A stretch of 64,000 nucleotides of DNA, taken from assembly GCF_003576645.1 (NCBI RefSeq), contig NC_044923.1, positions 18,224,233 to 18,288,232 on the forward strand. The letters are read 5' to 3'. Made by a program: the position numbers and the translations under genes. The DNA comes from Ipomoea triloba (lineage: Eukaryota; Streptophyta; Magnoliopsida; Solanales; Convolvulaceae). The notes below the pieces were generated by a model. It searched no databases, had not been told where the DNA came from, and saw only the letters and a list, made by a program, of their open reading frames with translations. Below, in pieces: positions 1 through 64,000 of the stretch (position 1 is the stretch's first letter; the number at the start of each line of letters is the position of its first letter).

Positions 1-960
1 ATAATAATTGAACATAACAGATGGAAAGTCACCGGTGGACTATATCGTGGCGGTTTGAAACTGTCACTAAATAACAAAATAACCGCCGCTAATTAAATAA
101 CGTTTTTGGTGTAGTGAACATTTTTTTTTGAAGTATTCAATAAAATAATGAAATATCATGTATTAATTTTATTAGGAAAGTATAATTGTATAGCATAACT
201 CATTAATTAACACTCTCTCAGTCTCATTTTATGTGTCTGATTCGGTTAATGATGTTTGATTGGAGTTATTTTTAGTTCTATTTTTCATAATTTTAAATTT
301 AGTATTAGTATATAAAATTTATATATTTAGAAACTACATTAAAAGTATCATTAAACACAAAAATTAAAAATTAAAAATAATTTAAAAAAAGAAGCAAAAA
401 AGAAAGAATTAATTTGACCCATGAATAGTAAATAAGACATGTAAAATTAACTGAGGAGTATCAAAATTTAAACATTGATACAATTATAATTAATTTTAAT
501 AAAAATTCGATTCTATTTGATGTAGATTTTTTGGGTTGCCTTCTTGTCAAAGCTAAGTTATGGTGAAATGGGGCACAAATACCTTTGAACCACATTACAA
601 CTTCACAAAAGAGGAAATGAGAGAAGTCAAGATATGATTTGCCAAGAGAGTGCAGGCACTATCTTCTACACAAAAGATTCAAAAATGGAAATAAAAGAAA
701 AGAAAGAAAGCTACACCCTTCAAAACCTACCGCTAAAAATCTACAAATGGTTGGTATATATCACTAAATATCTCAAGATTCATCGAATTTCAGAACAAAA
801 ACAAATATTTTCACAACATTTTTTTTTTCAAAAAGAAACAAATTAAACAATCTTAAATAGGAATAAAATTTTACATACAAATTTATATACATTGATATAT
901 CTTTATTTTATTAAATCAAAACAAATTTAATCAATTCACAAGTAATTAGCAAATATAAAA
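1..960. other. AT-rich intergenic DNA, no gene seen
   Basis: This is simple AT-rich sequence. The only open stretch (around 634-846) is short, lysine-rich and shows no recognisable domain or splice context. I see no supportable gene, RNA or complete mobile element here. Confidence 0.6.
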
Positions 961-1117
961 ACGAGGTTTTCTCCTCGCCGGCAAAGGACAACAAGGAGGT
1001 AAACCAGCTTAGATTACCCATAGCTGACCGGCTCAAACTCGAGGGTTTGAGGATCGAACCTCCAACCTCTCGGTTGTAAGTAGAGTACTCTTACCACCTG
1101 GGTTGTCCTTACGGACT
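961..1117 (-). mobile_element. tRNA-derived SINE, copy 1
   Basis: Read on the minus strand, this begins with a tRNA-like head. It has a box A-like GGTGGTAAGAGTACTC and a box B-like GGTTCGATCC, followed by a tRNA-unrelated body ending at the left in GGCGAGGAGAAAACC. The same roughly 170-bp sequence recurs at 38396-38573 with a clear target duplication, which identifies it as a short interspersed element and not a functional tRNA gene. Flanking CAAGTAAT and CAAGTCAT may be a decayed target duplication. Confidence 0.75.
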
Positions 1118-2640
1118 GCAAGTCATGATTCTTTGGCTATCTGGTTGTCATATCCTAATTAAAACCAATTGGTGATAAGTAGAAACATTAACCATTTAAC
1201 TACATCCTCTATGGTAAGCCACAACGCCACGTCTTGAATCGAATAGGAGTTGAACTCGACCAATTCGATCGACGCCTAACATCAACATATAAAATTGTGT
1301 GTGTTGTTGGTCTTGTGTACATGAAATCGCAAGTGAGACAACAATTCGTACTTTTTAGTAAAAATGCAACAATTTTCTATGAGCCAACACATATTAATAA
1401 TGACATTTCAATGAAAAGTATTACATTATCTCTAATACTTTACGAAAAATAAATAATAATTTTCACTGAAAATATAATAGTTAATGATTCATAAAAAATA
1501 TTACTCTGTACATATTTATTAGTTTGTATTAAAAAGTATTACATATTTAAAAGCTATGTTATGTAAGAGTTTTGCCTAAATTTTTTGTGAAATTATGTAT
1601 ACAGATAAATATTTTTTCTTTAAACAATAAATAAATACAAAAAGATTCTCACCATAATTTTTCAAGCAAAAAATCTTTGTTTTAAAAAATGATAAATATG
1701 CCGTGTGTTGACTGTCCACGATAGCTAGTAAGGTCATAGTTATGTGTGCACAATAGATATGATTTATTAAATAATATTATAATATAGAGTATGATATGGG
1801 GAAAAAGAAATGTGGAAGATGCATATATGGGCGTTGCCATGCCTTCATTGAATTGCTAAAATGCAATGAGGAAAAGATGTTGAAGGAAGCTCAGCTCTCT
1901 CCCAATTGGCTGGATTCAATTGTGTGGTCGGTTGTATCATATCACAATTCTCATATATGGATATGATAAATTTCGTAAAATATAATGGTATTTAGGTCTT
2001 CAATTATGATTTTTTAAAAAAAATTAAAAATAAAAATATAGCGAGTCAATCCACTTTGTATAAAAAAAAAAAAAAGATCGAGATGTATTTATATTTAACG
2101 ACATTTCAACGATTTTTTTGACTAAGGACAAAAAATGACCATGTCACAAACTATGACCAAATGTAGGTGTTTTGAAAAAAAAAAAAAAAGAAAAAGAAAC
2201 TATCACCTATAAATTTAGGACAAAAATGAAATTAACTCTAGTAATATTGATAAATATATAAATAAATAAATAAAAATAATACAAGCATTAGGTGGCTCAT
2301 AAAGTGAGAGCAATAAAGTTAGTGCCTCCCTTAGCTTGGTTTTCAATTGAATTCTGTGGTCTTCATCAAAATAGAAACCATAAATATCTTTTGATTTTTA
2401 TATAAAAAATACTTATTAATAAATGCCCATGAGATACTTGTTAAGGTGAAACAAATAAATTATAGTGAAAATTCTACAACAATGAATGATAAAAAATCTT
2501 CACTATAAAAAATAAAGAATGGTGATATATATATATTTGTAAGTTGAGATATTGCTACTATCTCTTTCTATCTATTTATAATATTTTCATTTTTACTATT
2601 TGACATTGTGAAAAACTTTTGCTTTAAATTGAACTTGGGA
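1118..2640. other. Intergenic DNA, nothing recognised
   Basis: AT-rich sequence with homopolymer runs. The short frame at 1234-1452 has no family resemblance and no signal or splice support. Confidence 0.55.
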
Positions 2641-2644
2641 AAAG

Positions 2645-2803
2645 GGAAAATCACCATTTTGGTCGCTCAATTGTTTTTAACTGTTAATGTAGTCTTTAGT
2701 TTTCAATTTCAACTAATTTGATACTCGAATCATTTAAAATTTCGTGAATTAAACCTTTCGTAGGCACTACATATTGAGGGATCAAAATGGTGATTTCTCC
2801 TTT
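2645..2803. mobile_element. Small MITE
   Basis: Both ends carry the same inverted sequence. The left end reads AAAATCACCATTTTGGTC, and the right end read in reverse gives GAAATCACCATTTTGATC. The element is about 160 bp with no coding capacity, as expected for a miniature inverted-repeat transposable element. No clear target duplication was found. Confidence 0.6.
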
Positions 2804-5155
2804 GAAAAAATTAAGAATAAATCTTGTGTAATATTGCTTTCACACGAGGTGGGATTTATCAATAATATTAGTTATTGTACAATTGAAGGCATGAGACATG
2901 AGCTATACTAAAAGGGGTTAACCTTGTTTTTAAAAAAAAGGACTTTAGACGAGTAATCGTAGAGCGAGCATGACTCTATTATGTTAGTTCAATGGCTTAT
3001 GTGAGGTATATGTTAGAGAGGGCTGGTTGCAAATTTATTGGATGCTTGCAAATGTAGCATCAAATGATCTGGGGAGCTTAAATTGGTGAATATTTTTTTT
3101 TTTTTGAAAACAAATTGGTGAATATTTTTAAAAGTGTTTATCAATATTTTTAAATTTGGTGAATATATGAGTTTCGAAGATAAAGTTGCCAAAGCTTTCA
3201 TTTCATTCATGTCATGCTACTTTTAAAGTCGGTCGATGACCCCAATAATTTGGGATATTCATAACTTTTAAATGAAGAAAACTTCATTTTTGATTTAAAA
3301 TACTTTTTAATTATTTTAAAATCTTTAATTAATTGGTAATTATATGTATGTATTCATTTTAACTAAATTCCAATATCATTTACAATTAATGATCTGTAAT
3401 AAATTTGTGGGAAAATTAAAGAGGAGATTGAGAAATAAAATAGAAAAAGAAAAGAAAATAAACTTGAAAATACCTAGTTAAGTAGTACCATCATTAGGTA
3501 AATATAGAAGGAGAATGTAATAACTCTCATAAATGAGATACTAATGATTTCCTCTTCTATTTGTGAAGAAAATTATTTAAATTAATATTTGAAACTAATA
3601 TCATACATTATTTCAAATTGAATTTTTTAAAAATTTAAACTAAAAATTAGTTAATTATAGATGAGAGTTATAATTCTATAATTAATCATGAGATAATCAC
3701 ACATTATGTAATTTAGTTTCTCATTTTTAATTTTAGTTAATATGTGGTCCATCAAATGTTCGTTCTGTTGTAAATCTAGCCCCTCAAGTTTTAAACATGG
3801 TTAATCTAGTCCCTCAATATCAACTTCCATTTCAAAAATTGGGAGACTAGATTAACCATTTTTACAACTCAATGGACTAGATTTACAATGTAATAAATAA
3901 TTGTGTAATTACGTTATACATTAACTAAAAATGAAAATAACTACTCAAGCTCTGCGACTACTAAGCACCATGTTGCTGTGCATTCATGTAGTACTTACGA
4001 TGTTGTGCATTCATGTAGAACATACGGTGCATTCCTTCATAATTAGTTTGCAGGTTCACACAGGAAGACTGGTTCTCATTTGAACGCAACACACATACAC
4101 ACACATTCAATATTATTTTGTGGGAAGTTGTATTGAAATGGTGAAAGTGAGAGATTAATATAATAGTCCGTAATGAGATAGAAACATGAATCATGTGGCC
4201 GCTTAGAGTTAATGATGATATGAGATGCGACTGATAACAACCAATTAAGCTAAGCAGCAATTCTCAGCCGTCATTAAGCACTAATTTGAAATCATTTGTT
4301 GCTGTTCTTGCTAGGCACTATATGCATGTAAAACGTTCCTTTCAATGGGATCTTTAATTTAGTGCTATGCATGTGATTTACTTTCTTCATATAGAATTCT
4401 TTGTTAAATATATTATGGACTTTATACTCTTCATTCTTGAAACAGAAAATTAACTTACAACTTGTCAATCAAGTTTTCTTTATTTGTTGTGATAGATGAA
4501 TTATTTATGCATGATCTAAGGAATTATTTATAATGATTTAATAGTGAAAAAAAAATTAAAATTATTGATATTAATAGTAATGTGATATAAATAGGTGATA
4601 TTATTATGTAAATTTAAAATTTTCATATTTAGTTTTTTTAAATACTATCGACTTTATTACAAAGTAGTATATGTTTAATATACTTTTTCTATACTTAATC
4701 TTTGCTTTTTTAATAATTATAAAATTAAAATAATTAATTATAGATAAGTGAATAAAATAATAGATGATATGTAGGAGTAGGACACACAATAAAAGGGAGA
4801 AAAGGATTATAAAGAAAATATGAGAGGAGATTATATGATAATGTGAAAGAGTTGGGCTCACAAATTGGAGTAAGCATTACAATAATAACGTAACTCTCTT
4901 TTTCGAGAATAACGGTGAAACATTTTTCGGCAAGAAATTTTTCGACATAACATTTTTGGGCGATAGTTAGTTGTATTTGTACAAGCTCAAAGATTATAGA
5001 TAGTTTGCAAAATTATCGGATCACTTATGACAAATTTATAGCAACATTGAGCAAAAATATAAACAACGTGATATGATGAGTAACCTTCTTGAATTGTTTA
5101 ACATGTGAATTGATGCTAGAAATCTATGCGACAATTTTATCCCCAAATATATCAT
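2804..5155. other. Intergenic DNA with repeat fragments
   Basis: No gene is seen. A foldback at about 3740-3890 has complementary arms around the phrase for AATCTAGTCCCTCAA and looks like a MITE remnant. At 3961-4095 several short GCATTCATGTAG units match the array type found in SCPL gene D intron 6. The remainder is AT-rich with no recognisable structure. Confidence 0.5.
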
Positions 5156-5220
5156 AATTGAGACAAGTAAGTTTTGACGCGGACATGACGCCTCCGCGTC
5201 AAAACTGACTTGCGTCAATT
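5156..5220. repeat. Long near-perfect hairpin
   Basis: Positions 5164-5183 and 5193-5212 are inverted copies matching at 19 of 20 bases (CAAGTAAGTTTTGACGCGGA on the left arm) around a 9-base loop. The match extends outward with mismatches to 5156 and 5220, giving a stem of about 28 bp. It could be a MITE core, a small-RNA precursor or a recombination scar. Nothing in the sequence decides which. Confidence 0.7.
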
Positions 5221-5407
5221 CTGGCGTGAGTTACATACGCTAAAACAAATATGAATTATATTAGGAAAAACAAACCATTGTAAACGCGAAAATTTTAAAT
5301 TGTATATTCAAAATTCAAAGTATATTGATTACAATGAAGTAGTATGTATTAAACAAAAAATGGGTACAATCTTTGTGTAGAAGTCCTCTGATTTTCTACT
5401 AGAAATA

Positions 5408-5610
5408 TACTGATCGGAAGCATGCCGAATTAGAAGTATACCAAGTTCAGAGTATGATGAACTAGAAGTATGCCGAGCTATGCCGAATTGGAAGTATGCC
5501 AAGTTCGGAGTATGCCGAACTGGAAGTATGTCGAGTTGTGCGAGTTCGGAGTATGCCGAGTTGTACCGAGTTCGGAGTATGTCGAACTGGAAGTATGCCA
5601 AATTGCTAAA
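5408..5610. repeat. Degenerate minisatellite
   Basis: Short units of the type AGTATGCCGAACTGGA and AGTATGCCGAGTTCGG alternate for about 200 bp. Apparent reading frames here on both strands are produced by the repeat and are not genes. Confidence 0.75.
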
Positions 5611-6957
5611 GGGCCTCCGGAGTTATGTGGCTTGTTCTTCAATGAAGGGCTTATATTGCAAGCGTGCTCCCGACGCAGACTGCAAGCGTGTCCCTCGTTG
5701 CAAATATATTGCAAGCGTATCCTATCAGTGAGATGCTGATCTTCAGAGTTTCAAAGTCTTCTAATCTTCAATGCCTTAATGTCGGGTGTGTAGAAAAAAT
5801 CTAACAAACACTATCCCTTGATACCACTATTTATAGTGATGGGTGTGTAGAAAAAATCTAACAAACCCTATCCCTTGGATTTAATTTAATATTTTGAATT
5901 AAATACAAGGAATGTATCGGGACACCATCATGTCAATTGTCAAGGTTCATGATTTTATATTTTCGAACCAATTTATTATTTATATCATCCACAATTTTCT
6001 CAAAATTATATAATCCACATATAATTTTGATCGGTCAAAGCCCGTCAATTTAAATGGTCCAATGGACCCAAATAGCCTAGTCCAACACAATTAATTATTC
6101 CTCAATTTGGGCCAACAAACAATTATTCTTAATTAATTAATTAGACCAATTAATAATTTATTGGGGTATTAAATCATCCCAATTAAATAAATATTAGTAC
6201 AATTAACAAAATTAAAGTAACTAATCACCCATCACAACCCAATAGCCCACAAATCAATCCCTTTAATTTTCAATGCTAACGACCATTTTTTCCTGCAAAA
6301 AGGGTAACCCATTTTTGTTTTTCATTTTCTTGTCCAAGTGCAAGAAACTCGACATTTGTGTCCAAGTCATTATTATTCTCAGCGAAATAAGCTATTTTCT
6401 TGTTTACATGTGTTTGATTGCTTAGTTTCTTGTTCATTTCTTAATGATAATGTCTAATTGCTTGTAATTGCATATTATGTGTCATAATCATCAGACCAAG
6501 AGAACGGCATAACACCCATACCCACCGCAAAAATTCTACACCATGAGTAGAAGTCGACCTTTGGCTGAATGAGTACAAAGCGATCAAATTGTTACAAATA
6601 TGATAATATGAAAAAAAAAACTTTTGATAAAAAATATTAATCTTTTAATCATTATTGATATGAATCAAACTGAAGAACAAGAAAAGAAAAACTATCATAT
6701 TAGCGTAAACAAATTAAACATTATTCTATATGGCTAAAAAAATATCAAACTATTAACTATCAAATTGATGTTTACCTGGTGATCAAAAGGATACTTATGA
6801 ATTTTTTTCTTTCTATAAAAAGGTGATAAAGAAACCTTTTATACAAATGGATAGATGATTTAGTAAGAGTTCTAAGTACCTTATAGCAACTTCACCAAAG
6901 AAACAAGGCTGGTCTGGCCACTCGCTTTCCAGCTGCAAAGTTGTACCTGTACCTAGA
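5611..6957. other. Intergenic DNA with a short direct repeat
   Basis: GGTGTGTAGAAAAAATCTAA occurs twice, near 5783 and 5842, on either side of a phrase resembling a retrotransposon leader. No coding region is recognisable. The last 60-100 bp probably hold the 3' untranslated region of the adjacent minus-strand porin gene. Confidence 0.45.
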
Positions 6958-9620
6958 TCAGGGCTTGACCACTACAGCCAATCCAATCTTGGCACTCTTC
7001 TCAACTGCCCTAGTATCCACTTCACCAGTGATCGTGAAGACTGATCTTGGGCAGCATTGGTGTTGGATGAGAGCAGTTGCTATGCCACGGTTGTTAACCT
7101 TAGCCTTCACTGTTGTCAATGGGTCCAGCGAGTGCTGTGTCCCAATGGTTAGAGTATTCTCATCACTTGAGAAGTTGCGAGTAAATTCTGTACCAGCAGC
7201 TGTATTTGTCATTGGGCTCACTGAGTGGTAGTAGGAAGCTGTAAGGGTGTCCCCACTATTCCTGCATTCAAAAGAGTCGCATAATCGAAACCAGCTTGGT
7301 TGGCGTGAGCGGCCATGCACTCCTCCCTTAAGAGAGGTCGAGAATTCAAACTCCCTCTCGTATGAAAAAACCAATCTAACCAAAAAAGAGTCACAGAATC
7401 GTGCCAAAATAAGAATTAGATGCAAGAATGAACATGTGGAATTCATTTCTGTCCATAATTCACAGTATATGTAGTTCGCGGAACGGATTTTGGGGGAGTA
7501 GGATAATTATTCCATAAGGAATGAAGCCAGGAATAGAATAGGAATTCCATTATATTGTTTGGTTTACTGAGGTGACTTTTGGTTTGAGGAATAGACAAGG
7601 AATGGAATAGACTCGAGAATTGTATTCTAATGTTTGGTTGGTTTAAGGAATTGAAATAAAATAAGTAGAAATGCAAGCCATCAAAACCTTAGAAGTTGCA
7701 AGGGAACACTTGAAAACAACTGGACGAAAATCCAGAGATGCATTTGAAATTTTGAATACTCACAATGTTAAAGAAGCTATTAAATCAGAGGTGGAGAAAC
7801 TCATGCCAGCATTGCATTTGATGAAATTCCCGGTTGCAGTGTTATATGAGAGATCCGATCCCAGAGCAAGAGAGTTGTTTCCAACAACACCAGAGAAATT
7901 GACAAGTGGACTTGCAGTGAGTCCTATGCTCGTACTGATCCCTACATACTCATTCAAGTATTGGAGCTCTACCTGTTAGCCATTTAAATATTATTCAGTC
8001 CTAATCATCTCTGTGGTTTCAACACAGAGACAATAATGCAAAAAGAAATGATCAAATTCACCAAAGAAGATACCATCATCTTTGTGGTTTCAACAAAGAG
8101 ACAATAATGCGAAAAGAAATTATCAAATGCTCCAAAGAAGATACCTTGCCAGATCTCTGGTCTGGAACAATAAAGCTAAGGACTGTCTTCAGTCCTGGGA
8201 CAGCTTCGTCAACAGTGATAGTTGTGTAAAGCTGCATAGTAAATTAATTTACCATCCAAATGTCAAATTTCCCTGTGACTCAAACTCTTACTGGAAAAAA
8301 GAAAGTATTGTCTTTCAATTTAAGGAAAAGGAAGTCAATCTCATCAAAATCGAACTGACAAAATTATGTTCTTCAGACCAGCAGCACGCAACTTTGAACA
8401 TTTTGATGGGAAGAAAGAAAAGCAAAAGGTTTAGGTCAATCATATTAGACATAAAAACTAGAGATATTGTCACAACCCAATGAAGAAAACATGTACTGAG
8501 GAAGAGTCTAAAGTTTGGATAACCAGAAGAGAACAAATAAATACTCCAAAAGAATCATTAATTGCTACGCTTGACATTCATTAAATGCTCACCTAGCACA
8601 CAAGTTGGCTAGAGTAACTTATCTAAGATGTTTTACAAAAACAATGAATATAGATAACTGACAAAACATAACAAAAAATGAATGAATAAATAAATAATGA
8701 GGTCACTGCAAGAATGCACGATACTAATACAATATCCCCCTAGCCCCTACCCCACTCAGCCACTCCACCTTGCAGGTGCTGTAAACACAACTTAGTGCAA
8801 CTCTTTCACACAATGTTCTCAAGTTTCAAGAACAAATTGAAAAGGAAGGATGGAGGAGGGAATTGAAAGAATAAACAAGCTTCAAGACTCACATTAGAGC
8901 TGGTGTCCACTTTAACATCAGTTACGATATTCTTGCTCTTTAGCTGGGTGCTAACATCGGCTAAATATAAATCACCTTTCTTAACACCAGATGAAGTAAC
9001 AGCCTGAAATAAATGGGAAAAATGATAGCCAAGACAATTGTATCATCAAACTGAATTTTAACAATCAATACATAAAAGGATATGCTAAAATCAAACAAAC
9101 ATTATAAATGCAAGTCCACTTACAAAAGCAGATCCACAAAAGGACTCCTCTACCAATATAAAACACAGAATTCCAGCCAGCCAGCCAGCACAATAGTTAT
9201 AGTAATCAACTAAGGTTCTCTTCATGTTTCCATCAATTTACTCAACTAACTAGTTATGTACGGAGTAGTTAACTAATCACATTTATTCAAAGTTCAAACA
9301 GTTAAATATCAAAATTTCAAATAAAATTAGAATCATTCGTGCGTGTGTGTGAGTACATAGATACATACATACATACATAAGGAGCGGGAAAAAGAGACTG
9401 ACCACTCCATTGGAGTTGCAAGTAGTGACGGTGAACTTGTGATCGGTCACGTAGTCGTTGTAGAGAAGATCTGAAACAAAAATAATTTACATTTCAGCCG
9501 ATTCAATGCACACAAATGTATATAACTAAAACACAGTTTTATAGAACAGAAAAAAAAAAATTGAAAATGACCTCTGGCCTTTTTGCCGATGTCGGAGTAA
9601 AGACCGGGGACTTTCACCAT
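6958..9620 (-). CDS. Mitochondrial outer-membrane porin (VDAC)
   Basis: This is a voltage-dependent anion channel, a beta-barrel pore that passes metabolites such as ADP, ATP and organic anions through the outer mitochondrial membrane. Six exons join in frame on the minus strand: 9620-9572, 9470-9403, 9003-8893, 8231-8145, 7972-7764 and 7261-6958. Together they make 828 bases, or 275 residues plus a TGA stop, which is the usual length for plant VDACs. The start MVKVPGLYSDIGKKAR is the characteristic N-terminal helix. Other recognisable parts are FSGVVG in exon 5, and GTQHSLDPLTTVKAK and the VVVKP end in exon 6. All introns are GT-AG. An unusual stretch is QHQCCPRS in exon 6, where family members normally carry a Trp-Arg pair. 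No stop or frameshift is present, so the gene looks functional. Which VDAC isoform it is cannot be settled from sequence alone. Confidence 0.93.
7485..7680. repeat. MITE-like sequence in porin intron 5
   Basis: GGAATGGAATAG-type phrases and TTTGGTTGG/TTTGGTTTA ends occur in opposite senses, resembling the common dicot MITEs that begin with TGTTTGGTT. Boundaries are unclear. Confidence 0.35.
8004..8145. repeat. 71-bp tandem duplication at porin intron 4 donor
   Basis: Positions 8004-8074 and 8075-8145 are diverged copies of one unit that includes TGTGGTTTCAAC and CCAAAGAAGATACC. The second copy contains the real splice donor of porin exon 4 (GTATC at 8144 on the minus strand). The first copy therefore supplies a second GTATC further into the intron. 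Use of the duplicate would add 71 bases and shift the frame. Confidence 0.75.
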
Positions 9621-10502
9621 TTCCACTGTTCGTTTCACCGGAGCTTGTAGAGAAGGGAATGATGGCCAAAAGGGGTTTTGATTTTCAGTTGCAGAGAGAA
9701 TCGGAGCTCTCAGCTCTATGTTGAACGATAATTTTACCTCAACCACGAAACTTTCAATTTGGCCCTCAATATGTTTAATATTTGTTTAGTTTCATTTTTC
9801 AAAGGATCAAATATAATTTTACTTGTCAGCAATTCTTTTAATATTTTGGAGATTAATAATGTGTAATTTCTTATTAGATAACTTATCATTTTTAATGTTA
9901 AAAATAGTTTTGACTGGATGCATGAGTTGGTCCGAACTTCGAAGAGAATCTCTCAATTTTGACACCCACCTTTAACCTCAGTCACTTAAGGCATTGGCCG
10001 TGACCTGGACTGAGCTGGGTTTTTCTTAGGTTAGGTCGCTTACGACCCATGACACGATAACTTATAATGTGGGCTCGTTTCGATTAGGAATATAGAAATT
10101 CGATCGTGTTAAAAGAAAATTGTGTTTAGAAAATTCATTGAATAAATAAAAATTATGGCTCGCCCCTTTTATTAAGCAATTTTTATTTACTAAAATACAT
10201 CAGTGTAAAAAGTTGAAGACGTTAATTAACTGCCAACCTCTAATTAGTGAATGGCCATCCACACTTCCCGCCATTACACGCATCCTCAAACATATGTTTT
10301 TCCCTCCACTACTATAGGAATATATGACTCTGTATATATGTGTGTCTAACCTGGTTGTGTTTCTTAATGCTTGGGAGCTAATTCCCACAGCAAAATCCCA
10401 ATTACAACTATATCTATATACATAGACATAGGGGTATCTATAGATTAGCAAATTAAAAGTGGAAAGACCAAAGAATTGATCTTTGGAAATTAATTAGCGA
10501 GT

Positions 10503-13500
10503 ATGAGGGGGTTGATCAAGAACCAGCAGATTTCAATTTACTTGTTCTTTCTCCTCCTTGTAGTTGCTGCTACATTGCAGGCGGATATCGCAGAATATGA
10601 CGCCTATTTGAAGAAGAAAGCCGATGAAGCCTTGCAATCGTCCCTGCAGGCTTACTACGACAATCCTGAGGAAGTCACAGATGATTTTAATGCGGAAGTT
10701 GGACAGTAAGTCCCTTTTTAATTAATTACTACGTATATATTAAACGTACAATACTGATGGAATATATAAGTTTGTACCCCACATCTAAGGCCTCACGTCT
10801 CTTGTCTTGAAGAACGGGTGAATAGGGATAAATCACAGAATATGTTTAATGCTGGTTTATTTCTTAGGTTCTTACCCTTTGCAAGCCGGGTTCGAACCCA
10901 GGCATTTGTTGGCCACAACAATCACACTTGACTTTCACCACTAAGTTATGTCTTCGGACATATGGAATATATAAGTTTGAATCTAAAACCAAAAAATATC
11001 TCGGGACCAGATGGAATATATAAGTTTGAATCTAAAACCTAATGGTCCTTACCTTCCTACTTTGGGGAGCTTGTGAGAGGAGGTAAATGGTGTCTCAGTG
11101 GTACAGTGATATCCTTTGTAGGGTTCGAACCCAGGCATTTATTGGCCACCACAACCACACTCAAGCTTTCACCATTGAATTATGTCCTAGGACCAAATGA
11201 AATATATAAGTTTGAATTTTAAACTTAAGGATACTTATTTCCCTACTCTGGTGAGCTTCTGAGAGCGCATTTGCTGACCACCACAGTCACACTCAAACTT
11301 TCACCTAAGGGTCCTCACCCTCCCTGCTATGCTCTGGGAAGCTTGTGAGAGAAAGTAAATTGTGCCATGACAGTGACACAGTAATCTTAGTGCTTGTTTA
11401 TTTTCTAGAATTTTACACTTTGAGGGTTTGAACCCGAGCATTTACTGATCACCACAGCCACACTCAGACTTTCATGTACAACTGAGATATGCCCTGGGAC
11501 AATAGAATATATATAATGATAGAAGTGTGTTAATGCATGCAGTACGATAATGAATTGGACCACTACGAGAAGGCACCTTAAAGAAAAAAGGGGAAGCCAT
11601 TGCAAGGCAACAAACCCCATAGACAGATGCTGGAGGTGCGATCGGAACTGGGCAAAGAACAGAAAGAGGCTAGCGCTCTGCGCCCGCGGCTTCGGGCGTG
11701 GCACCACGGGGGGAATAAAAGGCCGATTTTACGTGGTAACCGATTCATCTGATAACGATCTGGAGAATCCCAGGCCAGGAACGCTTCGATACGCAGTGAT
11801 TCAAGAAGAGCCACTTTGGATCATCTTCAAGAAATCAATGGTAATAACACTTAAGCAGGAGCTGATTATAAATCACGACAAAACCATTGATGGGCGAGGG
11901 GTGTCTGTGCACATTGCGTATGGTGCTGGGTTGACCATACAGTTTGTGAGGAATGTGATCATCCATGGCATTAAGATTCACCACATTTTGCCCAAAATGG
12001 GTGGGATGATTAGGGACTCTGTGAATCATATTGGGCTCAGGACGATGAGCGATGGAGATGGGATCTCCGTCTTTGGGTCTAACCATGTCTGGCTTGACCA
12101 TCTCACCATGTCCAAATGCAGTGATGGACTCATCGACGCAATCATGGCTTCCACTGCTATCACCATCTCAAACTGCAAATTCAATCACCACGACCACGTA
12201 AGTTATTAATTAATTAATCATGCGTGCATGCATATATATTTTTTTATTTTCAAAAAGTACTGACGTACAACATAACTAACTGTTGGGAGATCGGTAAAGG
12301 GTCAAGCCCAACACAAGGTAATTAGGAGATTGTTAGGTGAATGCTTGAATGCGTGAGTTGTAAGCCTGGGATCTTAACAAGTGGTATTTTGAATCCCAAC
12401 AAGGGTGAAAACTGTGCCATTAATGCTGCTGGCAGGTGTTGGGGAATTGTCCACACAAGGTGACTAGAGGAATGGGTTAATGACTGAAATGGACAAAGGT
12501 TAAAGACGAGTGGATTGGATAAAAATATGCACTTTTTAAAACTTATACATTCTTATACATTTTTTGGGAAAACTCCATTAATACGAGAAATGCAAGTCCC
12601 AATATAGTTTTTCCAAAAAAAATGTACAAATTTTAAAAAAGTGTCTATTTTTGTATGTTCCTCTCAATTTTTGCCCTTTCAGCCAATACCCATGAGAGGA
12701 ATTGAGCTGCAGTTGAAGCTAGTCGGTGTTAGGAAATTGTCCAGCACCACGTAACTAAGGAAATTGTTGTGTAGAGGGTTGAACGACCAAGTCCAACACT
12801 TTGCCTCCCGAAAATGTAAGGGTATAAGAAAAAAAAAATTCTCTAGTCGTACTTGATCTAACCAGTAGTACCCGAGCCAAGTAACGGGTTCGAGCTCCAA
12901 TAAAAACTCTGCAATTAAGACTGGCAGGTAGGGATGGCAATTCAACCCGCCCCCGACGGGAAAAATCGATCCCCGCTCCGATGGGGGCGGGTTCGGGGAA
13001 TTATTTCAGGGAACGGGGACGGGGAGGGTATTCCCCGCCCCGACCCCGACCCCGATCCCCGCCCCATCCCCGATTTCCCGTATATTATTATATTATATAT
13101 TATATATTATTTATATACCAAGTATATAAGAAATTAAAAGTTAAAATCCTAGAAGTTCATTTGTTTTGTTATGAACTTATATTTGGACTTTGGACTTTGA
13201 AGGAGTTTGAAACAATTTAAAGTGTTTGGGCATTTTATGATTATGTATTATTGTTTGAAAGTTTGAAACTTTGGATATTCATAGTAAGTTTGAAACTTTG
13301 GATATTTTAATTTTATTGATTTAATGTATGTTGAATTTGGACTTTGTTTAAGGATTCAATGTTTAGTTTCTTTTTTATAATATTAGTTTTTTTTAATTTA
13401 CATAATTCAACAAAATTCTAGCGGGGATTCCCCGTCCCCGAAAAATCCCCGCCGGGGAACGGGGTGGGGACGGGGAATGTGGAGGGATTTCGGGGACGGG

Positions 13501-14232
13501 GACCCCATTCCCCGCCCCCGTCCCGTCCCATTGACATCCCTACTAGTAGGCGTTGATGAGGGAATTGTACATATGGTTGGTTAGAGCCTAGAGGCCGATT
13601 ATTAGGCAAGGTTTGAAACTTGAAAGACCAAGTCTATACCCTGCCTCTTAAAAATGTAACTGTATAAAGAAAAGAAGTTAAGCATCTGTTATTATTGACT
13701 GTAACTTTTGGCAGTAAGCAATTAATACTAGCACTTACCTACATACATATATGCATAGGTGCTGCTGTTGGGTGCGAGTGACTCGTTTTCAGAAGACGCC
13801 ATCATGCAAGTGACAGTGGCATTCAATCGGTTTGGGAAGGGCTTGGTTCAGAGGATGCCAAGGTGCCGATGGGGGTTCTTCCATATCGTCAACAACGACT
13901 ATTATAAGTGGGGAATGTATGCCATTGGAGGTAGCTCCAGACCCACCATTGTGAGCCAGGGCAACAGGTTCAAGGCCTCCAGCAATCCATTCACTAAGCA
14001 AGTAACCAAGAGGGAAATCGTTCCAAAAAATGTGTGGGGAAACTGGCAATGGAGATCAGAGGGGGATTTGTTCTTGAATGGAGCCTACTTTGTAGAGTCG
14101 GGGAAAGATCTCAACCGCAACAACACTCGTTTCAACAACACTAACAGAATCAAACACAAGCCCGGCTCGTATGTTGGGCGTCTCACTCGAACTTCTGGCG
14201 CACTAAAGTGCAAGGTCGGCAGATTTTGCTAA
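10503..14232 (+). CDS. Secreted pectate lyase (polysaccharide lyase family 1)
   Basis: The product should cleave de-esterified pectin in the cell wall by calcium-dependent beta-elimination. Three exons join in frame: 10503-10705, 11543-12197 and 13759-14232, coding 443 residues, a normal length. Residues 1-27 form a signal peptide with a hydrophobic core ([15 protein letters not shown]). The N-terminal conserved block [10 protein letters not shown] follows at about residue 93. Calcium and structural acidic residues are expected in SDGDGIS (about 237-243) and CSDGLIDA (about 260-267). The catalytic arginine region is [16 protein letters not shown], starting at about 318. In most relatives a His follows RMPRCR and here it is Trp, a small departure. 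Intron 1 (837 bp) is filled with SINE copies and intron 2 (1561 bp) holds a TRIM-like LTR and a hAT element. Splice sites are GT-AG and the frame is intact. Confidence 0.92.
10790..11515 (-). repeat. Decayed tandem SINE copies in pectate lyase intron 1
   Basis: Three to four degenerate units contain GGTTCGAACCC (box B-like) and, on the minus strand, a box A-like ACTTAGTGGTGAAAG. They are separated by the shared phrase GGAATATATAAGTTTGAAT. This is what remains of tRNA-derived SINEs inserted or amplified side by side. They are not functional tRNA genes: no cloverleaf can be completed. Confidence 0.55.
12281..12379 (+). repeat. TRIM-like LTR in pectate lyase intron 2
   Basis: The segment starts TGTTGGG and ends TTAACA. 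It is followed by AGTGGTATTTTGAA, a decayed form of the initiator tRNA-Met primer site. It belongs to the same short-LTR family that clusters in and upstream of the SCPL genes. Confidence 0.5.
12929..13542. mobile_element. Non-autonomous hAT-type element with GC-rich ends
   Basis: The ends are TAGGGATGGCAATTC on the left and, read in reverse, TAGGGATGTCAATGGG on the right. Flanking 8-mers CTGGCAGG (12921-12928) and CTAGTAGG (13543-13550) match at 6 of 8 positions, consistent with an aged 8-bp hAT target duplication. Subterminal regions are runs of GGGGACGGGGA on one side and the complement on the other, with an AT-rich centre. No transposase is present. Confidence 0.75.
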
Positions 14233-15925
14233 ATAATTATGTTTAGGATTAACATCAACTCCAAATTAAATCTTCTTTTACAGCAAATTAAAGCTAAGGA
14301 TCGGAAGACCAAAATTAAGAGAAAAACATCATCATATAAGTGAGAAAACAAATGGCTGCTGCACTGTAACTATTTTATTAACTTCTCTGTCTCTTTTCTC
14401 ATTGTTCTGTCAGGCTTATTCAAAAGAAAAATACTACTGAACTCCCAAGTTCTACTCCCTATTTTTATTCTTTTGGTACGAGTTATATTATATGGACTCT
14501 CAAATCTTACTCCCTGATGTGGCGAGCACTGATAATCTATTTTTTTTTTTTTCATGTGGATCCAATACAAGTGTTTATATCAAGATTTTGTGTGAGGGAG
14601 TAGAAAACGAGAGTACATATAGTATTTTCTCCTTTGTATATGTGAAAGATAAACTATCATATCTTATCACGTCAGGAAGTAAAAGTGATTGAGTAGAGAA
14701 TGGTAGTGCATGTAATAGAACTATATTCAAAAGAGAGATATATGACATCTTCTCAATTCCTCAAAAAGAAAAATACTAGATGGCCTCTCATTTCTTATTC
14801 TCAATCCCTACTCCTCACAAATCCCGACACTTTTTTGGGAGCTACATGAAAAATATCATATTCTTGTTTGTCACATCATAAAGGAAATGTGAGGTAGTAA
14901 AATTTGGGAGTAAATATAAATATGTAATAAACTCTTCCCAAATGTAACTTCTATTGTATATATTAAACAACACAATCTATTTGTTCCACTATCTGTTTGA
15001 CGTTACTGCACTTTTGTTACTTTAATTTTTTACACAAGACTTATTTGCATGGGAATGTGCATTGATATGTTACATTAATTACAACAAGGTTGAGTGTATT
15101 ATTGAAACATCTTGAATGCACTATCTATTATCTACTGATGCACAATCAAGCTTAGCTTGTCCTAGTGCATATCTAAAGGTCGTAATAATTACAAAAATAT
15201 CATATTTTTTTCCAAATTTTCAGTCTTGTCTATCATGTCATCCTAGATATATGGTTGAAAGGTTGTACGCTTTAATTTTAGAGTTAGGGTTGTGTGAGAT
15301 CAAGACTATCCTTACACCGGATATCATTTCAGGGAATGGACTGGAAGGGTGTCAAAAGAGAATTGATTAAGCACAAACCATACATGCCAAAAGTGTTTAT
15401 AAGCCAATTCTAACAATTTGATTTAGGAATTTCATAGAAATAATCAAGTAATAATCGTTAAAGCACAATGAAGCATCTATAACAATAGCAAGCTCAATCC
15501 AATTAAATCACAATAGCAAATCTAGCTACTCATCATGATTTGACTTGCATAGTAAAAGCACAATGAAATTGCATCATTTATTGTAAGCACAAATGAAATT
15601 GAAGGAATTGAAATGTAGGTAATGAAAACCTAGCTTTGATCCATAAATGTAGAGTAAAGACGCAAGCTTGAGTTGAAGTTGTAATTGAATTGCAATCTTG
15701 AATTGAAATCAAATCTAACCTTATTCTAAGTGGAGAGAAGTTAGAAGAGAGTGAAAATATCAAAATCTCCCTTTAATAATTGCCTATCCCCTTTTATATT
15801 AGTTGAAGTCACGCCTGATTGTAGAATATTGGGCTCGCTCACGATTGACATCACATCGTGATGCTATTCACGAAAATTTTATTTTGTGCCGCAGTTCAAG
15901 TTTCTTAGTCTTATTAATAAAAGTA
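14233..15925. other. Intergenic DNA downstream of pectate lyase
   Basis: The first few hundred bases probably include the pectate lyase 3' untranslated region. AT-rich frames at 14492-14692 and 15116-15370 have no recognised domain. No gene is supported. Confidence 0.5.
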
Positions 15926-16203
15926 AAAATTGCACTTTTCATCCCTATGTTATAGGATAATTGTAGAATTCGTCTCTTAAGTGTTGGTTATACTCACTTT
16001 TCGTCTTTAATCTATCATTAGTGTTGTTCTTTTGTCCCTAAGTTATACTAAAATTGCAAATTCCGTGCCTAATATTTTGTTACTAAAGGGAAGAAAAGTG
16101 CAACGTCAATAATAGCTTAAGAACAAAAAGTGAGTATGATCAACAATTAAGGACAAATTCTACAATTATCATATAACCTAAGGACAAAAAGTGCAATTTT
16201 CCT
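15926..16203. mobile_element. MITE next to the Pack-MULE
   Basis: About 90 bp at each end are inverted copies. The left arm contains AAAATTGCACTTTTCATCC, and the right arm reads AAAATTGCACTTTTTGTCC in reverse. Both continue through a matching TAATTGTAGAATT phrase. It has no coding sequence. Confidence 0.7.
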
Positions 16204-16226
16204 TAATAATTAAATATAAATTTATA

Positions 16227-17700
16227 GAGTTAATACCACCAATGGTCCTCCGAGTATTAGCAATATACCAGTGGTGGTCTCTCGTCTTTAAAACGATCAG
16301 GATTCGTCCTCTATCTTTTTCAAAATAACCACCCGTGATCATCCGTTAGGTTGGGTGTCAATTGAACGTTAATTTTTTAGGGCAAAATTAGCATTAAAAT
16401 TATTTCATTGTTTGCTATTCTTCGTGGCTGGAATTTACCCCAATTTCCTTCGCCAAAATCAATTTCCCCCAAAATGAAGAACTTGAGCTTAGGAAAAGTT
16501 TTGTGGTTTTTCTGTCATTGACCGCTAGCCCCTTCTCCAAGTTGGAATCTGCAAAATCAGACCTACAAACTACAATTCCATTCTTCTTACAATCATCTGA
16601 AAACCCTCTCTAAACCCTCAGCCGCCGCTATGGGAACGCTGGAAACTTCAAGGGAACCATGCCCCGATCGGATCCTAGACGACGTCGGCGGCGCACTCGA
16701 CTGCTCCATTGTCTACGTCCGCCTGAAGGAGGATCTGTGGAACTCCATCATCGCTGGAGCCGCCACGGGCGGCGTCCTCTCCCTCTGGCAGGGCCTCGGC
16801 GCCTCTGCGGATCTACATCGATGACCCTATGGCACCCCAGGTGGGGTCCAGCAAGCGCCGCCAGAGTCTTCCCCGTCCTCGATCGCATCGTCGTGGTTCG
16901 AAGGATTGTTCGGAGGAAACAAAGAGGAAGAGAAGAAGAGCAGCGGCGTAAAGACGGAGATTCTAGAGAGCTTTGATTCGCCCATCCCACCAACATTCGA
17001 CTTAAAGTGAAATTCCCTTCAAATTCAAAGCTAAATTTTTAGTTTTTGTTGTAGAAAAATTGAAATTAGTTTTATTATGAGAATCGGATTCAAGGCTTTA
17101 GTAGAATAGTAGCAAATGTATGTTTCCTTTCCCATCAATATATGAATTTTTGCAATTTTCAAACAGCTGAGAATTTGTAATTTATGTATATACAAATAAA
17201 TATGATTTCCAAGAATCTTGAATACTGTTCATCTTGATCATTGCTTTTTAGTGAATGTTCATGGTATAATGCCCATGCCTCTCAAGTAAATCAAATGGAA
17301 GCTTAAGAAGACTTGCTTATATATCCATCTTCTTATTGCGTACATGAATTGTTTGTCATTGCTACAATGGCGATGGAGTTTTTTTCATCCTCATCCATGG
17401 CATAAAATGGTCCATCCTCATACGAAGCCTCCATTGGCAAGACAACTTGAAGAACTTGAGCGTAGGGCTGACAATTGAGGGAAAATGACGCTCTCAACTA
17501 GAAAACTTGAGCTTAAACATCAAATACATGGAAATGACCCGTTTGCCCTCATTTTTAACGTCAGTTTGACACCGTTTTTACGAGAAGACCACGGGTGGTT
17601 ATTTTGAAAAAGATAGAGGACGAATCTAGGTCGTTTTAAAGACGGGGGACCACCACTAGTATATCGCTAATACTCGGAGAACCATTGAAGGTATTAACTC
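16227..17700. mobile_element. Pack-MULE carrying a TIM17 fragment
   Basis: The element has a terminal inverted repeat of at least 120 bp at about 90% identity (16227-16348 against 17579-17700). A weaker match extends to about 160 bp. Both ends begin GAGTTAATACC. Immediately outside, TAAATTTATA occurs at 16217-16226 and again at 17701-17710, a perfect 10-bp target duplication typical of Mutator-like elements. No transposase is encoded. The interior is a captured host gene segment (TIM17, including what look like its untranslated flanks), which defines a Pack-MULE. Confidence 0.9.
16630..17010 (+). pseudogene. TIM17 inner-membrane translocase subunit, broken captured copy
   Basis: TIM17 is a core subunit of the presequence translocase in the mitochondrial inner membrane. 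Here the start MGTLETSREPCPDRILDDVG is intact. The sequence then jumps in frame from the first conserved block to LDCSIVYVRLKED and NSIIAGAATGG, so roughly 50-60 residues covering the early membrane segments are absent. A second deletion follows GLGAS. An in-frame TGA at 16822-16824 then interrupts the frame. After it, the family's C-terminal tail is still readable in the same frame (SWFEGLFGG, EEEKKSSG, ILESFDSP) to a stop at 17008. With at least two deletions and a nonsense codon it cannot make a working channel. It lies wholly inside the Pack-MULE, so it is a transduplicated copy whose parent is elsewhere. Confidence 0.85.
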
Positions 17701-17710
17701 TAAATTTATA

Positions 17711-18322
17711 TAATGTCATATCAAATAATAGATATTAGTGAATAATTTTGGTCCCCGAGCTTGATACTTTTACATGCGTGTATTTTTTAGTTTTATTATT
17801 TGTATTTCAACCAAATAATTAGAAATGATGACCCCACCAAAAGATAAGGATGGATCTTGTTGTGAGGTGCCACTTGAAAGTAAACTATAAAAATGGTTTT
17901 TTTTTTCTTTTGGAAAAACTATAAAAATGGTTTTCAAAAACAAAAACAGAAACAACACAAAACATTTTAATAAAATCCTCCTTTTCTAAAAATAAAAGAA
18001 AACACAAAACAAAACAAAAAAAAAAAGGTTTTCAAATATACATTTGCACATTACTCAAAAATCATAAAAACAAAATCTGGTAATAGAATTTGTTAACCTT
18101 ACTCAAAATGTTAAAAAAATTTGTTAGAAACATGCGTTATTGCTTTATTGCTTGATTTGTGGCAAATGATTATTTAATGCAGCTGGAGGTTGAATCTGCA
18201 AGAAAAGTCCAGCTGTAATTAATAAGTCATATTTTAGCAAGATCTAAAGTTCAATACCTAGGATATATAATATACACAACTTTTGACCTTTCAAACTCTC
18301 TTTCTTACTCTTTCATCTGAAA
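17711..18322. other. Intergenic DNA and promoter of SCPL gene A
   Basis: AT-rich, with A-runs around 17880-18060. A likely TATA element (GATATATAATATA) lies near 18260, about 55 bases before the gene A start codon. No other gene is seen. Confidence 0.5.
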
Positions 18323-21300
18323 ATGGTTCTTTGGTTCTTCATTTTCTCATGTTTGTTATCTTCTTCTCTTTTCTTCTGCTCCATATTGAGGGCTGAGCTA
18401 ATTACTTCCCTCCCTGGCCAGCCTTCAAATATTACCTTCAAACAATACTCAGGTTACATTGTTACAGATGCTCACCATGGCCGTGCTCTATTCTATTATT
18501 TCGTTGAAGCAGAGGCACAAAATCCACTCTCTCGCCCCCTTACATTCTGGCTCAATGGAGGTAATCTAATAATATCTTTCCTTCTATCTGTTAGGATAAT
18601 TCTTAATTGGATCAAACACTTATCACTATGCTATTCAAAAGCTATAGCTACTTAGCTAGTAGCGAATGTGCAACTTTTATTTTCTTATAGATTGTCATCA
18701 CATTTTCGAGAGACAAGGTGCTGGATTTGGGCCTACACCAGCCTCGCCCCAACAATTTCCTTAGCCACCAATTGCTGGACTTGGCTATTTACTGGCTTTC
18801 GCCCAATAGTAACTTAATTTCATGACTTAATAATGGCCATGTTGGTAACGTAGTTAGCTTATCAATCAATTTTGACTTATTTGACCACTATATATTAATT
18901 GTTTCACTTGTTTTTTTTTTAGTTGTTTCACTTGGTTAAACAATCAATATGAATTTTTTATTAATTAAGTTTTTATAACAATTTATTGCTCCAAAATGCT
19001 AAAATTCAAAAAGTTACTCACAACAGCTTTTTCGATCAATTTTTTGAGAAAGTAATTTACATATAATCAGCTATCAATTAATATCTATTTACCAAACATT
19101 CCCAATATCTTACATAGGCCCTGGCTGTTCATCTCTTGGCTATGGTGCGTTTATGGAGCATGGTCCGTTTCAGCCAGGGAGAGATGGCAACTTGGTTAAG
19201 AACAAGTATTCTTGGAATTTAGGTGAAGCTTTCTTACATTTTCTTTAATTTTTTCAATGCTATGGTGAAGTTTTTTGTTTGAATTTGATCCATGATGACT
19301 AACTTGATCTACAAAGATCAACAGAATCAAATATGTTATACGTAGAGTCCCCTGTTGGAGTTGGATTTTCCTACTCAAACACGAGCTCGGATCACTTCAA
19401 TTCGAATGATACTAAAACTGGTTAGTCCATACATTCTCTGGATTTGTAGTTTCTGTAGTGTTTCCAGTTAAGTCCATTGACTTGATCCTTTTCGTTCTTC
19501 GGTTTCTGCAGCTCAGGACAATCTGCGTTTCTTTCTCGAGTGGTTCAAGAAATTCCCACAATACCGAAATTCGGATTTGTACTTAGCTGGGGAGAGTTAT
19601 GCAGGTTGTCTGAAATGCTAATGGGTTAATTTTTGTTGTGTGCAGAAAATATTACTGAAATAGTGAAATATTTCTTCTCAAAATGTTAACAGGTCACTAT
19701 ATACCACAGCTTGCAGATCTGATGCTAAAATACAACAAAAAGAAAAACATCAGAGCTTTCAAGCTGAAGGGCATTGCAGTAAGTTTCTGAACTCTATTAC
19801 AATGCAGTATCTGTTCATAACTACTTTCTCAACTACTGAAGCACAAAGAGTAAATATCGCCTCTACTGAGTCTCGAACCCACTCCTCAATATCGCCTCTA
19901 CTGAGTCTCGAACCCACTCCTTCCATATGGGAGTGCAATATGGCCTCCACTGAGGCTCGAATACACCCCTTCTATATGTGAGTGCAACCGGGTGCCACTA
20001 GACCACAAAGCCTGGCAAGTTTCTGTTAATTACAGGTAAATCCACATTTTTTCTACTTTGCATACAAAGCTTTATACTTTCCCTATGTGTTACAGCTGGG
20101 AAATCCACTTCTGGATATCGATATCAGCATAGATGCGGCTGAGTTTCTGTGGTCTCATGGAGCCATATCCGATGATTTGCTTGAAATGAAACGATCAATC
20201 TGTAACGACACACGGGCCATTTTGGAGTACATCAATGGAAATGTGTCGAAGGAGTGTGCTCTAGTCAACGATGCCACCGGGGAGGAGATGGGGGATGATA
20301 TTGATTCTTCTGATCTCCTCTTGCCAATATGTTTGTCCGAAAATGCAAAACAGCAAATGGTTTTCTTTAGAAATAAACTTGTCACCACCCATAAAAAGGC
20401 AAGTGGTCCAAGTGTATATATTACTGTTGCCTTCTTTACTTTCTGCCATTATTATTGTTTCTTGTTCTTGTTAATCTCAACAGTATCTCATGGCAGATTG
20501 ATAAGAGAGCTGCAATTGGTGATCCATGCCTTACGGAACGGATATATATGTATTTACGTAGACCTGAAGTACAGAAAGCAATGCATGCTAATACAACTCA
20601 CCTTCCACGGACCTGGGATTTCTGTTCAGGGTTTAAATTCCTAACTCTCTGATCTTTCATATATTTCTACCTCAGATTTATGAGTTTTTGGGTAATGTTT
20701 CTCTCGGTTTGTTTGTAAAACTGAACAAACTCATCAATGTTGCAGAAGTACTCTTAAATACCAGATGCAAAATCTAGCTTCCAATATTATGCCTACACTG
20801 TCAGAAATTCTTAAACATCACATCCCCATTCTGCTTTTCAGGTGAGTGAGTATTATGAGATTTGCTTTTAACCCGTGACCTGAGTCTGATACCCATTGGT
20901 ATATCAAACGCTTACCAGTATGCCAAAAACTATAGCTTGTAGTGAAGGTGAAGCTTTATTTCCTTATATCGTCACACATTTTCGAGAGTTAGGGTATTGA
21001 CCTTGACCTTTTACTAGCCTCTGCCCAGCAATCCCCTAGCCAGTAGCCACATGATGTTGGACTTGGCCATAAACGGCCTCCTCCGCGCAACAAATGCATT
21101 ATATTAAATCTGTTTTAAAGGTCTTAATTGAGAATATAATAGTACGTGTTGTGCAGTGGAGATCAAGATACAAAAATCCCTGTCACACAAACTAGAACCA
21201 TTGCAAATATGCTTGCCAGAGAGTTGAAACTCATAGCCATTGAAAGACATGGTCCTTGGTATGATGGGGATCAGGTATATATGTTACTAATTAACAGACT

Positions 21301-21537
21301 CCATAAGAGAAGTACTTAGCTTTCACTTGGCTAATAATGTTGTATGTTTTGCAGATTGCAGGGTGGAGTCAATCATTTGGTGGGTCAATCTCTGGAAAAA
21401 ATGTCACCCTTTTGACATTTGCTTCAGTTAGGGGTGGAGCACATGAAGTGCCATTCACTTCTCCCTCACAAGCCCTCACTCTTTTTGGCACTTTTCTTAA
21501 AGGATACCCTCCACCCAGAGCAAATGCCATTGCTTGA
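18323..21537 (+). CDS. Serine carboxypeptidase-like protein A (SCPL45-like)
   Basis: This is a peptidase family S10 alpha/beta hydrolase, probably secreted or vacuolar. Ten exons join in frame: 18323-18560, 19118-19222, 19325-19420, 19512-19604, 19693-19778, 20096-20398, 20497-20630, 20746-20841, 21157-21274 and 21355-21537. They code 483 residues. A signal peptide occupies about residues 1-25. The oxyanion and substrate motif [10 protein letters not shown] is canonical, the nucleophile is Ser175 in GESYAG, the Asp lies in SGDQD (about 384-388), and the His is His453 in RGGAHEV. The closest family I recognise is the SCPL45-type group. Intron 6 starts with GC (AAG then GCAAGT) instead of GT. 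Other introns are GT-AG. Genes B, C and D downstream have the same exon plan. Gene A keeps all catalytic and carboxylate-binding positions and is the likeliest true carboxypeptidase of the array. Confidence 0.93.
18589..18807 (-). repeat. TRIM-like LTR in gene A intron 1
   Basis: It starts TGTTAGGAT, continues through ATCAAACACTTA and TCACATTTTCGAGAG, and closes near GCCCAATA. This is one member of the short-LTR family described at 23105-23866, here without a recognisable partner LTR. Confidence 0.5.
19790..20013 (-). repeat. SINE in gene A intron 5
   Basis: On the minus strand, GTGGTCTAGTGGCACCCGG (box A-like) and GGTTCGAGACTC-type box B phrases precede ATTGTAATAGAGT-type 3' sequence. The TCTCGAACCCACTCC segment is internally duplicated. 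It matches the SINE family at 50420-50538 and 57311-57431. Confidence 0.65.
20882..21092 (-). repeat. TRIM-like LTR with primer-site remnant in gene A intron 8
   Basis: GAGTCTGATACC at 20882 is a one-base variant of the reversed initiator tRNA-Met primer site. It is followed by ATCAAACGCTTACC, CACACATTTTCGAGAG and an end near GCGCAACA. The order (primer site beside LTR end) supports an LTR origin. Confidence 0.55.
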
Positions 21538-22562
21538 ATTTTCTGGACTCAGAATTACTTCTCTCTGTATTTTACTTTTGCATTGGATGTATTTGTGGAT
21601 GAAACAAATAACACACAGCTAGCTGATGATGTATCAAGCTCAATCTATTCTCTGTTAAACTTGGAATGAAGTAGACATACAACAATATCTTAGTTCTCCT
21701 TTATACTAATGGAATATTGGAATGTGTTCTTAGTTGGTATATGATGTTGCATAATGAAATGAGTGTTGGAAAATTAAGGGTTTGGTGGATTTAATTATTT
21801 GGATTAAAATTATTAGAAAATCAGATGATCTCGGACAATCTCACTAGCTATGTTGATAAAATCTTTGCAAAATTCAACAAAGATGATACTCCGTAGTCAA
21901 TTGGCCAGGACGCTGTTAGATACTAACGTACATCTATCCACGAGAACAGAACAAGATTGGAAGGTTCATGTGTAAGATATATCATCGTTTACACAAACGA
22001 CAATATGGTATAAAGTAAATATGTGTTTATAAATGAATGTTCAAAGGTTAACACCTACATATCTTATGCAGGGATCGTCCATTGAATACTATCGTGTCGG
22101 TTTCCAGTCCCAAACATAAATAATTTTCATTCATGTAAAAGATTGTCACACAATTAGCTAAAATTGGCATATAAAATGGTCATTTTGAGGCAAATTTTTG
22201 AGTGTGGTCCACTTCTAATTTGGGCAGGGTCAAAGTGGATTTTGTTTCTCCTATATGAGAGGTTCAATTTGATATATTATACACTCAAAACAAATAACAA
22301 ATAAATGAAAAAACTGATTCTCAAAGTGTATCCATTTGAGTTGGGAAAAATGAATTTGGGAAGACTTACAAGTAGCCATTGTCCCACATTGAAAAAAATG
22401 ATGGGCGAGGCTTGGGTTTGCGCAGCCCCTAGGTTTGCTGGTGGTAGTCTTTGGGTGGTTTACCAGCTGGTTTGCCGAATTGCCTCATGGTCTACCAGTT
22501 AAAGACTTGTTTTCTATAATAGTAAATTCTATCGGTGCGTAATATTTTTCATCGAAATTAAC
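21538..22562. other. Spacer between SCPL genes A and B
   Basis: The start is the gene A 3' untranslated region. Beyond it, a short frame at 22305-22502 shows no domain. The phrase GTCCCACATTG near 22381 also occurs upstream of gene D (49784), suggesting LTR-type sequence in both places. Confidence 0.4.
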
Positions 22563-23100
22563 CGAGGGTAATTAAATTCTCGTTATTTTCAAGAATTATA
22601 ACAATTGTAACTGTTATAACACCAAACTGTTATTTACAGAATTAATGATCTGTTATGGGAGGTTACAAATAGATTTTAAGTTAGATTTAATTGCCACCTT
22701 AATGCTTATTTGACCACATATTTTCTATAAATACCGTGGTGATGAGTAGATGTTTTACACGCACAGATTTTCCTCTGGAACTAAAACTCTCTATTCTCTC
22801 AAACTTCTGATCTTCCTCTTCTAATTAAAAGTCTTGTGTTCTACCTTGTTCTTTTTTGCTGACAACAAATTAGTTTGAGTGCTCAAATAATTTGTTGTAA
22901 AATTCATTTTATCCCGTGAAACTTAGGCTACAACATTCTTAGCACCTTTGGGAGGTAACAATAAGATTTTAAAGAAAGTGTTAGATACACACGACTTGAA
23001 TATTCAGTTTACTCAAATCAATAATATGAAAATAATTTGTCTAACTGATTTTAATTTATAAGGTCTGATCAGAGGCCTAGAATTTAGAGTAGTTGGTAAG
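22563..23100 (+). repeat. LTR-like repeat upstream of gene B
   Basis: This matches 38864-39525 upstream of gene C, and less closely 50100-50290 upstream of gene D. It includes GAGGGTAATTAA, a TATA-like CTATAAATACC, and GTTTTAAAGAAA or close variants. The internal TATA box and leader-like sequence suggest an LTR. Its matching place upstream of B and C shows it was carried along when the genes were duplicated. Confidence 0.5.
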
Positions 23101-23104
23101 ACCT

Positions 23105-23866
23105 TGTTAGGATCAAACGCTTACCATAACACCAAAAGTTATAGCTACTAGTAAATGCGCAACTTTATTCCTTTATATTGTCACACATTTTCGAGAATCA
23201 GGGTGTTGGACTTAGCCATTTATTGTCTTCGCCCAACGAGTAGTGATGACATAACTTTATTTCTTTATACTGCCACACATTTTCAAGAGCTAAGCTATTG
23301 GACTTGGCCCTTTATCGGGCTCCGCCCAACGATCCCTCGTGGTGCTGGACTTGGTCCTTACCGACCTCCACCCAACAATAATACCCCTTAAGGCGCAACT
23401 TTATTTCAGTCAGGGAGTTGGACTTGGCCCTTTATCGGCCTTCGCCCAACAAGTAGTAAAGGCAAAACTTTATTTCCTTATACTGCTACACATTTTTTAG
23501 AGCTAGGGTGTTGAACTTGGCCTCATGGTATTGGACATGGCCCTTATTACTAGCCTTCGCCGAACAATCCCCCTCAAGGCGCAACTTTATTTTCTTATAC
23601 CACCACATTTTCAAGAGTTAGGGTGTTTGACATAGCCCTGACCTCCGCTTCCCAGCACATTCTTTCAAAGATTGATACCACTCGTTAGGATTGCTTACCA
23701 CTACACCAAAAACTATAGTTAATAGCGAATGTGTAACTTTATTTTCTTATATTGTCATACATTTTCGAGATCCAGTGTACTGGACTTGGACCTTTATTGA
23801 CCTCCGTCCAACAATCCCCCTAGTCACATAGTACTGGACTTGGCTCTCACCGGCCCCTACCCAACA
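23105..23866 (-). repeat. Cluster of TRIM-like short LTRs upstream of gene B
   Basis: Several degenerate copies start near TGTTAGGATCAAACGC, pass through CACACATTTTCGAGA and end near CGCCCAACA, so the termini are TG and CA. A primer-site remnant (GATACCACT) sits before the copy at about 23685. Short LTRs with a primer site and no coding interior are the definition of terminal-repeat retrotransposons in miniature. The array has been rearranged and unit boundaries are approximate. Confidence 0.5.
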
Positions 23867-24199
23867 CCACTAGTAATTCAAATAAAAAGTAGAAAATAAA
23901 AAATATTTACCCAAAACAAAGTATAAAAATAGACTCGGGTGATTGAAAGTCTAGGGTGACAACGTGACCAAAAAAAAAATGTTTCTTTAGAGGAGTGAAG
24001 CAAGTTGGACAGCATCAAATACACTATGAAATCACGCTATTTTAGTGTTTTTCATTCTGTTCCACTTTCTTGTTTAATTTGTACAATCAACTACTAACTA
24101 AGAAAGAAAATATGTTGTCTCATACACCATATTTTCTGCCCCACACTTTCTATGTGTGTCTTAATAAACTTAGCTAGCCATCTGCTTGTTAATATTCAG

Positions 24200-24285
24200 A
24201 AACCCCGGCCATTGCTATATAGGTTGCTAGGTAATTAAAAACTTAGGCCTTCACATTCGTCATATATATTATCATTAAAAAAATA
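24200..24285 (+). promoter_or_regulatory. Conserved core promoter of SCPL gene B
   Basis: GCCATTGCTATATAGG contains a TATA-like CTATATAG about 70 bases before the ATG, followed by AAAAACTTAGGCCTTC. The same block precedes gene C (39903-39963) and gene D (50918-50984), with TATA variants, so the three promoters are recent copies of one another. Confidence 0.6.
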
Positions 24286-26263
24286 ATGGTTTTCTTATGG
24301 TTCTTATTGCTCAATACATTATGTTCCATCTCAATAAGGAATGGTGAAATGATACATTCTCTCCCGGGGCAGCCCTGCTGGGATGTGACCTTCGATCAGT
24401 ACTCTGGGTATATTGTTACCGATAAATTTCGTGGCAGAGCTCTATTCTACTATTTTGTTGAAGCCCAAACAGAAAATAAATTGTCAATGCCGCTTACACT
24501 TTGGCTGGGGGGAGGTATATATATACGCTAACTTCTCTTCTCTTCTCTTCTCATCTTTATTTTAATTTAATGCCATATATGAAAGAGTTGAAGAATTCAT
24601 ATGAAGGGAGGGTATTTGTTGACCGGGAACTGGTAAAAGGTCTTGAGAATTGTTGGGCGGAGGCCAGTAAAGTGTTTAAAAGGTCAAGTCTAGCACCCAG
24701 TGTCTCGAAAATGTGTGGCGGTTTAAGAAAATAAAGTTGTGCATGCATTCACTACTAGCTAGCTATAACTTTTGATAAAAGTGGTAAACGCTTGATTTAA
24801 CAAGTGGTATAAGAGCAAATTGGTTAGTGCTTGAAGGGATAATTGTTTTTTTTTTTTTTTTTTTTTGATTTGTGTGGCCCTGTGCGTGTAAATAAGTGAG
24901 GTTCAATATATATATATATATATATATATTTTGAAAAAAGTGAGGTCCAATATAATCACAAATACATATACTAATTATTAGGTCAGAGCTGTACTAGGGC
25001 CCCCAAAATTTTGGGGTCCTGTGCAGTTGCACATCTTGCACGCCCTAAAATCCGGCCTTGTTGACCGGAGGCCAATAAAGGGTCAAGACTAACACCCGAT
25101 CGCGATGATTATTAGGCAGAGGCCGGTAAAAGATTTAAAGAACTATAATTGTTGATTTAAGTGTACTAATGGCATGTTTGGTTGGATGTAGTTTAGGGGG
25201 AATTGTAATTCAGTGAATTGCAATTAAGTGTACCCCCCATGAATTGCAATTCGGTGGAGAGGAGGGGCAATTTGTTGGTGTAAAGACAATTTTGCCCCTC
25301 CTCCCATACCCTTTGTCTTTTTTATAATAATAATAATAATAATAATAATTATTATTATTATTATTATTTTGAAAGAGAATTATTATTATTATTTTGAATG
25401 AATTATTATTATTATACTTATTATTATTATTATTATTTTTTGAAAGAATTATTATTATTATTATTATTACTACTACTACTATTATTACTATTACTACAAC
25501 ATCTACTACAACATAAGGGCATTTTAGTTATTTTGTCACTTCTTACTTTTCAATTCCATGTACTCATATTTCTGCATACCAAACACTGTAATTTCAATTC
25601 CTACTTTATTCATTGAATTGCAATTCCACCGAATTACAATTCTTTTCCACCCTAATTCCCTCATCCCAACCAAACGCCTTGTAACAATATTGGATAAGTT
25701 AAAATCAGGCCATGATTGTTCGAGTGCTGCTATTGGGGCGTTCTACGAACATGGTCCATTTAGGCCGACAAAAGATGGGAGGCTGGAAAAGAACCACTTT
25801 TCTTGGAATTTAGGTAATTATTAATGTTTTGTTTTGTTTCTTTATATGTATGGTTTTTATTTTTACACGAATTTGTATATATATTGACTAATTTGATCTT
25901 GAAATAAGCAGAGTCGAACATGTTATACGTAGACACTCCTATTGGAGTTGTATTTTCATACTCGAATACAACCTCAGATTATAAAATATGGAATGATACC
26001 ATGACAGGTATGTAAGGTGCCAACTTGGATCACATTATTATTCATGCATTTTTACTATTGTATGTATGTATTTTTCTTTAATAACTAGTAGCAAAGACAC
26101 AATTTTATTTATCTTTATACCAGCATAATAGCCAATGCTAGATATTTTTGTAGTATTACTGACTCTAGTATCTGTCCATACTCCATATACACTTGAGTTC
26201 GAACCCGTAACCTACATTTGAGATAGATTATGTTATTTTATTTGGGATTATGTTATTTTAACC

Positions 26264-26297
<34 letters not shown>

Positions 26298-29200
26298 TAT
26301 TTATTATTATTATTATAGAATTTATATATTAAAAAAACATATGTTCACGGGCTTAGGAAGTTCGGCCCCTGAAGATTAATCAGTAATCACATCCGTTGCT
26401 AATTACATTTACAGTACTAGACAATGGGCTTATGAGCCTCGTCAACGGGCTAAAGTACCCCGTTGCCTAGTACCGTAAAGAGACAATGAGAGTAACGAGA
26501 CTGACAGACGGTACTGCTAAACCCGTCTATACAGTCTCATTTAAAAAAAAAAAATTTATTGAAGGTGTTTTTGGAGAAAAAAATAATTTATTTTCTCATA
26601 AAACTAATCGAAAAAGCTACTTTGATTAGTTTTTTGAATTTTAACTTTTTGAAACAAGCTGTTACAAAAAAAACTGATTAACCAAACACTCATATTAACT
26701 GATTGTTTGACTAAGTCAAACAACTAATAATAATCAAACAAGTCAAAATTGATGATAAACTATTTTACCAACATGGTCTTAGCGTTTTTATTTAATTTGT
26801 TTGCCATTTTGATGCTGCAGCCCGTGAAAATATGAAGTTTCTTCGAAAGTGGTTTAATAAATTCTCTGAATACAGAGACGCAGATTTTTACATTGCCGGA
26901 GATAGTTATGGAGGTAAACACTACATTACAGTAAAGTTCATTTTTTTTTAATTATTATATTTTATATCATACATGCATGCAATATAATATAATGCTCCCT
27001 AGCTAGGTCCATCTTGAATTCTTCTGAAAGTTTCAACTCAAATATTGGAGCAATAATCTTGGAAATAAAGCAATAATTATTATGTAGGTCACATGGCACC
27101 ACAACTTGCTGAATTAATACTTGAATACAACAGAAAACCAGTACATGTGATGAGACAAATAAAGCTCAAAGGAATTGTTGTGAGTTACTTAATTGCTTCC
27201 ATCCATCAATTCTTCTTCTGCATCATATGTAATTTTCTAACCTGGAGGGTTCATATGTAATTTTCTAACTTGGAGGGTATGGTTGAGCGAAAATGACTCA
27301 TCCATTCTTAATCTGTTAAATCAAAGTTCAAAGGATTGATCCTTGATTTTGGGTACGAATGAACCTTAAATCTCTAAGTCAGATGTTCCACCTTTAGAGG
27401 TGCTTACAATTCAGCAAGTAAATTAATCACTGTAACCAAGGATGAAGGGATTAATCCTTGGTTTTGAGTATGGAGCAGTCTTAAATCTCTCCAGGTCAAC
27501 AGGCTAATTGTTCCACTCTTAAATCTCCAGGTTAGTTGTCCCACATTTACAGGTGCCAAAAATTCAACAGGGAGTTAGTTAATGTAACAAAAAATCAAGG
27601 GATTCATCATTGACTTTGAGTCTAGAGCAAACTTAAATCTCCAAGCCAACAGACCAATTGTTCCACCCTTTAAATCTCTGGGCTAGGACAGTGTCTAAGG
27701 GTGAAAACCCTTGGTTTCATTCCAGAAAATCATATGTAATTTTCTTCATTCTGATCGTCTCTCATTCATGCTAAGCTAGAACTCATTTTTTTGTGTTTTT
27801 TTTTTTCAAAAAAAAAAAAAATCAACTTTTCAGCTTGGGAACCCACTTCTAGAAAAGATGGGTTTATCTAATGTTGAGCATCTGTGGCACCACGGAATCA
27901 TTTCTGCAGAACTGTACAGTCTGCAGAAGATACAGTGTAATGCAACAAGAATGGTTCACGAATTATTAAGCGGAGAACAATTGTCCGACGATTGCTCTGA
28001 AATAGTTTTTATGATTATCGACGAAGTTGGGGATTATATGAATACGGACAATTTACTCTTTCAATCATGCGAATCCTCCTCAAACTCATCATCTCAACAA
28101 CACTATGTAAGTTAGCAATTATGTCAACTTATTTCACTTTCTATATATATATATATATATGGAAAAATTGTAATTTTTGCCCCTCCATAATATGTCAATT
28201 ATCAATGTCACCCCTGAATTATTAGTGGTGTAAATGTTGCCCCTCAATTTTAAAAAACAGTACATATATTGCCCCTCCCATACCGAGTGGCAATATTTAC
28301 ACCACAGGAGGGACAATATATGTACCATTTTTAAAAATTGAGGGGCAATATTTACACCATTAAAATTTAGGGGTGACATTTGAAAAATGTAATGCGCAGC
28401 ACACAGAGATGTTAAAACAATAGTTGTAACACAAGAGACTTGATAACGCAGTTTGGGAAAACCCCTATTCTGCGAGGCACTTCTCAGTCTTGAGAATTTG
28501 CCTAAATCCACTAAAAGCTTAATATTCAAAGTACATAGTTTTGGGACCAGAAATTACACAATAGATTGATCTTCTCCTATCTAATCTATTGTAACTTAAA
28601 CACATGTACTACTTTCTAGGGGAATTTAGAATCCTCTCAAACTCTCTTATGCCTCACAATATTAGCTAGGGAATTCGTGAATGGTGTAATGGTGAGAGGT
28701 CCTTTAAATAGCCAACTAATCAGAACCAAAACAGTATTGGTGTTATTCCTAGTTTGTTTGGGATTTGATTTCTAATCTTGGTGTACTCCTTTTTCTGACT
28801 TGAATTGGATTTCTTTTTGCCAAACAATTGTGATCAACCTTTTGATTCAACACTCTCCCCCTTTGTCAAATTTTTGGCAAAAATCTTGATTTCTCCCCCT
28901 TAGTTGATTCTCCTGTATTTCCTCTTTTGGTCCTGAATCTTCTGTTTGAGTCTTTGTGACTTCAGGTCAGTATGGTATTTTTTTGAGAGACAGAGGAAAT
29001 GATTATAGTAGTACCAATTAGTGAATAGATTCATCAGCATTAGATTTCATCATTTGTTAATGATTTGAATCATTTAGCTGCTTAGAGAAGTTTCATCATT
29101 AGTAGTATACATGATAGTTCATAGTATTCTGAACTTCATAGTAGCATTAATGGTACAAACATATGTTCTTATCATTCCAGCATATTAGAAAAAAAAAACT

Positions 29201-32200
29201 TCATCATCAGCATATTAGCAAAAGACTTGTCTTCATCATTAGCATAATATTCAGCAAAAGATTTCATCATTAACAGATCTTCAGTAGATCAACAAAAGAG
29301 TCAGAATATTCAGCAAAAGATTTCATCATCAACAGATCTTCAGTAGATCAACAAAAGAGTCAGAATTGAATTTGTTTCTCCCCCTTTTTTGCTCAAAAAT
29401 TTCCTTTTGGAGTCTTTTCTTCTTCTTGCTTTTCTTCTCCTTGATTTTCTTCTTGACTGTTTTTTTCACGTGTTCTTGGACCCACATAGTCAGATATTTC
29501 TTCAGTTTCTCCTTCTTTTTCCTCACTATTCCAGCTCTTTTCTTTTCTTTTCTTTTCTCTCTTTTTTTTTTGAACTATATTTGGCATAAGCCAATTTCGG
29601 ATCTCAACTTTGAGAATCTGTTTCCATCTAGTGCTTTCGTAAAGATATCTGCCAATTGTTTGTCAGTACTGATATGTGTGAGAGATACGATTTCATCTTC
29701 AACTAGTTCCCTTATGAAGTGGTGTCTGATGTCAATGTGTTTGGTTCGTGAATGCTGAACAGGATTTTTGGAGATGTCTATTGCACTTTTGTTATCACAG
29801 TATATGGTCATTATTGATTGGCGGATCCCATAATCTTCTAACATTTGTTTCATCCACAATAGTTGTGTACAGCAACTTCCGGCAGCGATATATTCAGCCT
29901 CTGCTGTTGATAGGGATATTGAGCTCTGTTTTTTGCTTAACCAAGACACCAAATTTGTTCCAAGTAGGAAGCATCCTCCTGATGTGCTTTTTCTATCATC
30001 CATATTTCCTGCCCAGTCTGCATCGCAGTATGCAGATAGGTGTTGGTTTGTGTCAAAAGAATACCATATACCTAGATCAATGGTCCCTTTTACATATTTG
30101 ATGACTCTTTTTACAGCTTTTAGATGTGTTTCCATGGGATTGGCTTGATATCTGGCACATATCCCTACCCCAAAACTTAAATCTAGTCTGCTCGCTGTTA
30201 AATAGAGTAGGCACCCTATCATGCTTCGATACAGAGTCTGTTCCACCTTCTTCCCTTCTGGATCTTTAGAGATCCTCTCTGTTGTTGGAACAGGTGTTCT
30301 AACAACTTTGCTTTCATTCAATCCGAATCTTTTGACAAGATTTCTTGTATATTTGCTTTGTGAGACAAAGATTCCATTTTCTAATTGCTTAACCTGTAAC
30401 CCTAGAAAGTAGCTTAGTTCACCAACCATACTCATCTCAAATTCTCCTTCCATATCTGTAATGAATTGGTTCTTGTAGCAGCTTTGTGTTGATCCAAAAA
30501 CTATATCGTCAACGTAGATTTGTGCAATCATGATATCTTTCTTATGAGTTTTTACAAATAGTGTCTTGTATACACTCCCTCTTTGGTAACCTTTATTCAG
30601 CAAGAATTGGGTTAATCGCTCATACCAAGCTCGTGGAGCTTGTTTTAAACCATATAGTGCCTTCTTGAGCTTGTAGACATGTTCAGGATGATATGGATCT
30701 TCAAAACCTTTTGGTTGGGCTACATAGACTTCTTCTTTTAGGTACCCATTCAGAAATGCGGTTTTTACATCCATTTGATACAGTTTTATTTTTAGGATGC
30801 ATGCTACGGCTATTAGAATCCGTATAGACTCAATTCTAGCTACTGGTGCAAAAGTTTCTTCAAAGTCTGTTCCTTCGACTTGTGTGTAGCCTTGGGCTAC
30901 TAGTCTGGCTTTGTTCCTTACTATGTTTCCTTGTTCATCTGTTTTGTTTTTATAGACCCATTTTGTTCCGATGATGTTGACATCTTGTGGTTTGGTGACT
31001 AATTCCCATACCCCATTTCTTTCAAACTGTTGTAATTCCTCCTGCATGGCTTCTATCCAAAATTCATCTAACAATGCTTCATTGGTGTTCTTTGGTTCGA
31101 TTTTTGATGTATAGCAAAGATCTCCTTCAGACATCTTGAGGTAGTCTCTCTTTTTCCCTCTAGTCCTTATTCCATCTTCTAGATCTCCAATGATATTTTC
31201 GAGGGGGTGATTTTTCTGAGTTTTTGATTTTGGTATGAGAGGCTGTTTTTTAGTTTCTTCATCCTCATCTTCTGATATGGTCTCTGTTTCTGTTTTTCTG
31301 AAGGGGTATTCATTGATGGTGGAACTGTTGTTTCAACAATTTCTGAGTAATCATCATTATCAGTGTTTTCTTCTGAATATTCATCGCTGATGGTTACATT
31401 TATGGATTCCATCACACTGTTTATCCTGAGATTAAACACACGAAAGGCCCGACTGTTTGATGAGTATCCTAGGAAGATTCCTTGGTCACCTTTGATGTCG
31501 AATTTTCCAAAGGATTCTCTTCCTTGGTCACCTTTGATGTCGAATTTTCCAAAGGATTCTCTGTCTCTTAGTATGTAGCAGTTGCTACCAAATACATGTG
31601 TGTGTTTTAGATTTGGTGTCCTACCTTTCCAAATTTGGTAGGGTGTCATTAGATTTGGTGTCCTACCTTTCCAAATTTGGTAGGGTGTCATGTTTGTTTC
31701 TGTCCTACCTTTCCAAATTTGGTAGGGTGTCATGTTTGTTTCTTTCCTACCTTTCCAAATTTGGTAGGGTGTCATGTTTGTTTCTTTCCGTATGTATACT
31801 CGATTTATGGGTGTCATGTTTGTTTCTTTCCGTATGTATACTCGATTTATTAAGTAACATGCGGTGTTTACAGCCTCTGCCCAAAACTTTGGTGATATTC
31901 TTTTGTGATTTAGTAGGACCCTTGCCATTTCTTGTATGGTCCGATTTTTCCGCTCAACTACCCCATTTTGTTGCGGTGTTTTGGGAGCCGAGAATTCGTG
32001 ATGGATTCCATTCTCGTCACAATATGTTTTGAATTGTGAGTTTTCAAATTCTCTTCCATGATCACTTCTTAACCGGATGATTTTTCCCACCTTTTGATCC
32101 TTTTCATTTTGTATTTTGTTGATGAGGATTTTGAAGGCGTTGAATGTTTCTGATTTGTCTCTGAGGAAGTTTACCCATGTATATCGTGAGAAATCATCAA

Positions 32201-35200
32201 CGGTTACATGAACATACCGTTTTCCTCCTATGCTTTCTGTTTGAGTGGGTCCAAAGAGGTCCATATGGAGAAGTTCCATAATTCTTGAAGTGTGAATTCC
32301 TGGTGTTCTTTTGTGGCTACTTCTTGTCATTTTGTTTTCAAGACATGCATCACATTTTCTATTTTCATCAATGTCCAGTTTTGGAACACCTCGGTATGCT
32401 CCCCTTTTTAGTCCCTTTTTCATATCATGAAAATTTATATGCCCCATACGTTGATGCCACAGAAGTGTTTGATTGATAGTGACTTGGTTGCAGGTTAAAT
32501 GGCTATCCCATGTGTAGCATTTATCCGAGGACCTTTTTCCCATCATGACGCATTCATGTCCTTGGTTGTACACTTTGCAATTTTCTTTTGAGAATTCTAC
32601 CCTTAGTTCATCTTCACACAGCTGACTTATACTGATAAGGTTTGCTTTTAAGCCTTGTACCAGGAAGACTCTTGATAATCTGGGGAGACCATGGACATTT
32701 AGTGTTCCGCTAGCAATGATTTGCCCCCGTTCTCCATCTCAAAAGGTTACATGTCCTTCACTTTTGTAATGGATGTCCTCTAGATTGTTTGGGTTTCCGG
32801 TCATGTGTCTTGAACATCCACTGTCGAAGTACCAAACACTTGTTTCTTTGCTGATTTTTGAAGTATAGGCTGTGACTGGTGTTTGATTTTTTCTGACCCA
32901 GACTCTTTGGGCTGGTTTTTGTTCTTGCTTTGCCCAGATTCTGTTATGGAGATCATTTTGTCTTTTGTAGCAGTGTGCCTTGATGTGTCCCAATCTGTGA
33001 CAGTAGTAACATCTGATTCTTTTACGGTGTTGAAAGTGATGTTGTAACACTTCTCTGTTTTCGACTGCAGAATCTTTCCTTGTTGCTAAGTTTGATTGTT
33101 CTGCATTTTCAGTTAGTCTTCTTATTTCCTGTAGCAACTTGTCTTCCTCTTTTAGTGATTTCATTAACTTTTCTTGGGTTTCTTTGTGAAGAAGTATTTC
33201 ATTTTCCTTTTCACTTTTAAGGAAGTGATTTTCTTGCATGAGATTTAAGTTTACTTTGATGATTTCTTCCCACTTGGCGTGCAGCTGTGTATACGAGTTT
33301 AATAGATCTTGCATGTCCTCCTTTGATTCATCATCGCCTTCATGATTTGTGAAAAAGGCCACAAAATTTGTGTTGTTTTCTTCTTCACTATCTGAGTCAT
33401 CACTCAAGGTTGTTACATATGTTTTGTTCTTCCTCCTTAGGTAATTTGGACATTCTGACTGAATATGTCCATATCCCTTGCACTCATAGCACTGTATTCC
33501 ATCAAGGTTTGGATTCCCTTTCTTCTTGGAATTGACGGATTGGTTTTGTGCAAATGATAGACTCCCTTGATTATTTGAGAAACTCTTGTTCTTATTTCTG
33601 AATTTGTTAAATTTCTTGAGAACTCTGTTGAAGTTTTTTGTCAACAAAGCAATGGATTCTTCCATTTTTTCAGTATCTTCATCTGAGTTGGTGTCTTGTT
33701 TTGATTGAAGGGCTATTCCTTTGCCATTAGGCTTTTTGTTTTGCAGCATCTCAAGCTCATATGTTTTAAGGTTTCCCATTAGATCACTTAACTTGCAGGT
33801 ATTGAGATCTTTGCTTTCTTGAATAGCTGTTACTTTCATCATAAATCTTTCTGGTAATGATCGCAATACCTTTTTTACTAACCTGTTTTCAGGAATGGGT
33901 TCCTCTAAGTTATAGGCTTCCCCAGCAATTTCTAGTATTCTTCCATTAAATTGTGTGATATCTTCTTCTTCCTCCATCTTCAGATTTTCAAACTGAGTTT
34001 GGACCATTTGTAGTTTTGATTGTTTGACTGTTGAATTTCCTTCATGATGATCACACAATATATCCCATGCTGTTTTTGCTACATTTGTAGCAGCGATTAG
34101 TTTGAATGTTTCTTCACTCACGGTTCCATAGATGGCATTCATAGCTTTTGAGTTATAGTCGAACTCTTTGAGTTCTTCTTCGCTCCAATCAGCACGACCT
34201 TTTGCTTTGTTATTGTCATCAAGGGGATGTTTCCATTCGTTTTCAACAGCCCTCCATACTCTTTCTCCTTGTGCTAATATGTAGATTTTCATTCTAGCTT
34301 TCCAATAAGAATAGTTTGTACCACTTAGGGCTGGTGGCCTGTTATTTGATAGTCCTTCTCTGGGAAACTCCATTAGGATCCTACTAATAACTTAAGCAGT
34401 TTGGCTCTGATACCAATTGAAAAATGTAATGCGCAGCACACAGAGATATTAAAACAATAGTTGTAACACAAGAGACTTGATAACGCAGTTTGGGAAAACC
34501 CCTATTCTGCGAGACACTTCTCAGTCTTGAGAATTTGCCTAAATCCACTAAAAGCTTAATATTCAAAGTACATAGTTTTGGGACCAGAAATTACACAATA
34601 GATTGATCTTCTCCTATCTAATCTATTGTAACCTAAACACATGTACTACTTTCTAGGGGAATTTAGAATCCTCTCAAACTCTCTTATGCCTCACAATATT
34701 AGCTAGGGAATTCGTGAATGGTGTAATGGTGAGAGGTCCTTTAAATAGCCAACTAATCAGAACCAAAACAGTATTGGTGTTATTCCTAGTTTGTTTGGGA
34801 TTTGATTTCTAATCTTGGTGTACTCCTTTTTCTGACTTGAATTGGATTTCTTTTTGCCAAACAATTGTGATCAACCTTTTGATTCAACAACATTGATAAC
34901 ATATTATGGAGGAGCATAAATTACAATTTTCCATATATATATATATATATGGGAGGGTTCAGGTTCGGTGATATATTTTAAGCTTCGAATCTACAGATCT
35001 TAAGCTGGATTAACATAAATATGTTTTTTAGAGAAAATCTTATAAAGAATATTAGTTGTGGTTTGGAACTGCAAAAAAAAAAAAAAAAATGTATCCTCAA
35101 TTGAAGAAGCAAACTGTAAAAAATGTCGCAACTTAAAGAAGGAAAACAATGGAAGAAAAACAAAGCACCTTAAGAAGGAAAACAACACACTTTGAAGGAA

Positions 35201-37398
35201 AATCCACGCACCTAAAGTTTTAGATCGACGCACTTTAAGAAGGAAAACCAATCACCTAAACCCTTAGGCCGATGCATCTTAAGTTTTAACAACTGGCGCA
35301 CCTTAAGCACACAAACTACGTACCTTACAAAAGAAAATCACGCACCTTAAATTTGACCTAGATGTCAAAAGACCAAATTGCCACCGCATTTTTTAATCAT
35401 GGTTAATGATGGACGTTGATTTATGAAAGATCAGTGGCTCTTATCTCACAGCACAATTGCACCTGACACACCTAACTGCACGAGAACCCATATATATATA
35501 TATATATATATTGGATCATATGATAACAAGTGTTTGAGAGAAAATTGAGTACCAATTTCAACTTTACATCTGGAAAAATCAAATAGAATATATTAGATTT
35601 TTAAAAAAAAATATTGGTGATATCACCAACTTTATTATTCAAACTTTTAACACTTAATTGTTTGTTTCTTCTCTGCCATGCATAGCTTGCTACTAAAACA
35701 GCCAAGGCTGATCCATGCCTTCTTGACTGGATAGATGACTACATAACCAGGCCAGATGTTCAGAAAGCTTTACATGCCAATGCAACTGCCTTTCCCTATT
35801 CTTGGAATTCTATTTTTCAGGGGTATTTAATTAAGTTTGTAATCTATTCTCTTATTGTGTCTGAAATAACTTGTAATATAATTGTGTGCTAAAACTCGAT
35901 CTATAATCAATTATGAAAAATGCAGGAATAGGGATACCAATTTGTACAACCTTGCTATTGACATATTGCCGACATTGTCAACACTTCTAAAGAGTGATAT
36001 CCCAGTTCTGATTTACAGGTTCATTATTATGACATTACATACATATTATTAGATTATTTGTTTTTTTAGATACATATATTAGATAGAGAGAAATATATAT
36101 ATATATATAAATGCCATTGCCTAAGTTATTTATTAATCGATAATTATAATTACACTATGTTGTAGTGGAGATCAAGATTTAAGGATCCCTGTCACACACA
36201 CTAGAATACTTGCAAACGAGCTTGCTACACGCTTGGAGCTTACCATTTTGGAGATGAATGAACCATGGTATGATGGCAACCAGGTATACCACTTTACCTA
36301 ACTCAAGAAACTTGAAAAATACAGACAAAAAATAGTTAACTTATCAGTCAATTTTGGCTTGTTTAACTACTATTAGCTGCGCTGTTTGAGTTTGTTAAAA
36401 GTCAATATAAGTGTTTGGTTAATAAACTTTTTGTAACTCCAACATGTTAAAATTTAAAAAGTTGCTCAAAACAAATTTTACAATTAACTTTTTGAAAAAA
36501 GAAATTATACCAAACAGCTATAAGCTAATAGTTAATTTACCAAACACCTTTCTACAATCAACTAATGTTATTAAAATCATATCCTCTATTCCTCTAACCC
36601 AATAAGCTAACCGCAATAGTTGAAAAAAACGTTAGGCGCTCCTCGGCCACTCGAGGAGCGCCTAGGATGCCTAAGCAGGGATTAATCGGCGCCTAGGCGC
36701 CCATGTATTTTTTTTATTTTATTGTTTATTTTTAAAAAATTTGTTTAAGTATTTTTAATTTTTAAAGATTAATAATTATAAATTATATAATATTTTAATA
36801 ATTAATACTAAAAAATTAAATATTAATCCAAAAATATATAGAGTTAGTACAATTTAGGGTTATTTCGCTCAAAACGATTTTGTTTTCAGTGAAATAACCC
36901 ATTAAAAAAAGAACAATAGTTAATTGGCCGACTAGGTGGCGTAGTCGGTGCCTAGGAGGTCTAGTCGGCGCCTAGGAGGCCTAGGCAGTTAGTGCCTAAG
37001 CGGCCTAGGCGGTCGCCCAGCCGGCCAGCCGCCTAGACCACCATTTAAGATGATACGCTAGGCGGTCGACCGACGCCTAGTGCCTAGGCGGCGATTAATC
37101 GGTCTTAGGCGAGATTTTTACAACACTGCTAACCGCTATCAGCTAATCATTTACCAGAGTGACCAAAAATAAAAGAAAATGGGTAAGCTTAATTGTTTTG
37201 TTTTGGGTTTTGTAGATTGGAGGATGGAGTGTAACATTCGGAAAATTGGGTGAAGGTAAAAAGGTAGCAAATTTGACATTTGCAACAGTAAGAGGTGGAG
37301 CTCATTTTGTGCCATCTTCATCTCCCTCGCAAGCTCTCACACTTTTTAAGGCATTTCTCAAGGGATCTTCACCACCCAAAAATCACTCCGACCACTAG
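24286..37398 (+). CDS. Serine carboxypeptidase-like protein B, with a Copia in intron 6
   Basis: Family S10, 472 residues. Ten exons join in frame: 24286-24514, 25709-25813, 25912-26007, 26821-26913, 27088-27179, 27834-28106, 35686-35822, 35926-36018, 36166-36283 and 37216-37398. The N-terminus ([16 protein letters not shown]) is a signal peptide. The nucleophile is Ser172 in GDSYGG, the Asp lies in SGDQD, and the His is His442 in RGGAHFV. At the exon 1-2 junction the usual NGGPGCSS motif reads GGGHDCSS. The carboxylate-binding Asn, the Pro and one Gly are therefore replaced, and the Glu before Tyr-like GESY is Asp. This departs from ordinary carboxypeptidases and partly resembles SCPL acyltransferases, which also use GDSY. 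Intron 6 is 7.6 kb because of a nested MITE and Copia. The coding frame is nevertheless intact. Whether it is spliced efficiently is unknown. Confidence 0.9.
24617..25140 (+). repeat. TRIM-like LTR fragments in gene B intron 1
   Basis: TGTTGACCGG and TGTTGGGCGG starts, an internal TCGAAAATGTGTGGC, and the end TTTAACA at 24802 are followed by AGTGGTATAAGAGC, close to the initiator tRNA-Met primer site. A second partial copy begins near 25058. The orientation is opposite to the cluster upstream. Confidence 0.5.
25171..25678. mobile_element. MITE in gene B intron 1
   Basis: The left end GGCATGTTTGGTTGGAT and the right end, reading GGCGTTTGGTTGGGAT in reverse, are inverted copies. Subterminal GAATTGCAATTC phrases lie on both sides. 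The middle holds a long TTA/TAA microsatellite (25325-25490). Confidence 0.65.
28155..28380. mobile_element. MITE in gene B intron 6, left part (split by Copia-1)
   Basis: GGAAAAATTGTAATTTTTGC at the left is inverted with the sequence at 34905-34935, which reads GGAAAATTGTAATTTATGC in reverse. AGGGGTGACATT continues across the Copia insertion into GATAACATATTATGGAGG at 34895. The two parts are one element of roughly 270 bp interrupted by the later Copia-1 insertion. Internal GGGGCAATATTTACACC phrases are also inverted. Confidence 0.75.
28381..28852 (-). repeat. Copia-1 3' LTR
   Basis: 472 bp with TG and CA termini. Three mismatches to the partner LTR at 34418-34889. Confidence 0.95.
28853..28864 (-). 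other. Copia-1 polypurine tract
   Basis: Read on the minus strand this is AAAGGGGGAGAG directly before the 3' LTR, the expected primer for plus-strand synthesis. Confidence 0.8.
29575..31134 (-). CDS. Copia-1 reverse transcriptase and RNase H region
   Basis: 519 residues are open from the Met at 31134. The frame can be followed upstream to about 31310, where the frameshift from the integrase part lies. Visible features are the RT start NGVWELV, TKWVYKNK and ARLVAQGYTQ, the catalytic YVDDIVFGS, and then RNase H motifs (YCDADWAGN, AEAEYIAAG, YCDNKSAIDI). It ends ADIFTKAL and SEIGLC, usual for Copia pol. This part looks intact on its own but is out of frame with gag-integrase. Confidence 0.9.
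   Translation of the reverse strand: MSEGDLCYTSKIEPKNTNEALLDEFWIEAMQEELQQFERNGVWELVTKPQDVNIIGTKWVYKNKTDEQGNIVRNKARLVAQGYTQVEGTDFEETFAPVARIESIRILIAVACILKIKLYQMDVKTAFLNGYLKEEVYVAQPKGFEDPYHPEHVYKLKKALYGLKQAPRAWYERLTQFLLNKGYQRGSVYKTLFVKTHKKDIMIAQIYVDDIVFGSTQSCYKNQFITDMEGEFEMSMVGELSYFLGLQVKQLENGIFVSQSKYTRNLVKRFGLNESKVVRTPVPTTERISKDPEGKKVEQTLYRSMIGCLLYLTASRLDLSFGVGICARYQANPMETHLKAVKRVIKYVKGTIDLGIWYSFDTNQHLSAYCDADWAGNMDDRKSTSGGCFLLGTNLVSWLSKKQSSISLSTAEAEYIAAGSCCTQLLWMKQMLEDYGIRQSIMTIYCDNKSAIDISKNPVQHSRTKHIDIRHHFIRELVEDEIVSLTHISTDKQLADIFTKALDGNRFSKLRSEIGLCQI
31179..32738 (-). pseudogene. Copia-1 integrase region, frame-broken with internal duplications
   Basis: The frame is the same as gag, after the in-frame TGA. 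It carries the pre-integrase zinc-binding part (WHQRMGH, CDACLENK) and the integrase core acids in MDLFGP, SDHGREF and NGVVERKNR. Around 31440-31860 short in-frame segments are repeated: TPYQIWKGR occurs four times, and RVYIRKETNMTP and SFGKFDIKGDQG occur twice each. The frame ends at 31179 after shifting away from the reverse transcriptase frame near 31310. The polyprotein is therefore disrupted. Confidence 0.88.
32739..34373 (-). pseudogene. Copia-1 gag and protease start, ended by a stop
   Basis: 544 residues. The gag capsid-type region opens with PALSGTNYSYWKARMK. Two CCHC zinc knuckles follow (CYECKGYGHIQSEC and CYYCHRLGHIKAHC). The protease motif YFDSGCSRHMTG comes shortly before a TGA at 32739-32741. 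The reading frame continues without a shift beyond this codon into protease and integrase, so the TGA is a nonsense change and not the natural end. Confidence 0.88.
34404..34415 (-). other. Copia-1 primer-binding site
   Basis: On the minus strand this reads TGGTATCAGAGC, complementary to the 3' end of plant initiator tRNA-Met, two bases from the 5' LTR. Confidence 0.92.
34418..34889 (-). repeat. Copia-1 5' LTR
   Basis: 472 bp. Followed at 34890-34894 by the right copy of the ACATT target duplication. Confidence 0.95.
34951..35492. mobile_element. Foldback element with GCACCTTAAG array, gene B intron 6
   Basis: It is flanked on both sides by (TA)n. The left cap is GGGAGGGTTCAGGTTCGG, and the right side reads GGGTTCTCGTGCAGTTAGG in reverse. 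The interior holds repeated phrases such as CGCACCTTAAG, GACGCACTTTAAG and CACCTTAAGAAGGAAAAC. It occupies the same place in intron 6 as related elements in genes C and D. Confidence 0.6.
36340..36600. repeat. Dispersed MITE fragment in gene B intron 9
   Basis: TTAACTACTATTAGCTG, ATCAATATAAGTGTTTGG and AATAGTTAATTTACCAAACAC phrases (with small variants) also occur near 18860-19100, 26580-26770 and 53100-53740. This is a common dispersed element with a decayed boundary here. Confidence 0.45.
36615..37128. mobile_element. Non-autonomous hAT-type element, CTAGGCG family, gene B intron 9
   Basis: An exact 8-bp target duplication CTAACCGC lies at 36607-36614 and 37129-37136. The right end reads CAGTGTTGTAAAAATC in reverse, and the left end AATAGTTGAAAAAAAC is a decayed match. 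The interior is full of CTAGGCG, GCCTAGGCGGC and similar palindromic phrases. The same family is at 53208-53565. No transposase is present. Confidence 0.8.
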
Positions 37399-38395
37399 CT
37401 AGTGGCATTGCCGAAATACTAACCCTTATATTTGTATTCAAGTATTTATATTATGAGTGAAAATAGATCAGAGGCGAAGCCAGAAATTTCGGTCAATGGG
37501 AACAAAAAGAAGAACTTCAAAATATAATCAACAAGGTTGATGATCCTAGATCTTTTGTAATCAAAACTCATCACTACCAACCAATTATGTTACTTCAACT
37601 TTCAATAAACTTCATGTATAATAATAAATCATTTATGTATATTAAAGGCAATTGCTCCCATTGCTCCGGAGTGGAAAGTAATGAGTTACTACATATGTCA
37701 TTGTTCAATAGTTATATCGTGGATATCAATGTTCATAATACATATACACAAACACGATATAATGAATAAATACTACATTGTAACAGAATCAATAGTACTC
37801 AAAAAAAAGGAAAGATACTCAGTAATATAACGGCGCTAAACAATATGTGGTAAGTTAAAATTTAATTAGATGTATAAATTTCTAATTCTTTATTTAGTAT
37901 TTGAGATTTCAAGAAGGTAGAATACTCTATTTACGGGTGTAGAGGTCATTGACATTCAGGTAGTGAGGGTCACATGTATGATCAATATTGAAGGTCCATA
38001 TCATAATATCTATCTATATTTTTTTTTTCATAACAAACATATCTATCTCTATCATATATATCTATCTCTATCATATATTTGATTATATTTGATTATTCTT
38101 ATGAGCTCCATTACAAAAATCGCACCTAACCATTAAGTAAGATGCGACGGGCGAACGACGCGCATAGTGGATTCACAATTCAACGCCTTAATCCACTTGG
38201 CTACATCCGCCCCCAAACTATGTTCTTATTTTTTGCATTTTATTTTTTTTCTAATTAGTCATGTTCTTATTTTTTTCATTTTATTTTTTTCTAATTACTA
38301 ATTAGTGATGCCGTACATTTTTCAACCATTCAAAAGTAGATCTTCAACAATGTATAAGGCACTCTTGCCCCACTTGGTGGGAGTACATCCCTCTT
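37399..38395. other. Spacer after gene B
   Basis: Gene B 3' untranslated region followed by AT-rich DNA. No gene is seen. The 3' flank resembles that of genes C and D (TTTCGGTCAAT or TTTCTGTCAAT, CTTCAAAATATA), again showing shared ancestry. Confidence 0.5.
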
Positions 38396-38573
38396 CTTTT
38401 AAGAAGGTTTTCTCCTCGCCCCGTGACCCTACCCGGCAAAGAACCACGATGAGGTAAACCAGCCTAGGTTAGGCATAATTGACCGGCTCAGACCCAAGGG
38501 TTTGAGGATCGAACCTCCAACCTCTCGGCTGTAGATAGAGCACTCTTACCACCTGGGCTGTCCTTACGGACTT
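38396..38573 (-). mobile_element. tRNA-derived SINE, copy 2, with target duplication
   Basis: Flanked by a perfect 14-bp target duplication AGTACATCCCTCTT (38382-38395 and 38574-38587). On the minus strand the tRNA-like head has GGTGGTAAGAGTGCTC and GGTTCGATCC, and the body matches 961-1117. This is a clean retroposed insertion. Confidence 0.88.
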
Positions 38574-38863
38574 AGTACATCCCTCTTGGTTCATTGGCTT
38601 GTGGTCCTAACTCCCAAGCTAAGCACTTGCATGGTTCGATTCCCACTAGCTACAATATCATTCTTTATTATTTTTAGTCCCCCGTTGGGGAGATAGCTTA
38701 TATTATTTATATATTCTTTGGGCTGCCAGTTTGGTCCGGTATATCAAACTTTTTACATACTTTTTGAGCCTAGTACCCCGAGCAATAATACTTATTACTT
38801 TCCTACCATGTTCTGTACTTCCATACCAGGTTTATTGTATACCCGGTCTCGACAAAACCATCA

Positions 38864-39525
38864 GAGGGTAATTAAGTTCTCGTTACTCGTTAGTTTCCAA
38901 AATTATAACGGTTGTAACTGTTATAACATCCGTTGTTATTTACTGAATTGATGGTCTGTTAGGGAGGTTACAAATAGATTTTAAATAAGATTTAATTGCC
39001 ACGTTAATGATAATTTGACCACCTTTTCCTATAAATACCGTGGTGATGAACAAATGTTTTACATGCACATATTATAGATTCTCCTCTGGAACTAAATCTC
39101 TCAAACTTCTGTTCTTCCTCTTCTAAAAATCTTGTGAATCTTGTGTTCTACCTTGTTCTTGTTTAATTTGCCGGAGAAAAATTAGTTTGAATGCTCAACT
39201 AATTTGTTGTAAGATCCATTTTATCATGAGAAACATAGGCTATAACGCTTCTAACACCTTTTAGATATAACAAATAAGGTTTTAAAGAAAATGTATGCTA
39301 CACACAGACTCAAAGTTTCCATTTACCCAAATCGTTCCGTTTTCACTTGTATTTTATAAATTAATTCCTAAAATAAATCAAATTATTTTGGACCAATTTT
39401 TTAAATAAGTTTTAATTTTTAGCCATAAAATTAATCAATAATATGAAAACAATTTGTCTAACCCATTTTACAAGGGATGATCAGAGCCCCAGAATTTAGA
39501 GCAATTGGTTAAACCCACTACTACA
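38864..39525 (+). repeat. LTR-like repeat upstream of gene C
   Basis: Homologous to 22563-23100 upstream of gene B, with the same CTATAAATACCGTGGTGATG and ATATGAAAAC/ATTTGTCTAAC phrases. At 39528 a CACTACTACAAAAATACC phrase looks like the end of a CACTA transposon. Confidence 0.5.
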
Positions 39526-39902
39526 AAAATACCTTTTAATGTCGGTTATTTTGGACATACGACCAAATAGACCCAGTACGTGATAAATGAAAGTCTAAGG
39601 TGACAACCTGACCAAATAAAATGTATTTTTTTTAATAGAAGTGAAGCAAGTTGGACAACATCAACTATAGTACAATACTATGAAATCACGCTATTTTAGT
39701 CTTTATCATTCTGTTCTTCTTTCTTGTTTAATTTGTATAATCAACTACTAACAAAGAAAAAAAAAACATCATATCTAATCTATTGTCCCATACACCATAT
39801 TTTCTGCCCCACACTTTCTATGTGTGTATAATAATTAAGAAACTCCTAACAAACTTAACCATCCATGTGCTTGTTAATATTCAGAATCAAATATAATCCC
39901 AT

Positions 39903-39963
39903 TGCTATATAGGTGATTAAAAACTTAGGCCTTCACTTTCATCATATATATCATTAAAAAATA
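39903..39963 (+). promoter_or_regulatory. Core promoter of SCPL gene C
   Basis: TTGCTATATAGG lies about 60 bases before the ATG, followed by AAAAACTTAGGCCTTC, matching genes B and D. Confidence 0.6.
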
Positions 39964-42900
39964 ATGGTTTTCTTATGGTTCTTGTTGCTCAATACATTAT
40001 GTTCCATCTCAATAAGGAATGGTGAAATGATAGATTCTCTCCCGGGCCAGCCCTCGGGTGTGAACTTCAATCAGTACTCGGGGTATATTGTTACCGATAA
40101 ATCTCGTGGCAGAGCTCTATTCTACTATTTTGCTGAAGCCCAAACCGAAGATAGATTCTCAAAGCCGCTCACACTTTGGCTAGGGGGAGGTATATATGCT
40201 AACTTCTCTTCTCTTCTTTTCTCATATTTATTTTAATTTAATGCCATTCGTAAAAGAGTTGAAGAATTCATAAGAGGTAAGCAAAGATCAGTAAAAGACT
40301 TAAAGGGTTAAAGTTGCGTATTCGCTGTTAGTTATAACTTTTCGCGCCTAACAGTTTTGAATGTGTTAAAATCAGCCCATGATTGTTCCATTGCTGTTGT
40401 TGGGATGTTCTACGAACATGGTCCATTTAGGCCGACAAAAGATGGGAAGCTGGCAAAGAACCAGTTTTCTTGGAATTTAGGTAACTATTTAACGTTCTGT
40501 TTTGTATATGTATGGTTTTTATTTTTACACGAATATATGTATATATTGAGTAAGTTGATGTTGAAATTAAATGAGCAGAGTCGAACATGTTATACGTAGA
40601 CTCTCCAATAGTTGCATTTTCATACTCGAATACAACCTCAGACTACAAAATATGGAGTGATACCATGACAGGTGCGTATGGTGCCAATTACTTGAATTGG
40701 ATCACAACATTATTCACTTTGTATGTTTAAATTAGATTTAGTGTTTTTATTTAATTTGTTTGCCATTTTGATGCTGCAGCCCGTGAAAATATGAAGTTTC
40801 TTCGAAAGTGGTTTATTCAATATTCTGAATACAGAAATCAAGATTTTTACATTGCCGGAGATAGTTATGGAGGTAAACACTACACTACACTACATTTTTT
40901 TTTATGCCTTTAGTTAAAAAGAAAAATAGGAATAAATCTTAACCATAGATATAGTCCAAATCAACCATCCAGATTGAAGATGAATTAAAAAAAAATGCGT
41001 GATGGCATTCTTGTAATTTTGAGTAGGTCAGATTGTCTTTGTATCTGAGTACACATTTTATTCTTCAAGTGCATCTTTTATGCCTTCAAGTGCATATGCT
41101 ATGTTTCAGGCTTCAGCCTTCAGTACACAATTTCTCTTTTGAGTGCACATTTTTTCTTCTTCGAGTGCACATTTTTCCTTGCATCTTTTCATGCCTTCAA
41201 TTGCATCTGTTTTGTTTTATATTTCAATACGTAGTTTCTCCTTTGAGTCTACATCTTTGTGCCTTTGAGTGTAAAAATTGAGATTTACAAACGATTTGTA
41301 AGTGTAATTGCTTCAATAACACTTAATTGAATGACTTTTCTTTTTGGTACCATAAATTGTATCAATTGCACATCTATTTGCCGTCAAGTGCAGAATTTTG
41401 GCCTTCAAATGCACATTTTTATGCCTTCAAGTGTATAATTTTTTGCCTTCAAGTGCACGATTCTAGGCGTATTTGTTATATATTTTGCATTCTTTCCAAC
41501 AATGTATAACTAGATTTCTAATTAAACTTTGTGAGATTTACAAACGATTTGTATAACTAATTGCTTCAATAATATTTAAGTGGAATAACTTACCTTTTTT
41601 TATTATTATTATTACAGTATACATACATACATTGTTATTCAACTTAAGTGTTATTTAAACAATTACCATACAAATCGTTTGTAAATCTCACAAATTTAAT
41701 TAGAAATTTAGTTATACATTGTTGAAAAGAAGACAATATATAACTATAATAAGTATTAATCCATAATTGTGCACTTGAAAGCACAAAAGTGTGCACCTGA
41801 AGACACAAAAATATGCACTCGAAGGATAAGATTTTGCACTCGAAGGCACAAAGATATGCAATCTAAGCAATTATTGTACCAAAAAGGGAGAGTTATTCAA
41901 CTTAAGTGTTATTGAAGCAATTATCCTTACAAATCGTTTGTAAATCTCACAAATTCATTAAAACTTGGTTATATGTTATTGCAAAAGAAGACAAAAGATA
42001 TAATAAACATTGGTTTATGGTTAAGATTTAATCATATTTTTTTTACCTAAAGCCTCTTTCGCATTTGAACGCTAATATATATATATATATATATATCAAT
42101 AATCTTGGAAATGGGTTTGTATGTAGGTCACTTGGCACCACAACTTGCTGCATTAATACTTAAATACAACAGAAAACCGGAACATATCAGACCAATAAAG
42201 CTGAAAGGAATTGTTGTGAGTTAGTTGCTTCCTTCCATCAATTCTCCTCCTGATCTTCTGCATCATATGTAATTTTCTAATGTGAATTGTGTGATTGAGT
42301 GGAAGGAACTTATCCATCCATCAAAGGATAAAGGATCAATCTTTGGTTTTAAATATAGAACAATCTTAAATTTCTAAGCCTGTTTCACCTTTAGAGGTGT
42401 TACAATTCAGCCGACCTTAACCCTTAGAGGTGCTACAATTCAGCGAGAGAATTAATCTACAGTGAAAACACAGTTACATTCAAAAAAATCATATGAGATT
42501 TTCTTCATTCTGATCGTCTCTCGTTCAAGCTAGAACTCATTTTTTTTGTGTTTTTTCAATAAAAAATATTTTCAGCTTGGGAACCCACTTCTAGAAAAGA
42601 TGAGTTTATCTAACGTTGAGCATCTCTGGTACCACGGAATCATTTCTACAGAACTGTACCATCTGCAGAAGAAAGAGTGTAATGCAACAAGAATGGTTAA
42701 CGAATTATTAAACGGAGAATTGTCTGAATATTGCTCTGATATAGATGTTATGATTTCGGAGGAAATTGGGGACGATACGGATCAGGAAAATTTACTCTCT
42801 CAATCATGCGAATTCTCCTCAATTTCATCATCTCAACAACGTTATGTAAGTTAGCAATAGTTAAGTTATTCACTTTCAATACACACATATACTAGTGATC

Positions 42901-45203
42901 AAATGAGTCCATCTGTTATATGTGTAGACACATCCAGCTCATTTAGTGCTTGAGATGAATGACTTAGATTTTTGTCAACTATGCAAGTAGAGTGCACAGT
43001 TGCAAAGTTAGCCAAATCTCAAGTATTCAATGTCCTAGATTTGTCTACACAGACTCGGGGAAAGGGTGGACTCACGGGAACACTGACCTATATATATATA
43101 AGGAATGGTTCAGGTGCGAAGAAGGATTCCCGTGCGGTTGTGTGGCTACGTACCTTAAGCACTACAATGGTGCACCTTAAAGTACAAAAATCACGCACAT
43201 TAGCACACAAACAAAGCACCTTAAAAACACAAACCAGGCGCACCTAAAACTTTAGGCCGACGCACCTTAAGTACACAAGTCACGCACCTTAAGAACACAA
43301 ACCACACACCTAATGTTTTAAAATGGCCCACTTAAGTTCCAACAACTCACGCACCTTAAGCATACATATCACGCACCTTAAAAAAAAATTACAGACCTTA
43401 AGAAGAAAATTACGCACCTAAATCAAACACACAACCACACGGGAAACACTCCACCTCACGAGAACTGAATCCTATATATATTCAATCTTAATTGTTTGTT
43501 TCTTCTCTGCCATGCACAGCTTGCTACTGAAAGAGCCCAGGATGATCCATGCCTTCGTGATTGGATAGATCAATATATGAACAGGCCAGATGTTCAGAAA
43601 GCTTTACATGCCAATACAACTGACTTGCAAAATCCTTGGAAATCTACTCTTCATGGGTATTGTATTTTGTAACCTATTCTCTTATTGTGTCTGAAATCAC
43701 TTGTAATTGTGTGCTAAAACTCGATCTATAATCAAGTATGAAAAATGCAGGAATAGGAATACAATGTTGCACAACCTTGCTATTGACATATTGCCAACAT
43801 TGTCAAAACTTCTAAAGAAGGATATCAAAGTTCTGATTTACAGGTTCATTATTATGACATCAGATACATATATTAGATAGAGAGAAAAAAAATGCATTGT
43901 CGGAATTAAAACATGTGCTCCATTCCAACTAAAAGTCTAAACTGATAGTTGGATTACACATTTATGTTTATATATATTATTTGCTAACACGCTCCCTCAC
44001 GTTTGGGCCAGTGGAGATCAAGATTTAAGGATTCCTGTCACACACACTAGGATACTTGTTAGTGTGCTTGCTAGACGCTTGAAGCTCACCACTTTGGAGA
44101 TGAATGGACCTTGGTATGATGGCAAGCAGGTATACCACTTAGGTAAAGCTTATTTAGGAGCGTATAGTTTATTTTAAGCTACTAATAAGTTACAAGCTCT
44201 GTTTGGTAATGTTCCTAATATAAGCTAGTAACTTAAAATAAGAGCTTATTTTTTAACTAGATAGTGTTTCAAAATAAGCTAGTAGCTTCCTAACTTTTTT
44301 TCCATCTTTAACCTTATTATTTTAAAGAAATGACATTATTTACCCTTCTCAATTAAAACTTTTTTGGCTAAACTTTTTTGACTTTTTCTCTTCAATATGT
44401 TTGGTTGTAATTTCAATTTGACATTTGTGTTTGAACATTGATTTTTGCAGAACTAATCTTATGAATTATAAACATTTTGTTTTACTTTATATGCTTTCAA
44501 ATATATGTTCTTCCTTTATATTTTATTAAAATATATTGATTTCACTATTGTATATTTTAATATATAAACAAATCTATTTAAATTTAAAACTATTTAAATT
44601 GTATGAATGTGTCCTTTTTAGTCTTTTTACATTTATTAGCTTATCAAAACGCTAATTTTACCAAACACTTTTAAGCATAACAGCTAGTTTAACAACTCTT
44701 CAGATTTCAGCTTTGAGCTTATAGCTTTTAAGTTTTCAGCTATTTTTCAGCTTTCAGCTATCTTTTCAGTTATGTTTGCCAAACATAGCCTTAACCTAAC
44801 TCAAGAAACTTGAAAAACTTAAAAAACTTAAAACAAAACAAAATGCAATAAACAAAAAATTAAAACAAGGTAAGTTTTTTTTTTTAGTACTACTGACTCT
44901 ATTACAATGTAGTATATGTTCATAACTATTTTCTCAACCTACTAAAACACAAAGAATTAATATCGTCTCCACTGAGACTCGAACTCACAACCTCCATATG
45001 CTTTGTTTTGATTTTTGTAGATTGGAGGATGGAGTCAAACATACGGAAAATTGGGTGGATGTAAAAAGGTGGGAAATTTGACATTTGCAACAGTAAGAGG
45101 TGGAGCTCATTTTGTGCCATCTTCATCTCCCTCGGAAGCTCTCACACTTTTTAAGTCATTTCTCAAGGGAACTCCACTACCCAAAACTGACCCCAACTAC
45201 TAG
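39964..45203 (+). CDS. Serine carboxypeptidase-like protein C
   Basis: Family S10, 468 residues. Ten exons join in frame: 39964-40189, 40376-40480, 40579-40671, 40780-40872, 42127-42215, 42576-42845, 43520-43656, 43751-43843, 44012-44129 and 45021-45203. The signal peptide is nearly identical to that of B. The nucleophile is Ser170 in GDSYGG, with SGDQD and His438 in RGGAHFV. The exon 1-2 junction reads GGAHDCSI in place of NGGPGCSS. In exon 3 one codon is missing relative to B and D: the strand normally reading P-x-GV is PIVAFSYS, so a conserved Gly is lost. Intron 4 holds a 1.2-kb foldback, intron 6 a GCACCTTAAG foldback, and intron 9 a MITE and a SINE. The frame is complete, so the gene may be expressed, but it is the most altered of the three at otherwise conserved positions. 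Confidence 0.9.
40286..40353 (+). repeat. TRIM-like LTR end in gene C intron 1
   Basis: It ends CGCGCCTAACA exactly 22 bases before exon 2. Gene D has the same LTR-end phrase at the same 22-base distance (51430-51536), so the insertion is older than the C/D duplication. Confidence 0.5.
40903..42072. mobile_element. Foldback with GCACTCGAAGGCAC array, gene C intron 4
   Basis: The ends are inverted: GCCTTTAGTTAAAAAG on the left, GGCTTTAGGTAAAAAA when the right is read in reverse, both followed by AAATCTTAACCATA. The left arm has units like CTTCAAGTGCACATTTT and the right arm the complementary type TGCACTCGAAGGCACAAA, about 22-24 bp each. A (TA)n run lies at the right edge. There is no coding capacity. 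Confidence 0.65.
43094..43480. mobile_element. Foldback with GCACCTTAAG array, gene C intron 6
   Basis: A short TA run precedes GGTTCAGGTGCGAAGAAGG and CCCGTGCGGTTGTGTGG. The right end, reversed, gives GGATTCAGTTCTCGTGAGG and CCCGTGTGGTTGTGTG. Between them are about a dozen degenerate CACGCACCTTAAGNACACAA units. Confidence 0.65.
44154..44793. mobile_element. MITE in gene C intron 9 (truncated)
   Basis: Contains AAATAAGCTAGTAGCTT-type phrases and ends GCCAAACATAGCCTTA. It is the same family as 45951-46725 in the opposite orientation. The left end lacks the TAAGGCTGTGTTTGG terminus. Confidence 0.6.
44880..45005 (-). repeat. SINE in gene C intron 9
   Basis: GTACTACTGACTCTATTACA follows a T-run, then CCACTGAGACTCGAACTC, the reverse of the box B region. 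It is the SINE family of 57311-57431, truncated at the tRNA head. It ends about 15 bases before exon 10. Confidence 0.6.
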
Positions 45204-45648
45204 TTTGTTTTCAAGCATTTATACTATGAGTAGAAACAGGGGTACGTGGAGCCAGAAATTTCGGTCAATAGAGGTGGGAAAAAGAGAAAAACTTCAAAAT
45301 ATAGCTAACAAGGTTTGATCCTAAACCTTTTGTAATCAAAACTCACTACAATCAACTATTCTACTCCAAACTTTTAATAAATTTTATGTATAATACTCTC
45401 TCTATCTCATGTTATCTGTCATAGTTACTATTCATTGATCCAATCAACTCTTTTTTCTTTGTTTATTTTCTTTATTAATTTTTTCTTATTTTTAAATTTG
45501 ATTTTTTGTATTTAATAGTACATAATTTCTAAATATATAAATTTTGTATAACAATACTAAACTTAATATTATGAAAAATGAATTAAAAATAACTTCAATC
45601 AAGCCTCATTAACCGAATCAGACACATAAAATGGGACGGAGAGACTAA

Positions 45649-45652
<4 letters not shown>
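45204..45652. other. Spacer after gene C
   Basis: 3' flank of gene C and AT-rich DNA. CTCTCTCTATCTCATGTTATC, ending in the reverse phrase near 45640, suggests a decayed MITE. No gene is seen. Confidence 0.4.
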
Positions 45653-45718
<66 letters not shown>

Positions 45719-45719
45719 N

Positions 45720-45757
<38 letters not shown>
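45653..45757. repeat. (TA)n microsatellite with one N
   Basis: About 105 bp of TA repeats with an N at 45719, probably an unresolved assembly join. Its length is unreliable. Confidence 0.9.
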
Positions 45758-45760
<3 letters not shown>

Positions 45761-45950
45761 ATGATCAGGTGTGGCCGTGCGGCCTATTTTCAGCCATTAG
45801 ATCATATCAACTCATCAAATCAACGCGCAATATATATATGTTACAGAACACACCATTCTACTTACTAAAACGCACCAGAGATTCGATAAAACACACCATT
45901 TCACACAATATACCAAATGCACCTATTCACTTAAAATTTATCAATATACT

Positions 45951-46725
45951 TAGGTTATGTTTGGTAAACCCAGCTGAAATGGTAGCTGAAAGCTGAAAAG
46001 TAGCTGAAAGCTAAAAAGCTATAAGTTCGAAGCTGAAATCTGAAGAGCTGTTATGCTTAAAAGTGTTTGGTAAAATTAGCTTTTTGATAAGTTGATAAAT
46101 GTAAAAAGACTAAAAAGGACATCTACATAAAAGTTAAATAATTTTAAATTTAAATAGGTTTGTTTACATATTAAAATATAAAATAATGAAATCAATATAA
46201 TTTAATAAAATATAAAGTAAGAACATATATTTAAAAATATATAAAGTAAAAAATAAATGTTTATAATTCATAAAATTAGTTCATACAAAAATTATTGTTC
46301 AAACACAAATATCAAATTAAAATTACAACGAAACATATTGAAGAAAAAAATTATCAAATTAAAATTACAACGAAACATATTGAAGAAAAAAATGCTCAAA
46401 TTAAAATTACAACGAAACATATTGAAGAAAAAAATGCCAAAAGAGTTTTAATTGGGAAACATATTGAAGAAAAAAATGCCAAAAGAGTTTTAATTGGGAG
46501 GGATAAATGATATCATTTATTTAAAATAATAAGGATAAAGATGGAAAAAAGTTGAGAAGCTACTAGCTTATTTTTGAAAAGCTACTTGAAGTAGCGTTTC
46601 AAAATAAGCTTTTATTTTAAGCTACTAGCTTATTTTGAGAGCATTACCAAACAAAGCTTATAACTTATTAGTAGCTTAAAATAAGCTATAAGCTCCTAAA
46701 TAAGCTCTGCCAAACACAGCCTTAA
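45951..46725. mobile_element. MITE, TAAGGCTGTGTTTGG family
   Basis: The left end GGTTATGTTTGGTAAACC and the right end, reversed, TAAGGCTGTGTTTGGCAGAG are inverted copies. It contains a tandem repeat of about 46 bp (46309-46500) with three to four copies of AAATTAAAATTACAACGAAA. Confidence 0.65.
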
Positions 46726-47015
46726 TAAAAAACATCATTCTACGTATTAAAATGTACCACAACGTGCCTCATGTCAGATTATAAGCATACACTATTTACA
46801 CATATTAGAAAACATGTGCTAAAATATGCACCATTCTACGNATTAGTAGCTTAAAATAAGCTATAAGCTCCTAAATAAGCTCTGCCAAACACAGCCTTAA
46901 TAAAAAACATCATTCTACGTATTAAAATGTACCACAACGTGCCTCATGTCAGATTATAAGCATACACTATTTACACATATTAGAAAACATGTGCTAAAAT
47001 ATGCACCATTCTACG
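46667..47015. repeat. 174-bp exact duplication around an N
   Basis: 46667-46840 and 46842-47015 read the same, with the single N at 46841 between them. The most economical explanation is two contig ends that overlap but were joined without merging. A partial third copy follows at 47016-47114. Confidence 0.8.
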
Positions 47016-47497
47016 TATTAAAATGTACCACAACGTGCCTCATGTCAGATTATAAGCATACACTATTTACACATATTAGAAAACATGTGCTAAAATATGC
47101 ACCATTCTACGTATTAAAATGCACCACACTTATTAGAAACACGTGTTAAAATACACACCATTCAATGTATTAAAATACACCAGACGACGTATTAAAACAC
47201 ACCATTCCACAACATAGTTACACATCATTCTACGTATGAAAATGCACCAGCGAATAGATTAAAACACACCATTCCACAACACAGTTAATGCACCAACATA
47301 CGTAATAAAACGCACCACAGCATGTATTCAAACGCACCACACTGTGTACTAAAATGCACCATTCCAATTCACGTAATATAAATACAAAAATTACCATAAT
47401 AACCGCACTTAAACATACGCAAATTTCAGTAGGATTAATGAAATTGGACGGTGCAGATTAGGCCGCATGACCTCACCAGAGCTCGCCGCCGCATTTG

Positions 47498-47502
<5 letters not shown>

Positions 47503-47582
<80 letters not shown>
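47503..47582. repeat. (TA)n microsatellite
   Basis: About 80 bp of TA repeats. The apparent Tyr-Ile reading frames here are repeat artefacts. Confidence 0.95.
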
Positions 47583-47584
<2 letters not shown>

Positions 47585-48117
47585 TAGTATTTTCTATGCG
47601 CGATGCGCAAAAACATATGCCCAATATTTATATTTTAAAAAATAACTAACAAATTCTTATTAATTAAAACCTATATGAAAAAAAATATTTATATTATATA
47701 ATGTCTACAAATATTATTATCATTAAAGAATATAAGAAAATATATGGTGGATATATGTATGTGCATGGTAAAGTTAGGGTGTGTTTGGAAAGCAGAAAAA
47801 TGATTTCTGAAAAATGTTTTCTAGAAAATGAGTCATTTTCCAGAAAACATTTTCCTTTATTGTATTTGACTGCAAAGAAGAAATCTATCTTTGTTGTTTG
47901 GTTCATTTTCCAAAAAATGGACAGAGAAATGGTTCACCTTTGTAATGGAAAAGATAACGAAAGTTATCTCGGTAAGGGTAATTTTGTCCAAAAAAATTGT
48001 ATATAGTGCAACTCTAAAAACACAATGTACAAAATAGTTAGCACTAAAAACATGGACATAAATGAGGTATATAACGTTAACTGAGACTTATTATGTTTAT
48101 ATATATATATATAGATT
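47583..48117. repeat. MITE-like spacer
   Basis: GTGTGTTTGGAAAGCAG followed by GAAAAATGTTTTCTAGAAAA and its inverse CCAGAAAACATTTTCC forms a short foldback at about 47775-47920. No gene is seen. Confidence 0.4.
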
Positions 48118-48364
48118 TTGGTTCAATTGCGGCCGTGCTCTCCCGTGCGGCCGTGCGGTCACACACCACTCAATGTTACGAAATACACAACTCAATGTTA
48201 AGAAACACACCACAATGAAATACAATGAAACACACCACAATTTTAAGAAACACACCACAATGCATATTTGTGTGGTGTGTTTCTTAACATTGAGTGGTGT
48301 ATTTCGTAACATTGAGTGGTGTGAACCGCACGACCGCACGAGAGAGCACGGCCGCACCTGATCA

Positions 48365-48366
<2 letters not shown>
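48118..48366. mobile_element. Compact foldback with CACACCAC units
   Basis: The two arms are almost perfect inverted copies. The left reads GCGGCCGTGCTCTCCCGTGC, then CACCACTCAATGTTACGAAA. The right, in reverse, reads GCGGCCGTGCTCTCTCGTGC, then CACCACTCAATGTTACGAAA. Short units of 20-24 bp starting CACACCAC lie in both arms. A TA run lies on the left, a CT/TA microsatellite (48367-48432) on the right. Confidence 0.75.
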
Positions 48367-48434
<68 letters not shown>

Positions 48435-48658
48435 GAATGGGCAATGATATTTTTATTTTTATTTTTTCTCTCTTATTTTTTATTATTACATTGTTTAAAA
48501 GTAGATGAGTAAAAGGGCAATATGCCGGTTTTGTAATTACTAAAAGATTCGATTATAATAGTAAGATAAAGAAAGTAGACAAACAAACATGCTAATGGAT
48601 ATCAAAACCTATAGTAGGGGCAAAACTCCCCAACCAAACACACCCTCTGGCTGGAAAA

Positions 48659-49720
48659 CACTACTACAAATGACAATTTTTACATAAGTTTTTTGAGACA
48701 AATGACAATGGTTTTATTTCGACGTCATTCTGACAAACGTAATCAATAAATGATACGACATCGGTTTTTAGCAAAAACTGACATCTTCTTATGTTTTAAT
48801 TAAATTTAAAAAAAAAACATATGATGTCGATTTTTGCTAAAAAGTAAAAACTGACATTGTATATATATTTTTTAAATATTAATTTTTTTATACTTTAATT
48901 TCCTTTCAAAACCTGTGCAATTTCACAATTTACATCAACATTCAAAACCTGTGCAATTTTACATTCATAATAATATTTGACAATTAATCAAGCTAATAAA
49001 TCTCTTAATTAATCAAACTAATAAATATCACAATTAATCAAGCTAGTAAATTCTACCATTGATACTAATTAATAATAATAATTTGAAACTGAAATTATCA
49101 ATATCAATTATTTAATGTACTAAAGAAGTATTGTATTAACTCATTCATCAATAAGAAACTTGGACCAATGTCTCTAACTTAGCTTCATCAATATCTTATT
49201 GATTGTAGGACAATCTTCCAAATCTCTCCAAGCTCTACAAAGTTGAAAAGAGATAAATAATCAATAAGCTAGTATTTTAAAAATTTTGAAGGAGAAAGAT
49301 ATTTTATTAAATATTTGACTTATATATCCATTCCTTTGTATGCTTGCGTGGAAACAATTTTCAACCCGAATTTCATGACATAATATTCGCATTCGGTAGT
49401 TCCTCTTTAATTTGTTTGGCACACTACATTTGAATTACAATATAATTGAGTTTCTTTAATAAAAAACAATAAGATATATGTAGTTTTACAAAGTGTATGA
49501 AGTACTTACCGAGCATGTAATCCATTTCGGTGGACGACTTTGTTCCTTTCCACTCAGCATGCTTGTTTCCATCACACACCTATTAATATATGACATATAA
49601 AATATACGTAAATACTTGACATCACTATATTAATAATAACTATTAATTATTTATAAGTTTACATATGTTTTCATTATTTCTTTAATTAATGTTCTCAAGT
49701 GCCTCGAGACTAATGGAATC
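48659..49720 (-). mobile_element. Probable CACTA element remnant
   Basis: CACTACTACAAATGACAA at 48659 has the CACTA terminus, followed by subterminal GACAATGG and ACATCGGTTTTTAGC phrases in both senses. At 49510-49579 on the minus strand a short open exon with GT and AG borders encodes HAEWKGTKSSTEMDYML, which resembles fragments seen in CACTA-type elements. No complete transposase is present and the other end was not found. Confidence 0.4.
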
Positions 49721-50419
49721 AAACCAATATATTTCATTTAATTGAGGACAAATCGCCATCAAAAAGCTTTAAAGTACCTTTTGTCCCACATTGGTTTGCA
49801 CCACTATTTATACAAGAGTCTTTCTAAGGCTAATTGAATTGTATAGCATAGAGATTCTCTCTTGCGCGCAGAGGTGCAAATCATTTCTAAATTAATTTAC
49901 AATTCATGTAATTTCTGAATTAATTCTCAAGTAGTGACAGGCCGGGGTTATAAGTTTGATTTTATTATCAAATTAATGTCACGATTAAATGTTATTTAAT
50001 CCTTCAACTCCTATATAAGTTGATAGTAGAAGCAGCAGATTTACATATACAACGAAATATATTTTCTTTCTCGAAAACTCTGCTTCTACTCCTTTCTTTG
50101 CCTATTGTGTTCAAAACTTTGTTCTTGTTCGTCGGGTTTCATAGTTTGAGTGCTCAAACTTGAAGCCGTAGCTTGTTTTATCATGCGAAACCTAGGCTAC
50201 AACGCTCCTAATACCTTGAGAAGCAGCAAATAAGGTTTTAAGGACAATGTAGTGATTACACGACTCAAACTTATCACCTACCCGAAAACCCTTTCCTTTC
50301 TTGGGCTTGTTATTTTCCCTGAAATATTATTTTGGCAGTAATATTTCATAACAGTAGTTGATGGCGTATTTTGTGTTTTTTGAGGAGTGTGGTATCCTAA
50401 ATCATAGGCATTATAGGCC
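49721..50419 (+). repeat. LTR-like DNA upstream of gene D
   Basis: Contains GTCCCACATTGG, a CTATTTATAC phrase, and CTACAACGCTCCTAATACC, similar to the leader-like repeats upstream of B and C. Probably a decayed LTR. No gene is seen. Confidence 0.4.
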
Positions 50420-50538
50420 AAAGATCTTGTGGTCTAGTGGCACCCGATTTACACTCTCACATAGATGGGGAGTGGGTTCGAGTCTCAGTTGAGGCAATTG
50501 TTAACTCATTAGTACTCAAAAAACAAAAAAAAAAAAAA
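50420..50538 (+). mobile_element. SINE with poly-A tail and target duplication
   Basis: GATCTTGTGGTCTAGTGGCA (box A-like) and GGGTTCGAGTCTC (box B-like) are followed by TAGTACTC and a poly-A tail. A long target duplication flanks it: ATCATAGGCATTATAGG before and ATCATGGGCATTATATAGG after. This is a good full-length plus-strand reference for the family. Confidence 0.85.
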
Positions 50539-50917
50539 ATCATGGGCATTATATAGGCGTTTGATAAACCAATCACCACTACTCATTTAGTTCAACCAAA
50601 ACTCTCAATAAATCTATTTAAATTTCACCACAAAATTAAGGTTTTAATATATAAAATATATTATCCGGAAAACCTACATCAACTACACTATGAAATCACG
50701 CTATTTTAGTGTTTCTCAATCTGTTTCACTTCCTTGTTTAATTTGTATAATCAACTACTAATTAACAAAAAAAAAAACAGCATATCTGATCTGTTGTCCC
50801 ATACACCATTTTTTCTTCCCCACACTTTCTATGCGTATGTAATAATTAATAAACTCCTAACAAACTTAGCCATCCATCTGCTTGTTAATATTCAGAATCG
50901 AATATAATCCCATAGGG

Positions 50918-50984
50918 CCATTGCTATATATGTGATTAAAAACTTAGGCCTTCGAATTTCATCATATATATCATTAAAAAAATA
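50918..50984 (+). promoter_or_regulatory. Core promoter of SCPL gene D
   Basis: CCATTGCTATATATGTG lies about 65 bases upstream of the ATG, then AAAAACTTAGGCCTTC. It matches genes B and C. Confidence 0.6.
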
Positions 50985-53900
50985 ATGGTTTTCTTATGGT
51001 TCTTGTTGCTCAATACATTATGTTCCATCTCAATAAGGAATGGTGAAATGATAGATTCTCTCCCGGGGCAGCCCTCGGATGTGAACTTCATTCAGTACTC
51101 TGGGTATATTGTTACAGATAAACTTCATGGTAGAGCTCTATTCTACTATTTTGCTGAAGCCCAATCAGAAAATAGATTCTCAAAGCCGCTTACACTTTGG
51201 CTAGGGGGAGGTATAGATGCTAACTACTTCTCTTCTCTATTTTAATTTAATGCCATTTGTAAAACAATTGAAGAATTCCCCCTCGAGTAACACGCGGACC
51301 ATAATCTCTTTTTATCGGGTAGCGTGGAGATTTGAACCCATAATCTAATAGTCTAATACCAAATTAAAGCATGTGCTCTATCTCAATTAAAAGCCTAAGC
51401 TGATAGTTGGACTGCACATTTATGTTTATATTATATTTATGGGAGGGTCAGTAAACGACTTAAAGGGCTAAAGTTACATTATAATTACTAGCTATATATA
51501 ACTTTTGGTGTAAGTGGTAAGCGTTTGATCCTAACAGTATTGTATCTGTTAAAATCAGGCCACGAATGTTCCATTGCTACTATGGGGATGTTCTACGAAC
51601 ATGGTCCATTTAGGCCGACAAAAGATGGGAAGCTAGTAAAGAACCAGTTTTCTTGGAATTTAGGTAATTATTAATGTTTTGTTTTGTATATATATATATG
51701 TATGGTTTTATATATTGACTAAGTTGATGTTGAAATGAGCAGAGTCGAACATGTTATACGTGGAAACTCCTGTTGGAGTTGAATTTTCATACTCGAATAC
51801 AACCACAGATTATTACAACGTATGGAGTGATACCTTGACAGGTGCCAACTTGGATCACAACATTATTCACTTTGTATGTTTAAATTAGATTTAGCGTTTT
51901 TATTGGTCACACTTGTGTGAGACCGTCTCACGGATCCTTATTCGTGAGACGAATCGGGTCGGGTCAAAGCACCATGCAAATGTCATACTTATATGTGCAA
52001 ATCTCATACTTATATACTCAAATATAACACTAATCAGAAATACAATTTTTGTTACTTATAAGAGAAAAAGTAATACATTTTTCATAATAAGTAATGTTGA
52101 CAAGTGACTCTCACTTATAAGGGCAAATATAATACTTTTGAGAAAAAATGTAATACTTTTCCCTTAAAAGTATTATATTTACCCTAATAAGTAACAAAAA
52201 TTTTATTCCCGATTAGTATTACATTTGAGCATATAAGTATGACATTTGTGCATATAAGTGTTACATTTGCATCTTGACCCGACCCGTCTCATGGTGAGAC
52301 GGTCTCACAAGTTTTTGCCTTTTTATTTAATTTGTTTGCCATTTTTATGCTGCAGCCCATCAAAATATGGAGTTTCTTCGAAAGTGGTTTATTGAATACC
52401 CTGAATACAGAAATCTAGATTTTTACATTGCTGGAGATAGTTATGGAGGTAAACACTATAGTACATTACATTTTTTTATTACAGTATATCATAAATATAT
52501 ATAGAGATCCAGCATCATGTGCAAAGGACTTCTCATGTAATTAAAAAAATGCACAAAATATCAGCCATTAATTTCGTTCAGATCTACTACTCTTTAAAAA
52601 ATATACTTCGAACTAACAAAAATTGTGCACTTGAAGGCGCAAAAAATGTGCACTCTTTGGCACAAAAATTTATATTCAAAGATCAAAATTATGCACTCAA
52701 AGGCACAAAGATGTGCAATTAAAGCAATTATATATGGTGCAAAAAAGGTGAGTATTCAACTTAGTGTTATAGAAGCAATTATCCATCTAATCGTTTGTAA
52801 ATCTCACAAATTTCATTAAAAATTTAGTTATACATTGTTGAAAAGAATACAAAAGATATAATAAATACTGGTCCATAATTGTGTACTAGAAGTCACAAAA
52901 ATATGCACTTGAAGGCACAGAAATATGCACTCAAAAGACAAAATTCTTCACTCGAATGCACAAAGATGTGCAATCTAAGCAATTATGTTATCAAGATGGG
53001 GAATTTATTCAACTTAATTAAGTGTTATTATAGCAATTACCCTTACAAATCGTTTGTAAAGCTCAAATATTTCAAAATAAGACAAAAGATATAGGTCCTG
53101 TTTGGTAAATTAGTTAGCCTATCACCCAATTTTTGTTTATTTGACCACTATTAGCTATTTAACTTGGTTAAAAATCAATATAAGTATTTGGTTAATCAAC
53201 TTTTTGTCACTGTTGCAAAAATCGGCCTACTAGGCGCTAGGCGCCCCTACGCCGAGGCGAATTGCTTCATAGGCCCGCCTAGTGCGTAACTTGGCCGAAT
53301 TTGGCTTAGTTAACTCACCCAACTCAGCAGAGTTAATCGAGTTAACTCGGACAAGTCGGACCTTGTTAATTTTTTTTATTATAATTATATATATTTAAAT
53401 TTATTTATTTATATAAATAAGAGAAGTAAGAGATATAAATATAATATATATAATATAATATATTTCATACACCCCCACATAGCAATATTTTTTTATTTTT
53501 ATAGGTCGCCGCCTATGTGTCGCCTAACTACCTAGGACTAGTGCCTAGCACCTACTGTAACCATGCTTTTTGTAACTCCAAAATGCTAAAATTCAAAAAG
53601 TTGTTCAAAACAATTTTTTCAATTAGCTTTTTGAGAAAAGAAATTATATCAAATAGCTATAAGCTAATAGCTAATTTACCAAACACCTTTCTACAATTAG
53701 CAAATGTTATCAACTAATTATATACTTTAACCCAATCAGCTAACAGTCATTTACCAAACAGGGCCATAATAAACACTGGTCTATAATTTTACACTTGAAG
53801 GCATAGACTGTGCACTCGAAGGGCCAAAATTGTGCACTCAAAGGGAGAAACCATGCATTGAGACAAAATATATGCACTAGAAGAAGAAAAAAATTAAATA

Positions 53901-54084
53901 TGCCCTCAAAGAAAAAATGTACACTCAAAGAAGGCAAAATGTGCACTCGAAAACAAAAAACATCAAAACTTATTACCTACACAAAATTACAATAATGCAA
54001 CTTCGTGTTTTTTAATTCTTTTTCATTTTGAGCTGATGATTTGACTAGAACTATATTTTAGATTTAACCCTATTTTTTACTTAA

Positions 54085-54127
<43 letters not shown>

Positions 54128-56078
54128 ATTTGAAAGCATGCATATATATATATATATGCAATAATCTTGGAAATGGGTTTGTATGTATGTAGGTCACTTG
54201 GCACCACAACTTGCTGCATTAATACTTGAATACAACAGAAAACCAGAACATATCAGACCAATAAAGCTCAAAGGAATTGTTGTGAGTTAGTTGCTTCCTT
54301 CCATCAATTCTTCACCTGATATTCTGCATCATATGTAATTTTCTAATTGGAGGGTATGATTTAGTGGAAGGGACTTATCAATCCTTAACCAAAGGTCAAA
54401 AAATCAATCCTTGATTTTGGATATAAAGTAATCTTAAATCTCCAAGCCAACTCTCAGACCCTTAGAGGTGTTACAATTCAGCCTGTCTTAAATCTCCATG
54501 CTAGCTATCTCATCTTTAGAGGTACTACAATTCAACGAAGCGAGAAGATTAGTCATTGTGTCTAACGATAGAAACACTGGTTACATTTAAATTTAAAAAT
54601 CATATGATATTTTCTTCATTCATTCTGATCGACGTCTATCATTCAAGCTAGAACTCATTTTTTGTGTTTTTTCAATAAAAAATCTTTTTCAGCTTGGGAA
54701 CCCATTTCTAGAAAAGATGAGTTTATCTAATGTTGAGCATCTGTGGTACCACGGAATCATTTCTACAGAACTGTACCGTCTGCAGAAGAGAGTGTGTAAT
54801 GCAACAAGAATGGTTATCGAATTCTTAAGTGGAGAAATGTCTGAATATTGCTCTGACATAGATGTTATGATTTCGGAGGAAATTGGGGTTGATATGGATC
54901 AGGATCATAACGAAAATTTACTGTTTCAATCATGCGAATCCTCCTCAATTTCATCATCTCAACAACATCATGTAAGTTACCAATTGTTAAGTTATTTCAC
55001 TTTAGTACTAAAAAAAAATAGCCTTCCAATGCGAACTTACGAACTTAAATAATACACAGTAACTAGTACATGGATGCACAACAACTCCTCTACCTCCGCA
55101 ACAAGTACACAAATAATGCATCACACCTACTATATGAATGCACCAAAATTACTACATAAATGCATTGAAATTACTACACAAATGCACCATGTTGCTTTAC
55201 ATTCGTGTAATATGATGTTGTGCATTCTTTAAGAAGTTCTCAGATTCGCATTGGAAGACCGGTTCTCATCTAAATGCATCTCCCTCTCAACCCCTCTCTC
55301 TATATATATAGTGGTTCTGGTGCGGGAATTTGCTTAGGTGTGGCCGTGAAGTTTAATATGAGTCGTTGATCAAATATAGATCAATGACTCAAATCAATGA
55401 AAATTTAAAAAAATGTGCGTATGGAAGGAACCAAACAACCTAACTTAAGCATTAAAATGACACACCTTAAGTACAAAAGTCACGCACTTTAATCACACAA
55501 GCAAAACACCTTAAGAATACAAACCACACACTTGAAAAAATTACATAACTTGAACCAAACATGAAAATATTATATTCCTAAGCAAATATAGCCTTAGTTA
55601 GCTTATATAACTTGAACCAAACGCTCCCCTAAAGTTTTAAAATTGAGTCTCTAAATATTATAAATGACGCACTTTAAGTACAGAAACCACACACCTTAAG
55701 AAGGAAAACGACGCACATAAAGCTTTAAACTGACGCACCTTAAGTTTCAACACTGAAGCACCTTAAAGCATACAAATAGCGCACCTTAAGAAAGAAAACC
55801 AGCACCTTAAGAAGTAAAACAACGCACCTAAAGTTTTATATCGATGCACCTTAAGTTTCAACCAAAACACACCTTAAGTTCTCACGGTAGAATTGACACA
55901 CCTTAAAGCACAGAAATCACGCACTTAAAGATGAAAAACCACGCACCTTAAGTTTTACCAATATGAAAAATTACCGCGTGTTTTTAATAAGTTAATCCTG
56001 AACGTTGATTTTGGCAAGATCAATAGTTCTCTTTTCACTGCACAACTGCACCTGAGCACACCATCTGCATTTGTACCG

Positions 56079-56129
<51 letters not shown>

Positions 56130-57025
56130 TTTTCAATCTTAATTGTTTGTTTCTTCTCTGCCATGCATAGCTTGCTACTGAAACAGCCAAGGCTGATCCA
56201 TGCCTTCGTGATTGGGTATATGACTATGTAAGCAGGCCAGAAGTTCAGAAAGCTTTACATGCCAATACAACTGGCTTGCCAAATCATTGGAATTCTATTT
56301 TTCATGGGTATTGTATTTTGTAACCTATTCTCTTATTGTGTCTGAAATCACTTGTAATTGTGTGCTAATTCAAGTATATGAAAAATGCAGGAATAGGAAA
56401 ACTATTATGCACAACCTTGCTATTGACATATTGCCAACATTGTCAGCACTTCTAAAGAGTGATATCCCAGTTCTCATTTACAGGTTCATTATGACATCAG
56501 ATACATATATTAGATAGAGAGAAAATAAAATTACATTGCCTGGCCTTACTTTTAAAGTTATATATTAATTGATAATTAGAGTAACACTACTATGTTGCAG
56601 TGGAGATCAAGATTTAAGGATTCCTGTCACACACACTAGAGAACTTGCAAACGTGCTTGCTAGACGCTTGAAGCTCACCACTTTGGAGATGAATGGACCT
56701 TGGTATGATGGCAACCAGGTATATACCACTTTACCAAACTCAAGAAACTTGAAAAAATTAAAACAAAATGCAATAAACAAAAATTAAAAATAAAAAGAAA
56801 AGAAATTGGGTAAGTTTAGTTGTTTTGTTTTGATTTTTGTAGATTGGAGGATGGAGTCAAACATTCGGAAAATTGGGTGGATGTAAAAAGGTGGGAAATT
56901 TGACATTTGCAACAGTAAGGGGTGGAGCTCATTTTGTGCCATCTTCATCTCCCTCGCAAGCTCTCACACTTTTTAAGGCATTTCTCAAGAGATCTCCACC
57001 ACCCAGAACTAAATCAGACCACTAG
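50985..57025 (+). CDS. Serine carboxypeptidase-like protein D
   Basis: Family S10, 473 residues. Ten exons join in frame: 50985-51210, 51559-51663, 51743-51841, 52356-52448, 54193-54281, 54693-54971, 56171-56307, 56391-56483, 56601-56718 and 56843-57025. The signal peptide and exon 1 are nearly identical to C. The nucleophile is Ser172 in GDSYGG, with SGDQD and His443 in RGGAHFV. The exon 1-2 junction reads GGGHECSI. Exon 3 keeps the TPVGVEFSYS strand that gene C has lost. Exon 6 carries the variable acidic and serine-rich loop (ENLLFQSCESSS) shared with B. Introns 3, 4 and 6 contain MITE, hAT and foldback elements, but all splice sites are GT-AG and the frame is open. Of the B-D set this copy looks the least damaged. 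Confidence 0.91.
51430..51536 (+). repeat. TRIM-like LTR end in gene D intron 1
   Basis: GGTCAGTAAACGACTTAAAG through GGTAAGCGTTTGATCCTAACA, ending 22 bases before exon 2, at the same distance as in gene C. Confidence 0.55.
51909..52313. mobile_element. MITE with GTGAGACCGTCTCAC ends, gene D intron 3
   Basis: The left end CTTGTGTGAGACCGTCTCAC and the right end, reversed, ACTTGTGAGACCGTCTCAC are inverted. Both continue with a CGGGTCGGGTCAA phrase. The same family is at 62990-63170. Confidence 0.75.
52505..54140. mobile_element. Foldback with GCACTCGAAGGCAC array, gene D intron 4
   Basis: Units such as TGCACTTGAAGGCACAGAAA and TGCACTCAAAGGCACAAAGA recur in two blocks (about 52625-52980 and 53780-53960). 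The blocks are separated by a dispersed MITE and a nested hAT element. A T-run (54087-54125) and (TA)n lie at the right edge. It relates to the gene C intron 4 element but is longer and rearranged. Confidence 0.55.
53208..53565. mobile_element. Non-autonomous hAT-type element, CTAGGCG family, gene D intron 4
   Basis: An exact 8-bp target duplication CTTTTTGT lies at 53200-53207 and 53566-53573. The left end is CACTGTTGCAAAAATCGGCC, and the right, reversed, begins CATGGTTACAGTAGG. Removing it restores continuity of the surrounding dispersed MITE (compare 36340-36600). The interior has GGCGCTAGGCGCC-like phrases. Confidence 0.82.
55015..55275. mobile_element. Foldback with ATGCACCAAAATTACTAC array, gene D intron 6
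   Basis: The left end CTTCCAATGCGAACTTACG and the right end, reversed, CTTCCAATGCGAATCTGAG are inverted. Between them are ATGCACCAAAATTACTACAT and similar units of about 22 bp. Related fragments lie at 3961-4095. Confidence 0.6.
55312..56080. mobile_element. Foldback with GCACCTTAAG array, gene D intron 6
   Basis: TA runs flank both sides. The left cap is GTGGTTCTGGTGCGGG. The right part CACAACTGCACCTGAGCACA is partly inverted with the AGGTGTGGCCG of the left. Twenty or so degenerate CACCTTAAGTACAGAAACCAC-type units fill it. It is homologous in place to elements in genes B and C. Confidence 0.6.
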
Positions 57026-57310
57026 TTTGTATTCAAGTAATTATACTATGAGTAGAAACCAGGGGATGAGTCAGAAATTTCTGTCAATGGAGGCGAAAAA
57101 AAAAAAAAAAACTTCATATTGTGGGAAATTTAATTTCATATATTCTATCAAACATCAGATATAAAATCTTCTTAAATAGTACTCCAAGCGAAAGGGAATT
57201 GGACATTATTATAAACATGGTTATGATGGTGTGTGTGAGGATATTCTCTTTCTCAAGAGGTTAACCAAAAGAGTGTTGAATTTAATATAGGTGATTAATC
57301 ATAAAAAGCA
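57026..57310. other. Spacer after gene D
   Basis: 3' untranslated region and AT-rich DNA. It carries the same TTTCTGTCAATGGAGG-type phrase as downstream of B and C. No gene is seen. Confidence 0.45.
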
Positions 57311-57431
57311 TTTTTTTTTTTTGAATACTACTAACTCTATTACAATAGAGCTATTGAAGCACAAGGCTCGAACCCACTACCTCCCGTATAAAGGGAAGGG
57401 TTTGATGCCACTGGACCACAAGATCCTTAGC
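57311..57431 (-). mobile_element. SINE, full length
   Basis: On the minus strand, AAGGATCTTGTGGTCCAGTGG (one base variant of the plus-strand copy at 50420) leads to GTGGGTTCGAGCC, then ATTGTAATAGAGTTAGTAGT and an A-tail (T-run at 57311-57322). Flanking TCATAAAAAG and TCATAAAAG are the likely target duplication. Confidence 0.78.
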
Positions 57432-57735
57432 TCATAAAAGTATTTAGTGTTCCGAATTTAACTTGAATAGTTGGGTTGAGAGTCATACAAGAACAATTAA
57501 GTACAAAGTAAGGAACACATAATATTTGCATCTTCTTCCAACTTTCCTTTCTTAAAGCAAGATTAAAATCTTAAATAGTGTTGCTATAGTGATTTCTTAT
57601 TCTCATAGCAACAAGACACCTCTAAGATTATCTTCAAATATATATAATGGGATCATAATCATACAAGAATCGATACAAAACATTTAACTCACAACAAAAA
57701 AACTATATCAATATATCATCCTTTTATGCAATTTA
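57432..57735. other. Spacer before Copia-2
   Basis: AT-rich, no gene or element recognised. It ends with the left copy of the Copia-2 target duplication (ATTTA, 57731-57735). Confidence 0.5.
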
Positions 57736-58171
57736 TGTTGCGCCCGCGGAAGTGGGATAGATCAGATTGCAACAATAATTTGAGAAATAAAAATAAATGA
57801 GGCACAGATTTTACGTGGAAAACCCCTAAACAAATTAGGATAAAAACCACGGGCAAGGGTAGAAGAATTTTACTATGAGAAAATAGGAGTTACAACCACT
57901 CTCTAACTAACAAGGAGAAAACAAGGATAATTCTCTCTTGCTAGGAAGGAGAAATACACTCAACAAACTCTCTAATATCTCTAGTATATGAGGGAAGAAT
58001 AGAATGATTTTGGGATGATTTAGAATGCAAATGAAGTGCCTATTTATAGCAAAAAATTTGGACTGCACTATTGAAATTGCAGCTGCAATTTCCTGTAGAA
58101 ATAGCTGCATTTTTCCTGTACAAATTGCTGCACTGCACTGTTCATTTTGCTGCTAAACTATTCTGCCGACA
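57736..58171 (-). repeat. Copia-2 3' LTR
   Basis: 436 bp with TG and CA termini. Followed at 58172-58183 by the purine tract (AAGTGGGAGAT on the minus strand). Confidence 0.94.
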
Positions 58172-58247
58172 ATCTCCCACTTGAAGATTATGATTGTAAC
58201 AATCATATCTTCACACCATTCTTTCTACCTTGCACTTTCCATGCCGC

Positions 58248-59064
58248 TTACGTCTCTATCAGGCCACAGGAAGATCGACACCAAGTAAACTTATCAACAT
58301 TGATTACCTTTGTTAGGAAATCTGCTACGTTGTCCGTGGTATGGATTTTCTGCAAATCTACTGTCCCTTCTTCCACCTTCTCTCGGATGAAATGGCACTG
58401 CACTCGTATGTGTTTCGTCCTTGAATGAAATGCAGGATTCCTTGCTAGATGCAAGGCACTCTGACTGTCACAAAACAAAGAGACAAACTCTTGTTTGTGC
58501 CCGAGCTCCTCCAATAGCATTTTCAACCAAATTGCTTCTATACTGGCTTGTGTAGCTGCTACGTATTCTGCTTCTGTTGTTGACGTAGCCACAACTGCTT
58601 GCAGTTTTGAAACCCAGCTTACAGCTCCACCAGCAACTTTGAACACATATCCTGTCGTAGATTTACTTTTATCCAAATCCCCTGCATAGTCAGAATCCAC
58701 ATACCCGTTGATAATAAAGTCTGATCCTCCATAACATAATGCAACATCTGAGGTCCCCTTGATGTATCTTAGGATCCTCTTCACACAGTTCCAATGCTCT
58801 CTGCCTGGATTCGCCATGTACCGACTAACTACTCCCACTGCTTGCGCAATGTCTGGTCTTGTACATATCATAGCGAACATTAGACTCCCCACCGCTGATG
58901 CATACGGTACTCGAGACATTTCCATCCTCCCTTCTTCATTGCTAGGACTCATACTTGAGGATACTTTGAGATTAATAGGAAGAGGGGTAGAAATTGGCTT
59001 ACAATCTTGCATGCTGAAACGTGACAAGATTTTCTTTAAATAATTCTTTTGAGAAAGCCAAATC
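58248..59064 (-). pseudogene. Copia-2 RNase H and end of reverse transcriptase
   Basis: Resumes after the N with WLSQKNYLKKIL, then PYASAVGSLMFAM, RNase H motifs YVDSDYAGD, TTEAEYVAATQA and FCDSQSALHLARN, and the tail ADFLTK. It is in a different frame from the upstream half. Confidence 0.88.
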
Positions 59065-59065
59065 N

Positions 59066-59992
59066 CTTGAAATATGCACAAGGGTCTGCATTCAGTCTGT
59101 TGTATCCAAGGCACATGATGAAGGAATCAAATCTCTTATACCAACACCTTGGCGCCTGCTTTAAACCGTACAGAGATTTGTTCAACCTGCAAACCAAGTT
59201 CTGATTCTCTTTGTCTTCAAATCCTTCAGGCTGGAGCATATATATCTCTTCTTCAAGATCTCCATGAAGAAAAGTCGTTTTCACATCTAGCTGCTCTAGA
59301 TGTAAGTTGAATGTAGCACACATTGCCAAAACTACACGAACTGTTGTTAGTCGAACCACAGGTGAAAATATTTCATTGAAATCAATACCTTCTTTCTGAG
59401 CATATCCCTTCACCACCAGTCTTGCACGATACCGCTCCACTTGATCGTCACCATTCCTTTTGATTTTGAAGACCCATTTGTTACCAATTGGCTTCCTTCC
59501 TTGTGGTAGTGGCACAAGTTCCCATGTATTATTTTTATGGAGAGCTTCTATTTCTTCCTGCATTGCTGCCGTCCATTGAGAAACATCTGAGCTGTTTATC
59601 GCCTCCTGAAAGGTTGATGGCTCACCATCCTCTGTTAGAAGGCAGTATGCAACATTCTCTTCCATAACATAATCTGAGTGCCAAGTGGGACGTCTTCTTT
59701 CACGGTCTGATTGACGAGTTGTTGGAGCTCTAGAGCGTTCTGGTTCTGGTTCCTCGTGCGCCGGTTCTGCTTCAGACGAATCTTGTTCAAATTCCTCCTC
59801 TACCTGTATCTGAGTAGTTTCTGGCTTCTCCTTTTCCGTGCTATCATCAACTTCTCCTCTTTGTAGCTTGTCCTCTACAAAGATAACATCCATGCTGATG
59901 ACAACTTTGTGGGCGGTGGGATCCCACAAGCGATACCCCTTTACTCCATCAGCATACCCCAAGAATCTACATTTCCTGGACTTCGGATCCAA
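59066..59992 (-). pseudogene. Copia-2 integrase tail and first part of reverse transcriptase
   Basis: Opens with KCRFLGYADGVKGYRLWDP, then an acidic linker, then RT motifs TWELVPLPQ, KWVFKIKRN, ARLVVKGYAQ, LDVKTTFLHGDL and LYGLKQAPRCWYKRF. It stops at the N before the catalytic Asp-Asp box. Roughly 60-70 residues of the polymerase core are absent. Confidence 0.88.
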
Positions 59993-61521
59993 CTTTGTAA
60001 TTTCCTGGGCATTGTCATTGCATACACAATGCTTCCAAATATATGGAGGTTTGAATAATCAATAGGCTTACCAGTCCACATCTCCATTGGTGTCTTCAGC
60101 TCGATTGCAGTTGATGGAGCTCGATTCACCAAATAACAGGCGGTATTGACTGCTTTTGCCCAGAATGATTTTTCTAAGCCCGCAGCCCTCAACATTGCTC
60201 TTGTCCTTTCCAGCAAGGTTCTGTTCATCCGCTCTGCCACTCCATTTTGTTGAGGAGTGTATGCCACAGTGAACTGCCTTTTGATGCCTTCCTTCTTGCA
60301 GAAGTCATCAAATTCCTCACTTGTATATTCCCCTCCATTATCTGTCCTGAAACACTTGATCTTCTTCCCGGAATCAAGTTCCACCCGTGCTTTGAAGGCT
60401 TTGAAAGTCGCAAACACATCTGACTTCTTCTTGATAGGGTACACCCAGCATCTCCTAGAGTAATCGTCGATGAATGAGACAAAATACTTTGCCCCTCCTA
60501 GGGATGGAACCGGTGCTTGCCACACATCAGAGTGAACCAATTCTAGAACAACCTTGCCTCTAGAATTTGATGTGCTGAATTTAAGACGATGTTGCTTACT
60601 TGTTATACAATGCTCACACAAAGGAAGTGATACCTTTGTTAACCCCGGAAGTAGCTTTTGCTCCACAAGAATCTTCATTCCTTGTTCTGACATGTGCCCA
60701 AGTTTCTGATGCCATAGCAGCGTAGAGTCTGGACTACATGCGGCAACCGATGCCTCTGCTTCTTGCAAAGTCTCTCCCTTCAGCATGTATAGATTTGCAG
60801 CTATCTTCTCCCCTTTCATCACCACAAGCGCTCCTTGGAAAATCTTCATGACTCCTTTCTGTGTTTCAATCTTGGTTGCACTATTATCCAATATTCCATA
60901 GGATAATAGATTTTTCTTCAGGCCCTTCACGTGCCGCACATCCTGAACAGTTTGGACTGTTCCATCGTACATCTTCAGCTTGATGGTTCCAATGCCGATA
61001 ATCTCCAAGGCATGATCGTCGCAGCTGTACACAGATCCTCCTGAGATTGGTTCATAATGATGGAACCATTCTCTCCTTGAGGTCATGTGATATGTGGCTC
61101 CCGAGTCTATAAACCATATATCCGCGAACCTTTTTCTGCCTTCCCTGGCTATTGATGCTTCGCAACAGAGAGCACTTCCATCATCCGAGGTACTTGCAAC
61201 ATTTCCTTGAGGATTGGAATTCTGAGGTAAATTCCAACAATCTTTCTTCAAGTGACCCTTCTTTCCACAGTTGTAACACTTTAAATTCTTCTTACTTGAT
61301 TTTGATCTACCACGACCACTGCTTTGGCTACGTTCTGTTGACCTTCCTCTCATCACCGTTAACGCCTCTGCCTGTTGCAGATTGACTTGTCTGTCCTCCT
61401 TGTTCTTGCGCCGACTTTCTTCTTCAAGAACCGCAGCTGCAACATCATCGAAGACTAGATAGTCTGTAAGGATGTTGTTTGTTAAGTTGATGATGAGCTG
61501 ATCATACGAATCAGGTAGACT
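59993..61521 (-). pseudogene. Copia-2 gag end, protease and integrase
   Basis: After the in-frame TAG at 61522-61524 the same frame continues: CCHC knuckle CYNCGKKGHLKKDC, protease WFIDSGATYHMT, zinc-binding LLWHQKLGHMSEQG, and the core acids in HSDVWQ, RTDNGGEYTS and NGVAERMNR. Near 60005-60040 the frame shifts, so FGSIVYAM runs into unrelated sequence. Confidence 0.88.
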
Positions 61522-61960
61522 CTAAAGTAGAAATTCCGCACGCTCCTGTGGCTCTATTTTACAGCTTAGAGATGTAAGCTGGGAAAATAGAGTATTCAGC
61601 GTATTTAAGTGTTCCGTCACTGAAGTAGATTCTGACATACGAAGAGTATATAATTTCCTCTTAAGGAAAATTTTGTTGTGCAGTGACTTGGCCTCGTACA
61701 ACCGGTTGAGGTGATCCCAAATCTCCTTGGTCGTCTTCTTCTCCTCGATGCTTGACAATACTCCATCTGCTATTGATAGGTATAGATCCGCCATAGCATC
61801 CTCGTTCATCTCGCTCCATTTTTTGTCATCAGTAAAATCCACCGGCCTTTCACTAATAGCTGCTAGACAGTTGTCTTTCCTCAGGATAGCCTTCACCTTC
61901 AATTTCCACAATGAGAAATTTTTTCCCATTGAATTTTTCAATCTCAAATTTCGCTGCCAT
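61522..61960 (-). pseudogene. Copia-2 gag N-terminal half, broken
   Basis: The probable ATG is at 61960. A run of six A (near 61924-61930) puts the first 14 or so residues out of frame with the rest (SLWKLKVKAILRK onward). It ends at a TAG at 61522-61524 after AEFLL. Both are simple single-base lesions. The open frame reaching 62133 starts in the LTR and is not the natural start. Confidence 0.82.
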
Positions 61961-61998
61961 ATTGTTCTTGAAACAAATTCTGAACAATATATCTGAAG

Positions 61999-62010
61999 GC
62001 TCTGATACCA
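61999..62010 (-). other. Copia-2 primer-binding site
   Basis: TGGTATCAGAGC on the minus strand, two bases from the 5' LTR. Confidence 0.92.
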
Positions 62011-62012
62011 AT

Positions 62013-62448
62013 TGTTGCGCCCGCGGAAGTGGGATAGATCAGATTGCAACAATAATTTGAGAAATAAAAATAAATGAGGCACAGATTTTACGTGGAAAAC
62101 CCCTAAACAAATTAGGATAAAAACCACGGGCAAGGGTAGAAGAATTTTACTATGAGAAAATAGGAGTTACAACCACTCTCTAACTAACAAGGAGAAAACA
62201 AGGATAATTCTCTCTTGCTAGGAAGGAGAAATACACTCAACAAACTCTCTAATATCTCTAGTATATGAGGGAAGAATAGAATGATTTTGGGATGATTTAG
62301 AATGCAAATGAAGTACCTATTTATAGCAAAAAATTTGGACTGCACTATTGAAATTGCAGCTGCAATTTCCTGTAGAAATAGCTGCATTTTTCCTGTACAA
62401 ATTGCTGCACTGCACTGTTCATTTTGCTGCTAAACTATTCTGTCGACA
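62013..62448 (-). repeat. Copia-2 5' LTR
   Basis: 436 bp, two mismatches to 57736-58171. Followed by ATTTA at 62449-62453. Confidence 0.94.
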
Positions 62449-62453
62449 ATTTA

Positions 62454-62989
62454 AGTTCACACAATTAAGCATCTATAACAAGAGAAAATTCAATTCAAAT
62501 CTCAAGATGATAGGAAGACAAATCAACATTTTTGGTTAAATCGTACACAAATATTGATTTATAGGCCGGGAGCATTGGAACACTCAATGAAGAGCGTAGA
62601 ACATTCCAAAGTCGACCTAGGGTCGCACTTGAAACATGCACGGGAGTGCAGCAAAAAATGGCACACTGAAAGTGTTGCACTTGCACATGCATGGCTATGC
62701 ACCTATAAGTGTGTCTGGGGTAATAATGAGTTGTATTACATGCACTCTTTATTTTAACTCTCTCACTTTTACTCTTTCATGTGGCAATTAGTAATTAGTT
62801 ATCTTGTGAGTCTGAATGAAAGTGTCAACATCAAAATTTTGTGAGAGGGAGTAAAAATTGATAGTAGAATTTGGGAGTATGAGTAGTATTTTACTCTAAT
62901 GATTTTGGCCTAGACTTGCATAAGCATAAGGATGCGCAAGGCTCACCCTTTACTCAATATTTAAGCACAATTTGAATTATTTTTTTAAA
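62454..62989. other. Spacer after Copia-2
   Basis: The frames at 62495-62757 on both strands overlap each other and have no family resemblance. No gene is supported. Confidence 0.5.
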
Positions 62990-63170
62990 GTCGTCATACT
63001 TGTGTGAGGTCGTCTCAGTGATCTTTATCCATGAGACGGGTCGGATCGAAATGAAATGTAATATTTTATTCACGATTTAGTATTGTATTTGTTAGTATAA
63101 GTATTATATTTCATCTTGATTCGACTTATCTCACGGATAAAGATCTGTGAGACGGTCTCACACATGTTTT
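62990..63170. mobile_element. MITE with GTGAGACGGTCTCAC-type ends
   Basis: The left end ATACTTGTGTGAGGTCGTCTC and the right end, reversed, ACATGTGTGAGACCGTCTC are inverted. GAGACGGGTCGG occurs on one side and the reversed AAGATGAAAT phrase on the other. It is a shorter relative of 51909-52313. Confidence 0.7.
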
Positions 63171-63336
63171 TGTCATTTTTTATGGTTTCAATCTTTGGAT
63201 GAGCCCTAGTTGTGCTCCTTCATATTTTTTCATATGTTTAAGTTAGATTGGACTTAAAGACTTATTTTTTCTTACATTTTGGAAGCTTGTAATTAATGAT
63301 TCTGTTTGTATTGATGTTTTCGTCAAAATGTGTGTG

Positions 63337-63340
<4 letters not shown>

Positions 63341-63399
<59 letters not shown>

Positions 63400-63400
63400 N

Positions 63401-63463
<63 letters not shown>

Positions 63464-63485
63464 TTATTTATTTATTTATTTATTT
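63341..63485. repeat. (TA)n and (TTTA)n microsatellite with one N
   Basis: About 120 bp of TA with an N at 63400, then TTTA repeats. Its length is unreliable because of the N. Confidence 0.93.
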
Positions 63486-64000
63486 ATATTATGTATATAC
63501 ACGCACAAGCTAAGGGATTAGGTGCGTGCCAAGCTTCTTGTAGGTGAAATATGTGGATTAATTATAACAATTGAAAAAAAAAATGCTATGACATTTAAAA
63601 TTTGCGTAAGATCACAACTTAAGGTGCGTAAATTTAAAATTTAAGATGTCTAAGTTCAAAAATTAAATTGTGTAGTTTATAGCGTTAGGTGTATAAATTT
63701 AAAGTTTAAAGTTGTAGATTTAAGGGTCATCTTGAAGTGTGAAATATACTTTAGCAATTTATATCATGGACCAGAGTGCACAATATAATGCATTGTGCAT
63801 CTTGATCTAAAACGACGTCATTTTGGTTCTCTAAATTAACTGGTTTTTTGTTTCCCGTTCGGCTTTAACTTATAAGATGAGTTCTGTGCATTCAGTGTAT
63901 TCTAGTCATTGATTATGTGTATATTAGTATGTAATTCTGTACATTATTGATTTCCAATACTATACCTTATGGAATATAAGAGATAATACTTAGGCTTATA
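63486..64000. other. Terminal spacer
   Basis: GGTGCGTAAATTTAAAATTTA, GGTGTATAAATTTAAAGTTTA and similar phrases at 63620-63720 recall the short-unit arrays inside SCPL introns, beside a (TA)n tract. No gene is seen. Confidence 0.4.

What the first reader, a model, noticed from the sequence alone, without database searches (positions are those of the whole stretch)
40903..56080. A group of foldback elements built from degenerate 22-bp GCAC units beside (TA)n tracts
Seen directly: at 34951-35492, 43094-43480 and 55312-56080 (CACCTTAAG type), 40903-42072 and 52505-54140 (GCACTCGAAGGCAC type), 45758-47502 (GCACCA type), 48118-48366 (CACACCAC type) and 55015-55275 (ATGCACCAAAATT type), inverted caps enclose runs of short units repeating about every 20-24 bp. 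All carry a GCAC or CACACC core, and almost all border TA runs. Cap and unit wording differ, so they are not simply copies of one element. The shared period and design suggest one mechanism that builds or expands arrays inside inverted-repeat elements, perhaps replication slippage during transposition into (TA)n. Micron-type MITEs of rice also sit in (TA)n, but I know of no described family with this internal array. Assigning a common origin is inference.
Basis: partly seen in the sequence, partly recalled or inferred. Interest (0 to 1): 0.82.

Follow-up and report, generated by a model that had tools for sequence, protein, structure and literature searches.

The report
TA-tract mobile elements with 22-bp arrays
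A stretch of a morning-glory-type plant genome holds several related non-coding mobile DNA elements that mostly sit in TA repeats and contain rows of a short motif repeated every 22 bases; in two of the families that motif resembles the sequence at the elements' own ends, which suggests that the rows are docking sites for a protein that moves or protects them.

Summary
Lag 22 is the top or a near-top period in all eight listed elements, and no equal-length control from the rest of the window reaches any element's value (narrowly for F). Ten of 16 element ends abut (TA)n within 3 bp. "Foldback" holds for some only: E and F fold well, the three CACCTTAAG elements do not. Several elements share paralogous sites, so there are at most eight independent insertions, perhaps five.

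New here: 15 of 16 ends carry a shared motif, YGCAYYTGAAC, 2-8 bases inside the end; families 1 and 2 share a subterminal block, at marginal E-values; units of families 1 and 2, but not D, E or F, repeat that motif beyond GCAC; unit cores are conserved more than spacers; family-1 arrays are not homogenised in place.

Host: Ipomoea. Closest kin: (TA)n-targeting non-autonomous Mutator-like elements. Best mechanism, inferred: arrays of binding sites for the transposase or a companion protein. MULE membership is not shown: no transposase could be sought genome-wide and no target duplication was seen. New variant of a known kind.

The parts
34951..35489 (+). Element A1 (family 1, CACCTTAAG units); array about 35120-35355; (TA)n on both sides (34933-34950, 35490-35511)
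   Evidence: folds no better than shuffles
43101..43472 (+). Element B1 (family 1); array about 43142-43427; TA tract 43089-43100 on the left, a 9-bp TA run on the right
   Evidence: folds no better than shuffles
55311..56081 (+). Element C1 (family 1); arrays about 55454-55541 and 55661-55956; a 111-bp block repeat (five units) at 55668-55877; TA tracts 55301-55310 and 56082-56123
   Evidence: folds little better than shuffles, z -1.2
40903..42074 (.). Element B2 (family 2, TGCACTCGAAGGC units); long imperfect palindrome with units inverted between the halves; no cap motif at the left end; TA tract 42075-42096
52505..54141 (.). Element C2 (family 2) with a nested insert at about 53094-53770; TA tract 54142-54157
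45758..47502 (+). Element D (GCACCATTC units) between TA tracts 45653-45757 and 47503-47583; holds a nested element (about 45952-46724); the 175-bp duplication at 46666-47020 has an N at its junction (46841)
48114..48367 (.). Element E (ACACCACTCAATG units); strong foldback; TA tract 48098-48113 on the left, (CT)n then TA tract 48397-48432 on the right
   Evidence: (folded as 48114-48382, with part of the CT run)
55018..55261 (.). Element F (ATGCACCAAAATT units); foldback; not directly in (TA)n
35364..35439 (-). Subterminal block of A1, with counterparts in C1 (55958-56028, - strand), B2 (40941-41024, + strand) and C2 (53979-54057, - strand)
47490..47500 (+). Example of the terminal motif (CGCATTTGAAC), 2 bases inside the (TA)n flank of D; 15 of 16 ends hold a related site
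63612..63666 (-).
26915..27050 (.). Paralogous intron in gene copy A that lacks the family-2 element: about 100 bp of unaligned, partly AT-rich sequence instead

Best explanation
These are several related families of short, non-coding, non-autonomous DNA transposons that mostly insert in (TA)n microsatellites in an Ipomoea genome. They share a terminal motif (YGCAYYTGAAC), and families 1 and 2 share a subterminal block. Inside lies an array of 22-bp units. In families 1 and 2 the units resemble the terminal motif and are followed by a looser, A-rich spacer. The arrays most likely work as rows of binding sites, about two helical turns apart and so on nearly the same face of DNA, for the transposase or a companion protein. 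That protein would bind the end once and the array many times, which would raise specificity or recruitment for a short motif. Different families would carry different unit wording because protein and sites diverged together. Shown: period, related ends, unit-to-end similarity in two of five families, core conserved more than spacer. Inferred: the binding protein, its identity, the benefit and the co-divergence.
For: Period 22 in all eight elements, reached by no equal-length control. 15 of 16 ends hold the terminal motif at p<0.05 each, 9 of 16 at p<0.01, with matrices that exclude the element's own family. At [CT]GCAC sites in the arrays of families 1 (21 sites) and 2 (20 sites) the following six letters score 0.49 and 1.35 on average, against about -8 at 98 background sites; 0 of 5000 permutations as high, own family's ends excluded; 62% and 65% of sites exceed the background's 95% point. 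The unit core keeps its commonest base more than the rest (family 1: 0.86 against 0.57, chi2 202 for 21 df; family 2: 0.82 against 0.71; D: 0.73 against 0.66). Families 1 and 2 share a subterminal block. Unit matrices of families 1, 2 and D hit 1, 0 and 0 places outside the listed elements, the one being the extra array at 63627. Precedents: VANC proteins bind short motifs in tandem repeats of VANDAL elements (PMC5735166, passages); Galileo transposase binds secondary sites in its tandem repeats (PMC3688188, passages).
Against: Sites of D (12), E (10) and F (3) do not continue the terminal motif beyond GCAC (p 0.29, 0.82, 0.14), so the end-to-unit link is shown in two of five families. Unit orientation relative to the ends differs: the same as the cap in the right half of B2, opposite in E, one-directional in family 1. 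No binding protein, autonomous partner or target duplication was found. Units were picked partly by their core, which inflates core conservation (3 phase-filled units were added in family 1 to limit this). The matrices rest on sites that I chose by eye in the other families. Subterminal matches between families 1 and 2 are marginal (E 0.08-0.21); in the family-1 search another site (3808, E 0.13) ranks above B2, and C2 is not listed at all.
Confidence: 0.5

Rival explanations
1. The arrays are targets of a VANC-like anti-silencing protein encoded by an autonomous relative, not of the transposase. Unit wording evolves fast between families to escape host small-RNA silencing and to keep family specificity.
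For: VANC targets are short motifs in tandem repeats in non-coding parts of VANDAL elements and diverge rapidly between families (passages of PMC5735166 and PMC10398659). Here unit wording also differs between families while the period stays.
Against: In families 1 and 2 the unit resembles the terminal motif, which points to the end-binding protein. No VANC-like gene could be sought in this genome.
Confidence: 0.17
2. The arrays are neutral minisatellites. In an ancestor the end motif was duplicated in tandem by slippage or unequal exchange, and the arrays have hitch-hiked since without function.
For: Tandem repeats or repeated ends inside transposons are described in the papers seen (PMC3169594, PMC3310237, PMC10342631, passages). 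C1 shows a 111-bp block repeat and D a 96-bp one.
Against: Decay is uneven: core kept more than spacer, though unit picking inflates this. The period is 22 in all families despite different wording. No sign of continued homogenisation within family-1 copies.
Confidence: 0.22
3. The elements act through hairpins: palindromic arrays give double-stranded RNA and small RNAs that silence or regulate the family.
For: E and F fold far better than shuffles, and B2 is a long palindrome.
Against: The three family-1 elements have direct arrays and fold about as well as shuffles, so a hairpin is not a shared feature. C2 and D were not folded.
Confidence: 0.06
4. Ordinary satellite or chance similarity: unrelated AT-rich elements that happen to hold GCAC words.
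For: AT-rich sequence and short cores invite chance matches; subterminal matches between families are individually weak; F's period only just exceeds its controls.
Against: No equal-length control reaches any element's lag-22 value; ends of one family are predicted by the ends of the others.
Confidence: 0.03

Closest known systems
SaTar elements of guayule and rice, including Micron (PMC5907723; outline, passages, section 13 and part 1 of section 16 seen)
   Same: Short non-coding elements with imperfect inverted ends, placed in (TA)n and sometimes other microsatellites, often linked through a shared microsatellite; several families in one genome
   Different: A search of that main text for 'tandem repeat' found none, and no internal unit array is described in the parts seen. 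Target duplications and autonomous Mutator-like partners were shown there, not here
MuTAnT of Medicago truncatula (PMC4486113; parts 1 and 2 of 4 seen)
   Same: (TA)n-targeting, non-autonomous, long inverted ends built of modules
   Different: Ends there carry GGGG/CCCC stretches; 90% of elements are 200-300 bp; no 22-bp array is described in the parts seen; a putative autonomous mudrA-bearing element is known
VANDAL Mutator-like elements with VANC-bound tandem motifs (PMC5735166, PMC10398659; passages)
   Same: Short motifs in tandem arrays in non-coding parts, with wording specific to each family
   Different: Motifs there are YAGTATTAY or AGTTGTCC/AGTTGTAC, in a group that codes for VANC; here the elements are non-coding and the units of two families resemble the ends
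Galileo (PMC3688188, passages) and Tm1 of root-knot nematodes (PMC3169594, passages)
   Same: Inverted ends built of short tandem units; in Galileo secondary transposase sites lie in the tandem repeats
   Different: [quoted passage not shown] Tm1 has 13-15 bp units and 9-bp target duplications; no (TA)n preference appears in the passages seen
SIRC of Arabidopsis (PMC10342631; outline, section 2.1 and passages)
   Same: Short direct repeats separated by diverse spacers, linked by its authors to MITE interiors
   Different: Described there as 2-8 repeats not detectable by RepeatMasker or DECIPHER; the arrays here are found by Tandem Repeats Finder, run to more than 8 units in family 1 and keep one period

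Membership tests
Microsatellite-inserted MITE (MiM / SaTar / Micron type) | Flanked by (TA)n microsatellites | tested here: met
   10 of 16 ends within 3 bp of a TA tract of at least 10 bp; shifted controls at most 2. The other six: B1R (9-bp TA run), ER ((CT)n then (TA)n), and B2L, C2L, FL, FR without such a tract at the edge
Microsatellite-inserted MITE (MiM / SaTar / Micron type) | Short, non-coding, with inverted ends | tested here: met
   244 to 1745 bp including nested inserts; of the ORFs of 130 aa or more only one lies across an element (E, 151 aa) and one gene ORF reaches 35 bp into F; the end motif has the same outward orientation at both ends of 7 of 8 elements (not B2)
Microsatellite-inserted MITE (MiM / SaTar / Micron type) | Linked, non-nested clusters that share a microsatellite | tested here: inconclusive
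   A1 shares its left TA tract with another TA-bordered inverted-end element (28161-34932), and F lies next to C1; two cases only
Mutator-like superfamily (MULE) | 9- to 10-bp target site duplication in members outside microsatellites | tested here: inconclusive
   F lies outside (TA)n; no duplication was seen by eye at its ends
Mutator-like superfamily (MULE) | mudrA-like transposase in an autonomous partner with the same ends | not testable with these tools
   The whole plant genome could not be searched; some searches did not complete
Foldback elements | Long self-complementary ends made of tandem units | tested here: not met
   Not met by A1, B1 or C1; met by E and F and roughly by B2; C2 and D not folded
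VANDAL with VANC targets | Tandem arrays of a family-specific short motif in non-coding DNA | tested here: met
VANDAL with VANC targets | Encodes or responds to a VANC protein | not testable with these tools
   no coding member at hand
SIRC | Direct repeats not detectable by standard repeat software (RepeatMasker, DECIPHER) | tested here: inconclusive
   Another program, Tandem Repeats Finder, reports period-22 rows in all eight elements; the two named programs were not run

The most novel reading that the evidence does not exclude
A whole clade of (TA)n-targeting plant MITEs carries an iterated copy of its own terminal recognition sequence as a helically phased 'address', and family-specific drift of that address together with its binding protein splits one ancestral transposon into separately mobilised families inside one genome.
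Probability: 0.3. Interest if true: 0.75.

Novelty: new variant of a known kind. Interest (0 to 1): 0.52.

Why it matters
What tandem arrays inside MITEs and foldbacks do is largely open: the Galileo paper (2013) says that tandem repeats of Foldback and Phantom elements are untested as binding sites. Here the unit of two families resembles the element's end, which turns a structural likeness into a binding prediction that a gel-shift can settle. It would also explain why families with different wording share one design. For annotation: such elements look like unrelated repeats by sequence and are joined by end motif, period and site.

Tried and rejected
Single-copy reading (all are copies of one element): rejected, units and ends differ between families. 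Satellite or chance: disfavoured. Slippage still at work within copies: not supported in family 1. All-foldback reading: rejected. One ancestral insertion for A1/B1/C1: left open. Their flanks are 88-93% alike and the elements 72-78% (shuffled about 65%), and B1 and C1 share unit order at their left ends, so one old insertion with fast change or repeated insertion at one microsatellite both fit. B2 and C2 share a site but align partly in opposite orientation. The 175-bp duplication in D is a likely assembly artefact because an N sits at its junction.

Rows dropped: I used 17 of the 21 D units (copies from the near-identical duplications dropped). In one search I used 37 of the 38 family-1 units (one weak unit dropped), those 37 plus 3 phase-filled ones. 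One search scores only [CT]GCAC sites ([CT]ACAC for E), not all units. The first period control (0 of 102 with z>5) was too strict, because three elements also lie below 5; one search replaces it. The 14 terminal sites were chosen by eye. In one search the site in each end is found by score alone, over 16 ends, but the matrices still rest on the eye-chosen sites of the other families; it finds the same site at all 14, a further one at C2L (p 0.013) and none at B2L (p 0.31). E is bounded at 48382 and at 48367/8.

Searches for relatives: two viral contigs patterns gave 0 and 0. The genome contigs pattern gave 29 bacterial or archaeal stretches, taken as chance and not read. A letter search of papers for six motif strings found 31 papers, 15 listed; from their titles and abstract beginnings none is about these elements. 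Searches for internal arrays in such MITEs showed none in the rows listed, which are capped at 8 to 20 of up to 1,051 papers (one search found none at all); that is the whole basis for 'not seen in print', and most subscription papers are not held. The originals on Micron, TAFT, FARE and SoFT were not read.


Full report
What is there. The window comes from a flowering plant. Exon pieces of a serine carboxypeptidase-like gene in it are 90% identical to an Ipomoea batatas protein; the next best are other Ipomoea proteins, and among the 120 hits listed everything outside Ipomoea is 56% or less. Self-comparison shows three paralogous stretches of that gene family, A (about 22564-36319), B (38864-45395) and C (50176-57116). 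I call them A1, B1, C1 (family 1), B2, C2 (family 2), D, E and F.

Period. Against dinucleotide shuffles lag 22 is the top lag in A1, B1, C1, B2, D, E and F, and second to lag 43 in C2; in a second run with fewer shuffles it is top in all but D, where lag 10 leads. Two sub-segments show it poorly: 53770-54086 (z 2.8) and the left part of D. In equal-length control windows from the rest of the window (193, 214, 129, 81, 54, 51, 217 and 218 for A1, B1, C1, B2, C2, D, E and F; overlapping) none reaches the element's z22; the closest is F, 4.3 against 4.2. In a sliding scan of lags 13-60, lag 22 is the commonest top lag among overlapping 220-bp windows with z>4 (66 of 160). Of 11 merged stretches with lag 22 on top at z>3.5, 8 lie on the listed elements and 3 elsewhere (3101-3321, 19041-19261, 63421-63781); the third holds a unit that the family-1 matrix also finds (63627).

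Site. Ten of 16 ends lie within 3 bp of a TA tract of at least 10 bp, 11 within 15 bp. Shifting all ends together round the window gives a mean of 0.07 and a maximum of 2 in 5000 for the first; for the second one of 5000 shifts reached the observed 11, as a shift close to zero would.

Independence. A1, B1 and C1 stand at the same place of the paralogous gene, and so do B2 and C2; A1 is separated from the shared right flank by about 130 bp that B1 and C1 lack. Copy A lacks the family-2 element and has about 100 bp of other sequence there. Flanks are 88-93% identical, the family-1 elements 72-78% with shuffled values near 65%. I cannot tell one ancestral insertion from repeated insertion in one microsatellite.

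Shared ends. A position matrix built from eye-chosen end sites of the other families finds, in the last 25 bases of an element, a motif with consensus YGCAYYTGAAC in outward orientation. At 15 of 16 ends p is below 0.05 against 4000 random 25-mers, at 9 of 16 below 0.01; the motif lies 2-8 bases inside the end. The exception is the left end of B2 (p 0.31). Behind the cap A1 and C1 share a block with B2 and C2: the family-2 profile ranks A1 and C1 as its best non-self hits (E 0.081 and 0.14); the family-1 profile ranks B2 second among non-self hits (E 0.21), behind another site (3808, E 0.13), and does not list C2. These E-values are weak; matching position and strand make the likeness credible.

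Units. Aligned on the core, units read AAAAT.ACGCACCTTAAG (family 1, n 38), AAAAATGTGCACTCGAAGGCA (family 2, n 33), TAAAATGCACCATTC-type (D, n 21), AAACACACCAC-type (E, n 7) and AATGCACCA-type (F, n 5). Outside GCAC their joint likeness exceeds column permutations (p 0.003). Of 10 pairs, three are below 0.05 without correction: D with E (0.0006), 1 with 2 (0.027) and D with F (0.041). The key test: at [CT]GCAC sites in the arrays, the six following letters were scored with an end matrix that excludes the family's own ends. Families 1 (21 sites) and 2 (20 sites) score far above 98 background sites (0 of 5000 permutations as high); D, E and F do not (p 0.29, 0.82, 0.14). So in two families the unit resembles the end motif.

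Conservation. In family 1 the core columns keep their commonest base at 0.86 on average and the rest at 0.57; in family 2 it is 0.82 and 0.71, in D 0.73 and 0.66. Uniform decay is rejected (chi2 202, 114 and 74 for 21 df). Units were picked partly by their core, so the size of this effect is an upper bound.

Fold. E (z -18.6) and F (z -5.5) are foldbacks and B2 is a long imperfect palindrome; A1, B1 and C1 are not. C2 and D were not folded.

How it probably works. A protein that binds the end motif could also bind the units; 22 bp is close to two turns of B-DNA (recalled), so neighbours sit on nearly one face. VANC proteins bind motifs in tandem repeats of VANDAL elements (passages), and Galileo transposase binds secondary sites in its repeats (passages); these are precedents for the work, not proof of kinship. 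Which protein it is, and that it binds, is inference.

What is known. (TA)n-targeting non-autonomous Mutator-like elements are described in Medicago, guayule, rice, pineapple and carrot (pineapple and carrot from passages). The elements here fit that kind by site, size and end motif, but neither a target duplication nor a transposase was shown, so MULE membership stays open. I saw no description of 22-bp arrays that repeat the end motif in such elements in the listings, which are capped lists from a limited open library.

Verdict. A real, partly ordinary finding: a known kind of element with an interior that I did not find described and that makes a sharp binding prediction.

Noticed in passing
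63421-63781: A further period-22 stretch with CTTAAGGTGCG-type units on the - strand, about 150 bp from the long TA tract 63341-63459; probably another family-1 relative near the window end.
   Followed up: partly
51911-52309: Another inverted-end element, with an apparent 8-bp duplication TTTTTATT against the empty sites in paralogues A and B, and with its own internal 21-bp repeats.
   Followed up: partly
28161-34932: A TA-bordered element with inverted ends (GGAAAA-TTGTAATTT type, seen) interrupted by a copia retrotransposon with 99% identical LTRs (28377-28852, 34414-34889); it shares its right TA tract with A1.
   Followed up: no
46841: A single N at the junction of a 98% matching 175-bp tandem duplication: likely assembly artefact. 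Other Ns: 45719, 59065, 63400.
   Followed up: partly
57736-62450: A probable second copia-type retrotransposon with 99.5% identical ends and polyprotein-like ORFs (recognised by eye).
   Followed up: no
204-447 and 45409-45654: The stretch directly left of the TA tract of D is a dispersed repeat with an inverted copy at the window start (79%).
   Followed up: no
6958-7506 and 11523-14232: Eukaryotic porin and pectate lyase coding pieces (Pfam).
   Followed up: no
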